Positions 1 through 64,000 are shown, counted from the first letter of the stretch. The stretch: 64,000 bases of DNA from Chloroflexota bacterium (GCA_013112715.1 JABFGB010000005.1:1-64000); one strand, 5' to 3'. Notes: generated by a model from the sequence alone, not told the origin. Translations and numbers: made by a program.

Positions 1-127
1 AGTTGTTACACACTTGGTTTCGACATCAGAAGAAGTCCTGCAAGTTGTTTGGAGTCCTGACAGCACCAAAATCGCTGGCACAACTGACAATCACCAAATT
101 TACATTTGGGATGCGAGTAACGGGACT
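1..127. repeat. 127-bp exact copy of part of the downstream WD40 gene (likely assembly overlap)
   Basis: Bases 1-127 are identical to bases 6573-6699. The identity stops exactly at base 127: base 128 is g, while base 6700 is t. 127 is a maximum k-mer size commonly used by short-read assemblers, and contigs from such graphs overlap by exactly k. The segment reads as WD40 protein in one frame, then switches abruptly to an SH3-domain gene in a different frame. I infer a graph artefact or a chimeric junction at a contig end, not a real duplicated gene piece. Confidence 0.9.
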
Positions 128-1097
128 GCGCAGCGGCCCCGGCCCCACCGCCGCGATTCAAGGGCGGCTCTCAGCGGGTCAGCAGGTTTATTTGATTGGG
201 CAGAGCAATGACGGCACATGGCTCAACATTCGCTGGCAATATGGCAACGGTTGGGTACAAGCCCGTTTCACCTCGGCTGGTGATGCTGCCCCAACCACCG
301 ATGCCAGTGGCGCTCCGGTAACGGAACTCAGCGCCTCCGGTGTGGTCAATGCCGGTAGTTTGAATGTCCGCAGCGGTCCCGGCGTCAATTATGAAATTAT
401 CGGTACAGTCGTTGGCGGCGAATTACTACCCATTATTGGTCGCAGCAGTGACGGCCTATGGTACAACGTGCAAACTGTCTTTGGTGCGGGTTGGGTATCG
501 GCCCGTTATCTAATCACGCGCAACGAATTTGGCAATGCCCCCGTCACGGAAGATACAGTAGACGAAAACACCTATATTGGGCCAGTAGCGATTGTTAACG
601 CGGGAGCACTCAACATCCGCAGTGGCCCCGGCGCAGGCTATACTATTTTGGGACGAGCCGTCGGTGGAGATCAATTTGTCATTCTGGCGCGTGATGCGGC
701 CTTCCTGTGGATTCAAATTGATACCGATTTTGGTGAGGGCTGGGTCAATCGGAATTACATAATCATTCGCGGCGATGTCAGTAGCCTACCCACCGCCGAC
801 GCGACTACCGCCATTACAGTACGTGACCCCGCAACTGGCGATACAACCGTCTCAACACCTACCCTAATTGGCCCGGTAGCATTCGTGGCAACAGGCGCAC
901 TCAATATTCGCAGCGGCCCCAATATCAGCTTCTCCTCGCTGGGTTCTGTGCCTTCAACCACCCGGATGCCGATTATTGGGCAGAGTCCAGACCGTCGCTG
1001 GTGGAAAGTAGAGAGTCCATTTGGTGGCGGATGGGTTAACAAGAATTACGTGCTGGTCGAAGGTGATGCCAGCAATGTTCCAGTCGTCAGCCAATAA
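3..1097 (+). CDS. Tandem bacterial SH3-domain protein, 5'-truncated
   Basis: Four consecutive SH3b (SH3_3) units are visible. Each has the LNVRSGPG-type opening and a GWV-x-x-x-Y/F closing motif. The units lie roughly at residues 38-90, 110-170, 190-255 and 285-355. Such domains usually bind peptidoglycan or other ligands on secreted envelope proteins. The first unit starts at the junction with the 127-bp copied segment, so the N-terminus, any signal peptide and the true start lie outside the window. Only about 128-1097 is trustworthy coding sequence. The next gene starts 38 bp downstream after a good ribosome site, so the two are probably co-transcribed. The ligand is unknown. Confidence 0.8.
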   Translation: MLHTWFRHQKKSCKLFGVLTAPKSLAQLTITKFTFGMRVTGLRSGPGPTAAIQGRLSAGQQVYLIGQSNDGTWLNIRWQYGNGWVQARFTSAGDAAPTTDASGAPVTELSASGVVNAGSLNVRSGPGVNYEIIGTVVGGELLPIIGRSSDGLWYNVQTVFGAGWVSARYLITRNEFGNAPVTEDTVDENTYIGPVAIVNAGALNIRSGPGAGYTILGRAVGGDQFVILARDAAFLWIQIDTDFGEGWVNRNYIIIRGDVSSLPTADATTAITVRDPATGDTTVSTPTLIGPVAFVATGALNIRSGPNISFSSLGSVPSTTRMPIIGQSPDRRWWKVESPFGGGWVNKNYVLVEGDASNVPVVSQ

Positions 1098-1135
1098 CTG
1101 GCCCCAGCGAAATCAACCAAGAGGAGTAATGTTTT

Positions 1136-2167
1136 ATGGCTGACAATCTACAAAAACAACTTGAGCGTATTTATGCGCTAATCCAGCGGGAACAAACCGA
1201 CGAGGCCATGCAGTTGCTTCGTCCGCTTCTTGATGAGCATGGTGACAATGCGGATGTTTGGTGGTTGATGGCAAATGCAGTAGATGACCCCCGACAAGCC
1301 CGCCGTGCGTTGATCAACGTCCTCAAAATCAATCCCCGTCATGGCCGTGCTAGAAGTTTACTAGATAAACTCAATGAGAGCTTCCCGCCGCGCGACGATG
1401 AACTCATGCTGATGATGGAACTTCCCGAAGCAGAAGACCGATTTGCAGTGCCTACAGTTGAAAGCGACGAAGGCGAGATTAATTTCGACGATCCATTTGC
1501 CGAAGGGGCCGAGGATAGCATCAGCTTTGACGATGATGAAGACCCATTTGCCGAACTATTAGAAGAGGGCGGCAAAAAAGGTAAAAAGGGCAAAAAAGCT
1601 AGGGTAGCGGGGGAAAAACGTAGGCGTTCACCTCTCCGCACCCTTCTGTTGCTATTGGTCATTGTTTTGCTGGCCGCTGTCGGATTGTTCGCAGCAATGG
1701 GTGGTGGCGAAGGTGACAAAGGCGAGACGGATGCTGCCGCGATTACCGCTGTGACGGTTGACCAAATCGAATTGCAGGACATCCTATCAGCTACATCCAC
1801 CAGCGTAACTAATTCCACCAGCCCCAATTTTGGCCCAAATAGTGGAGCGGTCTATGCCGATACCAGCATCGGGCGCACACTTTTTGTACAGGGCTGTGTC
1901 TGTACAACGTCTGATTGTCAGGGGCCGGGTCCGGACGACCTCGCGTCTTTGGTGTTTGAAGGGATTAATCTGGCAGCCAGTCGCATCAGCAACGCGCCTG
2001 AAAGCATCCGTAACCAAATCCAAGCAGTCGGTGTCAATATCACCAGTTGCGTGGCCGGGTCTACCGACACGCTCTATCGGGCATTTGTTGACCTTGTAAC
2101 GGTGAATGAATTTACCGGTTCCGGTGATCGAGCTGCTTTCCAAGCCCGGTGGGTGAAGGAAGGGTAA
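1136..2167 (+). CDS. TPR-like N-terminus, single-pass membrane protein of unknown function
   Basis: This 343-residue protein begins after an AGAGGAG ribosome site. Residues 1-80 look like helical TPR-type repeats (motifs such as ADVWWLMANAV and KINPRHGRAR). An acidic stretch follows at about 95-145, then a lysine-rich cluster just before one hydrophobic segment at about 170-190. The exported C-terminal part contains four cysteines in a VCTTSDC-type cluster and downstream. The cytoplasmic-TPR, basic-stop, membrane-helix design recurs in the gene at 54667-55398. The stop codon directly abuts the GTG start of the next gene, which implies translational coupling with the secreted aminopeptidase. 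The function is not recognised; an anchoring or assembly role is only a guess. Confidence 0.7.
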   Translation: MADNLQKQLERIYALIQREQTDEAMQLLRPLLDEHGDNADVWWLMANAVDDPRQARRALINVLKINPRHGRARSLLDKLNESFPPRDDELMLMMELPEAEDRFAVPTVESDEGEINFDDPFAEGAEDSISFDDDEDPFAELLEEGGKKGKKGKKARVAGEKRRRSPLRTLLLLLVIVLLAAVGLFAAMGGGEGDKGETDAAAITAVTVDQIELQDILSATSTSVTNSTSPNFGPNSGAVYADTSIGRTLFVQGCVCTTSDCQGPGPDDLASLVFEGINLAASRISNAPESIRNQIQAVGVNITSCVAGSTDTLYRAFVDLVTVNEFTGSGDRAAFQARWVKEG

Positions 2168-4789
2168 GTGCGTCTTTTCTCGCTGGGTTTGTTGAGCATT
2201 GTCATCGTCATCTCAACGTTAACACCTCAACCCGATGAACGAAACACTAACCCCCTTTCCGTTTCTGGTGAGGGGGTTCATTCACGTCACCACCAAACCG
2301 CGATAGAATCAGATTCAGCCGTCATTCTGACTGATGCGGCGGGTTATTCCTTTGGAGGTGTCTATCTTGGCGCAGGTTTAATACTCACCTCGTGGCAGGC
2401 AGTGGCCGGTGAACGCCTCTTGTGGAATGCCGAAGCGGGTGTTGCGGCGCAGTTACGCTATCAACTTCCTTCCTATATAGACGATGGCATCACACAAAGT
2501 TGGGAGCAGGCTATTGATCTAACCTTGTGTCACGTGGGTGAGAATTATCGTGTTGCCTCAACGGTCAATTCCGCACCTATCGAACAGGTCAAATCTGAAA
2601 GCCGCTGTCTCTCTTATGATCTAACACAGGGTATGATTGTTACCCATCTCGGCAGTACGAGTAGCATCCGAGTAGAACGGTTGCTGTATACAAATCGCAC
2701 GACGGATATAGCGCTACTAGAAGTGGAAGCCTCGGCGCTTCGTGCGGCTTTTCCTAATTTAACGCCTGTTCAGTTGGATATTCGTCCTCTACAACTTGGT
2801 CAAATATTGAGTTCGAGTCAGAATCGCAATTATTACGAATTCGATTCGCTCTTCATGGTCTTAAATGCCCTTCCTTCTAATGAGACTCAGCCGCAGCATG
2901 GTAATTTTGATGGTAGCGCCCAGCAAACTGCGGTGATTCCGTTGAAGCCTATCTTGCCACAGCGACTTGGACAAACTCGCCCGATAATCCTTGTTGGTCA
3001 AGGATATTATTCGAGTGGCGGGGGTCTAGTGGGCCTTCATTGGGGTATTTCTTCGGATGGCTACACGATGTTCACGCCGACCACTGAATGGTATAACCAG
3101 TTGTGGCAGGTTAACGAAACACTTCAAAATGAGCACCTAGAGCGGGCACTCAACAATGCCCTTGTACCTGACGCTGTGCCGGGACTAAACACGATTGGCG
3201 ATTCATTTGCAGCCGAGTTGGGCAATACAGGTTATGATGTCCTGCATTACAACTTGAATCTCACCATTGACCCCTTTACCCATGCTGTTCAAGGGACAGC
3301 CACCCTCCAGATCAAGGCCTTGTATCATCATCTCGCCAGTTTCACACTCGACCTCCGCACCATGGTCGTGGATGACGTACAAATCAATGGCGAGTCGGTG
3401 TCCTTTACTCAATATGAACGAAAATTGCTAATAGAATTATCTACCACAGTGAATTATGGCACAATCATGGAAGTCTCTATTGACTACAGCGGCGTGCCTG
3501 TCCCAACCGATACCCCCTATAGCAATTTTTTCACGGTTGGACTGGAATATGTGGATAATCAGCCGCGCATGGCCTTTATCAATCAGCCAGACGGGGCAAA
3601 TACGTGGTTTCCATGCAATGACCATCCGCTGGATCGGGCCACTTATGAATTTCATATCACGGTGCCTTCAACTCTGATGGCAGTTGCCAATGGCATCCCC
3701 GACGAGCCTACCCCCCTTGCAGCCACCCAAATGACCTATCATTGGAAAATGGATGTACCGATGGCGACTAATCTGGCTGTCGTCGCCGTTGGGGATTACA
3801 GCTTGATAATGGATAACAGCGTTGATGATCTACCCATCCGCAATTACGCCTATGCCGGCACCGAGGACAAAGTCGAGGCATTACTCAGTTCTACCGATCT
3901 CGCCTTCCGCTATTTACAGGTCATGTTTGGGCCGTATCCTTTTGAAAGCTACGGGCATGTGGTGACACCCCTGCCCAACGGTGCCGTCGAAACCCAGACG
4001 ATGACCATCATGCCGCGCAGCATGGTGCAGGCCGACAGTGAAGAAGCCCTCTTTACATTAGTAGTACACGAACTAGCCCATCAATGGTATGGCAACACCG
4101 TGACCCTCGGCTCATGGCGAGATATTTGGTTGAATGAGGGCTTTGCGACCTACGCCGAATGGTTGGCGCTCGAACTGCGCTATGGCCCAGACCGTGCCAC
4201 CCGTACCCGATCTGCTCAAGAACGCGCCATACGAGGTAGCCGCCGCGAAACACCGCTGGCCTATCCACTCACCAGCCAGATGTATGACAGCGATAGTTAC
4301 GTCAAAGGGGCATGGGTGCTGCACATGCTGCGGGAAGAACTTGGCAACACTGTGTTTTCTGAAGTCTTGCATCAATGGGCCGTCGAATACGTCAATTACC
4401 CGGTCACGACATGGGATTTTTTCCGGCTTGCCGAGCAAATCAGCGGGCGCGACCTGACCCAATTCCGCCGCCAGTGGCTAGAAAGTCCCGGCATCCCCCA
4501 ATATCAGTTGGTCTGGACGTATGGCAAACGCGGACTCGAAATCGCGGCCTGTAATCAACGCGATGTGCGCTATGATTTGCGTCTGCCTGTCGAGGTTCAG
4601 GGAACGGGCCTCAATGGGGAAGTCACCTCCGATACGATTTATGTCGAGCTTGGCTCACCCGCCGTTCAGCAATTCCCGCTGGGCTGGACACCCTCGGCCC
4701 TAACCGTAGATGTCAATCAGCAGGTTTTAGAAAATGTGACCACCTTCTATACTGAGGGTCAAGCCAGCTGTCTGTTATCCACACCCTAA
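2168..4789 (+). CDS. Secreted M1-family zinc aminopeptidase with degenerate trypsin-like N-terminal domain
   Basis: This 873-residue protein starts at GTG immediately after the previous stop codon and opens with a signal peptide (about residues 1-20). The M1 metallopeptidase domain spans about 355-790. It shows zinc ligands H634, H638 and E657 in an HELAH-x18-E arrangement, GAVET (605-609) in place of GAMEN, and the catalytic tyrosine at Y711. M1 enzymes remove N-terminal residues from peptides. Residues 55-315 resemble a chymotrypsin fold: GVYLGAGLILTSWQAV at the His box, TTDIALLEVE at the Asp box and SSGGGLVGLHWG at the Ser box. The usual His is Gln (Q77), so this half is probably not an active protease. 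The gene ends tail-to-tail with the P450 with no gap. Confidence 0.85.
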   Translation: MRLFSLGLLSIVIVISTLTPQPDERNTNPLSVSGEGVHSRHHQTAIESDSAVILTDAAGYSFGGVYLGAGLILTSWQAVAGERLLWNAEAGVAAQLRYQLPSYIDDGITQSWEQAIDLTLCHVGENYRVASTVNSAPIEQVKSESRCLSYDLTQGMIVTHLGSTSSIRVERLLYTNRTTDIALLEVEASALRAAFPNLTPVQLDIRPLQLGQILSSSQNRNYYEFDSLFMVLNALPSNETQPQHGNFDGSAQQTAVIPLKPILPQRLGQTRPIILVGQGYYSSGGGLVGLHWGISSDGYTMFTPTTEWYNQLWQVNETLQNEHLERALNNALVPDAVPGLNTIGDSFAAELGNTGYDVLHYNLNLTIDPFTHAVQGTATLQIKALYHHLASFTLDLRTMVVDDVQINGESVSFTQYERKLLIELSTTVNYGTIMEVSIDYSGVPVPTDTPYSNFFTVGLEYVDNQPRMAFINQPDGANTWFPCNDHPLDRATYEFHITVPSTLMAVANGIPDEPTPLAATQMTYHWKMDVPMATNLAVVAVGDYSLIMDNSVDDLPIRNYAYAGTEDKVEALLSSTDLAFRYLQVMFGPYPFESYGHVVTPLPNGAVETQTMTIMPRSMVQADSEEALFTLVVHELAHQWYGNTVTLGSWRDIWLNEGFATYAEWLALELRYGPDRATRTRSAQERAIRGSRRETPLAYPLTSQMYDSDSYVKGAWVLHMLREELGNTVFSEVLHQWAVEYVNYPVTTWDFFRLAEQISGRDLTQFRRQWLESPGIPQYQLVWTYGKRGLEIAACNQRDVRYDLRLPVEVQGTGLNGEVTSDTIYVELGSPAVQQFPLGWTPSALTVDVNQQVLENVTTFYTEGQASCLLSTP

Positions 4790-6190
4790 TTAACGTGGTT
4801 CGATCATGACATATACCCCATTCCGAGGGCGCAGTGTAACAAGGGCCTCTGGCTCAATCTTGAACCCCTCTCCCACCCTGAGCCGATACGATTGGGCCAC
4901 CGTCGCCAGCACCAATTGGGCCTCCATCAGCGCAAAATTCATGCCGATACACTGACGCGCCCCGCCACCAAAGGGAAAATAGCTAAAATGGGGTCGCCAT
5001 TGCAAGCTGTCTCCGAGAAAGCGCGTGGGGTTGAAACGCTCAGGATTTTCCCAGTAATTCGGGTTGCGGTGCATCACATAGGGACTCAAAAGCACAGCAC
5101 TCCCCGCAGCGATGGGATAACCCCCAATTTCATCGTCCCCGATGGCCTGACGGCTAATTACCCATGCGGGTGGATAGAGACGCATGGATTCGTGTAAAAC
5201 TGCCTGTGTGTAAGGCAGCTTCGGCAAATCATCCATTGTCGGCAATCGCCCCCCAAGAACGGTGTTCAATTCCGTATGGAGTTGATTCTCCGCTGTCGGA
5301 TTCTCGGATAGCAAATACCACGTCCATGCCAGTGCGTTTGCCGTCGTCTCATGTCCTGCCAAAAATAGCGTCATCACCTCGTCACGTACTTGACGGTCAT
5401 TCATCACCTCGCCTGTATCCGCATCCGTCGCCGTCATCAGCAGGGTGAGCAAATCACCCATCTCATCAACCTGCGGATACAGACGCCGCTCTCGAATGAT
5501 GCGATAGACAATTTCATCCAGTTGGTGAATCGCTTTTTTCGCCAATTGATTCCCCCGCGTCGGCAGTTTTTCAAAAAAGGGCAGGCGGGTCGCATTCTTA
5601 ACACCTAATTGCAACACAATTTCCATCGCTTCTTGGACGACGGCTCGTTCTTCTTCGGTGATCGTGGTCGAAAAGAGCGTTTGGCAGACAATATTTAGCG
5701 TCAGCCCCATCATTTCTTCCGCCATGTTTAGTGGTTGGTGAGCTTCGATATAGGACTGCCATTGGGTCATCATTTCAAGGGTACAATCGGTCATGATTTG
5801 TCCAAACATCGCAATCTGCTTGCGATGAAAGGCAGGTTGGATCAAGCGCCGCTGCTGTAGCCAGAAATCCCCTTCGCTGGTCAGCAGGCCTTCCCCAAGC
5901 AGGATTTTGGAGCGTACCAGCGCCATCCCTTTGCGATAATTGCGGCTGTTGGTCTGAAGCACATGCTGAATATAGTAAGGGTCGTTAAGCAGGAAGATTT
6001 CACGCGGGCCAACACGAAAATGGACAATCTCACCATAGGCGCGGGCAGATGTCTCCAACAGGCCCAAAATGTCGCTGCGGAACTCCCGCAGATTCCCGAT
6101 AATCGGTTCTCCACGTGGGCCGGGGGGAATCTTCCGTCTAGAATTGACGGGAAGCTGCGAATTGGGTTGATCCGAAAACACGGCGCTCAT
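4790..6190 (-). CDS. Cytochrome P450
   Basis: This 466-residue haem mono-oxygenase has all the class hallmarks. The proline-rich N-terminal PPGP is at 22-25. The I-helix oxygen-activation motif AGHETT is at 278-283. The K-helix ExxR is E334-R337. The haem-ligand loop FGGGARQC has the thiolate Cys at 414. No membrane anchor is evident, so it is likely soluble. The sequence style resembles the CYP102/CYP4-like branch of fatty-acid or terpene hydroxylases, but the substrate cannot be read from sequence. No ferredoxin or reductase gene is adjacent. It is convergent with the aminopeptidase and divergent from the WD40 gene. Confidence 0.95.
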   Translation of the reverse strand: MSAVFSDQPNSQLPVNSRRKIPPGPRGEPIIGNLREFRSDILGLLETSARAYGEIVHFRVGPREIFLLNDPYYIQHVLQTNSRNYRKGMALVRSKILLGEGLLTSEGDFWLQQRRLIQPAFHRKQIAMFGQIMTDCTLEMMTQWQSYIEAHQPLNMAEEMMGLTLNIVCQTLFSTTITEEERAVVQEAMEIVLQLGVKNATRLPFFEKLPTRGNQLAKKAIHQLDEIVYRIIRERRLYPQVDEMGDLLTLLMTATDADTGEVMNDRQVRDEVMTLFLAGHETTANALAWTWYLLSENPTAENQLHTELNTVLGGRLPTMDDLPKLPYTQAVLHESMRLYPPAWVISRQAIGDDEIGGYPIAAGSAVLLSPYVMHRNPNYWENPERFNPTRFLGDSLQWRPHFSYFPFGGGARQCIGMNFALMEAQLVLATVAQSYRLRVGEGFKIEPEALVTLRPRNGVYVMIEPR

Positions 6191-6230
6191 CCGACTGTTG
6201 CCCTTTACAATACACCTTCAACCCATCATC

Positions 6231-6259
6231 TTGACAGATAGCTGTGAACAGGGGATTGT
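6231..6259 (+). promoter_or_regulatory. Putative sigma-70-type promoter for the WD40 gene
   Basis: A perfect -35 hexamer TTGACA (6231-6236) is followed after 17 bp by GATTGT (6254-6259), a weak -10 match. The gene start lies about 54 bp downstream, preceded by a strong CCGGAGGA ribosome site. This is a prediction by pattern only. Confidence 0.45.
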
Positions 6260-6312
6260 GCCGTTGTAAATAATTTGCAAAATCGAAGCTGTTTATTCAA
6301 CCGGAGGAATAG

Positions 6313-8271
6313 ATGAACGGCATATTCTGTATTAAAGAATCTACAAAAATGATGACCGCGTTAATTCTGGTTCTTCTTGCAATGTGGGGCACAGGATTAT
6401 CGTATGCCAATATTTCCCCCCAATCGTTACAACAAATTCCTGATCAAACAAGCTATAGGGAAGTGAGTATTTTAGGTCATGGTAGCGCCAACAGCATCGC
6501 ATGGAGTCCCGATGGCGATAGCTTAATTGTGGCTGGAAGTTTAGGTCTTTGGCTTTATGAGGATAATTTTCAAGTTGTTACACACTTGGTTTCGACATCA
6601 GAAGAAGTCCTGCAAGTTGTTTGGAGTCCTGACAGCACCAAAATCGCTGGCACAACTGACAATCACCAAATTTACATTTGGGATGCGAGTAACGGGACTT
6701 TGCTGAGGACATTGCAAGGGTATACCGACGACATTAGATCCATGAAATGGAGTCCCGACGGGGAGCGATTAGCCACATCAGGTTTTGAATCAAGTGTGCG
6801 AATTTGGGATTCCACCACAGGGGAGCTTTTGATTCTTTTGGAACACGACACACGGTCTATCTGGGATATAGCTTGGAATGGAGACGGAACACAGCTTGCG
6901 AGCATCTCTACTGAGAGTGCTGTATATATTTGGAATATGAATAATTATGTACTTCTGAGTACATTTCCGAATCCGAATGGATTATATACCTCAGTCTCAT
7001 GGCATTCGCCTAATGTCTTAGCAATAGCCAATTTCTCCGTCATTCTCATCTTGGATGTTTCCACTGGTCGAGAGGAACAAGTTTTGCAAGGAAATTCAAT
7101 TTGGTATGGAAACCCCGCGACAGTGGAGTACATGGCAATGAGTCCTAGCGGCAATCAATTGGCAAGCGGGGTGGGTGCAACTATTGAAATTTGGGATCTA
7201 AATACCCTGCAAATCCAATATACCCTTGAGGGCCATACAGATCGTGTGCGTGACTTAAAATGGAGTCTTGACGGCAGTTACTTTGCAAGTACAGATTACA
7301 GTGGTCAAACAGTGCGAATTTGGGACACAGCAACAGGAAAATTGCTTACATCTATTGAAGGACATACAGCAGGCATTAACCAAGTAGCTTGGATGCTGGG
7401 AAACGACAATATAGCCGCAAGTTATTTTGATGGTACGGTGCGAATTTGGAATACACAGTTAACTAGCGTGGTTTCCAGTATTCCACTAGATGCGTGGCTT
7501 GTTTCATGGAATAACGATTGGTCTCGCGTGGCGGGTCTAAGTCGCTCTTCTGAACATCCGACAGTGTGGAATTGGGCTGAATTGTACGAAGATAGTCAAA
7601 CGATGATAAGCACAACAGGGCTAGATGCAGGGCAATATTTGATAATGGAATATAGGCCCTATCTTTATGATATAAGTTCAATCGTTTGGAACCCGAATGG
7701 AGATCAAGTAGCAGTTAGTTCAAGGGATGGTCGGGTCTACATTTTGGATGCTGCCACTGGGTCTGAGATATATGTGTTTGAGGAAGCCGAAGAATTCTCT
7801 GTAGAAGCATGGCAGGTGGCATGGAGTCCTGACGGGAGTCGTTTGGCAGGCTTAATTCTCGGTCTGGGTATACAAATATGGAACACTAATGATGGGACTG
7901 CCGATGGAATGCTAACTCCGGTAGACGAATGGATGTGGCGAATCGCTTGGAGTCCAGATGGCAAATATCTCGTTGGTGGAACAGTGCAAGGAGACATCAT
8001 TCTGTGGAATGCCTCAACATACGCATTGATATTCAAAACGTCGGGGCACACAGACGTAGTTAACGAACTCGCATGGCATCCGAATAGCAACATTCTTGCC
8101 AGTGGGAGCAACGATGGCACAATTATCTTGTGGGATGTAAATACCGGAGAGGTAATTGAGACCTTGACAGGCCATAATGGGCCAGTGACAGCGTTAGCAT
8201 GGAATTCTGACGGTACTCAATTAGCGAGTGGGGGTGAAGACGGCACCATTCGGATTTGGACAAATGAATAG
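6313..8271 (+). CDS. Secreted WD40-repeat beta-propeller protein
   Basis: This 652-residue protein starts at an ATG eight bases after GGAGG. A hydrophobic signal sequence at about residues 12-33 indicates export. The rest is about a dozen WD40 repeats with blades of the WSPDG...LASG...VRIWD type. The last two (LAWHPNSNILASGS, LAWNSDGTQLASGG) are the most canonical. Middle repeats are more divergent. WD40 propellers are protein-interaction platforms, and exported versions without enzymatic domains are common in Chloroflexota. An internal 127-bp stretch (6573-6699) reappears exactly at the window start. No catalytic domain is fused, so the role is unknown. Confidence 0.9.
   Translation: MNGIFCIKESTKMMTALILVLLAMWGTGLSYANISPQSLQQIPDQTSYREVSILGHGSANSIAWSPDGDSLIVAGSLGLWLYEDNFQVVTHLVSTSEEVLQVVWSPDSTKIAGTTDNHQIYIWDASNGTLLRTLQGYTDDIRSMKWSPDGERLATSGFESSVRIWDSTTGELLILLEHDTRSIWDIAWNGDGTQLASISTESAVYIWNMNNYVLLSTFPNPNGLYTSVSWHSPNVLAIANFSVILILDVSTGREEQVLQGNSIWYGNPATVEYMAMSPSGNQLASGVGATIEIWDLNTLQIQYTLEGHTDRVRDLKWSLDGSYFASTDYSGQTVRIWDTATGKLLTSIEGHTAGINQVAWMLGNDNIAASYFDGTVRIWNTQLTSVVSSIPLDAWLVSWNNDWSRVAGLSRSSEHPTVWNWAELYEDSQTMISTTGLDAGQYLIMEYRPYLYDISSIVWNPNGDQVAVSSRDGRVYILDAATGSEIYVFEEAEEFSVEAWQVAWSPDGSRLAGLILGLGIQIWNTNDGTADGMLTPVDEWMWRIAWSPDGKYLVGGTVQGDIILWNASTYALIFKTSGHTDVVNELAWHPNSNILASGSNDGTIILWDVNTGEVIETLTGHNGPVTALAWNSDGTQLASGGEDGTIRIWTNE
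6573..6699. repeat. Source copy of the 127-bp exact repeat
   Basis: This stretch of the WD40 gene is identical to bases 1-127. It reads in frame here as a normal propeller blade, so this is the authentic copy and the one at the window start is the displaced one. Confidence 0.9.
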
Positions 8272-8367
8272 CACTGGATGTGCCAAATCTTCATGCTGTA
8301 GTTTATCCGCCAACTAATGCTACAATAGGTCACGAGTGCCTGAGACGAAAACCGATTGAGGAAAACA

Positions 8368-9576
8368 ATGGAACAACGGGAACATACCCGCCTGTGGTGG
8401 AATCAGCTTTGGCGTGGCATTGTCATAGTGGCGTTGGTTAGCGGAGGCTTTCTCGCTGGCTTTATCGCACGCGGCCACGAATCTGCCACTGCCCAAGAAT
8501 CAGGCGATTCCGAGTTTAAAATTCTGAACCAAGTAGATCAACTGGTACGGGATAACTTCGTGCGTGAACTCCCACCCGATAATACATTGGAATATGCAGC
8601 GATTCGTGGTTATCTGGCGTCACTGAATGACAATTACACCTTTTTTAACGATCCACCCGTCGCCAGCAGCGAGAGTGATGCCCTAGCAGGTCGCTATGGG
8701 GGTATCGGCGTGGATGTGGTACGCAATGAAGCCGGAATGATAGTCCTGTATCCCTATCCCGATAGTCCCGCTGCCCGTGCTGGCGTTTTAGAGGGTGATA
8801 TTTTGCTGGCGGTGAATGACCAACCGCTTGACCCCAATGAACGACTGGATGTGGTGCGCCAGATGACACGTGGCGAGATTACGGAAGAGGGTGTGGGCGT
8901 TAGGATTACCGTGCAGCAACCCAACACAACCGAAACGCGCACCTATGACATCCCATTTGAAGAAATCATCATTCCATCTATCGCATGGCGGGTGCTGGCT
9001 GAGGCTCCAGAACTGGGGTATATCCAGATCAAGAGCTTTACATCATTAACCCCCGAAGAAGTTGAGAATGCGATAGCCGATCTGCGAACCAAAAATATCA
9101 CAGGCCTCATCCTAGATTTGCGTTTTAACTCGGGTGGTCTGCTCCAAGAAAGCATTGATGTCGCGGGTGAATTTTTGAACGGCGGCACGATTGTCATTGA
9201 ACAAAGCCGCACGACGGGCGAAATGGTGCATGAAGATACCCCCGGTGGAGTCGCCACTGATTTGCCTACCATCGTCTTGGTAAACGGTGGAACTGCCAGT
9301 GCCGCCGAAGTCGTCGCGGGAGCGTTGCAAGACAATGGTCGAGCCATTATCATCGGGCAGCGCACCTTTGGCAAAGGCTCAGTTCAATTTATTTTTGGGC
9401 TGGAGGACGGCTCATCCGTGCATATTACCGCCTCGCTGTGGTTGACTCCCAGCCGCACCCCGCTGGACGGAGTTGGCTTGATGCCCAATATCGAGATGAT
9501 TCCTGATCAAAACGGGCGTGATGTAGAGCTAGGGGAAGCGATTCGCCAATTACGACAGATGTTAGCAAATTCATGA
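8368..9576 (+). CDS. S41 C-terminal-processing peptidase (CtpA-like) with PDZ domain
   Basis: This serine/lysine-dyad protease has an N-terminal membrane or signal segment (about residues 14-36), a PDZ domain (about 95-185) and the S41 catalytic core. The nucleophile lies in the GGTASAAE motif and the general-base Lys in TFGKGS. I chose ATG 8368 because GAGG lies six bases upstream; an in-frame TTG at 8356 has no ribosome site. CtpA-type enzymes cleave C-termini of periplasmic or extracytoplasmic proteins. A paralogue follows directly, so this is a tandem pair. A TACAAT sequence near 8323 could be a -10 element, but no good -35 accompanies it. Confidence 0.92.
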   Translation: MEQREHTRLWWNQLWRGIVIVALVSGGFLAGFIARGHESATAQESGDSEFKILNQVDQLVRDNFVRELPPDNTLEYAAIRGYLASLNDNYTFFNDPPVASSESDALAGRYGGIGVDVVRNEAGMIVLYPYPDSPAARAGVLEGDILLAVNDQPLDPNERLDVVRQMTRGEITEEGVGVRITVQQPNTTETRTYDIPFEEIIIPSIAWRVLAEAPELGYIQIKSFTSLTPEEVENAIADLRTKNITGLILDLRFNSGGLLQESIDVAGEFLNGGTIVIEQSRTTGEMVHEDTPGGVATDLPTIVLVNGGTASAAEVVAGALQDNGRAIIIGQRTFGKGSVQFIFGLEDGSSVHITASLWLTPSRTPLDGVGLMPNIEMIPDQNGRDVELGEAIRQLRQMLANS

Positions 9577-9610
9577 GATGGGATGTATTGGAACAACGTG
9601 GAGGCCGATT

Positions 9611-10894
9611 GTGAAAGACGAATCTTTGGAGATGAATAATTTGGAGATCGCGGAAAAAGAACCTGCTCGATCTCTGACAAAAACTGCCTTGCCCCAGACA
9701 CGGGCACGATTAAGTTCGTTCCAAGTATTGACCATCATGGTCGCATTGGTCATGACCAGCACCGTGTCGTTTTTAGGTGGGGTCATTTATGACCGTCGGA
9801 CAGGCGACGCCTATTCTGATGAATTCCAAGTGTTTTGGGAAACATGGAACACCGTAGATAAAGAATTCTACGGCGATATGCCCAACCGCCAAGATCGCGT
9901 GTATGGCGCGATTCAGGGTTTTATCACCACCCTCAATGACCCCTTTACCGCTTTTGTAGTGCCGGAGCAAGCCGACATCCATCGTCAATTTATGTCGGGT
10001 AAATTTGGCGGCATCGGCGCATCGGTCAGTATTGATGCCAATGGCGAACCCTATATCACTCGCTTGTTACGTGGCAACCCCGCCGAAAAAGCGGGTTTGG
10101 AACCACTGGATGTTATTAAAGGAGTGGACGGTCAATCAGTACAGGGCATGACTCTGGATGAGGTGGTAGATTTGATTAAGGGCGATGTCGGCACAGAAGT
10201 GGTCTTGACCATTTACCGCCCCTCCCAAGATACCACCTTTGACCAACCGATTATGCGGGCCGTGATCGAGGAATTGACTGCCTACTCTGGCATGATTGGC
10301 GATATTGGCTATCTAAGGTTATCCAGTTTTAATGCTGTCTCTGCCAGCCAAACCGAACGGGAACTCCAGAGTCTACTTGACCAAGACCCACGTGCGATTG
10401 TCTTCGACTTGCGGGGTAACGGCGGCGGCCTGTTGGATGAGGCGGTCAAAATTGCCGATATGTTCCTCGACGAAGGTCTGGTTTTGACCGAACGCAGCCG
10501 CAGCGGGGATGAAGAGCGCTATGTCTCGGATAGTGGCGATTTGGGTGAAAGGGTTCCGGTGGTCATTTTGATAGACGGCAACAGCGCCAGTGCCTCAGAA
10601 GTGGTCGCGGGTGCGCTGCAAGACCGTGATCGGGCCGTTCTCATCGGGCAAAAAAGCTATGGCAAGGGGTCGGTACAACTGGTGCATGATCTCCCCGGTG
10701 GGGAACAACTGCGTGTGACCATCGCGGCGTGGTATACTCCCGATGACCGCCGCATTCATGGCACCGGCCTAGAACCCGATGTGGTGGTTGAGGGCGATCA
10801 ATTTGACGCGCAGGGCAACGATCTGTACCTAGATGCCGCCATTGACTATATCAACGCAACTTATCCTCGTGACCCTCACATTTTTGGAGGATGA
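9611..10894 (+). CDS. S41 C-terminal-processing peptidase (CtpA-like), second copy
   Basis: This is a paralogue of the preceding protease: a single N-terminal membrane segment (VALVMTSTVSFLGGVIY), a PDZ domain, then a catalytic core with the nucleophile in GNSASASE and the Lys in SYGKGS. I prefer the GTG start at 9611, which has GGAGG six bases upstream. An upstream in-frame ATG at 9578 has no ribosome site. Only about 35 bp separate it from the first protease. Its own 3' end carries the ribosome site (TTGGAGGATG) of smpB, so the three genes are probably one transcript. Confidence 0.92.
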   Translation: MKDESLEMNNLEIAEKEPARSLTKTALPQTRARLSSFQVLTIMVALVMTSTVSFLGGVIYDRRTGDAYSDEFQVFWETWNTVDKEFYGDMPNRQDRVYGAIQGFITTLNDPFTAFVVPEQADIHRQFMSGKFGGIGASVSIDANGEPYITRLLRGNPAEKAGLEPLDVIKGVDGQSVQGMTLDEVVDLIKGDVGTEVVLTIYRPSQDTTFDQPIMRAVIEELTAYSGMIGDIGYLRLSSFNAVSASQTERELQSLLDQDPRAIVFDLRGNGGGLLDEAVKIADMFLDEGLVLTERSRSGDEERYVSDSGDLGERVPVVILIDGNSASASEVVAGALQDRDRAVLIGQKSYGKGSVQLVHDLPGGEQLRVTIAAWYTPDDRRIHGTGLEPDVVVEGDQFDAQGNDLYLDAAIDYINATYPRDPHIFGG

Positions 10895-10897
10895 AAA

Positions 10898-11359
10898 TTG
10901 GCAGGAGAAGGCATCAAAATCATCACCCGTAACCGCAAGGTCAGCCATGAGTATCATCTGTTGGATACCTATGAGGCAGGCCTAGTCTTGGTCGGGTCAG
11001 AAATCAAATCCATTCGTGCTGGGCATGTCAATCTGCAAGAGGCCTTTGTTACCGACACCAATGGTGAATTATGGGTGCTGAATATGCACATCAATGAATA
11101 TAAGCAGGCCCATAAACGCGGTCATGAACCACTACGTCCGCGCAAGTTACTTTTGCACCGCAAAGAAATAAATAAAATCACCAGCGAGATGGCTCAGAAG
11201 GGGTATACTGTAATACCAACGGCCCTCTATCTCAAAAATGGTCGCGCCAAATTGGAGATTGCGTTGGCAAAGGGTAAAAAACTCTATGACAAACGCCAAG
11301 ATATGCGCAAGAAAGACGACCAGCGCCAGATGGAACGGGCCATGCGTGATTATCGTTGA
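10898..11359 (+). CDS. smpB: SsrA (tmRNA)-binding protein SmpB
   Basis: This 153-residue protein matches SmpB along its full length. It has the N-terminal RNRKVSHEYHL segment, the GSEIKSIRAGHVNL core and a basic C-terminal tail (KKLYDKRQ...). SmpB binds tmRNA and delivers it to stalled ribosomes in trans-translation. The start is TTG at 10898, four bases after the protease stop codon, with GGAGG overlapping the end of the previous gene. I did not find the tmRNA gene in the window. Pairing with tail-processing S41 proteases may be coincidental. Confidence 0.97.
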   Translation: MAGEGIKIITRNRKVSHEYHLLDTYEAGLVLVGSEIKSIRAGHVNLQEAFVTDTNGELWVLNMHINEYKQAHKRGHEPLRPRKLLLHRKEINKITSEMAQKGYTVIPTALYLKNGRAKLEIALAKGKKLYDKRQDMRKKDDQRQMERAMRDYR

Positions 11360-11377
11360 ACAAGATGATAGGCGGTC

Positions 11378-12184
11378 ATGAAACACCACCTCCCCGATAA
11401 ATGGCCTCACACGATCCGGGAAATTAATGATCTGCCCGATGAACAGAAATGCGCCATCTACCAGACATTGATCCCGGATTGGATTTATGATCAATTTGGC
11501 ATTGATCGTGAAACACTAACGATCAATGGTAAGTCAATTATCAAACTGCGCTGTCCACATGGCAGTCGAGCAATGGAAATGAGTGTTTTTCATCAACCCG
11601 GCAGCCGCGACCCTGCCCTCTATTTAAACTTGGCAGATTCATTTTTGGGACAGTTGATGGTTTTGTTAGTGATGATGAACGACCCCTATTCTCCTCGCTA
11701 TAATGTAGACATTGACGAATTGGGCCATCCCACCAATCTTGGTACTTCGGGTCGAAATTATCATGAAGAAGTACGCGCTTTTGAGGCGGGGCTGGCACCG
11801 GGCCAAATCCGCTCCGGCTTGCGTGGTTTTCGTCGGGCTGTGCCCGTGTTTGAGGAATTTGTGGGTCGGATGGGGCACGACTTGTTTTTGATTGAGCCGC
11901 TGTCCTATCACAATGCAATTATCTTTGAACGCTACGGCTTTGGCTATACGGTTGGGCGCCAAGAAATGGAGAATATCCATACCCAGTTTATGCCGGGGGG
12001 CAGTCTACATCAGCGTTTGGATAACCGCAATATTTTTAGACGTGAAGACGCATGGGAATCCATTCGTGGGCGGGCATGGGCCATTCATGACGGCATTTTG
12101 GGACATCCATTTACAGGATTCCATATGTATAAGCGCATCAATCATAATGCCGGAGTCAATACGTTCCCCAATGGGGTTTGGTAG
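11378..12184 (+). CDS. Hypothetical protein, 268 residues
   Basis: I do not recognise a named family. The protein is soluble, with no signal or membrane segment. Its central part (NYHEEVRAFEAGLAPGQIRSGLR) and the segment SYHNAIIFERYGFGYTVG faintly resemble the C-terminal part of GNAT acetyltransferases, where a NAIxFYExxGF motif is typical, but the acetyl-CoA loop is not evident. The C-terminus is rich in His and aromatic residues (HPFTGFHMYKRINHN), which could bind metal. It lies 18 bp after smpB and 31 bp before the STAND ATPase, probably in the same operon. The function is unknown. Confidence 0.7.
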   Translation: MKHHLPDKWPHTIREINDLPDEQKCAIYQTLIPDWIYDQFGIDRETLTINGKSIIKLRCPHGSRAMEMSVFHQPGSRDPALYLNLADSFLGQLMVLLVMMNDPYSPRYNVDIDELGHPTNLGTSGRNYHEEVRAFEAGLAPGQIRSGLRGFRRAVPVFEEFVGRMGHDLFLIEPLSYHNAIIFERYGFGYTVGRQEMENIHTQFMPGGSLHQRLDNRNIFRREDAWESIRGRAWAIHDGILGHPFTGFHMYKRINHNAGVNTFPNGVW

Positions 12185-12215
12185 GTAATCTAGGGAGTGG
12201 TGCCGGGGGGCATCG

Positions 12216-14708
12216 TTGAAAAATAGTAAACCTTCTTTGTATTATCCCTCGCTGGATATTAACACATTGCAGGCCAGCTATGATATGTTAGGGCGATGGG
12301 AAGATGAAACGCTCAGTCCGTTGGCGGGTCTCGTCTTGGTGCAACAGCGGCTAACTGCACCCCACGCGTTGCGTAATATCATCGCCTACAATGAGATCGT
12401 CTATGAAATTCTATCGTCCCTCTTGCTCGACCAGTTTTCACTACTCAGAACCCAGAACAATCTACCTGCGCTTCAAACTGACCGCACTCATGGGATGCGA
12501 CTAGATGAAGCCATTAACGATTTGCAGCAATGTGGCACAAAAGCCAACCGCTATCTCATCGGTTATGCTGCCCTCTATTACCGCTATATGCGGCCTGAGC
12601 TGGAACTCTCTGTTGAGGAAATCAGCCAGCACCTGAATCAAACCGATCGCAACCTCCGTCGTCATGAAAAAAAATGCTTGGGGGTGCTGCTCAGTGAACT
12701 AAATCGGCTTGAACTGGAGGCCCGCGCTGCTCAAAGGCGACTGCGTTGTTTATTGGCACTTCCACAGGACAAGTTACTGAATTTGGACAGCCAACTCGTG
12801 CGTGTCCGTGAGATTAGCGACCGGATTGCGAATAAGAATGCGGTCTCCCATTGGTATATTTATGGCCCGGCTGGTGTTGGCAAATCGAGTCTTGCGCTCC
12901 AGATTTCCCGGCAGTTAGTTGACCGTAACATTATTGGGGATGTGATCTGGCTCGATCTGAGATTAACCCACCCCAGCAACCAACCGCTACCACGTGAGGC
13001 GCTGGCAGACTTGGTGAGTGAAAATTTGCGGCTTCAGGGAAGTCACGAAGGTACCTCATCTAGCCAGTTGATTTATAACTACTTGGCTTATCTGGCAAAC
13101 GACCATCAACAGCTATTACTGATCTTAGACAATGCCGATGGATGGCAGTCCATCATTGAAGCGAACTGGGCTTGGCTTCAGCAGACCGTCCTTATTGTAA
13201 CAGCGCGGGTTCCGTATGAAAATTGGCAGCAAGGGGAGGTGAAATGCCAAGAATTGAGTAAACAGGAAAGTCTCTACTATCTGCAAAATCTTGAACGGAT
13301 ATATCCCTTTCGACGCGAGCCTCTATTTGAGGAAATTGTTCAACGAGTAGGAGGCAATCCCGCTGCTCTAAAACGAATATTTCGTTTTATGGAGATGCTT
13401 TCACCACAAGAAACCCTTGATGAAGCGGCTTTTGTTGATCATCATCGCTTTCAATGGGAACACTTACCTGAATTCTCGCAGGAGGTCTACTGGTGGCTTG
13501 CTGGCTTTACAATTCAGCAGTATGTAAATAGAGAAAGATTACTGTTAGCAAAGAGGTACTTTTTCGCGCCACAATCAATCACTCTAAACCAAAATCTTGA
13601 ATACCTCGCGGCGAGTGGCTTGGTCGAATGTAACATAATCCAAGAACGTCAAACCTATCGCGTTCCGGAGGACAGTTGGCAAATCACAGCCCATATTGAT
13701 TCCGCTGCCCAAAAGCTGCATGAAATCATTCGCCACTTTCTAAGGATACCTAATGAAAACTCTGAGGAATGCGCGGAAATTGCGAGCAGTTTCCTCACAT
13801 TGCTACAATCTCTTGATTTTGACTGGGTAGATGTAACTGTACCCCTTGCGAAAATATGCCAGTCTCTATTTATCCATACGCGCCAGTGGCGGCGCTATCT
13901 AGGCCTATTGGACTGGATAAATAAAAAAGCGCTCCCATTAACCGAGGAAAAGATGTGGATTGGTATTGAGCGGGCTAGCATTCTACGTCGTCTCGGAAAT
14001 TTTGAAGAGGCAAAGACCCAATTGGCATCGGTATTTTATACTGCTCAACAGTTTGAAGATATGTTGATGCTTAGTGACACCCTCATGGAACAATCCATCC
14101 TGCTTTTCTATCAGGATAATGATCAAGCAGCATTTGAAAAGGCACAACAGGCTTATGAAATTCTACGAACGAGCAGCGATAACACCCGTCTGGAGCGCAG
14201 TATCTATCTAGTAGCACAGGCTCTCAGCCGCACAAACGCCCTAAATGCACGGGAATGGGTGCAGGGGATCACCCGTCGTGATGCCGAAGTTTGGGATTTA
14301 GTCGCCCGCATCGAACTAAATCTGGATAACCAAGCGGCGCTCCTTGCTGCCGAAAAAGCCATTGCCCTCTTAGACCCTGACAACCCAGCATATCCACGAA
14401 GTTTAGGACTTTTGGCACGTGCGCTCGTCGCCAATGGGAAAATTTCGGATGCTATTGAGAAGTTCCATCTTGCCATCAACCTACTTCAGCGCCAGCACGA
14501 CCCGGTGGGATTAGCCCGGATGCACAACAATCTAGGGGTGGCATATTTGGAAAGCGATCAAACGGAATACTTGAAACTGGCGCAAAACGAATTTGAACGC
14601 TCACTCCAAATCGCCCAGACGATTCAGGACAAGCATAATGAAAACATCGCTATCCAGAATTTGGCTCATTTGCGAAGCCGGCCCACAGATCGGCGACGCC
14701 ATCAATGA
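12216..14708 (+). CDS. STAND (NB-ARC-type) ATPase with N-terminal helix-turn-helix and C-terminal TPRs
   Basis: This 830-residue protein starts at TTG after a GGGGGG-type site. Residues 129-160 (LSVEEISQHLNQTDRNLRRH) look like a winged-helix/HTH recognition unit. The NTPase has Walker A GPAGVGKSS at 217-225 and Walker B LLLILDN with D305. From about 580 to 820 there are helical TPR-like repeats, the last of canonical ARMHNNLGVAYLES type. STAND proteins are ligand-triggered switches used in regulation and in anti-phage defence. No effector nuclease, TIR or protease domain is fused, so a regulatory role is more likely. It ends 43 bp before a tRNA gene. Confidence 0.85.
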   Translation: MKNSKPSLYYPSLDINTLQASYDMLGRWEDETLSPLAGLVLVQQRLTAPHALRNIIAYNEIVYEILSSLLLDQFSLLRTQNNLPALQTDRTHGMRLDEAINDLQQCGTKANRYLIGYAALYYRYMRPELELSVEEISQHLNQTDRNLRRHEKKCLGVLLSELNRLELEARAAQRRLRCLLALPQDKLLNLDSQLVRVREISDRIANKNAVSHWYIYGPAGVGKSSLALQISRQLVDRNIIGDVIWLDLRLTHPSNQPLPREALADLVSENLRLQGSHEGTSSSQLIYNYLAYLANDHQQLLLILDNADGWQSIIEANWAWLQQTVLIVTARVPYENWQQGEVKCQELSKQESLYYLQNLERIYPFRREPLFEEIVQRVGGNPAALKRIFRFMEMLSPQETLDEAAFVDHHRFQWEHLPEFSQEVYWWLAGFTIQQYVNRERLLLAKRYFFAPQSITLNQNLEYLAASGLVECNIIQERQTYRVPEDSWQITAHIDSAAQKLHEIIRHFLRIPNENSEECAEIASSFLTLLQSLDFDWVDVTVPLAKICQSLFIHTRQWRRYLGLLDWINKKALPLTEEKMWIGIERASILRRLGNFEEAKTQLASVFYTAQQFEDMLMLSDTLMEQSILLFYQDNDQAAFEKAQQAYEILRTSSDNTRLERSIYLVAQALSRTNALNAREWVQGITRRDAEVWDLVARIELNLDNQAALLAAEKAIALLDPDNPAYPRSLGLLARALVANGKISDAIEKFHLAINLLQRQHDPVGLARMHNNLGVAYLESDQTEYLKLAQNEFERSLQIAQTIQDKHNENIAIQNLAHLRSRPTDRRRHQ

Positions 14709-14751
14709 TATTGCGGACTCAGGCCAGTCGTGCTAAGATAAACCCATCATT

Positions 14752-14824
14752 GCCCTCTTAGCTCAGTGGTTAGAGCAGCGGTCTTCGGAACCGGAGGTCG
14801 GGGGTTCGAATCCCTCAGGGGGCA
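14752..14824 (+). tRNA. tRNA-Arg (anticodon TCG)
   Basis: The 73-nt cloverleaf folds cleanly. Acceptor GCCCTCT pairs with AGGGGGC. The D arm is GCTC/GAGC. The anticodon loop CTTCGGA is closed by CGGT/ACCG. The T arm GGGGG/CCCTC carries the TTCGAAT loop. The discriminator is A. The anticodon is TCG, reading CGA and related Arg codons. The outermost anticodon-stem pair is G-G. CCA is not encoded. Confidence 0.95.
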
Positions 14825-15050
14825 TAACACGGTACACCCATCCCCTCCTCCCATACCCACAAAATAAGTTAATGCAACACCCCCTACTCACTCAGTGAGG
14901 TGAGACTTGTCATGTATTTAGCATGACCAACTAGAGTGACCACCTGAAGCCGATTTCGGTATATTGGTAGGTAATTTTGAGGTTTAGGGGGAAAAATTGC
15001 AGCCATAAGATGGCTTTTTCAATATTTTTAGATGTTTTAATCTAGGGTTT

Positions 15051-15074
15051 GGGACAGTGGAGATCACTGTTCCC
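15051..15074. promoter_or_regulatory. Imperfect dyad, possible operator or leader hairpin
   Basis: GGGACAGTG (15051-15059) and CACTGTTCCC (15065-15074) are complementary apart from one bulged base, with a five-base spacer. The dyad could be a repressor operator, for example for the PadR protein encoded at the end of the cluster, or a leader hairpin. Both are inference. Confidence 0.35.
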
Positions 15075-15090
15075 TGTTCAATTTCTACAG

Positions 15091-15146
15091 GCCGCCCAGT
15101 TGAGCAAAAACAGATTAGCTCAATTACTGTGCGGCATTTTTGTTTT
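15091..15146 (+). terminator. Attenuator-like hairpin with T-tract 20 bp before the aldehyde oxidoreductase start
   Basis: An outer GCCGC (15091-15095)/GCGGC (15131-15135) stem encloses CAG-TTGAGC (15098-15106)/GCTCAA-TTA-CTG (15118-15129), and is followed by ATTTTTGTTTT. This is the architecture of an intrinsic terminator, but it sits directly upstream of the ribosome site of the gene at 15167. It could end upstream transcription or act as a conditional attenuator. Confidence 0.6.
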
Positions 15147-15166
15147 AAGGAGAAAGAAGGACAAGG

Positions 15167-17902
15167 ATGCTAAAACGTACTTTCGATATCAATGGTGCTC
15201 TAAAGACCGTGATCGTTGACCCAGAGGCCACGTTGGGCGATGTGCTGCGTAAGCAGTTAATGCTGACTGGCACCAAAGTCTCATGCGATGATGGTCATTG
15301 TGGGGCCTGCTCGGTAATCGTAGATGGCAAACTGACACTGGCCTGCATTACCAAAGTCAACCGTGTCCCCGAAAACGCCAAAATCCTCACGATTGAAGGC
15401 ATTGGTCAACCCAATAATTTGCATGTCATCCAAAAAGCGATGATGGCACATGGCGCAGCGCAGTGCGGTTTCTGCACACCCGGTTTTGTCGTCTCGACCA
15501 AAGCTCTGCTAGAGAAAAATCCCAAACCCACCCGTGAAGAAGTTCGGGCATGGTTCACCCAACACCATAACGCCTGTCGCTGCACAGGGTATAAACCGAT
15601 TGTAGACGCAGTAATGGATGCAGCAGCGGTGTTACGTGGCGAAAAGAAAGTGGAAGACTTGGAGTTCAAGATGCCTGCTGATGGTCGCATCTGGGGCAGC
15701 AAGTATCCACGCCCAACCGCCGAACAAAAAGTCACCGGGACGCTGGATTATGGGCAAGACCTCGGTCTAAAGATGCCCCCCGGCACGCTCCATCTCGCAT
15801 TAGTACAGGCCAAAGTTTCCCACGCCAATATCCTCTCGATTGACACCTCCGAAGCCGAGAAGATGCCCGGCGTCTTTAAGGTCGTGACGCACAAGGATGT
15901 GTTGGGTAAAAACCGTATCACGGGCCTAATTACCTTCCCGACCAATAAAGGCGACGGCTGGGATCGGCCTATTTTGTGCGATACAAAGGTTTTCCAATAT
16001 GGCGACGCGATTGCAATTGTCTGCGCCGACACCCCTGAGCAGGCCAAAGCTGCTGCGGAGAAGGTACGGGTTGAGCTAGAAATCCTTCCCGCCTACATGA
16101 GTGCTCCAGCCGCGATGGCCCCAGATGCTATTGAGATTCACCCCGGCACGCCCAATGTCTACTTTGAGCAGAAGATCGCCAAAGGCAAAGATACCGCAGC
16201 GATTATGGAAACGGCCCCCTATGTTGTAGAAGACAGCTTCTATCTACAGCGTCAGCCTCACTTGACCATCGAAGGCGATATGGGGTTCGCGTATTATGAT
16301 GAGAATGAGTGTCTGACCATTCATACCAAATCCATTGGTCTGTACCTACACCTTTATATGATCGCCCCCGGTCTCGGCGTTGAACCCAACAAACTGCGCC
16401 TCGTACAAAATCCAGCGGGTGGTACATTCGGGTACAAGTTCTGCCCGACGATGGAGGCCCTGCTCGGCGTGGCCTGCATTGCGACCAAACGCCCCGTCTA
16501 TCTCGAATATGATTATGAACAATACATGACCTATACAGGTAAACGTTCACCTTTCTTCGTAGATTTGAAGATGGCTGCCGACAAGAACGGCAAGATCATT
16601 GCGATGGAGAGTGACTGGACGGTAGATCATGGCCCATATTCTGAATTTGGCGACTTGCTGACATTGCGCGGCGCTCAATATATCGGTGCGGGTTATAACA
16701 TCCCGAATATTCGTGGCATGGGTCGTACAGTATGCACCAACCATGCGTGGGGTGCGCCGTTCCGTGCTTATGGCTCGCCACAAGCCTTCCTCGCCTCCGA
16801 GAGCTTGGTGGATGAACTCGCCGAGAAGATGGGCATTGACCCGCTGGAATTCCGTTATAACAATGTCTATCGCCCCGGTGACACTACTCCCACCGGACAG
16901 GCACCTGAAGTCTATTCACTGCCCGAAATGTTAGATGCGCTGCGTCCGCTGTATAAGCAGGCTAAAGAAAAAGCCGCTCGTGAATCCACACCTGAAAATC
17001 GCAAAGGGGTCGGCATCTCCATTGGTATTTATGGCAGCGGCCTCGACGGTGTGGACGGCGCGGAAGCCAAGATTGTTTTGGGCAAAGATGGCGTGACCGT
17101 GTACGCCACATGGCAAGATCATGGTCAAGGCGCGGATGCGGGTGTGCTTGGGACAGCCCATGAGTCGCTGCGTCCGTTAGGATTGCGACCCGATCAGATT
17201 TACCTCGCACTGAATGACACCGGAACCGCCCCGAATGGTGGCCCATCAGGTGGCAGCCGCAGCCAAGTGGTCATCGGCAATGCCATCAAGAACGGCTGTG
17301 ACCAACTGATCGCCGCAATGCGTAAGCCGAATGGTTCGTTCCGCACCTATGATGAAATGGTCGCGGAAAAACTCCCGCTGGAATATGTGGGCAAGTGGGC
17401 CGCTTCGGAAAACAGCAACTGCGATGCAAATGGTCAGGGTAAGCCATTCGCCGTCTATATGTACGGAGCGTTCATGGCCGAAGTCACGGTCAACACCAAG
17501 ACAGGCAAGACCACCGTTGACGGTATGACCATCATGGCCGACGCGGGTGTCATCAACAACAAACTCGTGGTAGATGGGCAAATCTATGGCGGTGTCGCGC
17601 AAGGTATTGGGTTGGCGCTGTCCGAAGACTTTGAGGACATCGAGAAACACAATAATATGCGCGGCGCAGGAATTCCGTATGCCCGTGATATTCCAGATAA
17701 GATGGATATTTACTACTTCCAGACCCCACGTCCCAGCGGCCCATTTGGAGCAGCGGGTGTGGGTGAGCTACCCTTGACCTCGCCACACGTCGCGGTCATT
17801 AACGCGATTTACCATGCGACAGGTGTCCGTATCCGCCACCTGCCCGCCCGTCCCGAAAAAGTCCTAGACGGCCTCAAAGAAGTGGAACCGATGCCCATCT
17901 AA
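15167..17902 (+). CDS. Molybdenum hydroxylase, MOP-type aldehyde oxidoreductase
   Basis: This 911-residue single-chain enzyme of the xanthine-oxidase family oxidises aldehydes (or hydroxylates a heterocycle) with water at a molybdopterin centre. Cysteines 40, 45, 48 and 60 form the plant-type [2Fe-2S] cluster. Cysteines 100, 103, 137 and 139 form the second. As I recall, these numbers coincide with those of Desulfovibrio gigas MOP. The catalytic Glu lies in GVGELPL (E867, against E869 in MOP). There is no FAD domain, so electrons must leave through a separate partner, plausibly the dicluster protein two genes downstream. The start follows AAGGAG and AAGG sites. It is the first gene of the Trs-like cluster. 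Confidence 0.93.
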   Translation: MLKRTFDINGALKTVIVDPEATLGDVLRKQLMLTGTKVSCDDGHCGACSVIVDGKLTLACITKVNRVPENAKILTIEGIGQPNNLHVIQKAMMAHGAAQCGFCTPGFVVSTKALLEKNPKPTREEVRAWFTQHHNACRCTGYKPIVDAVMDAAAVLRGEKKVEDLEFKMPADGRIWGSKYPRPTAEQKVTGTLDYGQDLGLKMPPGTLHLALVQAKVSHANILSIDTSEAEKMPGVFKVVTHKDVLGKNRITGLITFPTNKGDGWDRPILCDTKVFQYGDAIAIVCADTPEQAKAAAEKVRVELEILPAYMSAPAAMAPDAIEIHPGTPNVYFEQKIAKGKDTAAIMETAPYVVEDSFYLQRQPHLTIEGDMGFAYYDENECLTIHTKSIGLYLHLYMIAPGLGVEPNKLRLVQNPAGGTFGYKFCPTMEALLGVACIATKRPVYLEYDYEQYMTYTGKRSPFFVDLKMAADKNGKIIAMESDWTVDHGPYSEFGDLLTLRGAQYIGAGYNIPNIRGMGRTVCTNHAWGAPFRAYGSPQAFLASESLVDELAEKMGIDPLEFRYNNVYRPGDTTPTGQAPEVYSLPEMLDALRPLYKQAKEKAARESTPENRKGVGISIGIYGSGLDGVDGAEAKIVLGKDGVTVYATWQDHGQGADAGVLGTAHESLRPLGLRPDQIYLALNDTGTAPNGGPSGGSRSQVVIGNAIKNGCDQLIAAMRKPNGSFRTYDEMVAEKLPLEYVGKWAASENSNCDANGQGKPFAVYMYGAFMAEVTVNTKTGKTTVDGMTIMADAGVINNKLVVDGQIYGGVAQGIGLALSEDFEDIEKHNNMRGAGIPYARDIPDKMDIYYFQTPRPSGPFGAAGVGELPLTSPHVAVINAIYHATGVRIRHLPARPEKVLDGLKEVEPMPI

Positions 17903-17921
17903 GTGATTTAATGTGGAGCAA

Positions 17922-17958
17922 CATCCGGGTAGAGACTCAACTATACTTTACCCGGATG
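17922..17958. promoter_or_regulatory. Ten-bp perfect inverted repeat between the oxidoreductase and the DUF364 gene
   Basis: CATCCGGGTA (17922-17931) and TACCCGGATG (17949-17958) are perfect complements around a 17-base spacer, which itself contains TATACT (17942-17947), a good -10 match. The element may be an operator over an internal promoter or an mRNA hairpin. No T-tract follows, so it is not a simple terminator. Confidence 0.45.
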
Positions 17959-17979
17959 GGTATTTATCGAGTATCAATT

Positions 17980-18708
17980 ATGGTCGCCATTGACGATTTA
18001 TTGACCCACGCCCTTGCACATCCACACGATACCTTGACCCGTGAAGTGTTGGTCGGCTTATACTGGGCAGCGGTTTATGGTGAGCGCGTGGGCCTAGCCG
18101 CGACATTGACCAATACCACTTGCTGCGATGCCACCGATGTAGCAGGTGTGGGCCAGCTACACCACCGTCCTATCCATGAACTCATTCCACTACTTCAATC
18201 CACCCATCCACTTGAAATCAGCATTGGGATGGCGGCGCTCAATTCAGCCCTGCCCGTCAATGAGCAGGATGGGGTGGAGTTTAATGCCCGTGATCTGATT
18301 TTGGAGCGGGGACGCGATAAAACCGTCGTAACAGTAGGTCATTTCCCGTTTACAGATGCCATCCGCAAAGTCGCCGCAGAATTGTGGGTACTAGAATTAA
18401 ATCCTGCTGAAGGCGATCAACCTGCCAGTGCCGCTCCCGAACTCATTCCGCAGGCCGATATCATTGGATTAACCGCCACTACCTTGATGAATGGCACTTT
18501 TGAAACTTTACGTACACTATTTCCGCCTCACGCTCTGGTGGTCATGATGGGGCCAAGTACCCCCCTAAGCAAAGTCTTATTTGATTATGGGATAGATATT
18601 CTAGCAGGGGCGCTGGTGGATGACCCCTCGACCCTATTTCATTACGTTGGGCAAGGCTCGTCGCTGCACCGTGTCCCCGGCCTGCGACGATTTACAATGG
18701 TGAAGTAA
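17980..18708 (+). CDS. DUF364-like (putative metal-chelation/Rossmann-like) protein
   Basis: The product has the DUF4213-then-DUF364 arrangement. It shows a TLTNTTCCDATD motif early, then VVTVGHFPFTDAI, ADIIGLTATTLMNGTFETLR and LVVMMGPSTPLS. Proteins of this family are often encoded next to metal or molybdate-related genes and are thought to bind metal, but no reaction is established. I chose ATG 17980, giving about 242 residues. In-frame ATGs at 17911 and 17956 exist, but the region between them holds an inverted repeat and a TATACT box. It ends four bases before the next gene. A cofactor or metal-handling role for the molybdoenzyme is inferred from context. Confidence 0.75.
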   Translation: MVAIDDLLTHALAHPHDTLTREVLVGLYWAAVYGERVGLAATLTNTTCCDATDVAGVGQLHHRPIHELIPLLQSTHPLEISIGMAALNSALPVNEQDGVEFNARDLILERGRDKTVVTVGHFPFTDAIRKVAAELWVLELNPAEGDQPASAAPELIPQADIIGLTATTLMNGTFETLRTLFPPHALVVMMGPSTPLSKVLFDYGIDILAGALVDDPSTLFHYVGQGSSLHRVPGLRRFTMVK

Positions 18709-18712
18709 CAGC

Positions 18713-21040
18713 ATGGATCAAAAAGAGTTATTTGCACTGGAACAACAGTGTATTCAAGAATGTGCCCCTCCCTGTACCGCCGCTTGCCCCGTCCATGTGG
18801 ATGTGCGGGCCATGCTTGCCGAAACCGCGCGAGGTGATTTTTCGGCCGCCCTCAAAATCTATCAAAAAGCCGTCCCGTTTCCCAACATTCTCAGCCGCAT
18901 CTGCGACCAACCCTGCCAAAATGTGTGCCGTCGGGGTGAAATTGAAGAATCCATTGCCATCCGTGCGCTAGAGCGGGCGGCGGTCAATCATGGCGAACTG
19001 CCTGAAGAAAAAAAACGCCCCATGCCCAAGCGCAGTGGAGATATTGCGGTGATTGGCGGGGGGATCAGTGGCTTGACCGTCGCCTACGATCTGGCTCGTA
19101 AAGGCTACAAAATCACCATCTACGAAGCGGGGAATGAGCTTGGCGGCGGATTATGGAAAGCAGATCGGGATTATTTGCCAGCCGAGGTGATTCGGGAGGA
19201 CGTTGAGGTCATATATGAATTAGGGGTTGAGGTTGATCTCAATACCCTGATAGACCATATTCATCTTGTTGAATTACGGAATGCCTTCGATGCCGTGTAT
19301 ATTGCCGTAGGGCCACACGCCAGTGAGAATTTTGAACTCGAACGCGATGAATATGGCGTCATCAAGGTTGATCCTATCACCTTTGAGACTAGCATGGCAG
19401 GGGTATTCGCGGGTGGAGGATTGCTGTGGGGCATTGAAATGCACTCGTCGGTGACATCCATTTCGGAGGGCCGTCGGGCGGGTATTTCGATTGATCGTTA
19501 TTTACAGAAGGTTTCGGTAACGGCTTCACGGGTGAATGAAGGCCCCTATACCTCGTGTTTGTATACCGACATCAGCGGAATTAGCCCACGCCCCCTAATT
19601 CAAATAGGTGATCCCGATTTTGGATATGAATGGCACGAAGCCATCCAAGAGGCCAAGCGGTGTATCCAATGTGAGTGCATGGAATGTGTTAAGGCGTGCG
19701 AATATCTGCGCGAATTTGGTCGCTATCCCCGGCGTTATGTGCGGGAAATCTACAACAACCTTTCGATTGTCAAAGGCACACGCTACGCCAATACCTTTAT
19801 CAATTCATGCAGCCTGTGTGGATTGTGCGCCGAAATCTGCCCTGAAAATTTGGATATGGGCGCGGTCACTCTCAAGGCGCGGCAGACGATGGTAGTGCAA
19901 AATCGGATGCCTGCCTCGGCACATGATTTCGGTCTGCGCGATATGCAGTTTAGCAACAGCGACAAGTTTTTGATGGTGCGGAATGCCCCCGGTGCAACCA
20001 CCAGCGACTATGTTTTGTTCCCCGGCTGTCAATTGAGCGCCTCTTCACCGGAGCACGTCGAACGGGTCTACGGCGATTTGCGAGGGCAGCTACCAGATAA
20101 CCGTGTTGGATTGATGTTAGGTTGCTGTGGTGCCCCTGCAAATTGGGCCGGACGACCTGACCTGTTTGAAAGCATTTTATCGGCGTGGCACACCCATTTG
20201 CAAGCAATGGGCAATCCTAAAGTGATTTTGCCCTGCTCAAGCTGTTATCAGGTTTTCCAAAAACACCTCCCCGATGTTGAAATCATCTCGCTCTGGGATT
20301 TCTTTGACGAACATGGGCTACCCACCGAAGCCACCTCAGCCAACCGCACCGTCTCGATTCACGACCCATGCAGCACACGCTATGAAAGCCATCTACAAGA
20401 CAGTATCCGGCGCATTTTGCGGCGACTGGGGTATCAAATTGAAGAATTGCCGCGCAGCCGCGAACGAACCACCTGTTGCAGTTATGGTGGCATGATGTGG
20501 TTAGCCAATCCCAATCTGGCCGAAAAAGTGGTGCAAAAACGCATCCAAGAGGGTGAAGCCGATTATGTGACCTACTGCGCCATGTGCCGCGATAATTTTG
20601 CTGGACAGGGCAAACGCACATGGCATATTTTGGATTTGATTTACAATCAAGGCAGTGATGAACACGGGTCGCAGCGCGGGCCGACCTATTCACAGCGACA
20701 TGAAAACCGTGCTCGGCTCAAACGGCACTTACTGACCGAGATTTGGGGAGAAACGATGGACGGCTCACAGCCCTACGAATCCATTCGATTGAGTATTGCG
20801 GAGGATGTACAGGCCAAATTGGAACAACGCCTAATTTTGGTTGAGGATATCCAGCGCGTGATTGAATATGCCGAACGCACCCGGCGCAGATTGCTCAATC
20901 GCCAGACAGGGCATTATTTGGCCTATTATAAACCCACCACTGTGACATACTGGGTCGAATACATGCCAGCGGAGGATGGGTTTACCATTTTTAATGCCTA
21001 CAGTCACCGCATGGAAGTACCGGGGAGTGGGCCATCATGA
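18713..21040 (+). CDS. Flavin/Fe-S oxidoreductase with two CCG (HdrB-like) domains (DVU_1558-like dicluster protein)
   Basis: This 775-residue fusion begins with a GltD-type N-terminal Fe-S region (Cys pattern within residues 13-72). An FAD Rossmann domain follows (VIGGGISGL at 113-121). The NAD(P)H-binding insert normally between the FAD halves appears to be missing. Next come two ferredoxin-type cysteine groups (CIQCECMEC, CSLCGLCAEIC). Last are two CCG domains (MLGCCGAP...CSSC and TTCCSYGG...CAMC) that in heterodisulfide reductase bind non-cubane clusters. I infer that it relays electrons from the aldehyde oxidoreductase to a disulfide-like or quinone acceptor. It overlaps the next gene by four bases (ATGA). 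Confidence 0.88.
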   Translation: MDQKELFALEQQCIQECAPPCTAACPVHVDVRAMLAETARGDFSAALKIYQKAVPFPNILSRICDQPCQNVCRRGEIEESIAIRALERAAVNHGELPEEKKRPMPKRSGDIAVIGGGISGLTVAYDLARKGYKITIYEAGNELGGGLWKADRDYLPAEVIREDVEVIYELGVEVDLNTLIDHIHLVELRNAFDAVYIAVGPHASENFELERDEYGVIKVDPITFETSMAGVFAGGGLLWGIEMHSSVTSISEGRRAGISIDRYLQKVSVTASRVNEGPYTSCLYTDISGISPRPLIQIGDPDFGYEWHEAIQEAKRCIQCECMECVKACEYLREFGRYPRRYVREIYNNLSIVKGTRYANTFINSCSLCGLCAEICPENLDMGAVTLKARQTMVVQNRMPASAHDFGLRDMQFSNSDKFLMVRNAPGATTSDYVLFPGCQLSASSPEHVERVYGDLRGQLPDNRVGLMLGCCGAPANWAGRPDLFESILSAWHTHLQAMGNPKVILPCSSCYQVFQKHLPDVEIISLWDFFDEHGLPTEATSANRTVSIHDPCSTRYESHLQDSIRRILRRLGYQIEELPRSRERTTCCSYGGMMWLANPNLAEKVVQKRIQEGEADYVTYCAMCRDNFAGQGKRTWHILDLIYNQGSDEHGSQRGPTYSQRHENRARLKRHLLTEIWGETMDGSQPYESIRLSIAEDVQAKLEQRLILVEDIQRVIEYAERTRRRLLNRQTGHYLAYYKPTTVTYWVEYMPAEDGFTIFNAYSHRMEVPGSGPS

Positions 21041-21234
21041 GTGAGCAAGAACAGGTTTGGATGTGCGATAACTGTAATATCCCCTTGCAGCCCGATAAAG
21101 TGGATGTGGCCTATATGGGTAATGCTTTTCCGGTTGAATTATTGAAATGTCCAAATTGTGGGTTGGTCTTTATCCCCGAAGATTTAGCGCTTGGCAAAAT
21201 GGTCGAAGTCGAAAAACAACTCGAAGATAAATAA
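21037..21234 (+). CDS. Small CxxC...CxxC redox or zinc-ribbon protein (DVU_1557-like)
   Basis: This 65-residue protein has CDNC near residue 10 and CPNC near residue 38, separated by a short beta-rich linker. That pattern fits a zinc ribbon or rubredoxin-like site. It overlaps the dicluster gene by ATGA and ends four bases before the methyltransferase. NCBI calls proteins at this position DVU_1557 family redox proteins, as I recall. The partner is presumably the dicluster protein. Confidence 0.8.
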   Translation: MSEQEQVWMCDNCNIPLQPDKVDVAYMGNAFPVELLKCPNCGLVFIPEDLALGKMVEVEKQLEDK

Positions 21235-21238
21235 CTTC

Positions 21239-21973
21239 ATGATAACCAATCAACGCATCCGCCTTTATGAGCAAACCACCTTGTTTGACCGCGTGGGAGA
21301 AGCCATTCGGCCCGGCGGCATGGCGCTGACTGACCACGCCTTGAACCTATGCGATTTGCCTAGTGGGTCACGTTTGCTCGATGTGGGATGTGGGCCGGGG
21401 GCAGCGATGGCCTACCTCAGCGACCATTACGATTATCAAGTGTTCGGCTGCGACCCATCCGCCCAATTATTGCAAACCGCCTATCATCACGGGGTGCGGT
21501 CTGTTGTGCGGGCAATAGGTGAACAACTACCCTTTGCGAGCGCAAAGCTAGACGCCATCATGACCGAATGTAGTTTATCTGTCATGCAAAACGCCGAGAT
21601 CGCCCTTCAAGAATTCGCCCGGATTTTGCGACCCGATGGCTATCTGATTCTGAATGATTTCTATGTGCGGAATCCTGCTGGCATGGCGGCGATGCGCTGT
21701 TTACCCGTAGATTCATGCCTCGGCGGGGCATTACCTCAGACCGACATTATCCGACGAATTGAACGACATGGCTTTAGGGTCATGGTATGGGAAGACCATA
21801 CCGACGCGCTGCTAATCTTTACGGCCCAATTGATCTGGCGGCATGGCTCAATGCAGAAGTTTTGGTGTCGTGCCAGTTCCCATGCCGACCCGATGCAAGT
21901 CCAAACTGCTATAGCCCAAGCCAAACCGGGCTATTTTTTATTAATCGCGCAAAAAGGAGGCCGCGATGGATGA
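21239..21973 (+). CDS. Class I SAM-dependent methyltransferase (TrsM/DVU_1556-like)
   Basis: This protein of about 244 residues has the SAM-binding motif LLDVGCGPGAAMAYL, an acidic motif II (VFGCDPS) and a later ILRPDGYLILNDFY strand, so it is a Methyltransf_11-type enzyme. I chose ATG 21239 because the upstream in-frame ATG at 21191 lies inside the preceding gene and adds a low-complexity Asn/Lys tail. Its last eight bases overlap the next gene. In the DVU_1551-1559 cassette a methyltransferase holds this same place. The methyl acceptor is unknown. Confidence 0.85.
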   Translation: MITNQRIRLYEQTTLFDRVGEAIRPGGMALTDHALNLCDLPSGSRLLDVGCGPGAAMAYLSDHYDYQVFGCDPSAQLLQTAYHHGVRSVVRAIGEQLPFASAKLDAIMTECSLSVMQNAEIALQEFARILRPDGYLILNDFYVRNPAGMAAMRCLPVDSCLGGALPQTDIIRRIERHGFRVMVWEDHTDALLIFTAQLIWRHGSMQKFWCRASSHADPMQVQTAIAQAKPGYFLLIAQKGGRDG

Positions 21974-22406
21974 TCGTATGAAAGAACTGTGGCGGCAAGG
22001 CTATTTTTGCAGCCAAATTCTGATGTGCATGGGTCTCGATTTGCAAGGCCGCGACAATCCCCAACTGCTACGTGCTATGAACGGCTTGGCGGGCGGTTTG
22101 GGATTTACGGGCGAATTATGTGGGGCACTCAGCGGCGGCGCTTGCCTATTGGGGTTATATGCGGGCAAGGGCAAAGATGCCGACGAAGAAGACCTTCGGC
22201 TGAATTTTATGATTGGCGAATTGGTGACATGGTTTAAAAATGGCTATGGTCAGGAATATGGCGGAATACGCTGTGATGAAATCCTCGCAGGGAGTTCTCA
22301 AAACCAAGCCATTCGCTGTCCGATTCTTGTGACAGGGACATTGCAAAAAGTCAAAGAATTATTGGTCGAAAACGGATTTGATTTAGCAGGGCCAGAAGAT
22401 GAGTGA
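21966..22406 (+). CDS. C-GCAxxG-C-C family protein (DVU_1555-like)
   Basis: This 146-residue protein starts after an excellent AAAAAGGAGG ribosome site. It shows the family signature: an early FCSQ cysteine (C15), LCGALSGG in place of GCAxxG, and downstream single cysteines in GIRCDEIL and IRCPIL. The four cysteines are thought to bind a metal or Fe-S centre, but no biochemical role is established. It overlaps both neighbours by eight bases, so expression is tightly coupled to the methyltransferase and the radical SAM enzyme. Confidence 0.88.
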   Translation: MDDRMKELWRQGYFCSQILMCMGLDLQGRDNPQLLRAMNGLAGGLGFTGELCGALSGGACLLGLYAGKGKDADEEDLRLNFMIGELVTWFKNGYGQEYGGIRCDEILAGSSQNQAIRCPILVTGTLQKVKELLVENGFDLAGPEDE

Positions 22407-23793
22407 CAACGCTGTTGTCCTTTCCACCACTGAAAGCGTTTGCCCGATTTGCCTGACCCGTCTCCCCGCCGAACGGGTAATAGTCGGTGAGGATGTCTAT
22501 CTTCGCAAAACATGCCCCGAACATGGCCTGTTCCAAACCATTGTGTGGCGGGGGCAGCATCCGGCCTATACCGAATGGGTCAAGTCTAAAATTCCGGCCT
22601 ATCCAGCCCATCCAGCCACGCAAAATAATCTTGGCTGCCCATTCGATTGCGGCTTATGTCCCGACCATCGTCAACAAACTTGCACCGTCTTGTTGGAAGT
22701 GACACAACGTTGCGATTTGCGCTGTCCTTTTTGTTTCGCCGACGCGGGGGTCAATCCACCACCTGACCCTGATATAGCGACGATTGAAGGGTGGTATCGG
22801 CGGCTGTTGGAACTCGGCAGTAATTCCGCCAATATTCAACTTTCGGGGGGTGAGCCGACCCTACGCGATGACCTGCCCGACATCGTGGTGCTTGGCAAAT
22901 CGCTGGGATTCCCATTTATTCAGGTCAATACCAACGGTTTGCGATTGGGGCGGGATGCCAATTACGTCAAACGACTAAAGCAGGCGGGATTATCCTCTGT
23001 ATTTATGCAGTTCGACGGCACCCATGATGATCTATTGGTGACGATACGCGGAGTCAAACAACTAGGCCGCAAACGAGCCGCTATTGAGCGCTGTGCCGAA
23101 AATGATCTGGCGGTGATCCTTGTGCCAACGCTTGTCCCGAAGGTGAACACAGGCGACATCGGCCATATCATCGAATTTGCGCTGGAATATTTCCCAACGG
23201 TTCGGGGCGTGCATTTTCAACCCGTCAGTTATTTTGGCCGCTATCCCCAAGCCCCCACTGACGCAGACCGCATCACCATTCCCGAAGTGATTCGCCTGAT
23301 TGAAACCCAGACAGGCGGTAAGATGAGGATGTCTCATTTCACCACATCGGGCTGTGAAAATGCACTGTGTTCGCTACATGGCAATTTTGTCGTCATGCCG
23401 GATGGTGAATTGCGGTCATGGTCACAACAAAACACCAGCGGATGCTGCACACCCCAACCCGCTGAGATTGGCGCTGCCAAGACTCGCCAATTTGTCGCCC
23501 AATATTGGTCATCCAGCGACAACCTTATTTCGTTGGACAGTATTGGAGAATCCAAGTTGGGTGATTGGGATGTTTTTTTGGCACGTACCATGACCCATAC
23601 CTTTTGTGTTTCGGGCATGGCCTTTCAGGATGCGTGGAATCTCGATTTAGAGCGCCTGCGTGATTGTTGTATTCATGCGGTTAGCCCCGATGGTCGCCTC
23701 ATTCCATTTTGTGCTTATAATTTAACTAACCAGATGGGACGGTCTATCTATCGGAATCAGCAGGCGACAATCCATGCGTATAACTCCCCTTGA
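22399..23793 (+). CDS. Radical SAM protein, TrsS-like (MJ0619/tetraether-synthase superfamily)
   Basis: This 464-residue enzyme has the radical SAM cluster motif C105-x3-C109-x2-C112 (CDLRCPFC) and the SAM-contact motif SGGEPT. Upstream are several more cysteines: CPIC at 15-18, C39, and CPFDCGLC at 80-87. The C-terminal DCCIHAVSPDGRLIPFC region is typical of the MJ0619-like branch, which includes archaeal tetraether synthase Tes. I infer extra Fe-S or zinc sites. The DVU_1554-type members are annotated as radical SAM (seleno)protein TrsS. Here all positions I can see are Cys, and no in-frame TGA occurs. It overlaps the next gene by 20 bases. Confidence 0.88.
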   Translation: MSDNAVVLSTTESVCPICLTRLPAERVIVGEDVYLRKTCPEHGLFQTIVWRGQHPAYTEWVKSKIPAYPAHPATQNNLGCPFDCGLCPDHRQQTCTVLLEVTQRCDLRCPFCFADAGVNPPPDPDIATIEGWYRRLLELGSNSANIQLSGGEPTLRDDLPDIVVLGKSLGFPFIQVNTNGLRLGRDANYVKRLKQAGLSSVFMQFDGTHDDLLVTIRGVKQLGRKRAAIERCAENDLAVILVPTLVPKVNTGDIGHIIEFALEYFPTVRGVHFQPVSYFGRYPQAPTDADRITIPEVIRLIETQTGGKMRMSHFTTSGCENALCSLHGNFVVMPDGELRSWSQQNTSGCCTPQPAEIGAAKTRQFVAQYWSSSDNLISLDSIGESKLGDWDVFLARTMTHTFCVSGMAFQDAWNLDLERLRDCCIHAVSPDGRLIPFCAYNLTNQMGRSIYRNQQATIHAYNSP

Positions 23794-25033
23794 GGGATGG
23801 GTTGCTGAAAAAATCCAACACCCGAAATTGACCCGTCGGGCTTTGGAAAAATACCAACTCGCTAAACTCCAAGCCGGGATTCAATTCGCCCGTGCCAAAA
23901 GCCCATTTTATCGGCGTCTCTTGGCTGATATTCCTAACCTTAGCCAACTAAGCGATCTCGCCCAATTGCCTTTCACAACAGCCGACGATATTCGCCAACA
24001 ACCGCTGCAACTGCTGTGTGTATCCCAAGATGAAATTCATCGGGTGGTGACACTGGATAGCTCTGGCACAACGGGTCAACCGAAACGGCTCTACTTTACG
24101 CCGGATGACCAGCAGCTTACGATTGATTTTTTTCGGGTGGGCATGTCCACTTTTACCAACCCCAATGACCGTATATTGATTTTACTGCCCGGTGAGAGCG
24201 CAGGTAGTGTAGGCGATTTACTGGCGACGGCTTTACAGCAGTTGGGCGCAGTGCCGATCAAGCATGGCCCAGTACGTGACCCCATCGCCACGTTAAATAT
24301 CATCCAGAAGGAAAATATCGCCGGAATGGTGGGTGTTCCCACGCACGTTTTGGCCCTCGCCCGCCAGCCCTATCTACCCATGCCGAAACTTAAGAGTGTT
24401 CTATTGACCACCGACCACGTGCCCAATGCCATCAAAGATGCGGTTGAACAAGCCTTTGGCTGCACCGTCTATAACCACTATGGCATGACTGAAATGGGTT
24501 TGGGTGGCGGTGTCGAATGTGAGGCACGGCACGGCTATCATCTGCGCGAAGCCGATCTCTTTGTTGAGATTATTGATCCCGCGACAGGTCAAATTTTGCC
24601 GGACGGGGAATATGGGGAAGTCGTCTTTACCACCCTGACTCGACGTGGAATGCCCCTGATTCGATACCGCACAGGCGATGTGAGCCGATTTATTCCCGAT
24701 AGTTGCCCTTGCGGTACATGCCTCAAGACGCTCGAAAAAGTCACTCATCGCTTAAATGGACAAGTTATGATAGATGGCAAAAGCATTACAATGGCTGATC
24801 TTGATGAAGCCTTGTTTCCATTGGATGGGGTACTTAATTTTAGAGCGACAGTGCTGCGCGAAAATGGCCTAGATACGTTACAATTGGAGGTTAAATTCAT
24901 AGGGGAACTAGAACCAGCTAGGGTCGTACAGGCAGCACAGACTCTTACTTCGCGGGTAACAGTCCAATTGGTATCAGATTTGCCCACCAGTATGGCGAAA
25001 CGCGCCATTGTTGACACGCGGGGTCACGCATGA
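23774..25033 (+). CDS. AMP-dependent CoA ligase, phenylacetate-CoA-ligase-like (DVU_1553-like)
   Basis: This 419-residue adenylate-forming enzyme has the phosphate-binding loop SSGTTGQPK, the adenylation motif YNHYGMTEMG and a late RYRTGD motif. The short length and N-terminal RAKSPFYRRLL segment are those of the PaaK branch. It should activate a carboxylate as an acyl-AMP and probably an acyl-CoA. An aldehyde oxidoreductase makes carboxylates, so the pair could turn an aldehyde into an acyl-CoA; the substrate is unknown and may be aromatic. The ATG lies within the end of the radical SAM gene. Confidence 0.88.
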   Translation: MRITPLEGWVAEKIQHPKLTRRALEKYQLAKLQAGIQFARAKSPFYRRLLADIPNLSQLSDLAQLPFTTADDIRQQPLQLLCVSQDEIHRVVTLDSSGTTGQPKRLYFTPDDQQLTIDFFRVGMSTFTNPNDRILILLPGESAGSVGDLLATALQQLGAVPIKHGPVRDPIATLNIIQKENIAGMVGVPTHVLALARQPYLPMPKLKSVLLTTDHVPNAIKDAVEQAFGCTVYNHYGMTEMGLGGGVECEARHGYHLREADLFVEIIDPATGQILPDGEYGEVVFTTLTRRGMPLIRYRTGDVSRFIPDSCPCGTCLKTLEKVTHRLNGQVMIDGKSITMADLDEALFPLDGVLNFRATVLRENGLDTLQLEVKFIGELEPARVVQAAQTLTSRVTVQLVSDLPTSMAKRAIVDTRGHA

Positions 25034-25593
25034 GCAAAAAACAACCCCCTGCCAGTACCATCTCACCTGAATATCTACTCTTGGGATTTTTAAATCAAGC
25101 TCCGACACATGGCTATGATTTGCATGAGCGCATCCATCGGGAACTGGGTCAGATTTGGCATATCTCCTTGAGCCAAACCTATAATATCCTCAATCGCCTA
25201 GAGGCCGAAGGGTATATCAAGAGCGAGGTACAAGCCCAAGAAAAATCGCCGCCACGCCACTATTTTCAGCTTACCCCGTTGGGGCACAAACGATTTGAAG
25301 AATGGTTAAATACGCCGACCAAACCCAGTATCCATGCCATTCGAGTCGAGTTTTTGACACGCCTCTATTTTGTATATACGACTACCCCTGAAGCCATTCA
25401 TGCCTTAATAGCATCTCAAATCACCCAGATTCAGATGGATTTGGCGCATATCCAAATCATGTACCGTGAACTGGCCGCCGACCAAGTTTTTAATCAGCTA
25501 GGATTGGATTTACGAATTCGTCAGTTGACCTCCGTAATCTCGTGGCTAGAGGAATGCTATATGCGTTTCGCACCGTCCGGCCCCAAAAAATAA
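25030..25593 (+). CDS. PadR-family transcriptional regulator
   Basis: This 187-residue protein has an N-terminal winged helix (LLLGFLNQAPTHGYDLHERI, then LSQTYNILNRLEAEG) and a C-terminal helical dimerisation part, as in PadR/VirR proteins. PadR regulators often sense phenolic or other aromatic acids and repress neighbouring genes. It overlaps the CoA ligase by ATGA and ends the cluster just before a terminator. It probably autoregulates the cluster; candidate operators are the dyads at 15051-15074 and 17922-17958. Confidence 0.9.
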   Translation: MSKKQPPASTISPEYLLLGFLNQAPTHGYDLHERIHRELGQIWHISLSQTYNILNRLEAEGYIKSEVQAQEKSPPRHYFQLTPLGHKRFEEWLNTPTKPSIHAIRVEFLTRLYFVYTTTPEAIHALIASQITQIQMDLAHIQIMYRELAADQVFNQLGLDLRIRQLTSVISWLEECYMRFAPSGPKK

Positions 25594-25624
25594 ATCCCCT
25601 TTCGATCGTCAAGGGGATATTTTC
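25594..25624. terminator. Bidirectional intrinsic terminator between convergent genes
   Basis: ATCCCCTTT (25596-25602 region) pairs with AAGGGGAT (25611-25618) and is followed by ATTTT. On the other strand it is followed by the complement of the A-rich stretch at 25584-25593. It serves both the Trs-like cluster and the minus-strand glycosyltransferase. Confidence 0.85.
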
Positions 25625-25661
25625 GGCTTTATATACATCAGCATGGCACAAAAAGCTTGAT

Positions 25662-28600
25662 TTACGTAGCAGCACGAATAGGTTGATTGATTCTGACCGT
25701 TTCCTCACCCAACACCTGCTGCAAGGCCATCTCAAATTTCGCCATCGCAATCTCTTGGCTGTTGTATTGCTGAATCAGTTCACGACCCTGTGCGGCGATA
25801 GAATGCCACAAGGGTTTGTCATAAAGCAGCGTGGTCATAGACTGGGCAAAATCGCTGGCCGTGTCAGCCACTAAAACGTGCTTGCCATGCTCCAAATTCA
25901 TACCCTCAACTCCGACGAGTGTTGAGACACTGGGAGTACCAACCATCAAGGCTTGCAGCAGCTTCCGCTTGGTACCAGCCCCAACCTTTAGCGGCACAAT
26001 CGTAATACGCGAGGCTTCAATGTAGGGAATGACCGAGGGCACCCAGCCGACCATATGCACATTCGGGATTTTCACTTGGGCCGATTTGCCGAGGAAACGC
26101 TGCATATCGTTGCCGACGATGTACAGAGGATGGTCGCGCAGTACCTCCAAGTCCAACAGTGGCAAAATATCTTGCATCAGAAAATCAAAGGCCTGAATAT
26201 TTGGTGGGTGGCGGAAATTCCCAACAAACAAGATGCCGCGCCGCTCCTCATACGGTATAGGCGAAGTTTCCAATGACTCCATATCGGGGATACAGAAAGC
26301 GTTCGGGCGCTGGATGAAGATCTCATTGAGCATATGGGCTTCTTTTTCCGAGACGGTTAAAACCCCATCCGCCTGTCCATATACATTGAGTTCGCGCACA
26401 ATATTTTCACCCTGATCGGAGTCAAGGCCTATGTCCTCACCTTCGACAAACGCACCGCGCACATTACGTACAAAATGCAAATCTACGGTGTCGACAACTA
26501 GCTTGGGCGCGGGTGACAACTTTTCGACAAATTTCAAAAGGTATTCGCCAAATTCCCAGAAAACGCCCATCACTAGATCAAAATGTCCATTTTCGAGGAG
26601 CATTTCGGGGTTGGTAAAGTGCGGATAACCTCCAAAGACCGCGACTCCCCGCTGACGCAGCAAGTGAATATAGCGTTCGCCATGATTGGGATTCTGAATC
26701 AACAGCGTCACCGACCAACCGAGTGCTTGGAACATATCCACAAAATGGGCAAAGCGGCGCGAACCACTTTCCCGGTCAAATTCTGGCATCAGCGGCGCAC
26801 AGATTAAGACCCGTCGGGTGCCAGTCCGAGAGCCAACCAGCGTTGTCCGCAGCACAGTCGCTACCGTGACATCAGGGGGTGAAGATGGCTGCTCTTCAAG
26901 CATATCCTTCCATTTTTCAAGGAATTTCTCATGATTGAGCGCCTGATAGTGCTTCAATGTGCCTTTTTTGCTGGGGTCTGTCCCACTCGTAACACCCTCA
27001 AAATGAATCACGCGGCAATCCGGCTGAAAATAGACTTCGTAGCCTGCTGCGCGGACGGCAAAACAATAGTCGGTATCTTCATAATAAATCGGGCGGAAAC
27101 GCTCATCGTATCCACCGATCTGATTCCACAACCAACGCGGTGTCGCCAACAACGCCCCGGAGACATAATCCACCTTACGCACAAAGTTGTACTCAGGGCT
27201 GTTGGGGTCTTCCAAGCGGCCAACATTCCATGCGTTGCCAATATTAAAGACCGCCGCCCCTGCCTCTTGTAAACGGCCATCCGGGAAAATCAACATGCCA
27301 CCCACGACACCAGCATCAGGGAAATCCACAAAAGTGCGAGCGAGGGCTTGAATCCAACCCTCTTGAGGCAGAATATCGTTATTTAACGTAACAACAATGT
27401 CTTTGACGGCTTTCGACGCCCCAAATTTGCAGGTCATGAGATAGCCCATATTTTGGGGATTTTGTAAAACTTGAATCCGAGGATCACGGGTTTCCCACTC
27501 CTTGATTTCCTCGTATACCCCTTCCTCAGTTGAACAGTCGTCTACCACAATAATTTCGACATCCATATCGGAGGGGATGGTTTTGACCATTTGCTCTAGG
27601 CAATGGTTAGTATAGTCGCGGTGATTAAAGCTCGGCAGCACTAATGAGACGCTGGGTAGCTGCTGCTGGGTAGTTTCAACCGCCTGTATGAGCACATTTG
27701 TCACGGAACCATCATCTTCTAGGCAAATCACTCCATGCTTGGCAACCCGCCGTGCTTCGTCCAAACGCTCATGCCCTCGAATCACAACTAAATCCGCTGT
27801 GCCATCCAAATAGGGCAAGGTGTCTTCCTCAATCGGTGGAACGAAAACAGCATGAAGGGGCAATACTTCCGTTAAATCAAAAGCAGCTGTCCAATTGAGG
27901 ATTGATAAATAGCGATGGCTAGGGGTGACATATTGTTCCACCAATTGCTCCAATTCATGCCGAGTTTGTTCCGACGGCTTGGAGGTGGGAAACACTACAT
28001 TCATGTACACAGGTGCCGTTAATGGCGGCAGTTCCCCGACTGGCTCAGGCATTGCAAGTGGCTCAGGTGCGGAATGGGGAGGCTCAATAGCAGGCATAAA
28101 CGACTGACGCTCACCCTTGAATGTCCAGCGATACAGCCGTTTTGTTAAACTAACAGGGCCTTCTTTACGCAATAAATATTGTGAGGTCATCAACAAATGA
28201 TAGAGCCGTTCTAGCCGTGACCCATCCGGCATCAAACGTCGTTTCCACCGATACCACCGTTGGATCATTGACCAAGCCCGGGTATTGTGGAACGCCGTCA
28301 TTTGTTGTTCAAGCATCAACGCATAATGTTGCGCCGAGGCAAATTGATGCTCGACCCGTTTGGCGTGCTCCTTAACTGAATCCAGTTCTAATTCGAGTTG
28401 CTCAATATGAAACTGCTGATGATTCAACAAAAGGTCGGACTCGCGGTTATCAAGCGCAAGTTCGCTGATTTGTTTAATCAAGCCTTGCTGTTCAGCGATA
28501 CGTTCATTCAATTGGGTTTCATATTCGGCTTGAAGTGTATGACTTAGAGTAAGCAGGTCATTTTCATACTTGGCATGTAATGCCTGTCTCAGAGCATTTA

Positions 28601-29477
28601 AGTCATTTTCATGCTGCCGACCAAGATTCGTTAAGTCCAGTCGGTACCGCTCATCAGCGGCAGTCCGTTCGCTGCGATTATGTCTCTCAGTTTCGGTTTG
28701 CCGCGCTTGATAGCCGCTTATTTGCTCTTGCAACCCGCGAATTTCATATCCATGTGCCTCTTGTAAAGCCCGTCTGTCTTCAGCAGCACTGACCCGTTTA
28801 CCTAATTGGTAAAAATACTCAGTGACGGTCACTTTTTCGTCTTCGGGCAGTTCAATTAGCTCACGTAGGCCAGCCGGAATATCTGATCCAACGGCAACAA
28901 CACCCAGCCCATAGCCATAGGGAATGTCAAAAGTGGGGTATTGTTCCTGCAATTCCTCCCATAGCTTCCAGACCTCAAAACCGCCATTCCGCAGATGGGT
29001 ATCATGAAACAGCACCACACCGCGATTGCTGACTTTTGGTCGCCACTCCAGCCAATCTTGATATACCGCATCATAGGTGTGACAGCCATCAACGTGTAAC
29101 AAATCAATCGAGCCATCACTAAATTGATGCACCGCTTCAGAAAATGTGGTTTGCAAAAGTTGGGAAAAACCTCCATAGAGAGGGTCGTGGTGCTGGCGCA
29201 GATTCTCCAAAACCTCAGGGCCGTAGAAACCTGCTTGATCATCACCCTGCCACGTATCTACCGCATATGCCTGTGTCCCCGTCGCTAAGGCTTTAATGGC
29301 TTGGCAGAAAGCGCAATAGGAAACGCCATGATGGGTACCAAGTTCGACCAAAAGTTCTGGACGAACTGCATCAATTAAATACATAGCAAAAGGCACGTGT
29401 AACAGCCACCCCGAGGGGGCAACACGTGCTGGTTCGGTCAGCGCAATAGGATAATTTAGCGGATTAAACTTAGTCAT
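25662..29477 (-). CDS. Three-domain fusion: class I methyltransferase, GT2 and GT4 glycosyltransferases
   Basis: This 1271-residue protein starts with a Methyltransf_24/cephalosporin-hydroxylase-like domain (LLVELGTHHGVSYCAF near 42-58, LHVDGCHTYDA, VVLFHDTH), about residues 1-215. A long coiled coil follows at about 230-400. Next is a GT2 (GT-A) domain at about 610-860 with LVLPSFNHRDYT, IIVVDDCS and the metal-binding LNND. A GT-B domain of GT4 type follows at about 880-1260 with GILFVGNFRHPPN and VPLKVGAGTKRK. No membrane helix is present. It probably builds a methylated extracellular polysaccharide or glycoprotein glycan. The double methyltransferase gene lies 18 bp upstream on the same strand. 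Confidence 0.9.
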   Translation of the reverse strand: MTKFNPLNYPIALTEPARVAPSGWLLHVPFAMYLIDAVRPELLVELGTHHGVSYCAFCQAIKALATGTQAYAVDTWQGDDQAGFYGPEVLENLRQHHDPLYGGFSQLLQTTFSEAVHQFSDGSIDLLHVDGCHTYDAVYQDWLEWRPKVSNRGVVLFHDTHLRNGGFEVWKLWEELQEQYPTFDIPYGYGLGVVAVGSDIPAGLRELIELPEDEKVTVTEYFYQLGKRVSAAEDRRALQEAHGYEIRGLQEQISGYQARQTETERHNRSERTAADERYRLDLTNLGRQHENDLNALRQALHAKYENDLLTLSHTLQAEYETQLNERIAEQQGLIKQISELALDNRESDLLLNHQQFHIEQLELELDSVKEHAKRVEHQFASAQHYALMLEQQMTAFHNTRAWSMIQRWYRWKRRLMPDGSRLERLYHLLMTSQYLLRKEGPVSLTKRLYRWTFKGERQSFMPAIEPPHSAPEPLAMPEPVGELPPLTAPVYMNVVFPTSKPSEQTRHELEQLVEQYVTPSHRYLSILNWTAAFDLTEVLPLHAVFVPPIEEDTLPYLDGTADLVVIRGHERLDEARRVAKHGVICLEDDGSVTNVLIQAVETTQQQLPSVSLVLPSFNHRDYTNHCLEQMVKTIPSDMDVEIIVVDDCSTEEGVYEEIKEWETRDPRIQVLQNPQNMGYLMTCKFGASKAVKDIVVTLNNDILPQEGWIQALARTFVDFPDAGVVGGMLIFPDGRLQEAGAAVFNIGNAWNVGRLEDPNSPEYNFVRKVDYVSGALLATPRWLWNQIGGYDERFRPIYYEDTDYCFAVRAAGYEVYFQPDCRVIHFEGVTSGTDPSKKGTLKHYQALNHEKFLEKWKDMLEEQPSSPPDVTVATVLRTTLVGSRTGTRRVLICAPLMPEFDRESGSRRFAHFVDMFQALGWSVTLLIQNPNHGERYIHLLRQRGVAVFGGYPHFTNPEMLLENGHFDLVMGVFWEFGEYLLKFVEKLSPAPKLVVDTVDLHFVRNVRGAFVEGEDIGLDSDQGENIVRELNVYGQADGVLTVSEKEAHMLNEIFIQRPNAFCIPDMESLETSPIPYEERRGILFVGNFRHPPNIQAFDFLMQDILPLLDLEVLRDHPLYIVGNDMQRFLGKSAQVKIPNVHMVGWVPSVIPYIEASRITIVPLKVGAGTKRKLLQALMVGTPSVSTLVGVEGMNLEHGKHVLVADTASDFAQSMTTLLYDKPLWHSIAAQGRELIQQYNSQEIAMAKFEMALQQVLGEETVRINQPIRAAT

Positions 29478-29495
29478 GCCTCTGCAATTCTTTCT

Positions 29496-31391
29496 TTAAA
29501 GTTTGCGCCGAATCCAAAAACTTCCGCCACCCCACCATGGGGAGTTAGGGAAGGTCTTTTTCATAGCTGCTGGATACTTATTTGCCAGATAGGTATTGCC
29601 AAATATCACTTCAAATTCGTTATTAAAGATCAAAAACGCCTGTAGAAGATACTGTTCCGTCCAAAAGCGGTGCAAATTCAGCACCCAATCTTGCCGATAT
29701 TCATGCGGCAAAAAGATGTCATGAATATGCACAATCACCCCTTTGTTAAGGCGCGGCAAAACTTCTAGGAAAAGATAATTAACATCCCCACCTATTTTGA
29801 CAACATGTGTCGTATCAATAAAGAAGATATCTCCAGCCTGAAGTTTTTGGAAAACGCTTAAATCAACCGCCTCGATGGGTTTGACGATGAGTGATGAAAG
29901 TCCGGGGAAGCCTTTTTGCAAAAATTCATTCGGATAGGGTTCAATGGCGATTACCTTTGTATTGCCGTTCAAAAGGGCCGCCTGTGCGCTTATCCTCGTA
30001 GACATTCCCGATCCAGTCTCTAATACTAATTGGGGTTTATAATGCCTTATCATACAATACAAAGCAAGAGCATCTGTCCCCGAAAACATCGGATTATTGA
30101 AATAAAACAGATGAGGTTCAGAGGGTGGATCGTGGGGTATGGCATTATACTCATCGGCATAAGCAGGAAAAACCTCTCGTAGCAGACGAAGTTGTTCCAC
30201 ATCATTCATATCTACACCGGGGAGTTCTGAACTACGCTTCCATAAAGATTCGCTTAATGTCCGTGTGTCTGGAATAGGTTCATAATAATGATTTAGGGTG
30301 ATATGAAAGCCCCGCTCTTGCCAATATTCAAAATGGTCGTGTAGTTTCTGGTTGGACACGAAATATTCGACGAGGGCCGATAGATAACTTGCAACCCACT
30401 TCTCGCCGTATTTTTCAACTAAGGCATTCGGGGAATCCACTTGGGCTTCCACATTGCTAAGACTGGCGTCTGGATACAACGCCGGGGCGGGGGCAGATGC
30501 GAAAGACCGTTTAGGCAGTTTTGAGGCCACATGTACCATTGCATTAGCACCCAAAATGCCCAACATGCGTGACCACAGGTGATAGGTTACAAATTCACAA
30601 TCGAGGGCTGTAAATCGCTGCTCCATATCTCGTTGTGAAAAGACCCGATAGACCAACACTCCTTCCTCAGGGCGCACTGGGTCGCCATGATATTCAGGTG
30701 GTGCATGATGAACAATATTCCCATCGCTGTCAAGGCTTGCGCGGATATTATCGTGTTCAGCATAGGGCGCAAACGGAACGGTAAAGCAGTATATCCCGCC
30801 TTTTTTGAGAATACGGATGATTTCGCGCTCGGCCTTTATCGCATCGGGGATGTGTTCAAAAACCTCAGCGGTCAGGACGATGTCAAACGTCTCATCTGGA
30901 AATGAGGTCTGCTGTAAATCCTCATGGCGAACCCCATTGACCATCTGGCCTGATTGATATTCCGGGCCAAAGTATTCCGAGTAATAGAATAATTCTGGTC
31001 GTAGCAGCCGCTTGAGATATAAAAAGAGTGCGGCATTCGCCTCAGCTGTAAAAAGTTTCAGATTGTAGAAATTAATATGGGCAGCGATTTCTTCAATGGT
31101 GGCATAGGGATGACCAAAAAGCCCGATGGAAATTGCACAGACTAACTGACGCTGCCGATTATAGGAATTTGATGAGGTTGCGACTACCGTTTCGCGGAGA
31201 TTATGATGTGCAATACTAAATTCGGTTGGAGTTCCGCTGAGGTTACAAAGACCCACAAACTTGCCACTTTGCAGAATCTCATGTTCCATGCCAGCCGCGT
31301 AGTCATTATAGACAGTGGACGGCAGATTAACATCAAGAGGCGACCACGTAATCAGAATGTCGCTAAATTTGAAGTTTCGAGTGGTTGTCAC
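29496..31391 (-). CDS. Double methyltransferase (Methyltransf_11-like plus Methyltransf_24-like)
   Basis: This 631-residue protein starts at GTG. The N-terminal half (about 120-290) contains FDIVLTAEVFEHIPDA and ILKKGGIYCFTVPF, typical of class I SAM methyltransferases acting in glycan synthesis. The C-terminal half (about 430-600) has LVLETGSGMSTRISA, TKVIAIEPYP, IFFIDTTHVV and IVHIHDIF, a Methyltransf_24-type domain like the one fused to the neighbouring glycosyltransferase. The two genes likely act on the same sugar product. Substrates cannot be assigned. Confidence 0.85.
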   Translation of the reverse strand: MTTTRNFKFSDILITWSPLDVNLPSTVYNDYAAGMEHEILQSGKFVGLCNLSGTPTEFSIAHHNLRETVVATSSNSYNRQRQLVCAISIGLFGHPYATIEEIAAHINFYNLKLFTAEANAALFLYLKRLLRPELFYYSEYFGPEYQSGQMVNGVRHEDLQQTSFPDETFDIVLTAEVFEHIPDAIKAEREIIRILKKGGIYCFTVPFAPYAEHDNIRASLDSDGNIVHHAPPEYHGDPVRPEEGVLVYRVFSQRDMEQRFTALDCEFVTYHLWSRMLGILGANAMVHVASKLPKRSFASAPAPALYPDASLSNVEAQVDSPNALVEKYGEKWVASYLSALVEYFVSNQKLHDHFEYWQERGFHITLNHYYEPIPDTRTLSESLWKRSSELPGVDMNDVEQLRLLREVFPAYADEYNAIPHDPPSEPHLFYFNNPMFSGTDALALYCMIRHYKPQLVLETGSGMSTRISAQAALLNGNTKVIAIEPYPNEFLQKGFPGLSSLIVKPIEAVDLSVFQKLQAGDIFFIDTTHVVKIGGDVNYLFLEVLPRLNKGVIVHIHDIFLPHEYRQDWVLNLHRFWTEQYLLQAFLIFNNEFEVIFGNTYLANKYPAAMKKTFPNSPWWGGGSFWIRRKL

Positions 31392-31578
31392 GCTGATAAC
31401 CTATTCCAAAAGGTCTGTTTTGCAGAAGACCCTAACGATTAAAGAGGCTTAATTGTGTTGATCTATATATAAGTCCAATTGGCTAGTATAAACGACAATA
31501 GGCCAGTTTGCTATGACAAAATTGATGCCGTCCGTCTTGCGGAGGGGAGAAAAATGACATGCGATCGAAAAGAGAGAA

Positions 31579-31607
31579 GGCCGCCATTGATCAATAGCAT
31601 AGCGGCC
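31579..31607 (-). terminator. Probable intrinsic terminator of dcd
   Basis: GGCCGC (31579-31584) and GCGGCC (31602-31607) form a GC-rich stem just past the dcd stop codon. On the minus strand the stem is followed by the pyrimidine-rich TTCTCTCTTTTC. The loop is long, at 17 bases. Confidence 0.55.
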
Positions 31608-31617
31608 TAAGTATGGG

Positions 31618-32805
31618 TTAAATTCGGGGTAGGGTAATGCTAACTTGATCTTGATATTTGCCTTTGCGATCGCCATAGGAAGTTTCACATGGTTCATCGC
31701 TTTCAAAAAAGAGTAGTTGAGCAATGCCCTCACCAGCATAAATGCGAGCCGGTAGGGGAGTCGTATTGCTAATTTCGAGTGTGAGGAATCCCTCCCATTC
31801 TGGTTCGGCGGGCGTTACATTGAGGATAATCCCGCAATTGTGGACAAAGACGCCTGCTTCAAGGGCAAAATTGCCAGCATCTGGTACGGTTAGGCAATAT
31901 ACATCATGGTCTCCGGGGATTTCTCGAATCTGTTTAATCTTGTGGTTTTTTCCAGTTTGACCTTTGAACACGTCCACAAGCGTAGACATCCGCTCAATAT
32001 TCCAAGGGGCGTTGTTCTGCCGATTGTGGTCAATATGGTGACGGTGAGTTCCAGCAATATCTTCATAAAGCCCATTCCGCAGGTTCCACTCATCCGCCAA
32101 TCGGTGTGTAGGATAAAGATGACCATTGATTGGCTGATAAACCATCTCATAGCCGCGTGCCAGTTTGCGATAGAGTGGCATCAATGAATCGCCGGGGCGT
32201 AACTGATCCGCAATCAATGAGCGGCCATCTCGCATTACAAATTGATGGTCAGGGGTGCAATAAATTGTCTCGTCATTGTCGAGGGTGATTCCCACAAGCG
32301 CATCTCGACCAATGTAACGGGGCGCTTCGAGCAGAGTCACAATAATTCGTCCTTGCTGGCCCATGCTGTATCCCCAAAACATCTCGCCATCATCCGCACG
32401 TCGTGCCATTTCTTCTAGTGTGGGCGCTGTTCCATCCACAAGCGCAACGCGGGTATCCCCTCGAAAACAGCGGGCATAGGTGCTTTTCCCCACACAGACT
32501 GCCATAACATTGCGAGGAATACGGAAGTGTTCGACGGTACGGGCAAGCGCAAAAGAATTTGGCGGCACAATACAAATATCCCCCTTAAAATCTACGAATG
32601 AAGCGGGGTCAAAATGCTTGGGATCAACAATCGCGCTATTGACGTTGGTGAAAATTTTAAATTCATCGGCAACCCGAATGTCATAACCATAACTTGACAC
32701 CCCATAGCTAATCACACCTGCCCTAACCTGTTTCTCAACAAATGGCTCAATCATCCCGTGCTCAAGCGCCATCTTGCGTATCCAATGATCGGCTTTAATA
32801 CTCAT
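31618..32805 (-). CDS. dcd: dCTP deaminase interrupted by an intein
   Basis: The 395-codon precursor comprises 184 extein residues, the normal Dcd size, and a 211-residue in-frame intein. The extein carries [30 protein letters not shown] and TLEISNTT (probable catalytic Glu E344). Dcd converts dCTP to dUTP, the precursor for dTMP synthesis. Removing residues 113-323 joins KSTYAR to CGIILNVTP, which is the continuous family motif, so the protein is active only after splicing. It lies 16 bp downstream of glycerate kinase, on the same strand. A weak AGGAG site precedes the ATG. Confidence 0.95.
31837..32469 (-). mobile_element. Dcd intein with embedded HNH homing-endonuclease domain
   Basis: The intein spans C113 to N323 of the precursor. 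Block A is [14 protein letters not shown] with the nucleophilic Cys1. Block B is CTPDHQFV with T184 and H187. Block F is [13 protein letters not shown]. Block G is GVFVHN, followed by the +1 Cys324. Between blocks B and F, residues 254-273 contain the [10 protein letters not shown]...NIERM signature of HNH nucleases. At 211 residues it is small for an endonuclease-bearing intein, but the HNH core looks complete. The insertion point is immediately after the dCTP-binding STYAR motif, a typical conserved-site choice for inteins. Confidence 0.93.
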
Positions 32806-32821
32806 AAGTGGATATAGTCTC

Positions 32822-33958
32822 CTAGTTAAATTGAAGCGCTAATGTATTACCCAAATGAATCGCACTCTCCGTCAGCCACACCTCGCTGTTTTTTAATGCC
32901 TCTTCGAGGGATGCTGGACGGGGCACAATGCTCCATGCCGAAGTAAAGCCCCATGTCTGTAAATTTTCGGCAGAAGCAGTCACGCTACCTGCCAATGCGA
33001 TAACAGGAATTCCTAGTTTGTTTGCCGCCTGTGCAATGCCCATTGGCCCCTTGCCACCACCCGTCTGGTCATCCAATTTTCCTTCCCCCGTAATAACCAG
33101 CGCGATAGACTGCTCCGACAAAATTTTATCATAACCACAAGCCTGAATAACTACCTCGGCCCCGGAGACCAGTTCAGCCCCAGCCACTGCATAGAGTCCC
33201 GCACTTAAACCTCCCGCTGCTCCAGTACGCGGAACGGTTCCCATCTCGACACCGACATCCCGCCGGACAATCTCAGAATAATGGGCAAGATTAATTTCCA
33301 ACTGGCGTACCGCTTCTGAATCAGCCCCTTTCTGTGGCCCAAAAACTGGTGCCGCCCCCAATGGCCCAAGCAGTGGATTCTCAACATCACACAACACCCG
33401 AATAGTCACACCTACCAGCTTTTCACCCAAAGGAGTCACATCAATGGAGGCAAGTTGACCCAGCGAGCCTCCGCTGCCTTTGATGATTTGCTTATTTTCA
33501 TCGAGCAGCCGTGCCCCCAATGCCAATAAACATCCCGCCCCCCCGTCCACTGTCGCGCTTCCACCCACACCAACCAAGACTTCAGTCGCGCCACGCTGAA
33601 CGGCATCCAAAATCAACTGACCTGTCCCAAACGTGGTGGTATGGAGAGGATTGCGGTCAGCAGGTTTTAATAATTCCACGCCGGATGCACGGGCCATTTC
33701 GATCATTGCGGTCTTTCCAATAAGGCCATATTCGGCCATCACCGTTTCGCCCAATGGCCCCTGTACGGGAAGCCGAATACGCTGCCCTTGCACCGCATAC
33801 AACCACACATCCAATGTACCGTTACCGCCGTCCGCCAGCGGCATCAACAACGGCTCACATTGTAAACGGCTCTTTCGCAGACCTTCGGCTATCGCTTCTG
33901 CTGCTTGTAAGGCGGTTAGGCTCCCACGAAACGCATTTGGGCAAAGCGCGATTTTCAT
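32822..33958 (-). CDS. Glycerate kinase (GlxK/GarK family)
   Basis: This 378-residue protein matches the bacterial glycerate kinase family. It has the N-terminal [45 protein letters not shown] in the middle, [14 protein letters not shown], and [17 protein letters not shown] near the C-terminus. The enzyme phosphorylates D-glycerate, feeding the glyoxylate or glycerate route into glycolysis. The start ATG at 33958 is divergent from the kinase gene. It is probably co-transcribed with dcd, although the functions are unrelated. Confidence 0.95.
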
Positions 33959-34089
33959 TCATATTTCCCCATACTCATCCAATTTTGACCAGTATAGCCT
34001 GTTTTACAGAGCATATGCACGCTGCCTGTTTGCTGTATACTAGAAACGGGGTACTCATTGTTCCATTAATTTACTTACGGGATATGCTC

Positions 34090-37000
34090 ATGAGCGATCA
34101 AAATGCAGGCCAAGTGATCGGCGATTACCAGCTTCAAGAACTGTTGGGTGAAGGGGGTATGGGGTCGGTTTACCGTGCAATTGATATTCAGCTTCAGCGT
34201 CCGGTTGCCCTGAAACTCATGCACCCGGAAATCGGACGCCAAGAAAAATTTCGGCAGCGCTTTATCCAAGAAGCCCGCGCCATTGCGATGCTCGACCACC
34301 CCAATATCGTGAAGGTTTTTTCGTTCCACGCCGAACAGGGCCTTTTGTATTTGATTATGGAATATGTAGCGACGGGTAGCTTACGTGGTTATCTCAATCG
34401 GATGTACCGCGAAAGCAAATTCGTCAGTCTGCTAGAGGCTGTCGCGCTTATCCGCCAGATCGCCTCCGCATTGGATTATGCACATCAGCAAGGTATGGTT
34501 CACCGTGACATCAAGCCTGACAACGTGCTGCTAAAACTTGCCACCAGCACAGGGATTGGCGATACGACTTTCAACGCCCTGCTCACAGACTTTGGCCTTG
34601 TCAAAATGGCCGAAAACGCGATTTTGCAGACACAGGGCGGGCACCCAATGGGCACGCTCCCCTATATGTCGCCAGAGCAGATTAAAGGGGAGGAGGTGGA
34701 CGGACGCACCGACCTTTATGCGTTGGGTGTCATGATGTACGAGTTGATTGTCGGCAAACTGCCTTTTATGCCACGCAATATACTCGAAGCCGCCGAAATG
34801 CACATTAAAACCCCACCACCGCAACCAAGCAGTGTGCGAACCGGAATCGCGCCCGAACTTGAAGCCATTATCATGAAGGCACTTGCTAAAGACGTAAATG
34901 ACCGCTACAAAACGGGGCGCGACCTGATCTTTGCCCTGCAACGCCTTGACTTAAGCGAAAACGGCAAGGTCACCATCTTGGACACCCAAGCGCGGGCCAG
35001 CGACCAACTCGATAGCCTCGGTACCTATCTGGCTTCGATGCCGGGGATGCCGCAGGGGGTGAATGTTGCCATTCCTCAACTAGGCACTCTCACCAGTGAT
35101 GAACTGGTCATCGTGAAAGAGGGGGCCGCGCCGGAACGCTATAAACTTTCCAAACAATCGCTGACGATTGGGCGGGAAGATCAGGATATTACCCTACCGA
35201 GTAGCCGTATCTCGCGTCTCCATGCTCGTATTGATAAACAGTCGAATAACAATTACACCATCACCGACCTCGGCAGCACCAATGGCACGTTTTTGGATGG
35301 GGCCAAGCTGTTGGCGAATGTGCCGGAAAAATTAGTCGCAGGCCAGGTCATCAGCATTGGGGAATATCGGCTCAGTTTGCAGCGGGCAGGTGGCAAAAAA
35401 GACACCCTGCCAATGGGCCTTCCCAGTGTTGGCGATGTCCGCGCGGCTGGGCCTTCGGGAACAATTTTAGATGTTCGTGCCGCACCACCCGGCAGTACCC
35501 CCCCGGCCTCTGCCCAAAAAGTGACCGTGCAGATGATTCCACCCGCTTTGCGCGTGGAACCGGGGATGCGAACCGATGCCCAAATTGAAATCTTCAATCA
35601 AAGTGAATTGGTTGAGCATTTCCGCGTCATGGTGCAGGGCCTGCCAATTGAATGGGTCATCATGCCCCAAAGTACCCTCCAACTCATGCCGGGGACACGC
35701 GGTACATTGCCCATTACCATTCACCCACCACGCAACCCAAGCGCCACCGCCGGAACGTATAATCTCGGTCTGCGTGTGTCGAGCGAAGAACGCGGCATGG
35801 AAATTGCACGTGGGGCAGCCACCCTTTCGGTCAACTCATTCCACAATTTCTCGGTGGATATGTCCCCCAAGCGGGTGCGCAAAAATGGCAAGGTTCGTAT
35901 CACGGTCAATAATACAGGCAATACCCCCGACAGCTATACCATCAGTGGGCGTGACCGCGAAGAAGGCTTAACCTTTATCCCGCCAAGCACCTCACTTTCG
36001 GTTGGGCCGGGTCGGTCAGATACCGTCGAAATGGAAGTGCGTCCGCGCAAAACAGGCTTATTTGGAGCGCCGACCATTTACCCGCTCGAAATGCGGGCGG
36101 TGTCCAGCACCAATGATTTCCATACAGAAAACGGCGAACTCGCTGCCACGCCGCTGTTGCCCTATTGGGTTTTGGGGGCCGCAACCTTACTGTGTACGCT
36201 GTGTGTGGCGATTGCCCTGTTCGCCTATTCACAGCAGGTCAGCAGCAGTAATGACCACAAAACTGAAACCGCGCAGGTCATCCGCGAAGCCCGTGCCGAA
36301 CAAACCGCGCTCCAACAAACCCAATCTGCTGCAACCACTGGCACGTTTATCGCAGGGCAAAATGCCGCTACCCAGACCGCTTTCTCGGTTACAGGCACAG
36401 CCCAGTTGGTACAAAATTTCGCCACCCAGACCAGTATCGCCGACCAAAACTCGGCGACCCAAGCTGCGATTTTTGGAAGCCTGACCGCCGCTGCTATCCA
36501 AACCCAGAATTCCGCCCAGCAGACCCAAAATGCCGTCGCTGGAACAGCCATTGTACAGACCCAAAATGCCGTCCTCACGGCCAATGCGGTGATCGCAAAC
36601 TCTAACAACATGACATCTACAGCCCAGATGCAACACGCCCAAGCCACAGCAACGGCCCAACAAATGGCTGTAGATATGACCATGACTGCTGATTCAATGG
36701 CAGCGGGGGCGGCTAATCGTGAGACGGCTCTGAATTCACCCTATCGGATCGTTTTTTATAATACCGAGTTTGGTGGGGGCGAAGTGGGTGCTTTAGCCGA
36801 TGACAACACCTATTATTCCTTGCAGTCGTTTGGGGAAGCGCCTCTGTGGACACATCTTTCAACCGCACGGGATGGTCGCGCTCTGTTTTATAACCAAGTT
36901 TCGGGTGATGCCCTTGTAGGCACAATTAATCGTGACGGCTTTCTGACAACCTTCACGCAGCCCACATGGTATGTGGGTTGGACTTCGACCTCTACATCGA

Positions 37001-37584
37001 ACGACTTGACACTCAATTACGAGTTCTCTACAGGGCAATGGTGGATTGGCTACATCAATGAGACTGATTGGGAAGATTTGGACTATTCCGACCCCTATTT
37101 TTCCCCTGACTGGACACATATCGAACGTTCACCCTATGGCTGGATTTTCTATAGCAGTATATCGGGTGGCGGTGCGGTAGGAAACGTCACAACCAACGAC
37201 CCCGGAAGTTGTGCTGCAAACTGCTTCGTCACCTATGCGGCCTCAATCACTTGGCCCACTGGATTTACGCATGTGTTGACGCCTATGGTTGATGGTAATC
37301 AATTTGTGTTTTTCTATAATGCCAGTGATGGACATTATCAGACCTATCAGCTTTTTGTGGATGAAGGGGCACAAACCGCATCCGCCAGTCTGCTGCAAGA
37401 CAGCATTATTGGTTCCGGTTGGTCACATATGGTCATGGTCGGGGATCGTGTGATGCTGTATGATCGCATGACTGGGGCGATTCAGATTGGCCGCATCTTG
37501 AGTGATGGCACCTATCAAGCTGAACGCGATTTACCCCCCGTCAGCCCGAATTATACGCATGTTACGGTGGCGGGCTGGCAGTAA
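34090..37584 (+). CDS. Membrane Ser/Thr protein kinase with FHA domain and extracellular sensor
   Basis: This protein of about 1164 residues has a Hanks-type kinase domain at 11-280. The glycine loop is GEGGMGSV, with Lys in VALKLM (K42), HRDIKPDN (138-145) and DFG (167-169). An FHA phosphopeptide-binding domain follows at about 350-425 (LTIGRE...SRLHA...GSTNGTF). Two Ig/NPCBM-like beta domains lie at about 480-680. One membrane helix is at about 691-712. A stalk rich in Ala, Gln, Thr and Asn runs from about 720 to 870. A C-terminal domain of repeated GxxALFYN-like strands resembles a beta-propeller. I chose ATG 34090 rather than longer in-frame extensions, which overlap the divergent gene. 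It probably senses an external cue. The next gene starts 17 bp later. Confidence 0.92.
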   Translation: MSDQNAGQVIGDYQLQELLGEGGMGSVYRAIDIQLQRPVALKLMHPEIGRQEKFRQRFIQEARAIAMLDHPNIVKVFSFHAEQGLLYLIMEYVATGSLRGYLNRMYRESKFVSLLEAVALIRQIASALDYAHQQGMVHRDIKPDNVLLKLATSTGIGDTTFNALLTDFGLVKMAENAILQTQGGHPMGTLPYMSPEQIKGEEVDGRTDLYALGVMMYELIVGKLPFMPRNILEAAEMHIKTPPPQPSSVRTGIAPELEAIIMKALAKDVNDRYKTGRDLIFALQRLDLSENGKVTILDTQARASDQLDSLGTYLASMPGMPQGVNVAIPQLGTLTSDELVIVKEGAAPERYKLSKQSLTIGREDQDITLPSSRISRLHARIDKQSNNNYTITDLGSTNGTFLDGAKLLANVPEKLVAGQVISIGEYRLSLQRAGGKKDTLPMGLPSVGDVRAAGPSGTILDVRAAPPGSTPPASAQKVTVQMIPPALRVEPGMRTDAQIEIFNQSELVEHFRVMVQGLPIEWVIMPQSTLQLMPGTRGTLPITIHPPRNPSATAGTYNLGLRVSSEERGMEIARGAATLSVNSFHNFSVDMSPKRVRKNGKVRITVNNTGNTPDSYTISGRDREEGLTFIPPSTSLSVGPGRSDTVEMEVRPRKTGLFGAPTIYPLEMRAVSSTNDFHTENGELAATPLLPYWVLGAATLLCTLCVAIALFAYSQQVSSSNDHKTETAQVIREARAEQTALQQTQSAATTGTFIAGQNAATQTAFSVTGTAQLVQNFATQTSIADQNSATQAAIFGSLTAAAIQTQNSAQQTQNAVAGTAIVQTQNAVLTANAVIANSNNMTSTAQMQHAQATATAQQMAVDMTMTADSMAAGAANRETALNSPYRIVFYNTEFGGGEVGALADDNTYYSLQSFGEAPLWTHLSTARDGRALFYNQVSGDALVGTINRDGFLTTFTQPTWYVGWTSTSTSNDLTLNYEFSTGQWWIGYINETDWEDLDYSDPYFSPDWTHIERSPYGWIFYSSISGGGAVGNVTTNDPGSCAANCFVTYAASITWPTGFTHVLTPMVDGNQFVFFYNASDGHYQTYQLFVDEGAQTASASLLQDSIIGSGWSHMVMVGDRVMLYDRMTGAIQIGRILSDGTYQAERDLPPVSPNYTHVTVAGWQ
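36240..36720 (+). repeat. Low-complexity Ala/Gln/Thr/Asn coding repeat (kinase stalk)
   Basis: Degenerate units encoding variants of AATQTAF, TQNSA and TQNAV recur about ten times and link the membrane helix to the extracellular domain. The period is irregular, so this is a coding low-complexity stalk rather than a perfect tandem repeat. Confidence 0.75.
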
Positions 37585-37601
37585 AAAGGATTGATTGGCC
37601 G

Positions 37602-38633
37602 ATGAATTCTACGATGCCACCGTCCAAACCCTCTCCACAGGAACGGTGGCAGACTTTTTCCCAAACCAGACTCCCGAAATTGACCCGACGGCAAAAATGG
37701 GGAGGGGCTGCCGGGGGTTTTACAACAATTTTGCTCTTTGTTATTTTCGGGTTGCCCTACCTTTTGCCTTTGACTGGCCCAGAAACCGTTGACCCCCACC
37801 AATTAGCCGACCCGGATGGTGCGTTCGTGGAGGTCAATCACCAACAGCTTTATTTTGTACATCTGGCGGGCGATGGCGAAACAGTCTTGTTACTGCATGG
37901 GCAAGGCGGCTCAACCCGTACATGGCGCGAAACCATGCCCGCCTTACAGGATGCTGGATATAACGTCTATGCACTGGATTTGCCGGGAATGGGTCTTTCT
38001 GAAAAAGGGTTGGAACTTGATTACAGCCATCCAGCCATTGCTGAGACCATCGTGGCATTTATGGATAGTCAGGGAATCGAAAAAACCGATTTAGTGGCCC
38101 ATGCCTTCAGTGGCAATATCGCCACCCAACTTACCTTATCCCACCCCGACCGCGTGAATAAACTGATTTTGGTTGCCCCGACCTTGTTTTACACACCTAC
38201 TGCCGAAGTGCCGCCGTTCCTATTTGATTTGGGCTTTTTGAAACGCTGGTCACAGGTCATGCTGCAATTGGTCTTACCGGAAGCCGTTGGGGAACAGCTT
38301 CGCAGTGCTACCAAGAAGGATGAGGTAGTGACTGACCAGTTGATTGACGATTATTCGCGGATTTTGCACACCCAAGATTGGGATTTGTCGGTGCTTGGGA
38401 TGCTGCGCGACAGTTCACATAATGCCCTGAGTGGCCCAATTCAAAATATCCAAGCGCCCGTATTGCTGCTGTGGGGTTCAGGGGATGGGTGGGCCACGCC
38501 AAACGCGGCGGACGGAATGCTGCGTGACTTTCCAAATGCCCGTCTGGTCAAATTTGAAGGCGTTGGGCATCTACCTATGCACGAAGTCCCTGCCGATTTT
38601 AACGCTGCTCTTATCCAATTTTTGGATAATTGA
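37602..38633 (+). CDS. Membrane-anchored alpha/beta hydrolase-fold protein lacking the nucleophile
   Basis: This 343-residue protein has a membrane segment at about 38-57, then an alpha/beta-hydrolase fold: the oxyanion motif LLLHGQGG, ALDLPGMGLS, and a late FEGVGHLPMHE with the His. At the nucleophile elbow the sequence is VAHAFSGN. Position 168, normally Ser, Asp or Cys in Sm-x-Nu-x-Sm, is Ala, as the codon GCC shows. The neighbouring Ser170 is out of register. The protein is therefore probably not a conventional hydrolase. It starts 17 bp after the kinase gene and is likely co-expressed with it. Confidence 0.85.
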   Translation: MNSTMPPSKPSPQERWQTFSQTRLPKLTRRQKWGGAAGGFTTILLFVIFGLPYLLPLTGPETVDPHQLADPDGAFVEVNHQQLYFVHLAGDGETVLLLHGQGGSTRTWRETMPALQDAGYNVYALDLPGMGLSEKGLELDYSHPAIAETIVAFMDSQGIEKTDLVAHAFSGNIATQLTLSHPDRVNKLILVAPTLFYTPTAEVPPFLFDLGFLKRWSQVMLQLVLPEAVGEQLRSATKKDEVVTDQLIDDYSRILHTQDWDLSVLGMLRDSSHNALSGPIQNIQAPVLLLWGSGDGWATPNAADGMLRDFPNARLVKFEGVGHLPMHEVPADFNAALIQFLDN

Positions 38634-38668
38634 AACGAACCTCATCATATTCAAGGGAGCAGTCTACA

Positions 38669-39112
38669 ATGCCAGTCGTCAAATTGGGGCAGGAAGCACC
38701 AGATTTTACTGTCAAGACCAACACCGGACAGGAAGTTCGACTTGCTGATTTTCGGGGCAAGAAAAATGTTGTGCTGGTATTATATCCCGGTGATCAAACC
38801 GCCGATTGTTCACGCATGTTATGTGCCTTCCGCGATGAATTCCCCCGTTTTACCGATACGGATACCATTGTGTTTGGCGTGAATCCCGCCAATGCCGACA
38901 GTCACCAGCGTTTTGTAGATCGGCTTGGCCTGCCCTTTGAACTGATTGTGGATGAAGGCCGTGAAGTCGCTCGCAACTATGACGCCTTGATGCTGATGGG
39001 CTATGTCGTTAAACGTACCGTCATTGCCATCAACAAAGAGGGGAAAGTGGTTTTTTATGAACGCGGCTACCCCTCAAATGATTCAATTCTAGCCGCCCTC
39101 AAAGGGAATTAA
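38669..39112 (+). CDS. Peroxiredoxin, BCP/PrxQ-like
   Basis: This 147-residue thioredoxin-fold peroxidase has the P-x3-T-x2-C motif (P40, T44, C47 as peroxidatic Cys) and a second Cys at 52, the C-x4-C spacing of two-cysteine PrxQ/BCP enzymes. It reduces hydrogen peroxide and alkyl hydroperoxides using thioredoxin. ATG 38669 is chosen because GGGAG lies about ten bases upstream and the N-terminus MPVVKLGQEAPDF is canonical. It ends two bases before the convergent membrane-protein gene. Confidence 0.93.
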   Translation: MPVVKLGQEAPDFTVKTNTGQEVRLADFRGKKNVVLVLYPGDQTADCSRMLCAFRDEFPRFTDTDTIVFGVNPANADSHQRFVDRLGLPFELIVDEGREVARNYDALMLMGYVVKRTVIAINKEGKVVFYERGYPSNDSILAALKGN

Positions 39113-39114
39113 GC

Positions 39115-39627
39115 TTAGTTACTCGCGGGGTCGTCTGTCGAAGATGGCCCCATCCAAGTGAACACAATCACGCCAAGTGAGGCAACCATAAACCCAACAA
39201 TCATGCCAAACGCCTGCCATTTTCCCAATACAGGCACAATCTGATTGGCCGAGTCCGGTGCATGGGAACCAAAACCCAGCACATCAGCCAAACCCGCTGC
39301 CCCGGTCATCAACAACCCGGTCAAGCTGAGGCGGACGCCAATTTGCTGGGCTAGATTGGTAGGTTGATGGGGGTAAAACGTAATTTTAGAAAACAACAGA
39401 GCACCAATAATCAACAGGGTCAGTCCGATACAGGCGACCAAAATCTGCAACACCCCAATCCCCGATTTTGGTTCAAGACCTGTAATGGTTGGAAATAGAC
39501 CGATTAGCACCAACATCAAGCCGAGTGTGCCGATCAAAATCGCCAATTGGCCGACTCGTTCACGCTCCATCGCATCGTCTTCGCTGGAGCGGGTCACCTC
39601 TATTGGATAATAGTTTTCCATCGTCAT
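39115..39627 (-). CDS. Four-helix integral membrane protein of unknown function
   Basis: This 170-residue protein has four hydrophobic segments, at about 27-47, 58-80, 97-115 and 138-160. The soluble ends are short, with an acidic N-terminus and a Ser/Asp tail. I see no family motif. The gene lies eight bases downstream of the membrane dipeptidase gene on the same strand, so the two are probably co-transcribed. Confidence 0.75.
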   Translation of the reverse strand: MTMENYYPIEVTRSSEDDAMERERVGQLAILIGTLGLMLVLIGLFPTITGLEPKSGIGVLQILVACIGLTLLIIGALLFSKITFYPHQPTNLAQQIGVRLSLTGLLMTGAAGLADVLGFGSHAPDSANQIVPVLGKWQAFGMIVGFMVASLGVIVFTWMGPSSTDDPASN

Positions 39628-39635
39628 CTACCTTA

Positions 39636-40727
39636 TTATGACGGCAGGCTCTGTTCGAGGATGCGCAAGAAATTTCCACCCAAAATGGCCTGCACGTCGG
39701 CGGCATCATAACGTTTTGATAGCAAGTCTTTAAGCATCCACTCGTCGGTGATGGTATTCATTGGGTAGGGAATAGACTCTGCCCCAAATCCGCCATCCAT
39801 ATCGCTGCCAATGCCCACATGCTTGGCATCGCCAACCAACTGACAAATATAGTCAATGATGTCCACTAGATGCTCAATGCGAACTTTGTCGCGGGGGTCA
39901 GTGCGCTGCCAACTGCCATTGATAAACTTATTAAGCATCACCGCACCGATCACGCCGCCCCGTTCCGCCAAGCGCCGAATCATATCATCCGATAAATTGC
40001 GGTCACTTTCATAGAAACGGCGTGGATTGCTATGGCTGGCGATAATTGGCCCGACGTATTCATCTACCGCTTCATAATAGGCTTTTTCGGCGATATGGGA
40101 TAGATCGAGAATCATATTAAGATCGCCCATCGTTCCCAAAAGCTCATGGCCCTCTCGAGTCAGCGGGCCGGGGTGACCTGTACCGCCTGCATAGCGTGTA
40201 TTGATCCAAGCCAAACCAATCGCCCGCACCCCGCGTTCATACCATTCTTCAACCTGCTTTGGCTCGATGACCGGGTCAGCACCTTCCATCGAAATCATCA
40301 GACCCAGCTTATGTTCACCGACCTGTTTATCATCGGCCCAAGACGCCAAGACTGTTTTTAAGTCGGCCTGCGTTTTGATTAAAATCACCCGATCATCTTG
40401 ATCGGCCAAACGATGATAATAGTCCAGTTGCGTCATCGCAATTTGATAGGCCTGCGCCGCATTTTGATAGCTAATTTGACCCGTCTTTATATAAGGTGAG
40501 TTGGCAGGTTCGGCAAACAAGGTGCCAAACGCCACCCCGATGCGTCCTAACAGTACATCCGGTAGTCCAACCGTTGCCAACCCGCGATCTTTTAATTGTT
40601 CAAGGCGATTATCTTCCATTTGGCGCGTTTTGAGGGCTGGCTGGCGAAAATCACGCCGATGGACAACATGATTAAACGCAATATCCAAATGGGCATCTAC
40701 GATAATCAAGGGGTGCTGGGAGGACAT
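39636..40727 (-). CDS. Membrane dipeptidase-like zinc metallohydrolase (M19 family)
   Basis: This 363-residue protein has the M19 landmarks: DAHLDIAF with the N-terminal metal-binding HxD, the bridging Glu in MISMEGADP, LDLSHIAEKAYYEA with a metal His, IASHSNPR with another metal His, and IGSDMDGGFG near the C-terminus with the Asp that contacts substrate. These enzymes hydrolyse dipeptides, including L,D or D-residue-containing ones, and sometimes beta-lactams. No lipid anchor or signal peptide is seen, so it is likely cytoplasmic. Confidence 0.93.
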   Translation of the reverse strand: MSSQHPLIIVDAHLDIAFNHVVHRRDFRQPALKTRQMEDNRLEQLKDRGLATVGLPDVLLGRIGVAFGTLFAEPANSPYIKTGQISYQNAAQAYQIAMTQLDYYHRLADQDDRVILIKTQADLKTVLASWADDKQVGEHKLGLMISMEGADPVIEPKQVEEWYERGVRAIGLAWINTRYAGGTGHPGPLTREGHELLGTMGDLNMILDLSHIAEKAYYEAVDEYVGPIIASHSNPRRFYESDRNLSDDMIRRLAERGGVIGAVMLNKFINGSWQRTDPRDKVRIEHLVDIIDYICQLVGDAKHVGIGSDMDGGFGAESIPYPMNTITDEWMLKDLLSKRYDAADVQAILGGNFLRILEQSLPS

Positions 40728-40788
40728 TCACAACTCCATAAACGAGTAACCCCTCTCGGATGAGGGTCCAAGAGGGGGATTTTATTTA

Positions 40789-41484
40789 TTATTGGCCCGC
40801 CATAAGTTCATTTAAAGCGGCTACGATGTTGTACGGATTTTGCTGATAGACGTTATTCAGCAGCACGGTTGGGGTGCCGTCAGCATATTGACTCATTTCC
40901 TCATACCCCCGGTTGGCCTGCCGTCGGGCATCCCCGGAATTGTAACAATCATTGAAATCATCTTTATCCAATCCCAGTTCCTCAATCGCTGTATCAATCC
41001 GGGCTTTAGTGATGCTCACACGATCTTGCCAGTAAAACAAAATGTCGTGCATTTCCCAAAATTTGCCCTGCTCACCCGCGCAAATCGCAGCTTTCGAGCC
41101 TTCTTCGCTGCCCGGCCCACCGATTTGAGCGATCGGTACAAATTCGATCCGAACATCGCCAGCCTTCACCATCTCTACTACATCATCCATCGCCTCTTCA
41201 TGCAAATCTTTGCAGTGGGGGCACAAAAAGCTGGAAAATTCCCGAACGACGTATCTTGCATCAGGATTACCTAAATGCCCAACCCCATCTTCGTCAACCG
41301 ATTGGGGAATCCCCGCATATTTTTCTTTTACACCGTCTGGCATAGGGGCATCTTTAGGTCGGAGCAGGTAAATCGCGGCCACCGATAAGATAATGACCCC
41401 AACGATAACTCCTCCGATAAGCATTAGCTGGCGTTGTTGTTGTTGTTTGCGTTGTTTGGTAATTTGCCGTTGAGCGCGACGACT
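40789..41484 (-). CDS. Membrane-anchored DsbA-like thioredoxin-fold protein
   Basis: This protein of about 231 residues has a basic Gln/Lys-rich cytoplasmic tip, one membrane helix at about 21-42 and an exported DsbA/DsbG-type domain. The active site is CPHC (C89-C92) in REFSSFLCPHC. A late PTVLLNN provides the cis-Pro. It probably makes or isomerises disulfides in exported proteins. I start at ATG 41484, with AAGGAG ten bases upstream. An in-frame ATG 13 codons earlier lacks a ribosome site. Confidence 0.92.
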   Translation of the reverse strand, partial: SRRAQRQITKQRKQQQQRQLMLIGGVIVGVIILSVAAIYLLRPKDAPMPDGVKEKYAGIPQSVDEDGVGHLGNPDARYVVREFSSFLCPHCKDLHEEAMDDVVEMVKAGDVRIEFVPIAQIGGPGSEEGSKAAICAGEQGKFWEMHDILFYWQDRVSITKARIDTAIEELGLDKDDFNDCYNSGDARRQANRGYEEMSQYADGTPTVLLNNVYQQNPYNIVAALNELMAGQ

Positions 41485-41676
41485 CATCTCTCGTAGACTC
41501 CTTAATGACCGATTCCAATACAAGGTTGTCAGTATAACGTGTGCTCAGTGTTCTGGCGACCCTCCTGTGTATAGGAATAAGGTTGGGTTGCTATTTCTAT
41601 TGTGTGCCTGAAAGTTGCGTGTTATTCTGATACACATATTGGGATATAAACGCGCAGAAATGGCAGGATTGAACCG

Positions 41677-43734
41677 TTGGGAACTGATAACCCGCTTGTG
41701 CCGCCATCTCCTGAAAATCAAGACCTTGAAGCCCCACCACAGGAGGAGGTGTCATTGACGACACCCCCACTCGTCGAATTGGAGGCCAAACCAACGGTGG
41801 AGGAACGCCGCATCGAGTTTCCATCGCCGCTGGTCATTGAAGAAGAAACATCACCGCCTGTTGACGAAGCCCCTGCTCCCGTTGAAGTCGTGGTCGAGCC
41901 GCCAAAAAAGTCGCGCCGCGCCGCCAAAAAAGAGACCAAACGCCTTGTCAAATATACGGATATTCGGCGGGAACAATTCGATCTCTTAAGTAAACTTTTG
42001 GATACCCTCGGTCGGGTAGACGATTTTCCCGAAGCTCAAATGGAGCAGGTGCGGGATGCTGTGTTCCATTCCGATCATCCATTTTTGCTAACATTGGTTG
42101 GGCCGTTTAGCTCTGGAAAATCAAGCGTCATTAATGCTTTGTTGGGGGAGACCGTATTGGAGGTTGGCCCGGTGCCAACCACCGACCACATTGCCATTTT
42201 GCGATATGGCCCAACGGTGCAAAAGACCCGCACTGGCGACATCAGTACCATTTTCTACCCAGCGGAATTGCTAGAACGTCTCAGCTTGGTAGATACCCCC
42301 GGTCTGGAATCGGTTTTTAAAGAACATGATGATTTGACCCAGCGGTTTTTGCATCGCGCCGATATTGTGCTGCTGGTGATGATTGCCACCCAAGTATTGA
42401 CGGCAGGCAATCTTGAATTTATGCAGCATCTCAAAGAATATGGCAAGCGCTTGATTATCGTGGTCAATCAAACGGATCTGCTTGAACCCCAAGATCAAGC
42501 CACTGTGGAAGATTTCGTTCGGGAGCAATCGCGTATCCATCTCGGCATTGAGCCGATTGTATGGCTAGTTTCCTCAAAGCTGGCAATGACGGCTTTTGAG
42601 ACCACTCCCCGCGACGAGATCATCTGGGATGAAAGTGGCTTTGCCGACATTGAAGAATATCTTGATGAAACGCTGGATGATGCTGAACGGGTACGCCAAA
42701 AATTGGAAACACCCCTGCAAGTTGCCCAAAACGCCAGCCGTGAAGCCCTCAAACATCTGCGGGAAGCCCAAGCCGCTCTCAGTGAACACAAAAAGACGGT
42801 AGATAACATCGAGGCCCAAATCCTCGCTTCCGAAAAAGAACGCCAAAAGATTGTCGAAAAATCATTTTCGGATATTGACCGTGAATGGCAGGCTACCGTC
42901 GAAAATGGCTCTAAGGCGATCAGTGAGTTATTTCATCTCTCACGGGCGGTTGGTCAAGTAGGAGCGGGTTTTGGTGAAATTATCGCTCTCGGGGCACTGA
43001 TTCGACGTTTCCGCAAGCAGACCACCGGTGAAGAAGCCTTTACCAAACACGAAGTCCGCGAGAGTTTGCAGCGAGCCGCCACCGCCGCTGAAAAACTCGG
43101 CCCTGCAATTGAAGGCCGTGATCTGGAAGATTTAGATCATTTGGTGGATTATACCCGCGACCAGATGCGTCGTCTGCCCGATACCCTCCAGCAAAAAGTG
43201 ATCGGCAAGGTGCAGTCGCCCCTCAATTATGACCGCAAATCCCTGCGCAATATCCGGGGCGAATTGGATGAATTGGTCAAAAAAGCCAGTGTTTTTGAAA
43301 CGAGCCGCCTTGACCGTACCCTCCGTAGCACTATTGTCCTGATTGCCTTTTGGGAACTTTTGGTGATTTTGCTGGCAGTCTTGGTTGCGACAGGGCAGTT
43401 TAATGCGACGGGTGGCACGGCGACGGGGATTATCCTAATTATGGTTCTCGCGGTGGTTGGTTTATTGTTCTTGCCCATTCGCGGACGGATTTTGCAAGCA
43501 ACGTATGAAAATCGCATGAATGATATTCGGGATCGCTACAAAATCACCTTGGAGCGTGCGGCTAAAGAACAGCTTGCCTATGGAACGCAACTCCGGCGTG
43601 ACAGTGTAGCCCCTTTTACGCGGCTCATCAGCACCCAAACTGAAATTACCGACGAGTTGAAACAGGAACTTGAAATTCACGAGCGAGCGATTACCCGCTT
43701 GCAGCACAGCCTTTCTGCTTTGTTGAAGGATTAA
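41677..43734 (+). CDS. Bacterial dynamin-like GTPase, first of a pair
   Basis: This 685-residue protein has a disordered acidic/proline-rich N-terminus (about 1-80). The GTPase domain follows: G1 VGPFSSGKSS at 141-150, G2 Thr in VPTTDH, G3 LVDTPGLES and G4 VVNQTD. Long helical stalk segments at about 340-540 resemble the dynamin neck and trunk. Two hydrophobic segments near 555-610 form a membrane paddle. Bacterial dynamins remodel or protect membranes. The start is TTG 41677; no better in-frame start is visible. The partner dynamin begins five bases after the stop codon. Confidence 0.92.
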   Translation: MGTDNPLVPPSPENQDLEAPPQEEVSLTTPPLVELEAKPTVEERRIEFPSPLVIEEETSPPVDEAPAPVEVVVEPPKKSRRAAKKETKRLVKYTDIRREQFDLLSKLLDTLGRVDDFPEAQMEQVRDAVFHSDHPFLLTLVGPFSSGKSSVINALLGETVLEVGPVPTTDHIAILRYGPTVQKTRTGDISTIFYPAELLERLSLVDTPGLESVFKEHDDLTQRFLHRADIVLLVMIATQVLTAGNLEFMQHLKEYGKRLIIVVNQTDLLEPQDQATVEDFVREQSRIHLGIEPIVWLVSSKLAMTAFETTPRDEIIWDESGFADIEEYLDETLDDAERVRQKLETPLQVAQNASREALKHLREAQAALSEHKKTVDNIEAQILASEKERQKIVEKSFSDIDREWQATVENGSKAISELFHLSRAVGQVGAGFGEIIALGALIRRFRKQTTGEEAFTKHEVRESLQRAATAAEKLGPAIEGRDLEDLDHLVDYTRDQMRRLPDTLQQKVIGKVQSPLNYDRKSLRNIRGELDELVKKASVFETSRLDRTLRSTIVLIAFWELLVILLAVLVATGQFNATGGTATGIILIMVLAVVGLLFLPIRGRILQATYENRMNDIRDRYKITLERAAKEQLAYGTQLRRDSVAPFTRLISTQTEITDELKQELEIHERAITRLQHSLSALLKD

Positions 43735-43739
43735 CGACC

Positions 43740-45542
43740 TTGACCAATATCGTACTTGAAGGCCCGATTGTCCAAATCCGGGAACGCGAAGTAAAGTTGT
43801 TGTTTGATCTTGCCGAACGGATAGCGACGTTTGGTGGAGACGCCCCCGAAGATAAAAGCCGTCTAATGCAGAGCGCCAATGACCTGCGTGATATGTTTTT
43901 TCTTGTCGTAGTGGTGGGTGAGTTTAACGCCGGGAAATCCACCTTTATCAATGCCTTGCTGGGCGATGACTTGCTGCCGATGGGGATTACGCCCACGACA
44001 GAAGTCATTGAACTTATCCGTTACAGTGACCGCAAGAGCAAAGAGCCGAAACTTCGAGAACAGGATTCGATTCGAGAATGGACACATCCCAATACGGGTG
44101 CCCCCGGCGTGGCGATTGTGGACTCCCCCGGTACTGGGTCAGTGTTTGCCAAACATGAGCGTATTGCCAAAGGGTTTCTCAGCCGTAGCGACCTCGTTAT
44201 TTTTGTGATGTCCGCCAAGCGTGCCTTCGCGCAGACCGAACGCCTTTATCTTGAGTTGGCGCGTGACTACGGGAAAAAGGTAATTCTGGTCATCAATCAG
44301 GTAGATTTGCTGGATAAAAAAGACCTCAAAGAAGTAGTCAGTTTTGTGAAGCAGCAGGTTTCAGAATTGGTCAACCTCGACCCGCCGATTTTCACCGTCT
44401 CCGCGAAAAAAGCCTTGCAGGGCAAGCGTGGTGGAGGTCTCTTTAGTGGTGGCGGCAGTGATGATACGGGCATGAATAATCTCCAAGATTATCTGCGCGA
44501 CACGTTTACCCGCGTCCCGCCTGCCAAGCAGAAATTGGTGGCCCAAGTAGATTTTGCCGACAGTATCATGCGGAAATATCAAGGCAAGGTAGGCGAAAAA
44601 CTGAGTTTGATTGGGGCTGATCGCCAATATGCCGAACAACTGCGGGCCGAACTTGAAAAACAGGCCGAATTGCTGGCAGAACAACTCAACACCACCATGC
44701 GTGAGCTAGATCGTATTTTTGATACCCTGCTCAATCGCGGGCGTGATTTTGTCAATAAACACCTGACGTTGGGCCGTTCCCTTCGACCCCCAGACCGGGA
44801 AGCCATGCGCCAAAAATTTGAAAAAGAGGTCATCGGCACCTCACTCGACCAGATCAGCCGCCTCTCTGAAGATTATGTCAGCGCAGTGGTGGATAGCAGC
44901 CGTCGTTATTGGCGCAGCATCATTGACCGTCTCAATAAGCTAGAGGCATTGATTGAGCAAGAGGTCGGGGGCGTGGATGCCGCCAGCTACGCCGACCAGC
45001 GTGCCGCCCTGCAGCAGGCCATTGCGATTGCCGACACCGAACTCAAGACCTACACCGAAGATAATCTTGCCGAAAGCCTGCGCGATACCTTTGCCACCAA
45101 TATGTTTGGCTTCACGGCCAGCGTCACGGGTTTGCTCGGTGGGATTGCGGCCATTATTGTGGGTAGCGCCGCCCCCGGTGCGATCACCGCGACGGTGGTG
45201 GGGGTGTTGGGTGCAATGGTGGTTGGCCCGGTCATGGCGGTGGGTGGCATGGGCGGGGTACTGCTCTATGGTCGCAAACTGCGCCACGACGCCATTGATG
45301 AACTCGAAACCCGTCTCGAAAAACTGCGCGACAGCTATCGGCAATCATTGGTAGACATGACCGATAGAGAACGGGCACGGTTGCTGCAATACGGTCAGCA
45401 AATTCTATCGCCTGTTTTTAGCCATCTCGAAGTCATTGCCAAGAAATATCAAGATCAAAAAGTGGCACTAGAGGAATTACAAAAAGTGTCGGCAGATTTG
45501 CGTCGAGAAATTGATGCGCTGCAAGTGACAATTGAATATTAG
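43740..45542 (+). CDS. Bacterial dynamin-like GTPase, second of a pair
   Basis: This 600-residue GTPase has G1 GEFNAGKST (60-68), G2 in GITPTTEVI, G3 IVDSPGTGS and G4 LVINQVDLL. Helical stalk regions and a hydrophobic paddle at about 455-510, rich in Gly, Ala and Val, follow. The start is TTG with AAGGA nine bases upstream. It differs from the first dynamin in paddle sequence and lacks the disordered N-terminus, so the two are not a recent duplication. Other bacterial dynamin pairs, such as DynA/DynB of Streptomyces, form hetero-oligomers, and a similar complex is plausible here. Confidence 0.92.
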   Translation: MTNIVLEGPIVQIREREVKLLFDLAERIATFGGDAPEDKSRLMQSANDLRDMFFLVVVVGEFNAGKSTFINALLGDDLLPMGITPTTEVIELIRYSDRKSKEPKLREQDSIREWTHPNTGAPGVAIVDSPGTGSVFAKHERIAKGFLSRSDLVIFVMSAKRAFAQTERLYLELARDYGKKVILVINQVDLLDKKDLKEVVSFVKQQVSELVNLDPPIFTVSAKKALQGKRGGGLFSGGGSDDTGMNNLQDYLRDTFTRVPPAKQKLVAQVDFADSIMRKYQGKVGEKLSLIGADRQYAEQLRAELEKQAELLAEQLNTTMRELDRIFDTLLNRGRDFVNKHLTLGRSLRPPDREAMRQKFEKEVIGTSLDQISRLSEDYVSAVVDSSRRYWRSIIDRLNKLEALIEQEVGGVDAASYADQRAALQQAIAIADTELKTYTEDNLAESLRDTFATNMFGFTASVTGLLGGIAAIIVGSAAPGAITATVVGVLGAMVVGPVMAVGGMGGVLLYGRKLRHDAIDELETRLEKLRDSYRQSLVDMTDRERARLLQYGQQILSPVFSHLEVIAKKYQDQKVALEELQKVSADLRREIDALQVTIEY

Positions 45543-45605
45543 GGACGGGGAACTATCTGGCTGTCCTACACCAAATTAAGCCGCCCTTCCCATAAAAAAA
45601 TGCCA

Positions 45606-45631
45606 ATGATCACTGGGTTTTTGGCACTGTC
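45606..45631. other. Six-bp inverted repeat upstream of the stress-protein gene
   Basis: TGCCAA and TTGGCA flank a short spacer in the 122-bp gap before the universal stress protein. Seven A residues precede the left arm, which would make a terminator only on the minus strand, where no gene ends. It could be a regulatory dyad. Confidence 0.3.
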
Positions 45632-45664
45632 TGAGCGATGATGAAAGTAAGTAAGGAGGGCCGT

Positions 45665-46135
45665 ATGTACAACAAAATACTAGTCCCACTTGATGGCTCC
45701 AATCTCGCAGAACAAGCCTTACCTCATGCTATTGAATTAGCCCAAAAATTTAGTGCCGAAGTCCACCTCATTCAGGTCATTGTCCAATATTCGGGTGCCA
45801 TCACCCCCTATGAACTCGACTACAAAATGACCGAGACCTTCCGTGAAGCAACTATCCGCGAAGCCCATGAATATCTCCGCCGTATTGAAGGGCAATTCCT
45901 TGCAAAGGGAATCAAGCCTGTCGTTACCAAAGTTATTGAGGGCATGGTTGCGGAAAGTGTCTTAGAGTACGCTGTCCATCATGGGATTCAATTGATTGTA
46001 ATGGGCACACACGGACGCAGCGGCATTGGACGATGGGTCTTTGGCAGCGTGGCCGAAAAAGTCCTGCGTGCCTCGGAATGCCCTGTGTTCCTCATTCGTG
46101 CGACCCAAGAGGCCGCTTCCGAAAAACAGGGCTAA
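45665..46135 (+). CDS. Universal stress protein (UspA family)
   Basis: This 156-residue protein has the UspA fold: an N-terminal ILVPLDGSNLAEQAL strand-helix and the ATP-binding G-2x-G-9x-G(S/T) motif in MGTHGRSGIGRWVFGSVAEKVL. Members bind ATP or AMP and accumulate in stressed or resting cells. I start at ATG 45665, preceded by an excellent AAGGAGGG site. In-frame upstream ATGs lie before that site. A terminator follows immediately. Confidence 0.95.
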   Translation: MYNKILVPLDGSNLAEQALPHAIELAQKFSAEVHLIQVIVQYSGAITPYELDYKMTETFREATIREAHEYLRRIEGQFLAKGIKPVVTKVIEGMVAESVLEYAVHHGIQLIVMGTHGRSGIGRWVFGSVAEKVLRASECPVFLIRATQEAASEKQG

Positions 46136-46144
46136 ACAAAACAA

Positions 46145-46175
46145 AAAGGGACACGGATTTTTTCCATGTCCCTTT
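46145..46175. terminator. Bidirectional intrinsic terminator between the stress protein and ssb
   Basis: AAAGGGACA (46145-46153) and TGTCCCTTT (46167-46175) form a nine-bp perfect stem with a T-rich loop, between two convergent genes. Poly-A on the left and TTT on the right allow it to act in both directions. Confidence 0.8.
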
Positions 46176-46197
46176 ACGAATCTCCTAGAATCTTGGC

Positions 46198-46602
46198 CTA
46201 GAAGGGAATATCTTCCGGTTCATCGCTGCCGCTATAGCCACCACCATAGTCCTCGCCAGACCCGCTGCGTTCGCCTTTGCCACCGAGGAACTTGACTTCA
46301 CGCGCGGTGATTTCCAAGCTCGCCTGTGGAGTGCCATCGTTTCCGGCATAGGCACGTACCTCAACCTCGCCAATGACCATAATCTGCATCCCCTTATGCA
46401 CATATTGGCTGCATGTTTCAGCCAGTTGCCGCCACGCGGAAACCTTGAACCATGTCGTTTTTTCGCGCTTTTCGTTCGAATTCTTATCAGTCCATTTGCG
46501 GCTGACGGCTACGCTAAATGAGCATACACCTTGCCCGCTGGGGGTATAGCGCAATTCTGGGTCTCGGCCAACATTTCCAATGATGATGATTTGTTGATAC
46601 AC
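46198..46602 (-). CDS. ssb: Single-stranded DNA-binding protein
   Basis: This 134-residue protein has the OB-fold of bacterial SSB (IIIGNVGRDPELRYTPSG, TTWFKVSAWRQLAE) and a short Gly/Ser-rich linker ending in the acidic tip DEPEDIPF that recruits partner proteins. It coats single-stranded DNA in replication and repair. The start is GTG with AAAGGA upstream. It lies alone after the chemosensory operon and has its own predicted promoter. Confidence 0.96.
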   Translation of the reverse strand: MYQQIIIIGNVGRDPELRYTPSGQGVCSFSVAVSRKWTDKNSNEKREKTTWFKVSAWRQLAETCSQYVHKGMQIMVIGEVEVRAYAGNDGTPQASLEITAREVKFLGGKGERSGSGEDYGGGYSGSDEPEDIPF

Positions 46603-46659
46603 GGGTTATAGTCCTTTCCCAAGTTACAGTCTCAGCATGTGTATCGTTTGGAATAATTT

Positions 46660-46688
46660 ATTATAGAACAACCGTTCCCTCAATGCAA
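46660..46688 (-). promoter_or_regulatory. Putative sigma-70-type promoter of ssb
   Basis: On the minus strand TTGCAT (complement of 46683-46688) is followed after 17 bp by a perfect TATAAT (complement of 46660-46665), about 58 bp upstream of the ssb start. The -35 element overlaps the final codons of cheA. Confidence 0.5.
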
Positions 46689-48938
46689 GAGACTTTTAAT
46701 CGTCTGTAAGAGTTCGTTCTGGTCAAAAACTCCTTTCACAATATAGGCATCTGCGCCAGCCCTAAAGCCCATTTCTTTATTCTCCGGCGAATCCAACGAG
46801 GTAACTAAAATAATTGGCAAATTTTTGTACTGCGGATGTTTGCGAATTTGTGCTGTCAATTCAAATCCGTCCATCCAAGGCATCTGCACATCGGAAATGA
46901 GCAATTCGACTGGGGCGCTCTCCAACTTTTTCAACGCCTCAACCCCATGTGTCGCAGTGATGACTTCATACCCTGCCGCCTCCAAAATATTCTTCTGTAG
47001 GGTACGGGTCGTAATGCTATCATCTACCACCAAAATGCGGCGCTGCTGAGGGGCAGGCGGTGTCGGCGCGACAATCTGGCGACGGCGCACAGTACGGCTT
47101 TGGGCGCTTTTCAACAAGTCGCTTACGTTCAAGATAATCACCACGTCGCCATTGGCTAATATCGTGGCCCCGCTGATATTCCGCACCCGGCTGAATTCTG
47201 TGCTTAGATTGCGTACCATGACCTCTTGCTCGGCAAGAATATCATCCACCACCACCGCCAACCGCTTCTCAGCCGTCGCCAGAACCAATGCGAACTGGGC
47301 AGACATATTTTCTTGGGTAGGTCGTTCCAAAAGGTCGTTAAGAAAGGTAACGGGCATGACCTGACCATCCAGTGTTAACATTGGTTGACCTGTCATGCTA
47401 AATTCACTCTCTTGGTGATAATTGACCACGCGTGCCACCGAAACGCTGGGAATGGCATAGATTTCTTCACCCGATTTGACCATGATGCAATGCAGGGTAC
47501 TTAATGACACGGGCAAAGTTATCTCAAATCGCGTTCCGTCCCCGGGCTTGCTTTGGATAGACATTTGACCCTGCAAGGCTTCAACAGCCTGTCGCACCAC
47601 ATCCAAACCGACGCCGCGTCCTGAAATTTCACTGACCGTATCACGGGTGGTTATACCCGGTTGCAGCAGCAATTCGTAGACTTCGGATTCGCTGAGTTTT
47701 TCGGCATCCTCGCTAGAAATCAGACCCATCGTGACGGCCTTGCGCCGAGTACGTTCAGCATCAATGCCTCGGCCATCATCGGCTACCATCAAATGTACCC
47801 GGCTACCGCGCTGCACGAGTGATAGCAAAATAAGTCCCTGTGTAGGTTTGTCAACAGTGCCGCGCACCTCTGGCGTTTCAATGCCGTGATCTATCGCATT
47901 GCGGAGCAGGTGCATCACCGGGTCTTTAATTTTTTCCAAGACCTGACGATCTAACTCGACATGGGTGCCTGTTGTCTGGAACATCACTTCTTTGCCCAAA
48001 TCACGGGCGACATCACGCACCATGCGGCGAAAACCTGCGATAAGAGTCTCAAAGGGCAGCAGTCGCATCGCCCGTACACCCGATTGCAACCCCGATGCGG
48101 TTAAGCCTAGCGCGATGGCGTCATCCCGCAGATTATGTTCCAACTGCTGAATCAGTTGGGCCGAATTTTGCATATAATTCTGTGTGTCATGCAAAAATTC
48201 CAATAAATCGGCCCATACACCTAATGCTTCCGGTTTATCACCAGCGATTCGTAAGAGTTGAATATAGGCCGTCTGAACCGAGCGCCATTTTTTCTGCCAG
48301 CGACGATGCTTGTCGCGCAGTACCCGCAGTTGATCGGTGCGCTCTTCAATACTCATGTGCAGCGAGAGCAAATTGCTGGTCTCATTGAGCAGGGTATCGA
48401 GTTTGCCCAACCCAACGCGGATGGTCTCATCACGGCCTAGCGGAGCATCTGAGGCAGTGGGTTCCAATTCGTGGGTGATAATTGTGACGTTTGTATTGGT
48501 GGTTGCGGCTGGTGATTCGGATTGTTGGGATTTGGGATTGGTTAAGCCTCGCAGCGATGCCAGTAAGTTTTCTTGTTGAACTTCGCCCGTGCCACTGAGC
48601 AAAATTTCGATGGCATCCAAGCCGTCATATAGAATATCGGCGGCGGATGGAGTCAGGGCCAACGTCCCGCGCCGAAACTCCTCAAAAACCTCTTCCAGCG
48701 CATGGCCGATTTGCTCAATATCAGTGCTGCCAACGGTACGGGCCGCGCCCTTGATACTATGCGCTACACGAAACAACTCCCGCACAGTAGCTTCATATTG
48801 CTCACGCGGCATATCGGCGGCGGTTTCAAGTTCCAACAGCAGGCGGTTCATGGTATTGAGGTGTTCCGCCGCTTCCATCTGAAATAACTGCTGCAATTCG
48901 ATAGTTTGGCGCTTGGGTGATTGAGAGGGGTCACTCAT
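46680..48938 (-). CDS. Hybrid chemotaxis histidine kinase CheA with C-terminal receiver domain
   Basis: This 752-residue protein has an Hpt domain with phospho-accepting H60 (RVAHSIKGAAR), a linker, a HATPase core (MHLLRNAIDHGIE N-box, DDGRGID G1 box, GRGVGLDVV G2 box), a CheW-like regulatory domain and a C-terminal receiver (LVVDDS near 639, phospho-acceptor D683 in ISDVQMPWMDG). Fused CheA-REC proteins occur in alternative chemosensory systems such as Pil-Chp and Frz. The start overlaps the upstream methyltransferase by eight bases. No separate cheY is nearby. Confidence 0.95.
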   Translation of the reverse strand: MSDPSQSPKRQTIELQQLFQMEAAEHLNTMNRLLLELETAADMPREQYEATVRELFRVAHSIKGAARTVGSTDIEQIGHALEEVFEEFRRGTLALTPSAADILYDGLDAIEILLSGTGEVQQENLLASLRGLTNPKSQQSESPAATTNTNVTIITHELEPTASDAPLGRDETIRVGLGKLDTLLNETSNLLSLHMSIEERTDQLRVLRDKHRRWQKKWRSVQTAYIQLLRIAGDKPEALGVWADLLEFLHDTQNYMQNSAQLIQQLEHNLRDDAIALGLTASGLQSGVRAMRLLPFETLIAGFRRMVRDVARDLGKEVMFQTTGTHVELDRQVLEKIKDPVMHLLRNAIDHGIETPEVRGTVDKPTQGLILLSLVQRGSRVHLMVADDGRGIDAERTRRKAVTMGLISSEDAEKLSESEVYELLLQPGITTRDTVSEISGRGVGLDVVRQAVEALQGQMSIQSKPGDGTRFEITLPVSLSTLHCIMVKSGEEIYAIPSVSVARVVNYHQESEFSMTGQPMLTLDGQVMPVTFLNDLLERPTQENMSAQFALVLATAEKRLAVVVDDILAEQEVMVRNLSTEFSRVRNISGATILANGDVVIILNVSDLLKSAQSRTVRRRQIVAPTPPAPQQRRILVVDDSITTRTLQKNILEAAGYEVITATHGVEALKKLESAPVELLISDVQMPWMDGFELTAQIRKHPQYKNLPIILVTSLDSPENKEMGFRAGADAYIVKGVFDQNELLQTIKSLLH

Positions 48939-49677
48939 GTGTTTTTTTCCTCAGCACCAATGTCAAATCATCCCCCGGTACGCCGAGTAAAGGCCGTTTA
49001 TCTGTACCACCGAAACATTCCACTACTTCAAATCCGGTCATCTCAGCTAGCAAAGTAATTTCACTCAAACTGGAATGCCGATAGCGCATCACTTGGTCTG
49101 TGGATAAGCGTGTTTCAATTTGGTGGATGGGGTCAAACGTTCGTCCCGTGCCTGCCCACTCCAGTCCCTCGCCTGAATTACAGGGGGTCAATCCTAATTG
49201 GCGCACGGTTGGCAAGATCGTATCAAAAGCAAAATAACCACCGGGGAGAAGATGGTCGGCCAATCGTCGCAAGAAGTTTAATTGGTCAGATTGTGTCAAT
49301 AAAGCCGGAAAAGCCCAATCTGCCATCAGCGCCAACGCGAATCGTTGTTCCAGTTCCAATTCCACTATATCTTGTAGATAAAATTCGACTCTGGCCCTCA
49401 CATCGTCGGGTAGTTCACCAATATGTTGAACCGCCCGACTGAGAAAATGGGGGTTGATGTCCACCGCTGCGACAGTATAGCCAGCGAGGATCAGTTGACG
49501 GGTAATTCGTCCGTTGCCACAGGCCAATTCCAAAATGGGGGTGTGAGGGGCATAATTCGCGGCGCACCATTCCCAAAACGGCCAATCATCTAGCCAATCA
49601 ATCGGTTTCCGCTCATCCCATATTTCGGCTGGATAATCCTTCCAGCCAGATTGTTGACCGCTGTCGCTGATGGACAT
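48931..49677 (-). CDS. Class I SAM-dependent methyltransferase in the chemosensory operon
   Basis: This 248-residue protein has ELACGNGRITRQLILAG (SAM-binding motif I), VAAVDINPHFL (motif II) and GGYFAFDTILP. It is a Methyltransf_25-like small-molecule methyltransferase. It does not show the CheR N-terminal helical domain or CheR motif pattern, so it is probably not the receptor methyltransferase. It is embedded between an MCP gene and cheA with an eight-base overlap, which makes the placement interesting. The substrate is unknown. Confidence 0.85.
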   Translation of the reverse strand: MSISDSGQQSGWKDYPAEIWDERKPIDWLDDWPFWEWCAANYAPHTPILELACGNGRITRQLILAGYTVAAVDINPHFLSRAVQHIGELPDDVRARVEFYLQDIVELELEQRFALALMADWAFPALLTQSDQLNFLRRLADHLLPGGYFAFDTILPTVRQLGLTPCNSGEGLEWAGTGRTFDPIHQIETRLSTDQVMRYRHSSLSEITLLAEMTGFEVVECFGGTDKRPLLGVPGDDLTLVLRKKTHE

Positions 49678-49686
49678 CTACAACCC

Positions 49687-50961
49687 CTATGTGCGATAGC
49701 CCTGTACCATCTCATTTAATTTCCGCGCCATCGTTCCTAAATCACGTGCAGCCCGTTCTACAGCCATTGTACTCGCGTTCGTTTGTCCGGTGGCTTGACG
49801 AATCCGATTCATGGCCGCGCTGAGTTGATCCATCCCCACCGCTTGTTGACGGGTACTCGCCGCGATTTGCACAGCGGCATAGGCGGCTTCTTCAATCAAT
49901 TTCGCCAGCCCACGAATACTTTCCCCGGCACTGTTCACTAATTGCACACCAGTATCTACCCCTTTGGTGCCTTCCTCGGTGACCATAACGGCGCTGTTGG
50001 TGGCCTGTTGAATCTCGCTTAGAATGTCGCGCACTTGGGCAGTAGCCTCGCGGCTTTGTTCGGCTAGATTACGCACTTCCATTGCCACGACAGCAAACCC
50101 TTTGCCTTCTTCGCCCGCCCGTGCCGCTTCAACGGAGGCATTTAGCGCCAGCAATTTACTCTGATCTGCCAACGCCGAAACCGTCGCAATGATCTCCCCA
50201 ATTTGCTGCGTATGCTCCGACAGCACCAAAATATTGTCAGCGATGCCCTCTACACGCTGTCGAATCAACGCCATACCATTGATGGCCTCGGTAACCGCCT
50301 GCTCACCTGTTTTGGAAACTTGCACCGAATTTTGGGCCATTTGGGCGACGGCGGCAGCGCGTTCGGCGGTTTCCGTCACGGTTGCCCGAACTTCTTGGAC
50401 GGTGCTGCTGGTTTGCATGACACTGGCATCTTGATCGCTGACCGTCGCAATTTGTTCATTGGTCGCGGTCAAAATATCGTCGGCGACTTTGGCGGCATTT
50501 TCGGCGACCGATTGAATTTGGTGGAGGGTCGTTTGCAATTGGGCCACCACAGCGTTCATGCCCTTTGCCAAACTGACAATCGGCCCGTTCTTAGCCTCAT
50601 CCGCCGCCGAAAATTCAACTCTGCTACTTAGATCACCCGCTTGGACCCTACGAGTAAACTGGTCAATTGCCCCCCAAAGCTGTTCAGGCGTCTGGGCTTT
50701 TTGCATCATCGCTTCCATGCGCGGGCGCACCAACCAACGTGCCGCCGCCCAACCTGAACCGACACCTGCCACTGCTAATGAGACCGTCCACCCCAGCAAA
50801 CGGCCTTTCAAGTCGTCGTTGATACTTGACCCCGTAAACAAAACCATAACGACTGTCGTCAACAGCGAGGGCAGTCCCCCTAAGACCATCAAAAGGGCAC
50901 GGGTCAAATTCCACAGACGGGTGTGCAGGACGGCATAAGAACTTTCAGCAACGGGCAGCAT
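49687..50961 (-). CDS. Methyl-accepting chemotaxis protein, two-helix membrane type
   Basis: This 424-residue receptor has two hydrophobic segments (about 20-45 and 55-80) with almost no extracytoplasmic loop, a short HAMP-like region, and a long coiled-coil signalling domain. The conserved hairpin tip is [20 protein letters not shown]. The kinase CheA and adaptor CheW bind this tip. The lack of a periplasmic sensor suggests that it detects membrane or cytoplasmic signals. Its ATG directly abuts the TAG of the upstream receptor gene. Confidence 0.95.
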
Positions 50962-52434
50962 CTAACTTACTCCTGCGTGCGATTCGGATTGAAAAATAGT
51001 TGCCATTAATTTGCCAGACAAACGGCTCAAATCCTGCGAAATATTCTCGGCCATACGGGTCGAGGCTTGATTTTGCATGGCGACTTGGTCAAGACTTTGC
51101 ATCGCAGTTCCTAGACGGCGCACCCCATCCGACTGCAAATCTATTGAGCTTAAGATTGCCTTGGCTGCCATATCGCCACGTGCAATGGTTTCATAGAGAC
51201 TGGCGATCACCGCCCCAGCTTCTTCGGCTTGATTTAAACCCGCCTCAACCCCCTGTGCGCCAGATTCAGTGGCATCAACTGCCAGTGAAATCGCCTGTTG
51301 AATCTCTTTGAGTACCGTCCGTACATCCCCAGTGGCTCGCCGCGATTGTTCAGCAAGGTCGCGTACCTCCTCAGCCACAATGCTAAAACCGCGCCCCTGT
51401 TCACCCGCCCGTGCTGCTTCAATTTGGGCATTCAGGGCTAGAAAATTGGATTGGGTCGCAATATCCGAGACGGAGGTAATAATTTGGCTGATATGCCGTA
51501 AATGCAGCGCCAGTTGACCAATCGTTTGCCCCACCATTAAGACCGATTCACGAGTATAGCGCATTCCCTCCAGCGCCGCCTGAATGGTCTCATTGCCATT
51601 TTGAGCCACACTAACCGCCTGTTGTGCCAAATGGGTCATTTCGTCCGCTTTTGACCGTGCTTGTAAGGCTAGATAGCGAAAATCATCCAATTCTCGATTG
51701 GCTTCTGCCACCACATTCGTCTGCTGGTCAGCCCGTGAGGACTGCTGTGTTGTAATGCTGTGAATTGTTCCGGCAGCTTGGTCAAGCTGTTTGGCTGTGT
51801 CGCCAATCTGTTCGGCCAAAATCGCTAACCCAGCATTGGTGACAGTAGCCGCTTGCGCCGTCGTAAGGTGTGGGGCGATGGTCGGGATGATGGGTTGCCG
51901 ACGTTGATTAAACAATCCGAAAATTATTATCATGCCTGTGAACAGAGCTAATGGGCTTAAGACATCAGCGGAAAAGTCGAGCGATTGATTGAGAAAGCGG
52001 GTCACAATAATCCAACCCATCCCCAAGAGGCCCGACCACGAAACCAGCGACGCTATACCACGCAGCAGGATGATATAACCCCAAATCAACACGCCAAACG
52101 GCACCACCGTCAACCAATCCGCTGCTCCCACAAACAACAGAGCAAGGCTATAGGTGATAATTTGTCCACCGATCAGGGCGTCCGGGGCATATGCTGACAA
52201 ACGCGAATAATTAAGCGCGACGGGGGCAATCGAGAGGGTGATTAACGCCAGCACTGCTGGGGCGAGAGTGACATGATCCAACGCAACCATCAAGCACAGC
52301 CACACCAACAGGCCATTTAATGCAGCAACATCTACCAAAAATTGACGATTTTCCTCCCCGTTTCGCCATGCTGCCAACACTTGTGACCAGCGAGGCAAAC
52401 GTTGGGGCGTATCTAATTGATTTTTTGGGGTCAT
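50962..52434 (-). CDS. Methyl-accepting chemotaxis protein, polytopic N-terminus
   Basis: This 490-residue receptor has about six hydrophobic segments in its first 185 residues (for example [28 protein letters not shown] and [14 protein letters not shown]). A coiled-coil signalling domain follows with hairpin tip [20 protein letters not shown]. The polytopic membrane part resembles sensors of energy or membrane state. It overlaps cheW by four bases and directly precedes the second receptor gene. Confidence 0.95.
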
Positions 52435-53012
52435 GCGGGTTCCTCAAAAATCCGCAGGCGCGGGTCACGGAACAAACGATCAATATCTAATAAGATTAAT
52501 CCCGTTGGCATCACTCCCGCAATTCCGACAGCGGATTCTTGGTTGGCAAAAGCACTCGGCGGGAGCATATGGACGGCCTCAACACTTTCGACCAATAATG
52601 CTATTTCCAATCCGGCCCCTTCGACCACAATCAGCATGGCAGGCGCGGCGTCGGCAATATCCAGTTCATAAAAACGGCGTAAATCGAGAACGCTAGTTAT
52701 GCGACCATTGAGATTGGTGACTCCCCGATAATAACTTGGGACACAGGGCATCGGGGTCAGGCGGCGCAACGGCGCAATGGCCCGCACATGTCGAACTGAG
52801 AGGGCGTAATGTTCAGCGGCAAGTCGGAATGTCAAATAAGGTTGTAGTGCTTGGGCAGCAGTTGGGGAGATAGGCGCTTTGGCAAATTGTTGGGCACGGC
52901 GTTCAAGCACTTTTGTCCGTGCTTCGGGGGTCGTTTCGCCCTCATCCAACAAGGACGAAATTTCAGCAAGGGTCTGGCGGATAATATCCCAATCAAGTGT
53001 TGGTTGGCTCAC
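52431..53012 (-). CDS. CheW-like chemotaxis adaptor
   Basis: This 193-residue protein consists of an N-terminal helical part (about 1-50) and a CheW fold with the conserved [19 protein letters not shown] segment that contacts CheA and receptors. It couples the two MCPs to the CheA-REC kinase. The start is GTG 53012. Just upstream lies a 39-bp perfect palindrome that could control entry of transcription into the operon. Confidence 0.94.
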
Positions 53013-53015
53013 GAC

Positions 53016-53054
53016 ATAATGCTCTCAATAGTTTGAAACTATTGAGAGCATTAT
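53016..53054. promoter_or_regulatory. Perfect 39-bp palindrome between the DtxR-like gene and cheW
   Basis: Two 19-base arms (53016-53034 and 53036-53054) are perfectly complementary around a single G at 53035. The core is GTTT-G-AAAC and the outer ends are ATAAT/ATTAT. The right arm includes the stop codon of the upstream gene. No T-tract follows on the minus strand, so it is not a textbook terminator. It could be an operator, an mRNA-stabilising hairpin or a processing site. Confidence 0.85.
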
Positions 53055-53725
53055 AGCGAATTTTCTGGTTTCGACACCCGCAGCGTCCCAGCAAGCTCCG
53101 TTCCAATCACCTGTTCACCACGGCCCACCCGCAACCGCAGCGGCCCATTAAACGGCGCCCGTGCTACCAATTCTATTTTTTGTCCCGGTACAAGTTCCAG
53201 TTCGGCCAGATAGCAGAGTTTTTCAGGGTCGTGGGTATTGACACGGCTAATCACATATTCTGCTGGCGGGGTGCATTCGGTGAGAGGGCGGTCATATAAA
53301 ACAGGCATTACCCCCTCTTCACTCGGAATCGGTTCGCCGTGTGGACAGCGTTTGGGATAGCCTGCCATTTTTTCCATACGTGAGGCAAGGCGATCTGTCA
53401 CTACTGCGCCAAGCGCATCGGCTTCATCATGGACTTCATGCCAGCCAAAGCCCATCACGCTGACCAAGAAGGCTTCTGCGAGACGATGCCGCCGGATAGA
53501 TTTAAGTGCCTCTCGCTCGCCACGCTCAGTCAATTTCATGCCTTGATATGGCTCGTGGTCAATGAAGCCTAATTCGCGCAGTCGGGACGCCATGCGGGCA
53601 ACAGCAGGCGCAGAAACACCCAATCGCTCGGCTAGAGCAGAGGTGCTGACAAATGGTTCATCTTGGTAAGCGGCAATCCGATAGGCTTCCGCGAGATATT
53701 CTTGCATGACGGGGCTTATGGACAT
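53051..53725 (-). CDS. DtxR/MntR-type metal-dependent transcriptional regulator
   Basis: This 224-residue protein has an N-terminal winged helix (VSTSALAERLGVSAPAVARMASRLRELG), a dimerisation and metal-binding domain (RRHRLAEAFLVSVMG...HDEADALGAVVTDRL), and a C-terminal SH3-like FeoA domain. Family members repress metal uptake or oxidative-stress genes when bound to iron or manganese. No transporter is adjacent, so the target genes are elsewhere. It may be co-transcribed with the chemosensory operon, subject to the palindrome in between. Confidence 0.94.
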   Translation of the reverse strand: MSISPVMQEYLAEAYRIAAYQDEPFVSTSALAERLGVSAPAVARMASRLRELGFIDHEPYQGMKLTERGEREALKSIRRHRLAEAFLVSVMGFGWHEVHDEADALGAVVTDRLASRMEKMAGYPKRCPHGEPIPSEEGVMPVLYDRPLTECTPPAEYVISRVNTHDPEKLCYLAELELVPGQKIELVARAPFNGPLRLRVGRGEQVIGTELAGTLRVSKPENSL

Positions 53726-53770
53726 GTTTGTAATTTCCAGTACAGCGTTGTCTAAACTACCACAGCCCCT

Positions 53771-53799
53771 ATCATAATAAATTTACGGATTTTTTGCAA
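53771..53799 (-). promoter_or_regulatory. Putative promoter of the DtxR-like regulator
   Basis: On the minus strand TTGCAA (53794-53799) is followed after 17 bp by TATGAT (complement of 53771-53776), leaving a leader of about 40 bases before the ATG. I see no clear metal box. Confidence 0.5.
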
Positions 53800-53809
53800 A
53801 AATATTTGC

Positions 53810-54670
53810 TTAATTATTCGCCAGAGCCTGTCGGACTATTTCCGCCACTCGTTCCGGCGCTTCCCACTGCGGAAAATGCCCAATTTCATTCATCGGGAAA
53901 TAGTGGGTATCGGGGCGCCGTTCCAAGATCGCGTTGGCAATACTCGGCACAGCTACCGGGTCACGCTGTCCCCAAATGACTGTTAGCGGCGCGGTATGGG
54001 CCTTAAGCGCGTCCAGCCAAGTGTGTTCGTGGATTTTACGCTCCCGCAAGTAGCGAATCAGCAAATGATAAATCCCCATGCCATCGTTATATTGAATCAG
54101 CGACCAGAACTCATCAATTTCGGTAGCCGTCAAAGGGGTGGCAAATAATTTCCCAAATTGGCGGGCAAAGGCGGGTTTACGGATCAGCCGCAGACCTGTC
54201 ACGATTGGCCCGATGACCGGATGCAAGAGTAATTTTTGGGTAATGAGAGGGCGATAATCATCCAGCAGCACACTCCCGTTGAGCATCACCAGTTTGGTAA
54301 TTTCCGGCTGTCCGCGCTGCATCACCTCCAATGTCACGGAATCACCCATGTCGTGTGCAACCAAGAGGGTTTTTGTAAGGCCAAAATGCTGGGCTACTGT
54401 TTGGGTAATCTCGGCCTGCTCAAACAAAGAATAAGGATGCTGACGTGGCTTATCCGAAAATCCGTATCCCAAGAAGTCAAAGAAAATCAGTTTAAATTGG
54501 TTTTCGAGCAGTAGGGCAATCCGCGCATAATCGTAGCTAGAAGTCGGGAAGCCGTGCAGAAACAAAATTGGCTCACCGCTACCCTGTGTTCGCACAAAAA
54601 TCCGATGGCCTTTGAAAGAGAGGTAGTCACCTGTTTGTCGCCATTCAGTAGGCGTAAGCGTCTTGGTCAT
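53810..54670 (-). CDS. Alpha/beta hydrolase, haloalkane dehalogenase/epoxide hydrolase-like
   Basis: This 286-residue protein has the fold motifs LFLHGFPTSSYDYA, FFDFLGYGFSDKP and the nucleophile elbow VAHDMGDS, in which the nucleophile is Asp107. An Asp nucleophile is typical of haloalkane dehalogenases and epoxide hydrolases, not esterases. The late GHFPQWEAP provides the His. It overlaps the upstream TPR/membrane-protein gene by four bases. The substrate is unknown. Confidence 0.9.
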   Translation of the reverse strand: MTKTLTPTEWRQTGDYLSFKGHRIFVRTQGSGEPILFLHGFPTSSYDYARIALLLENQFKLIFFDFLGYGFSDKPRQHPYSLFEQAEITQTVAQHFGLTKTLLVAHDMGDSVTLEVMQRGQPEITKLVMLNGSVLLDDYRPLITQKLLLHPVIGPIVTGLRLIRKPAFARQFGKLFATPLTATEIDEFWSLIQYNDGMGIYHLLIRYLRERKIHEHTWLDALKAHTAPLTVIWGQRDPVAVPSIANAILERRPDTHYFPMNEIGHFPQWEAPERVAEIVRQALANN

Positions 54671-55398
54671 TGGGCATTCTCACGTGGGGGGCGGGTTGGC
54701 GTCGGCGGGTTTAGGGTTAACCAGATGCTGGTAGCCCGCTGCTGCTGTGAATCCATAATCACGGCGTTGGTTCCACTGATACTCGTCGCAGTTTGGGCAT
54801 TTGACCCCAAAGGCTCATCACCACTCGTCAGCAGTACCATCGCCAGTAGCGCCCCTGCTACAATGACAAAAACCCCCACCAGTGTAAAGGCCATAAATCT
54901 ACGTCGGCGTTTCGATTTTTGTTTGCTTTTGAGCGCATCTTCCTTAACCTCGCTACCGATCCAATTGGGCATGGCGAATTCCGACTTTACATCCACTTTG
55001 ACTTTGGAGGTAGGCGGACGGGGGGGCAGCAGTTGGGTCGGATGTGCTTCTTGGGTCGGATAGGGGTCTTCGGTAACTTCTGTGGTTGGCTCGACTTCTG
55101 GCTCAGGTTTTCGCAGTGGCGATGGTGAAGGTTTAGCCAAAGGTTGTGCAGGTTGGGGACGTGGGACAGCAATTCTGTGTTGGGCGGCTAATTTTAATGC
55201 AGCAGTGCTTTGCGGATTGACCTTGAGGGCATGGCGCACACTGGCAACCAATTCTTCCCGATTGGCCGCGCACAACGCCATATAGACCCACGCCCGTTCG
55301 TTGTCGCGGTCATCAGCTAAAATGGTAAGCAACTGCTTGCGTGCCTCCACCTTTTTGCCTGTTTTAATTAACGCCACCACCTGCTCTAAGTCACTCAA
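54667..55398 (-). CDS. TPR-like N-terminus, proline-rich linker, single-pass membrane protein
   Basis: This protein of about 243 residues has a helical N-terminus (VVALIKTGKKVEARKQLLTIL, then RAWVYMALCAANREELV) resembling the TPR units at 1136-2167. A Pro/Glu-rich linker and a Lys/Arg-rich KSKQKSKRRRR stop follow, then one membrane helix and a short exported tail. TTG 55398 has GAGGAG eight bases upstream, so I prefer it to the in-frame GTG nine bases earlier. The shared architecture with the other gene suggests a family of inner-membrane TPR anchors in this organism. The function is unknown. Confidence 0.7.
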   Translation of the reverse strand: MSDLEQVVALIKTGKKVEARKQLLTILADDRDNERAWVYMALCAANREELVASVRHALKVNPQSTAALKLAAQHRIAVPRPQPAQPLAKPSPSPLRKPEPEVEPTTEVTEDPYPTQEAHPTQLLPPRPPTSKVKVDVKSEFAMPNWIGSEVKEDALKSKQKSKRRRRFMAFTLVGVFVIVAGALLAMVLLTSGDEPLGSNAQTATSISGTNAVIMDSQQQRATSIWLTLNPPTPTRPPRENAQ

Positions 55399-55522
55399 CA
55401 GACCCACTCCTCACGAATTTTATGATTTCGCCCATTTATTATAATCGGCTTTGCGTTGCCGTGCAGAAAAAGTTATCCTTGCTAATCATGATTATGCTGT
55501 TATGGACTGGTGGGGAAAAGCT

Positions 55523-56596
55523 ATGACCCAAATTTATCTCGTGCATTCTACCGATGACGCTGCTTTTGCCGAACGCCTCGCCGCCGATTTGAAGGCTGAA
55601 GGCTTAGATGTGCCAATAGGCGACCCCGATACCAACGCCCAATTTGCTGCCCTCCACCGCGCCACTCATGTGATTGTCGTACTATCGGAAGCCGCGCTTA
55701 AAGACCCCCAACTGATTTCGACTTTGAGTACAACCGCTGATCTCAAGCAGAAAGTAGTAGCGGTTCGGACTGGCCCAATTAAAACCATGCCCCGTCAGCT
55801 AAAAGGCATACCGCTCGATTTTTCTGACCCCGAAGCGTATCAAGACTCGTTTGATGCTCTGATGGATGACCTAAAACCACCCGTCAAACAAGAACCTGTC
55901 TTGCCCGAAGAAATTCAAGCAGCACTCCGTAATGATGATCCAATCGCTCGTCGAGACGCTGTTACCGCCCTCGGCATGTTACGTAACAGCCATGACGTGG
56001 AGGTCCGTGACCTTGCTGAACAAACCCTGCGTGATCTGGCTTTCAAAGACCCGGAATCCAATATTAAAGCAGTGGCCCGCAGTACCCTACAGTTATTTCA
56101 AGGGATGACACCAGAAACCGATATTCCACAAATCATTACCCACCGAGGTACACCAGATGAGATCACAACCGAAGCGGCTCCGGCCAGCAGCCCATCACCT
56201 GCCGTCCAACAACCCTCGGTAGCTAAGACTGTCAACACCATCGCTCTGTGGAAATCACCCCAGTGGAAGATTGTACCTGCCTTTGGCTTTGTCATCGCTA
56301 TTTTGGCAGCGTTAGCAGGTCAAAACATCGGCTACGCCATTGCGGGCGCGTTGGTCTGGTTGATTTTCCCGTACCTAAATGTGGTCATTCGGGATGGAGG
56401 GCGTATGGAATGGGATATGCCTGCCCCAGTGGTTGCGGGAAGCCTTATCGGGTTGGTTTTTGGGATTATCGGGATGCTAATCGGCAGTCTCTTTAGTGGG
56501 GTGGATGGCATGGATGTGGTGATTGCAGCGGTCAGCGGTAGTGTTTCCGGTGGGTTTATTGGCTGGTTATCCTCGCTGCACTGTGTTAGCGTTTAG
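55523..56596 (+). CDS. TIR-domain protein with HEAT-like repeats and C-terminal membrane helices
   Basis: This protein of about 357 residues starts at ATG 55523 after a GGGGA site. Residues 1-120 form a TIR-like domain (IYLVHSTDDAAFAERLAADL, then VIVVLSEAALKDP). HEAT-like helical repeats follow at about 135-200 (ARRDAVTALGMLRNS). The C-terminal part has three to four hydrophobic segments. Bacterial TIRs often cleave NAD in phage defence, but I cannot confirm the catalytic Glu. Membrane attachment of a TIR is unusual. No other defence gene is adjacent. Confidence 0.8.
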   Translation: MTQIYLVHSTDDAAFAERLAADLKAEGLDVPIGDPDTNAQFAALHRATHVIVVLSEAALKDPQLISTLSTTADLKQKVVAVRTGPIKTMPRQLKGIPLDFSDPEAYQDSFDALMDDLKPPVKQEPVLPEEIQAALRNDDPIARRDAVTALGMLRNSHDVEVRDLAEQTLRDLAFKDPESNIKAVARSTLQLFQGMTPETDIPQIITHRGTPDEITTEAAPASSPSPAVQQPSVAKTVNTIALWKSPQWKIVPAFGFVIAILAALAGQNIGYAIAGALVWLIFPYLNVVIRDGGRMEWDMPAPVVAGSLIGLVFGIIGMLIGSLFSGVDGMDVVIAAVSGSVSGGFIGWLSSLHCVSV

Positions 56597-56630
56597 GGTC
56601 TATTGGCACTGACTTTGTGAATTGACCCGA

Positions 56631-58514
56631 ATGGAATTCCCGACTCTCAACAAACAACAAACACGATGGCTGCTGATCGGCATTTTATTGCTGGCGGCGG
56701 CTGTGCGCATTCACGATCTGGGTACACGCAGTTTATGGGAAGATGAAGGCTGGACGTTGGTTCTATCCAAAGGCCCAACTATTCCAGATATTGTGCAACG
56801 CATGGCCTTTGACCAGCATCCCCCATTCTATTTCGTCGCCATTCATTTGTGGCGGGATGCAGCAGGCAGCAGTGAATTTGCCCTGCGGATGCTCTCCGTT
56901 TTGACGGGTATCATCGCTGTTGCGGGTATCTATCAACTGGGTAAAAGCATGTTTGGCCCAACAGCAGGTATGCTTGCGGCTTTATTCCTAGCACTGTCCG
57001 ACCACCACATAGACCTTTCTCAAGATGTGCGTCATTATGCCCAGATGGCAACGTTCATCATCTTAAGTTGCTGGTTCTATTTCCGCCTGATTAAAACCGA
57101 TACCCCTTCACGTGCCACTCGCATTGGTTATGTGCTGCTGTCAGCGGCCTTGCTTTATTCGCATTACTTGGGTGGCTTCGTGCTCGTCTGCCAATTCCTG
57201 CACCTCTGCCTATTCGTCCGACCCTCGCGGCGACTACTTTGGCCCATGTTTCATCTCATCACGGTGGGTATCGCCTTTAGTCCTTGGCTGCCGGTCATGT
57301 ACCGTCAAAATCAAGTACGCTGGGTGACGCCGCTCTATTATCTCAATGCCCTGCCCAACACCCATGCCACCTATCTGATGGTACGTGATGCTCTTTTCGG
57401 CAAACAATATGCCATTACCTTATTTTTGTTAACTCTGGGCCTTGTCTGGATTTTCTATCGGCAGGGTCGAACACTTTTGAGATTTCGTCCCCTCGGCCCA
57501 ACCTTCTTCGCGCTGTTTTGGCTCGTCGCCTACACCGCCATCACCGTCTATATGAACCAAGAACGTCAATTCCTAACCGTGCGCAATTTCTTGGTAGTAA
57601 TGCCCGCCATTGCATTATTGGTCGGGCATGGGCTTGCCAATCTACAGACGGGGTTACGCTTATTCTTGGTGGGGGTTTTACTCATCATGGGTCTCACCAC
57701 CGTTGATACACGTCAATTGAAACCCCCTTGGCGCGAGGTCACTCAGAATATTACCGAATTTCACAATCCCGGTGAACCCATTTTAATGGATATTTGGGTC
57801 GGTGATTTTTCGGTGCGCTACTATATTGAGCAGCAAATGGGGGACGACACCCCTTGGATGTCTATCCGTGAAGCCACCGATCAATACAGCACGCAATTTT
57901 TGCCCTATCTGCTGACCTACGTGCGTGATTTGGATGCGTTTTGGCTGGTCTATTGGGGCGACGAACCTAGCAAATCGGGTGATTATTTTGGTATCTTTGA
58001 ACAGGCCGGCTTTCAACGCACCGCCGCACCTTATGTTCTACATGAAGGGGCAAAGCTCTATTCTTATCGCTATGATCGCCTAACCGATGCCATTTTTGCC
58101 ACCTATCGAGACGACACCCAAGATATTTTTGCCCTCCGCAAATTTGCCGTACAAGGGGATTTCAAGGAGGGGGGAGCGTTAAATGTAACCCTGTGGTGGA
58201 CAGCCGAAATTCAGCCCCCATTGGATTACAGCGTCTCTGTTTTTGTTGTAAACAATGACACGGGCAAATTGGTCACACAACACGACGGCCCGCCATTGGA
58301 TGGCAAAGCGCAGACTTCCACATGGCTACCGGGGCACTTTCAATATGACCAGCACCGCCTTGAGCTACCAACGGGTTTGCCCCCCGGTAGCTACAATCTC
58401 GGCGTCAAGGTCTATTACTACGCAACGCCCGACACCCCCTTGCAAACGGATTGTGCCGATGAGTTGGGGACTCCCTGCGATTGGGCTACCCTGCAACAAT
58501 TCACGCTTCATTAG
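56631..58514 (+). CDS. Integral-membrane glycosyltransferase, GT39/ArnT-like
   Basis: This protein of about 627 residues has roughly ten to twelve membrane helices in its first 370 residues. It shows the acidic catalytic motif WEDEGW in the first extracytoplasmic loop and FDQHPPFYF in the next, both typical of PMT/ArnT (GT-C) enzymes that use polyprenyl-phosphate sugars. A soluble extracytoplasmic domain of about 230 residues follows. It probably transfers a sugar to a lipid, glycan or protein outside the membrane. ATG 56631 is used; an in-frame TTG lies three codons upstream. Confidence 0.9.
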   Translation: MEFPTLNKQQTRWLLIGILLLAAAVRIHDLGTRSLWEDEGWTLVLSKGPTIPDIVQRMAFDQHPPFYFVAIHLWRDAAGSSEFALRMLSVLTGIIAVAGIYQLGKSMFGPTAGMLAALFLALSDHHIDLSQDVRHYAQMATFIILSCWFYFRLIKTDTPSRATRIGYVLLSAALLYSHYLGGFVLVCQFLHLCLFVRPSRRLLWPMFHLITVGIAFSPWLPVMYRQNQVRWVTPLYYLNALPNTHATYLMVRDALFGKQYAITLFLLTLGLVWIFYRQGRTLLRFRPLGPTFFALFWLVAYTAITVYMNQERQFLTVRNFLVVMPAIALLVGHGLANLQTGLRLFLVGVLLIMGLTTVDTRQLKPPWREVTQNITEFHNPGEPILMDIWVGDFSVRYYIEQQMGDDTPWMSIREATDQYSTQFLPYLLTYVRDLDAFWLVYWGDEPSKSGDYFGIFEQAGFQRTAAPYVLHEGAKLYSYRYDRLTDAIFATYRDDTQDIFALRKFAVQGDFKEGGALNVTLWWTAEIQPPLDYSVSVFVVNNDTGKLVTQHDGPPLDGKAQTSTWLPGHFQYDQHRLELPTGLPPGSYNLGVKVYYYATPDTPLQTDCADELGTPCDWATLQQFTLH

Positions 58515-58694
58515 CATTGTTGCTCTAGCGCGGTTTCCATGTATCTTATCGCCGTGACATAGGTAACTCTTTTCGCCCGTTTTGTCATTATTTTGGCCGC
58601 AAACCCACCCATATCATCATTTAACTGGTCATTTGGCGCTAAAATAGTCTTAATGGTAAAAATTGATGAGCCGAATTCATTGAGGAAATTTTAT

Positions 58695-59786
58695 ATGGCA
58701 ACTATTTTGGTAGTAGAAGACGAGACCCATTTACGCGAAGATATTGCCGAAATCCTTGCTTTTAAAGATTACTCGGTCATCACAGCCGAAAATGGCCGAG
58801 AGGGTTTAGACCTCGCACGCCAGCATTTCCCAGACCTGATTGTTTCAGACATCATGATGCCAGAATTAGACGGCTATGGGTTGCTATTAGCCCTACGCGA
58901 AGACCCAAACATGGCATCCATCCCCTTTATTTTTTTGACGGCCCGTACTGACTATGCCGATCAACGCAAGGGGATGGCGTTTGGTGCAGACGACTATCTC
59001 CAGAAACCCTTTAACCCGATTGACCTCTTAAACTCGGTCAAGATTCGCCTAGAAAAGCAGGCCGAATTACAGCGTCGCGCTCAAGATGAAGTGAATTCTC
59101 TGCGAAATTCAGTAGTTAATATGATGCCACATGAACTGCGTACCCCTCTGACGGGCATCATCGGTTATGTAGATTTGCTGGTCAACGACTTCGAAGCCTT
59201 TGATAGCCGACAGGTTCTCCAAATGCTGCAAACTGTCCAAAAATCGGGTTATCGTCTCTATCACATCATCCAAAACTACTTGCTATTTGCTCAACTTGAA
59301 ATTATGGGCCTCGACCCTGAAAGGCGTGCTCTGATCACCGAGCATCGAGATCAAATCGAGGCAAATCCTGTTGAAATTTTCACCCGAATGGGTTATGAAA
59401 AAGCCAGCCATTACAATCGTGCCAGTGACCTGATCTTAGACCTCGCTCCCGGAACTGCGCGCATCTTAAAAAACGACCTAGAAAAAATCGCCGAAGAACT
59501 GATTGATAACGCCTTCAAGTTCTCAAAACGTGGTAGTCAGGTATGGGTGACAGGACAAGTCGAAGCACAGGGGTATCGGGTTTGTGTTGCCGATCAGGGC
59601 TGGGGAATGCGCCCCGACCAACTCAAAAAAATCGCTGGCATGACACAATTTGATCGTCATGTGCATGAACAGCAGGGGGCAGGCTTGGGACTCACCATTT
59701 CGCGCCGTCTGGTCGAAGTCTACGAAGGGCAGTTCTTTATCGAAAGCGAAGTGGACAAAGGCACAACGGTTTGCATTTTGGTATAA
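58695..59786 (+). CDS. Response regulator-histidine kinase hybrid
   Basis: This protein of about 363 residues has an N-terminal receiver (ILVVEDE, phospho-acceptor D52 in SDIMMPELDG, K in QKPFNP). The kinase dimerisation helix has H144 (MMPHELRTPL). A HATPase domain follows with LIDNAFKFS, DQGWGM and GAGLGLTISRRL. The REC-then-kinase order makes it a relay that is itself receiver-controlled. It has no sensor or membrane part. ATG 58695 follows a GAGGA site. No cognate sensor or regulator gene is adjacent. Confidence 0.93.
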   Translation: MATILVVEDETHLREDIAEILAFKDYSVITAENGREGLDLARQHFPDLIVSDIMMPELDGYGLLLALREDPNMASIPFIFLTARTDYADQRKGMAFGADDYLQKPFNPIDLLNSVKIRLEKQAELQRRAQDEVNSLRNSVVNMMPHELRTPLTGIIGYVDLLVNDFEAFDSRQVLQMLQTVQKSGYRLYHIIQNYLLFAQLEIMGLDPERRALITEHRDQIEANPVEIFTRMGYEKASHYNRASDLILDLAPGTARILKNDLEKIAEELIDNAFKFSKRGSQVWVTGQVEAQGYRVCVADQGWGMRPDQLKKIAGMTQFDRHVHEQQGAGLGLTISRRLVEVYEGQFFIESEVDKGTTVCILV

Positions 59787-59793
59787 AGCCAAC

Positions 59794-60507
59794 CTAGACA
59801 GTCACAGGCACTTGATTGAGCCGACGACGATACTCGCGCCAGTCGGGTAAAATTTTGTCCATCAGTGCATAAAACGCGGGGCTGTGGTTTAGTTCCTTCA
59901 AGTGGCATAGTTCGTGCAAGATGACATAATCAATCAAATCCTCGGCTACCTGAATTAAGCGCAGGTTTAGTGATACTTTTTTCTTGGCGCTGCAACTTCC
60001 CCAACGCGACTTCATATCTCGAATGGTCAATTTGGGATAGTCAACTCCCATCCATTCAACTTGTAAAAAACACACAGCCAACCGTTCGGTGAAAACTCGT
60101 TTGGCCTCCTTCCTATACCAACGATCAGTCAAAGCCGCGATGCACTCTGTATTGTTAACATCAGTGACCGCGACAATCAAAAATTCTTGATCGAGCCATA
60201 CCCCTTCTTTATTTGCCTCCCGTATTTGGAGGCGATATTCGTGGCCCAGATAGCGAAAAATTTCATCCGGTACATAGCGGCGTGGTGTGGGGACGGCCAC
60301 CGGATTTTCCTCAAAGCGTCGCTGATGTTTGACCACCCACGAGGCCCGTTTCAGCACAAATGGCTCAATTTTGAGTTGCTTGACGCCGACAGGTGCGCGT
60401 ACCACTACCCGACCATCCGGGTATACCTGAAGTGAAATGGTTTTGCGTTTGCTGTAAATGACCTCATACTCAATAATGGTGGTACCGAAGATGACTTGAT
60501 GGCGCAT
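59794..60507 (-). CDS. YgjP/SprT-like (M48-type) metallopeptidase
   Basis: This 237-residue protein ends in the zinc motif HELCHLKELNH (H198, E199, H202, H208) of the DUF45/YgjP family. MKSRWGSCSAKKKVSLNLRLI precedes it, as in that family. No signal peptide is present, so it is cytoplasmic. YgjP-like proteins are often found beside restriction or stress genes, but here it stands alone. The substrate is unknown. Confidence 0.92.
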   Translation of the reverse strand: MRHQVIFGTTIIEYEVIYSKRKTISLQVYPDGRVVVRAPVGVKQLKIEPFVLKRASWVVKHQRRFEENPVAVPTPRRYVPDEIFRYLGHEYRLQIREANKEGVWLDQEFLIVAVTDVNNTECIAALTDRWYRKEAKRVFTERLAVCFLQVEWMGVDYPKLTIRDMKSRWGSCSAKKKVSLNLRLIQVAEDLIDYVILHELCHLKELNHSPAFYALMDKILPDWREYRRRLNQVPVTV

Positions 60508-60521
60508 AGAGTTTTACCGTT

Positions 60522-60551
60522 TTGGGCTTATCAACACTTCAAAAGTATAGT
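60522..60551 (+). promoter_or_regulatory. Putative promoter of the Gfo/Idh/MocA gene
   Basis: TTGGGC (60522-60527) and TATAGT (60546-60551) are separated by 18 bp. The resulting leader includes a repeated CTAAATTT and the hairpin at 60602-60622. Confidence 0.3.
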
Positions 60552-60601
60552 ATGACCCAACCATTTTTGAATAATGACTCTAAATTTTGTCCTAAATTTA
60601 G

Positions 60602-60622
60602 CACGGCGGCTTTAGCCCCGTG
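60602..60622 (+). other. Leader hairpin upstream of the Gfo/Idh/MocA gene
   Basis: CACGG-c-GGC (60602-60610) pairs with GCC-CCGTG (60615-60622) around a TTTA loop. It lies 16 bp before the AGGAGG ribosome site of the next gene. It may affect mRNA stability or translation. Confidence 0.4.
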
Positions 60623-60646
60623 TCCCAATCGCCATAGGAGGCTTGT

Positions 60647-61798
60647 ATGCTCAAAGTAGGCTTAATCGGCTGTGGCAACGTCGTCAGTTATGGACACAAA
60701 CCCGCTCTCACCACCTTGCCGGATGTGGAACTGGTCGCGCTGGCGGATGTCACCGAAGCCCGCCGTAAAATCGGTCAGGACTGGTTTGGCTTGGCGGATG
60801 CCAATCTATACAGCGATTACCGTGACGTGTTGGCCCGTCCCGATGTGCAGGCCGTTTGTGTGACCGTGCCACAGCAGTTCCGCCGCGAAATTATCCTCGA
60901 TGCCCTTGCCGCTGGTAAACACGTTCTCAGCGAAAAGCCGCTTGCCCGTACCCCTGCTGTCGCACAAGAGGCCCTGTCTGCTGCCGAAAAAGCTGGCTTG
61001 GTGTTGGGCATGGTACATAATTACCACTTTCTGCCCGAATATCGCCAAATGAAGGCCCTGTTAGATGCTGGAACAATTGGCGAACCGCGAGTCCTCACCA
61101 TGCACTATCTCGGCGTGATCGATTACCCCGGTGCGCCTGAATTTCAAAAAGATTGGCGGCACACAATGGCAGCAGGCGGCGGTGTTTTAATGGACATGAT
61201 TCACGCCGTCTACCTTGCGGAGTGGTTGATGGGCCAGCACGCCATACAAGTCATGGCTTTTGTGGATGCCCCGACCTATGCCCATCGCAACCCTGTTTTG
61301 GAAGACCTTGCTCTCTTACAAATCGCCTTCCCCAAAGGCTATGCCATTATCCATATGGGCTGGGGGCAGGGGGTTGGTGGGGTAGACATCAGTGGCAGTG
61401 AGGGTCAAATTCGGATGCGTTATCATCAATATCAGACCAGCGGCTTTAACCAACCGATTGAACTCTACAGTGTCCGCGATTGGCAGCGCACCGACCATGT
61501 ACTCAATAATCTGCCGACCCACATGGATAATATTGGGCGTTCCTTTACCGAACTGTGGGCCAATTTCCGCGATGCCATCCATAACCACACCCCGACCATC
61601 GCCCCCGGTGCGGCGGGCAAACGTGCCCTCGAAATCGCGTTAGGCGCATATTTATCCGGCGCGACAGGCCAAGTTGTAACCCTGCCCCTCCCCGCCGACC
61701 ATCCTGTTTATCTCGAGGGTATTGACGGTATTGCGAAATCCGATGTTTGGGCCGAGAGCCGTACCAAAGCCGCTGGATTATTTGGATTGCGGAGGTAA
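60647..61798 (+). CDS. Gfo/Idh/MocA-family oxidoreductase
   Basis: This 383-residue protein has an N-terminal NAD(P)-binding Rossmann domain (VGLIGCGNVVSYGHKPAL), the EKPLA motif of the family (HVLSEKPLAR) and a C-terminal alpha/beta domain with DMIHAVYLAEWL. Such enzymes oxidise or epimerise sugars, inositols and related alcohols. The ribosome site is AGGAGG. An M24-fold gene starts 13 bases later and an SDR gene follows on the other strand, so it may belong to a sugar or polyol utilisation locus. Confidence 0.93.
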   Translation: MLKVGLIGCGNVVSYGHKPALTTLPDVELVALADVTEARRKIGQDWFGLADANLYSDYRDVLARPDVQAVCVTVPQQFRREIILDALAAGKHVLSEKPLARTPAVAQEALSAAEKAGLVLGMVHNYHFLPEYRQMKALLDAGTIGEPRVLTMHYLGVIDYPGAPEFQKDWRHTMAAGGGVLMDMIHAVYLAEWLMGQHAIQVMAFVDAPTYAHRNPVLEDLALLQIAFPKGYAIIHMGWGQGVGGVDISGSEGQIRMRYHQYQTSGFNQPIELYSVRDWQRTDHVLNNLPTHMDNIGRSFTELWANFRDAIHNHTPTIAPGAAGKRALEIALGAYLSGATGQVVTLPLPADHPVYLEGIDGIAKSDVWAESRTKAAGLFGLRR

Positions 61799-61811
61799 CT
61801 GAAAAATAACT

Positions 61812-63230
61812 ATGGCCCGTCACGCCGAACTTGCCGAAATCCAATTACCCGACTTTGGAATGCCCACCTTTGAACCAGAAATCCCAGCGGAGGTGTATCG
61901 AAATCGCCTAGACAAACTCTACAAAATCGCGGCAGACGATGGGTTAGATTTTTTTGTCGTTTATGGGGATAGAGAACATTCCGCTAATCTTGTTTATTTG
62001 ACGGGCTACGACCCGCGTTTTGAGGAAGCGCTACTGATTATTGACATAAAAAACCGTTTAAGGAAGCCTCTGCTCTTAGTTGGCAACGAAGGTCTGGGAT
62101 ATACCCATATCAGCCCAATTCGTGAGGATTTAGAAATAGTGCTTTATCAGACGTTTAGCTTGATGGGGCAACCCAGAGATTCAACAGGTCATTTATGGGA
62201 AATATTAGATACACTAGGTATGGTAGAGGGTTCATATGTTGGAGTTGCAGGTTGGAAGTCATTCACTGAATATGAAGATGTGACCCTTTCAGCATGGCTC
62301 GAAATCCCATCTTTTTTAGGCGAGATGCTCTACAACCAAACCCAAATAGAACTACGTTCGCTAGTTGGCAACAGAACCGACATCCTCATGGATGAGAGGT
62401 CTGGTCTCCGTATCATCAACGAAGTCGAGCAACTAGCTCGATTTGAATTTGCGGCCTGTTTCACCTCCCAAGCCCTCCGTAATGTACTTTTTGGATTGAA
62501 ACCCGGCATGACCGAATTCGAAGCTGTCCAACTGATGGGCCTGAACGGTTTACCCCTCTCCTGCCACTTGATGCTTTCGGCTGGCCCGCGTGCCTTTATG
62601 GGGTTGCCTAGCCCCTCCATGCGAAAAATCGGGCGAGGTGAGCCGTTCACAATGGCCTATGGCGTTTGGGGCGCGTTGAATGCGCGTGCGGGGTGGGTGG
62701 CTGAATCCGCCGCCGAACTGCCTAGCGATGTTCAGGATTATGTCGAGAAGTTGGTCAAACCCTATTTTGAGGCCATCGTCGCATGGTATGAGCATATCGG
62801 CATCGGCGTGACAGGCGGCGAACTGTATGACATCATCCATGACCGCATCGGCGACCCCTTTTTTGGTGTCACCCTCAACCCCGGTCACTATATCCATTTG
62901 GATGAATGGGTACATTCGCCTATCTATAAGGGGTCAGACATTAAATTGAAATCGGGCATGGCTTTGCAGGTGGATGTCATTCCGGCGACGGGCACAGCGT
63001 ATTTCACAACCAATATTGAGGACGGCATTGCGCTGGCCGATGAAAACCTGCGACACGAGTTTGCTACGAAATATCCCGAAGCATGGGGACGGATTCAGGC
63101 CCGCCGTACTTTTATGGAAAATAGCTTGGGGATTCGGCTCAAACCGGAAGTGCTGCCTTTTTCCAACATCCCGGCCTATCTACCGCCGTTCCTGCTATCG
63201 CCCCGCCACGTGATGCGGATGGTAGGTTAA
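61812..63230 (+). CDS. M24-fold (Xaa-Pro peptidase-like) protein with lost metal ligands
   Basis: This 472-residue protein has the creatinase N-terminal domain and a pita-bread C-terminal fold. Canonical M24 ligands are two Asp in a D-x-G...D pattern, His, Glu and Glu. Here the first-Asp region reads FTMAYGVWGALNARAGWVAESA with no Asp. NPGHYIHLDEW keeps a His, QVDVIP has Asp where Glu is expected, and NIEDGIAL keeps a Glu. The enzyme is therefore probably not a normal metalloaminopeptidase. Co-transcription with the Gfo/Idh gene suggests a related substrate, perhaps as a hydrolase with altered chemistry or a binding protein. Confidence 0.85.
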   Translation: MARHAELAEIQLPDFGMPTFEPEIPAEVYRNRLDKLYKIAADDGLDFFVVYGDREHSANLVYLTGYDPRFEEALLIIDIKNRLRKPLLLVGNEGLGYTHISPIREDLEIVLYQTFSLMGQPRDSTGHLWEILDTLGMVEGSYVGVAGWKSFTEYEDVTLSAWLEIPSFLGEMLYNQTQIELRSLVGNRTDILMDERSGLRIINEVEQLARFEFAACFTSQALRNVLFGLKPGMTEFEAVQLMGLNGLPLSCHLMLSAGPRAFMGLPSPSMRKIGRGEPFTMAYGVWGALNARAGWVAESAAELPSDVQDYVEKLVKPYFEAIVAWYEHIGIGVTGGELYDIIHDRIGDPFFGVTLNPGHYIHLDEWVHSPIYKGSDIKLKSGMALQVDVIPATGTAYFTTNIEDGIALADENLRHEFATKYPEAWGRIQARRTFMENSLGIRLKPEVLPFSNIPAYLPPFLLSPRHVMRMVG

Positions 63231-63237
63231 ATCAAAA

Positions 63238-63263
63238 AGGGCGGATTCGAATATGTCCGCCCT
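63238..63263 (-). terminator. Intrinsic terminator for the SDR gene
   Basis: AGGGCGGA (63238-63245) and TCCGCCCT (63256-63263) form an eight-bp stem. On the minus strand this is followed by TTTTT (complement of 63234-63238), as expected for the end of the short-chain dehydrogenase transcript. Confidence 0.75.
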
Positions 63264-63314
63264 CCATAAAAATGCACCACTTGACAAATGCACCCCGTTT
63301 AATTGCTGGTATTA

Positions 63315-64000
63315 TCAGCCTTGATCGAACTGGAATAACGAACAGCCGCCATCTAACACTAATAATGAACCCGTCATGTATTCCGTGTGTGGCCCTGCCA
63401 GATAAACCACTGCCTGTGCGATTTCCACAGGTGTCCCCGGCTCACCCAGCGGGATAACCTTCGATACGCGGGCGGCATACTGCGGCTCTTCCACCAATTG
63501 ACGGCCCGCCAAGCCTGCTTTGACAATCCCCGGCGCTATTGCATTAACCCGAATCCCATAATGGGCCAATTCACGGGCCATCTGCTTCATTAGCATATTG
63601 ACCCCCGCCTTGCTAACTGTATAAGCCGTGATTTCAGGCCACGGAATCTCGCTGACCCAACTGGACGTAAAGATTATCCGGCCTTTGGTTTTATTCAGTA
63701 CCATGCGTTGCGCGGCTGATTGGCCCACATTGAAACAGCCTGTCAGGTTAATATCCAGATGCCGCTGCCAATTCTCTTGGGTGATTTGCAGAAACGGCGC
63801 AGAATCCACAATCCCGGCGTTGGAACAGACAATATCCAACCCGCCGAGTGTGGAAATCGCCGCATCAAGAGCGCTGTCTACGGCCTCTCGATTGCGAACA
63901 TCTACCTCTCGATAGAGTACCCGTTTTCCAGTGGCAGTTACATGGTCAATACGGGGTTTGGCCTGCCCTTCCGGCACAATATCCCAAATGATGACATCGG
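63315..64000 (-). CDS. Short-chain dehydrogenase/reductase, 5'-truncated by the window end
   Basis: The visible part has the SDR motifs SNAG, an IIFTSSW strand with the catalytic Ser region, AYTVSKAG (catalytic Tyr and Lys), and INAIAPG. The reading frame stays open to base 64000 and encodes DVIIWDIVPEG before the first visible ATG (63977). The N-terminus with the cofactor-binding TGxxxGxG loop therefore lies beyond the window, and the internal ATG is not the start. It probably oxidises or reduces an alcohol or ketone with NAD(P). The substrate is unknown. Confidence 0.9.
   Translation of the reverse strand, partial: DVIIWDIVPEGQAKPRIDHVTATGKRVLYREVDVRNREAVDSALDAAISTLGGLDIVCSNAGIVDSAPFLQITQENWQRHLDINLTGCFNVGQSAAQRMVLNKTKGRIIFTSSWVSEIPWPEITAYTVSKAGVNMLMKQMARELAHYGIRVNAIAPGIVKAGLAGRQLVEEPQYAARVSKVIPLGEPGTPVEIAQAVVYLAGPHTEYMTGSLLVLDGGCSLFQFDQG

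Follow-up and report, generated by a model that had tools for sequence, protein, structure and literature searches.

A probable molybdenum aldehyde oxidoreductase operon of a Chloroflexota bacterium, with partners that may serve the molybdoenzyme and include a Tes-related radical SAM protein

The window analysed here, a stretch of 64,000 nucleotides from a Chloroflexota bacterium (GCA_013112715.1), carries at 15167-25593 nine genes centred on a MOP-type molybdopterin aldehyde oxidoreductase (MOP). We consider it slightly better than an even chance (roughly 0.55) that these genes encode a self-contained aldehyde-oxidation system in which a methyltransferase (T), a C-GCAxxG-C-C protein (C), a Tes-related radical SAM protein (TrsS) and an adenylate-forming ligase (A) make or install something that MOP needs. 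The identity and order of the genes, their co-inheritance with MOP, the single-copy arrangement of the partners and the conservation of their metal sites were all seen directly.

All nine ORFs were confirmed on the plus strand. Seven of them score above the curated cut-offs of the NCBIfam families DVU_1553-1559, in the order of that set (values below are score/cut-off), and DUF364 and PadR were assigned by Pfam. MOP (15167-17902; NF045668, 1639/1100 bits; phmmer, 1416 bits to 1sij/1vlb) is followed by a DUF4213-DUF364 protein (17911-18708; PF04016, 125 bits with a cut-off of 23; PF13938, 46 bits), by F, an FAD/4Fe-4S/double-CCG protein of the DVU_1558 family (18713-21040; NF045663, 1047/530 bits), and by x, a 65 aa protein with two CxxC knuckles (21037-21234; DVU_1557 family, DUF7479; NF045645, 105/60 bits). 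Then come T, a class I SAM methyltransferase (21239-21973; DVU_1556 family; NF045667, 242/155), C (21966-22406; DVU_1555 family; NF045669, 163/103; PF09719, 90 bits), TrsS (22399-23793; NF045646, 670/490 bits), the PaaK-like ligase A (23774-25033; DVU_1553 family; NF045666, 471/300 bits) and a PadR-type regulator (25030-25593; PF03551, 64 bits with a cut-off of 27; PF10400, 38 bits). Gaps separate MOP from DUF364 (8 bases), DUF364 from F (4 bases) and x from T (4 bases with T read from the ATG at 21239, or an overlap of 44 if T starts at the in-frame TTG at 21191), and overlaps occur at F/x (4), T/C (8), C/TrsS (8), TrsS/A (20) and A/PadR (4). The original prediction was thus right about nine same-strand genes, and its statement that most overlap by 4-20 bases describes five of the eight junctions, the other three being gaps of 4-8 bases. 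With overlaps and gaps this short, the nine genes probably constitute one operon.

Upstream of MOP, also on the plus strand, lies a conserved intergenic block (14886-14945) containing the palindrome CTCACTCAGTGAG, and directly after it a promoter-like pair, GTGACC-18-TATATT (14936-14965). The region 14886-14965 is a candidate operator/promoter: 70-95% of its columns are invariant in five members of the genus, against 5-20% in the immediate upstream flank. A promoter scan alone performed no better than chance upstream of the operon. Just 5' of the ribosome-binding site is an attenuator-like leader hairpin, GCCGC..GCGGC followed by ATTTTTGTTT (15091-15150, plus strand), with a fold z of -3.0, which is kept in five genus members; its covariance model gave convincing matches in genus members only and none in the loci of other genera that were searched. 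An Rfam scan upstream of the operon detected no riboswitch, and only a tRNA exceeded the gathering score.

As a kind, this gene set is already known, since its families are NCBI-curated and part of it was described in 2017. The families to which the nine genes had originally been assigned, and the match to the DVU_1553-1559 set, were borne out by the HMM searches, in which the best matches were the named families rather than unrelated ones. Relative to the NCBIfam DVU_1551-1559 cassette (NF045645, NF045646, NF045663-NF045669), the window has seven families over cut-off on a single strand and in unchanged order, is without the DVU_1551 NTP transferase and the adjoining XdhC-type maturation factor, and has two additions, DUF364 separating MOP from F and PadR as the last gene. 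The correspondence to DVU numbers is taken from the NCBIfam model names and from Desulfovibrionales cassettes (L109, L125, L158-L160, L164). The tandem sets described in Clostridium ljungdahlii in 2017 (CLJU_RS11815-11870) comprise MOP, a fused FAD/CCG protein, a four-Cys protein and a C_GCAxxG_C_C protein, for which redox roles were suggested (PMC5640608); this locus holds two MOP-F-x-C copies with one T and one TrsS, and neither DUF364 nor PadR was seen there. TrsS is also listed in a 2026 selenoproteome review (PMC13188914). Among the papers examined, those naming DVU1559 gave protein abundances only, and the main text of a D. vulgaris fitness paper, in which the tungsten enzyme is DVU1179, did not contain DVU15. 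As far as we found in the literature, what is added here is the near-obligate link between MOP and TrsS, the trans arrangement, a natural deletion, the absence of a pyridine-nucleotide domain from F and the Chloroflexota variant with DUF364 and PadR.

The nearest named relatives are Chloroflexi/Anaerolineae MAGs. The predicted Chloroflexota placement is therefore sound but is not the novelty it was taken for, because many Anaerolineae have the cassette. All nine genes occur in the same order in three relatives within the genus. A TrsS profile scan, using one genome per species, yielded at least 575 loci, and the best 80 were taken, so the sample leans to close relatives; these came from Chloroflexota, Desulfobacterota and Bacillota and kept the core order MOP-F-x-T-C-TrsS-A nearly throughout. 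The extra DUF364 gene that had been pointed out is real (PF04016, 125 bits), and DUF364 beside or near MOP, like a nearby PadR, was confined, among these best 80 of at least 575 loci, to Chloroflexota. Recurrence of the order in the three genus relatives and, without DUF364 and PadR, in dozens of other loci means that it is not due to chance, and the neighbourhood check suggested earlier thus found it in many other genomes. Trees were built for MOP, F, TrsS and A of 38 complete loci; the Chloroflexota sequences formed a single clade in all four, and the pairwise distances of the four proteins correlated at 0.77-0.92, which indicates that the cassette has largely been inherited together; a few strongly supported conflicts (2-6 per gene pair) stay. 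In the window's order, 8 of 151 genomes had a TrsS exceeding the cut-off, and a phylum-wide search of 400 genomes with the small x model exceeded the cut-off in the window's own genome only, so that within Chloroflexota the cassette is patchy. A plasmid search returned only Tes-like proteins, chiefly haloarchaeal, with ∼30-32% identity at full coverage.

MOP and TrsS occur together almost perfectly. Across the 151 genomes of the window's order both were found in nine and neither in 142, counting among the nine one genome (G053) that has MOP over cut-off and a TrsS cut by the contig end. Among 150 Desulfovibrionales, 83 had both, seven MOP only, two TrsS only and 58 neither (Fisher, 5e-31). We inspected the MOP-only genomes other than G655 and G657. 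In three of these (G711, G722, G662) TrsS does occur in the cassette, scoring 562 bits in the one case of the three that was rescored as a whole protein (L158), and in G659 the locus stops at a contig edge inside F. The one clear exception, G581, has an intact MOP although no TrsS and no F reaches the cut-off there, which shows that a MOP can occur in their absence. As a control for specificity, five genomes whose Tes-like protein scores 335-350 bits, less than the TrsS cut-off, had no MOP. Co-occurrence with MOP would equally be expected of a pathway specific to one substrate.

A natural deletion bears on the same relationship. In a sister species of the same genus (G001), the sequence on either side is about 90% identical to the window and runs in the same order, but window bases 17988-25472 (7.5 kb) are missing, which removes nearly all of DUF364, the whole of F to A and most of PadR; DUF364 to PadR were thus lost in one deletion. 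MOP was kept, with a frameshift caused by a 2-base deletion at window position 16282, and on this branch the ratio of nonsynonymous to synonymous changes in MOP was 8/27, compared with 6/88 in its three sisters (p = 0.02), a sign of relaxed selection. Most simply read, this MOP fell out of use after its partners had been lost. Misassembly of this draft genome could have produced the frameshift; the deletion and the relaxed ratio would stand regardless. Co-loss of an unlinked XdhC gene in the same species was considered as support for a maturation role and dropped, because in G000 that XdhC adjoins another xanthine-oxidase-type gene (L176).

The window's MOP matches that of Desulfovibrio gigas (1sij, 1vlb) end to end (phmmer, 1416 bits over residues 1-904), and the 2Fe-2S cysteines and the GVGELPLTSPH motif are identical. 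Two 2Fe-2S and two MoCo-binding domains make up its single chain, as in the D. gigas enzyme, with which sequence identity is partial, and it has no FAD domain. By these features it is a MOP-type molybdopterin aldehyde oxidoreductase of the DVU_1559 family, predicted to oxidise aldehydes with MCD-bound Mo. We found no literature in which operon partners were studied together with D. gigas MOP. In F, consecutive residues match 9bov 98-293 and 428-632 and the ∼135 residues between are absent; as this gap falls on the pyridine-nucleotide domain, the name pyridine nucleotide-disulfide oxidoreductase is doubtful, and by this alignment F is without that domain and would not be able to bind NAD(P)H in the usual manner. 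Twenty-five cysteines of F are conserved in 62 relatives, including at 100% all ten in the two CCG motifs, C439-x31-CC-x35-CxxC and C553-x34-CC-x32-CxxC, the second of which has a spacing of 32 instead of 35-36. F resembles HdrB and HdrA in having two CX(31-39)CCX(32-36)CXXC motifs and an FAD domain with no NAD(P)H domain, but it is a single fused polypeptide whose N-terminal part is of the GltD/NfnB type. For an F-like protein of C. ljungdahlii a carrier-reducing role of the CCG pair was suggested (PMC5640608). The cysteines of x are invariant in 73 sequences, with two CxxC pairs on a hairpin; its model (pLDDT 72) has zinc-ribbon proteins as best structural neighbours at low confidence (E >= 0.04), and Foldseek gave no match with E below 0.001. 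Earlier work connected DUF364 proteins with pterin synthesis, with pterin- or flavin-like molecules, and with molybdate transport and PadR genes (PMC2954201), which fits the position of this one in the operon; Dhaf4260 (3l5o; PMC2954201) is of the same Pfam family, and the window's copy lies inside a molybdoenzyme operon.

The place of A in the operon raises the question of a catabolic aldehyde-to-acyl-CoA pathway, as the original prediction had proposed, in which A turns the acid made by MOP into a CoA thioester, with TrsS, T and C acting upstream on the substrate or downstream on the product. MOP and A do share an operon, A has the AMP-binding fold with Lys409 at the A10 position in 96% of 73 sequences, so that this PaaK-like protein with its catalytic lysine is predicted to form CoA thioesters, and PadR-type regulators often answer to aromatic acids. 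We nevertheless regard such a pathway as unlikely. In nearly all loci A adjoins TrsS rather than MOP, and in three (L077, L084, L092) a T-C-TrsS-A block stands without an adjoining MOP, which is located elsewhere in the genome; A therefore follows TrsS more closely than MOP. Moreover, genomes with three (G694) or two (G672, G692) MOP copies, about 60% identical to each other, have one TrsS and one F each. Some of the extra MOPs have no partners beside them (L166-L169, and in Sporomusa L175); others (L170, L172, L173) are accompanied by F-x but not by T or TrsS. The presence of one TrsS and one F with two or three MOPs implies that these act in trans, and this arrangement argues for a generic service to MOPs and against a step on one substrate. 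The neighbours likewise fit maturation better than acyl-CoA formation: the cassettes of Bacillota and Desulfobacterota often run on into genes for an XdhC-type factor for the maturation of aldehyde oxidoreductases (NF045664), for an HD-domain NTP transferase resembling MocA (NF045665) and for a CobC-like phosphatase that exceeds the TIGR03162 cut-off, and that of Sporomusa adds a cysteine desulfurase-like gene. MocA and XdhC proteins build and sulfurate the cofactor of xanthine-oxidase-family enzymes, which places T-C-TrsS-A in a maturation context. The NF045664 and NF045665 genes belong to the extended form of the cassette, and many Chloroflexota loci are without one or both. Neither had a match over cut-off in the window's genome, which must therefore use general versions and in which the maturation link of the other loci is not seen.

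TrsS itself is related to the archaeal tetraether lipid synthase Tes (GDGT-MAS; 7tol, 7tom; PMC9433317), with which it shares the fold, a rubredoxin-type C-x2-C-x20-C-x2-H site, an N-terminal cluster with a His ligand, the RS cluster and a C-terminal cluster; it differs in being tied to MOP. This likeness speaks for a lipid pathway in which TrsS joins or modifies alkyl chains, with A activating the fatty acid and MOP taking away or oxidising an intermediate fatty aldehyde. The TrsS model (pLDDT 86.8) superposes on 7tom with Z 42.2 and 37% identity over 398 residues, and all four metal sites of Tes are kept, including the equivalent of the labile Met439. Aligned to 7tol, these sites are C15, C18, C39 and H42; C80, C84, C87 and H90; C105, C109 and C112; and C324 (presumably a cluster ligand), C423 and C438 with M407, all of them 99-100% conserved in 81 relatives. 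Other features make a lipid pathway improbable, more so than the acyl-CoA pathway: TrsS scores 351.8 bits against the Tes cut-off of 450 (NF045702), the position of Tes Tyr459 is Tyr in 0 of 81 relatives, with Val, Thr or Ile instead, the stretch linking the core to the C-terminal cluster is ∼37 residues shorter and unaligned, and a separate Tes-like group in Desulfovibrionales is not found with MOP. We take the shortened stretch to be where the second lipid pocket of Tes would be expected. Tyr459 is invariant in archaeal homologues, but Y459F/L variants of Tes stay active, as do variants at Met439, and the Tes paper left open the role of the bacterial homologues (PMC9433317). The missing Tyr459 thus does not exclude radical chemistry, and we judge that radical coupling is possible for TrsS and that its substrate is likely different from that of Tes. 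The small Cys-rich x and C encoded beside TrsS also bring to mind a protein-modifying role, in which TrsS and T would act post-translationally on MOP, F, x or C. Radical SAM maturases that modify proteins exist; TrsS, however, is like Tes and not like the SPASM peptide maturases, and we know of no modified residue reported from crystals of D. gigas MOP. Of the explanations weighed here this one seems to us the most improbable.

The reading in which T, C, TrsS and A serve MOP, one of the two suggestions originally made (maturation or cofactor modification by the radical SAM protein and the methyltransferase), fits these observations better than the acyl-CoA pathway, and we keep it as a proposal. 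MOP would convert aldehyde and water to carboxylate at its Mo-molybdopterin-cytosine-dinucleotide centre, and we infer that electrons would travel over its two 2Fe-2S clusters to F, with x perhaps as an intermediary, and from F by the HdrB-like CCG pair probably to a disulfide- or quinone-type acceptor. T-C-TrsS-A would form a second module, in which A adenylates a carboxylate, TrsS attacks an unactivated carbon by radical chemistry like that of Tes, T is the methylating enzyme and C deals with thiols or electrons; we infer these roles and that of DUF364, which probably adds a pterin- or molybdenum-related step, and PadR would regulate the unit. What this module provides could be a small carrier, a cofactor or a maturation step common to the MOPs of the cell. 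A narrower form, in which the four proteins jointly make a novel small carrier of redox equivalents or a modified molybdenum cofactor required by MOP-type aldehyde oxidoreductases, we hold only tentatively. We know of no modified cofactor or carrier, and the high-resolution structures of D. gigas MOP show MCD in its ordinary form, an argument against a pterin modified at carbon on MOP itself; this objection would not touch a carrier separate from MOP or a maturation step that is transient.

MOP of D. gigas is a textbook molybdoenzyme, and its genes are almost never found without those for a radical SAM protein, a methyltransferase and an adenylating enzyme, for whose role we found no explanation in the literature. 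Co-occurrence, the trans arrangement and the natural deletion join the question of what these MOP partners do to that of the bacterial Tes homologues in one prediction, namely that the activity of MOP should depend on TrsS.

The leader of the nine-gene operon (about 200 bases) holds two terminator-like hairpins, at window positions 15001-15025 and 15091-15150 on the forward strand. Since the second of these lies 5' of the ribosome-binding site and is kept in five members of the genus, attenuation of the operon is possible. A tRNA-Arg (TCG) gene is found directly upstream of the operon (14751-14825), and the same-genus sister G001 also retains this tRNA, adjoining its decayed operon. Elsewhere in the window, a dCTP deaminase-like gene on the reverse strand (31618-32805) is split by an intein splicing domain (PF22769 and PF14890).

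Two Desulfovibrionales loci encoding the molybdenum aldehyde oxidoreductase (MOP) were also noted. At L161 (G581, 9612-13309) MOP occurs without the radical SAM protein TrsS or the FAD/4Fe-4S/double-CCG protein (F), and a DUF364-like gene adjoins it on the opposite strand. At L109, in the draft genome of Salidesulfovibrio brasiliensis, MOP is carried by two frames (G572:C18:6773-7651 and 7642-9480) and F is likewise split over two, reflecting either sequencing error or decay. Xanthine-oxidase-family frames resembling MOP (∼1220-1270 amino acids) in four other genomes (G038, G096, G050 and G118) each contain one or two in-frame TGA codons, which represent either selenocysteine or error.

Radical SAM proteins of ∼540 amino acids resembling the archaeal tetraether lipid synthase Tes were observed in G580, G600, G610, G620 and G625 and at L016/L045 (G074); the TrsS model (NF045646) gives them 335-350 bits. 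The first five genomes, all Desulfovibrionales, lack MOP. These Tes-like proteins are possibly real bacterial lipid enzymes.
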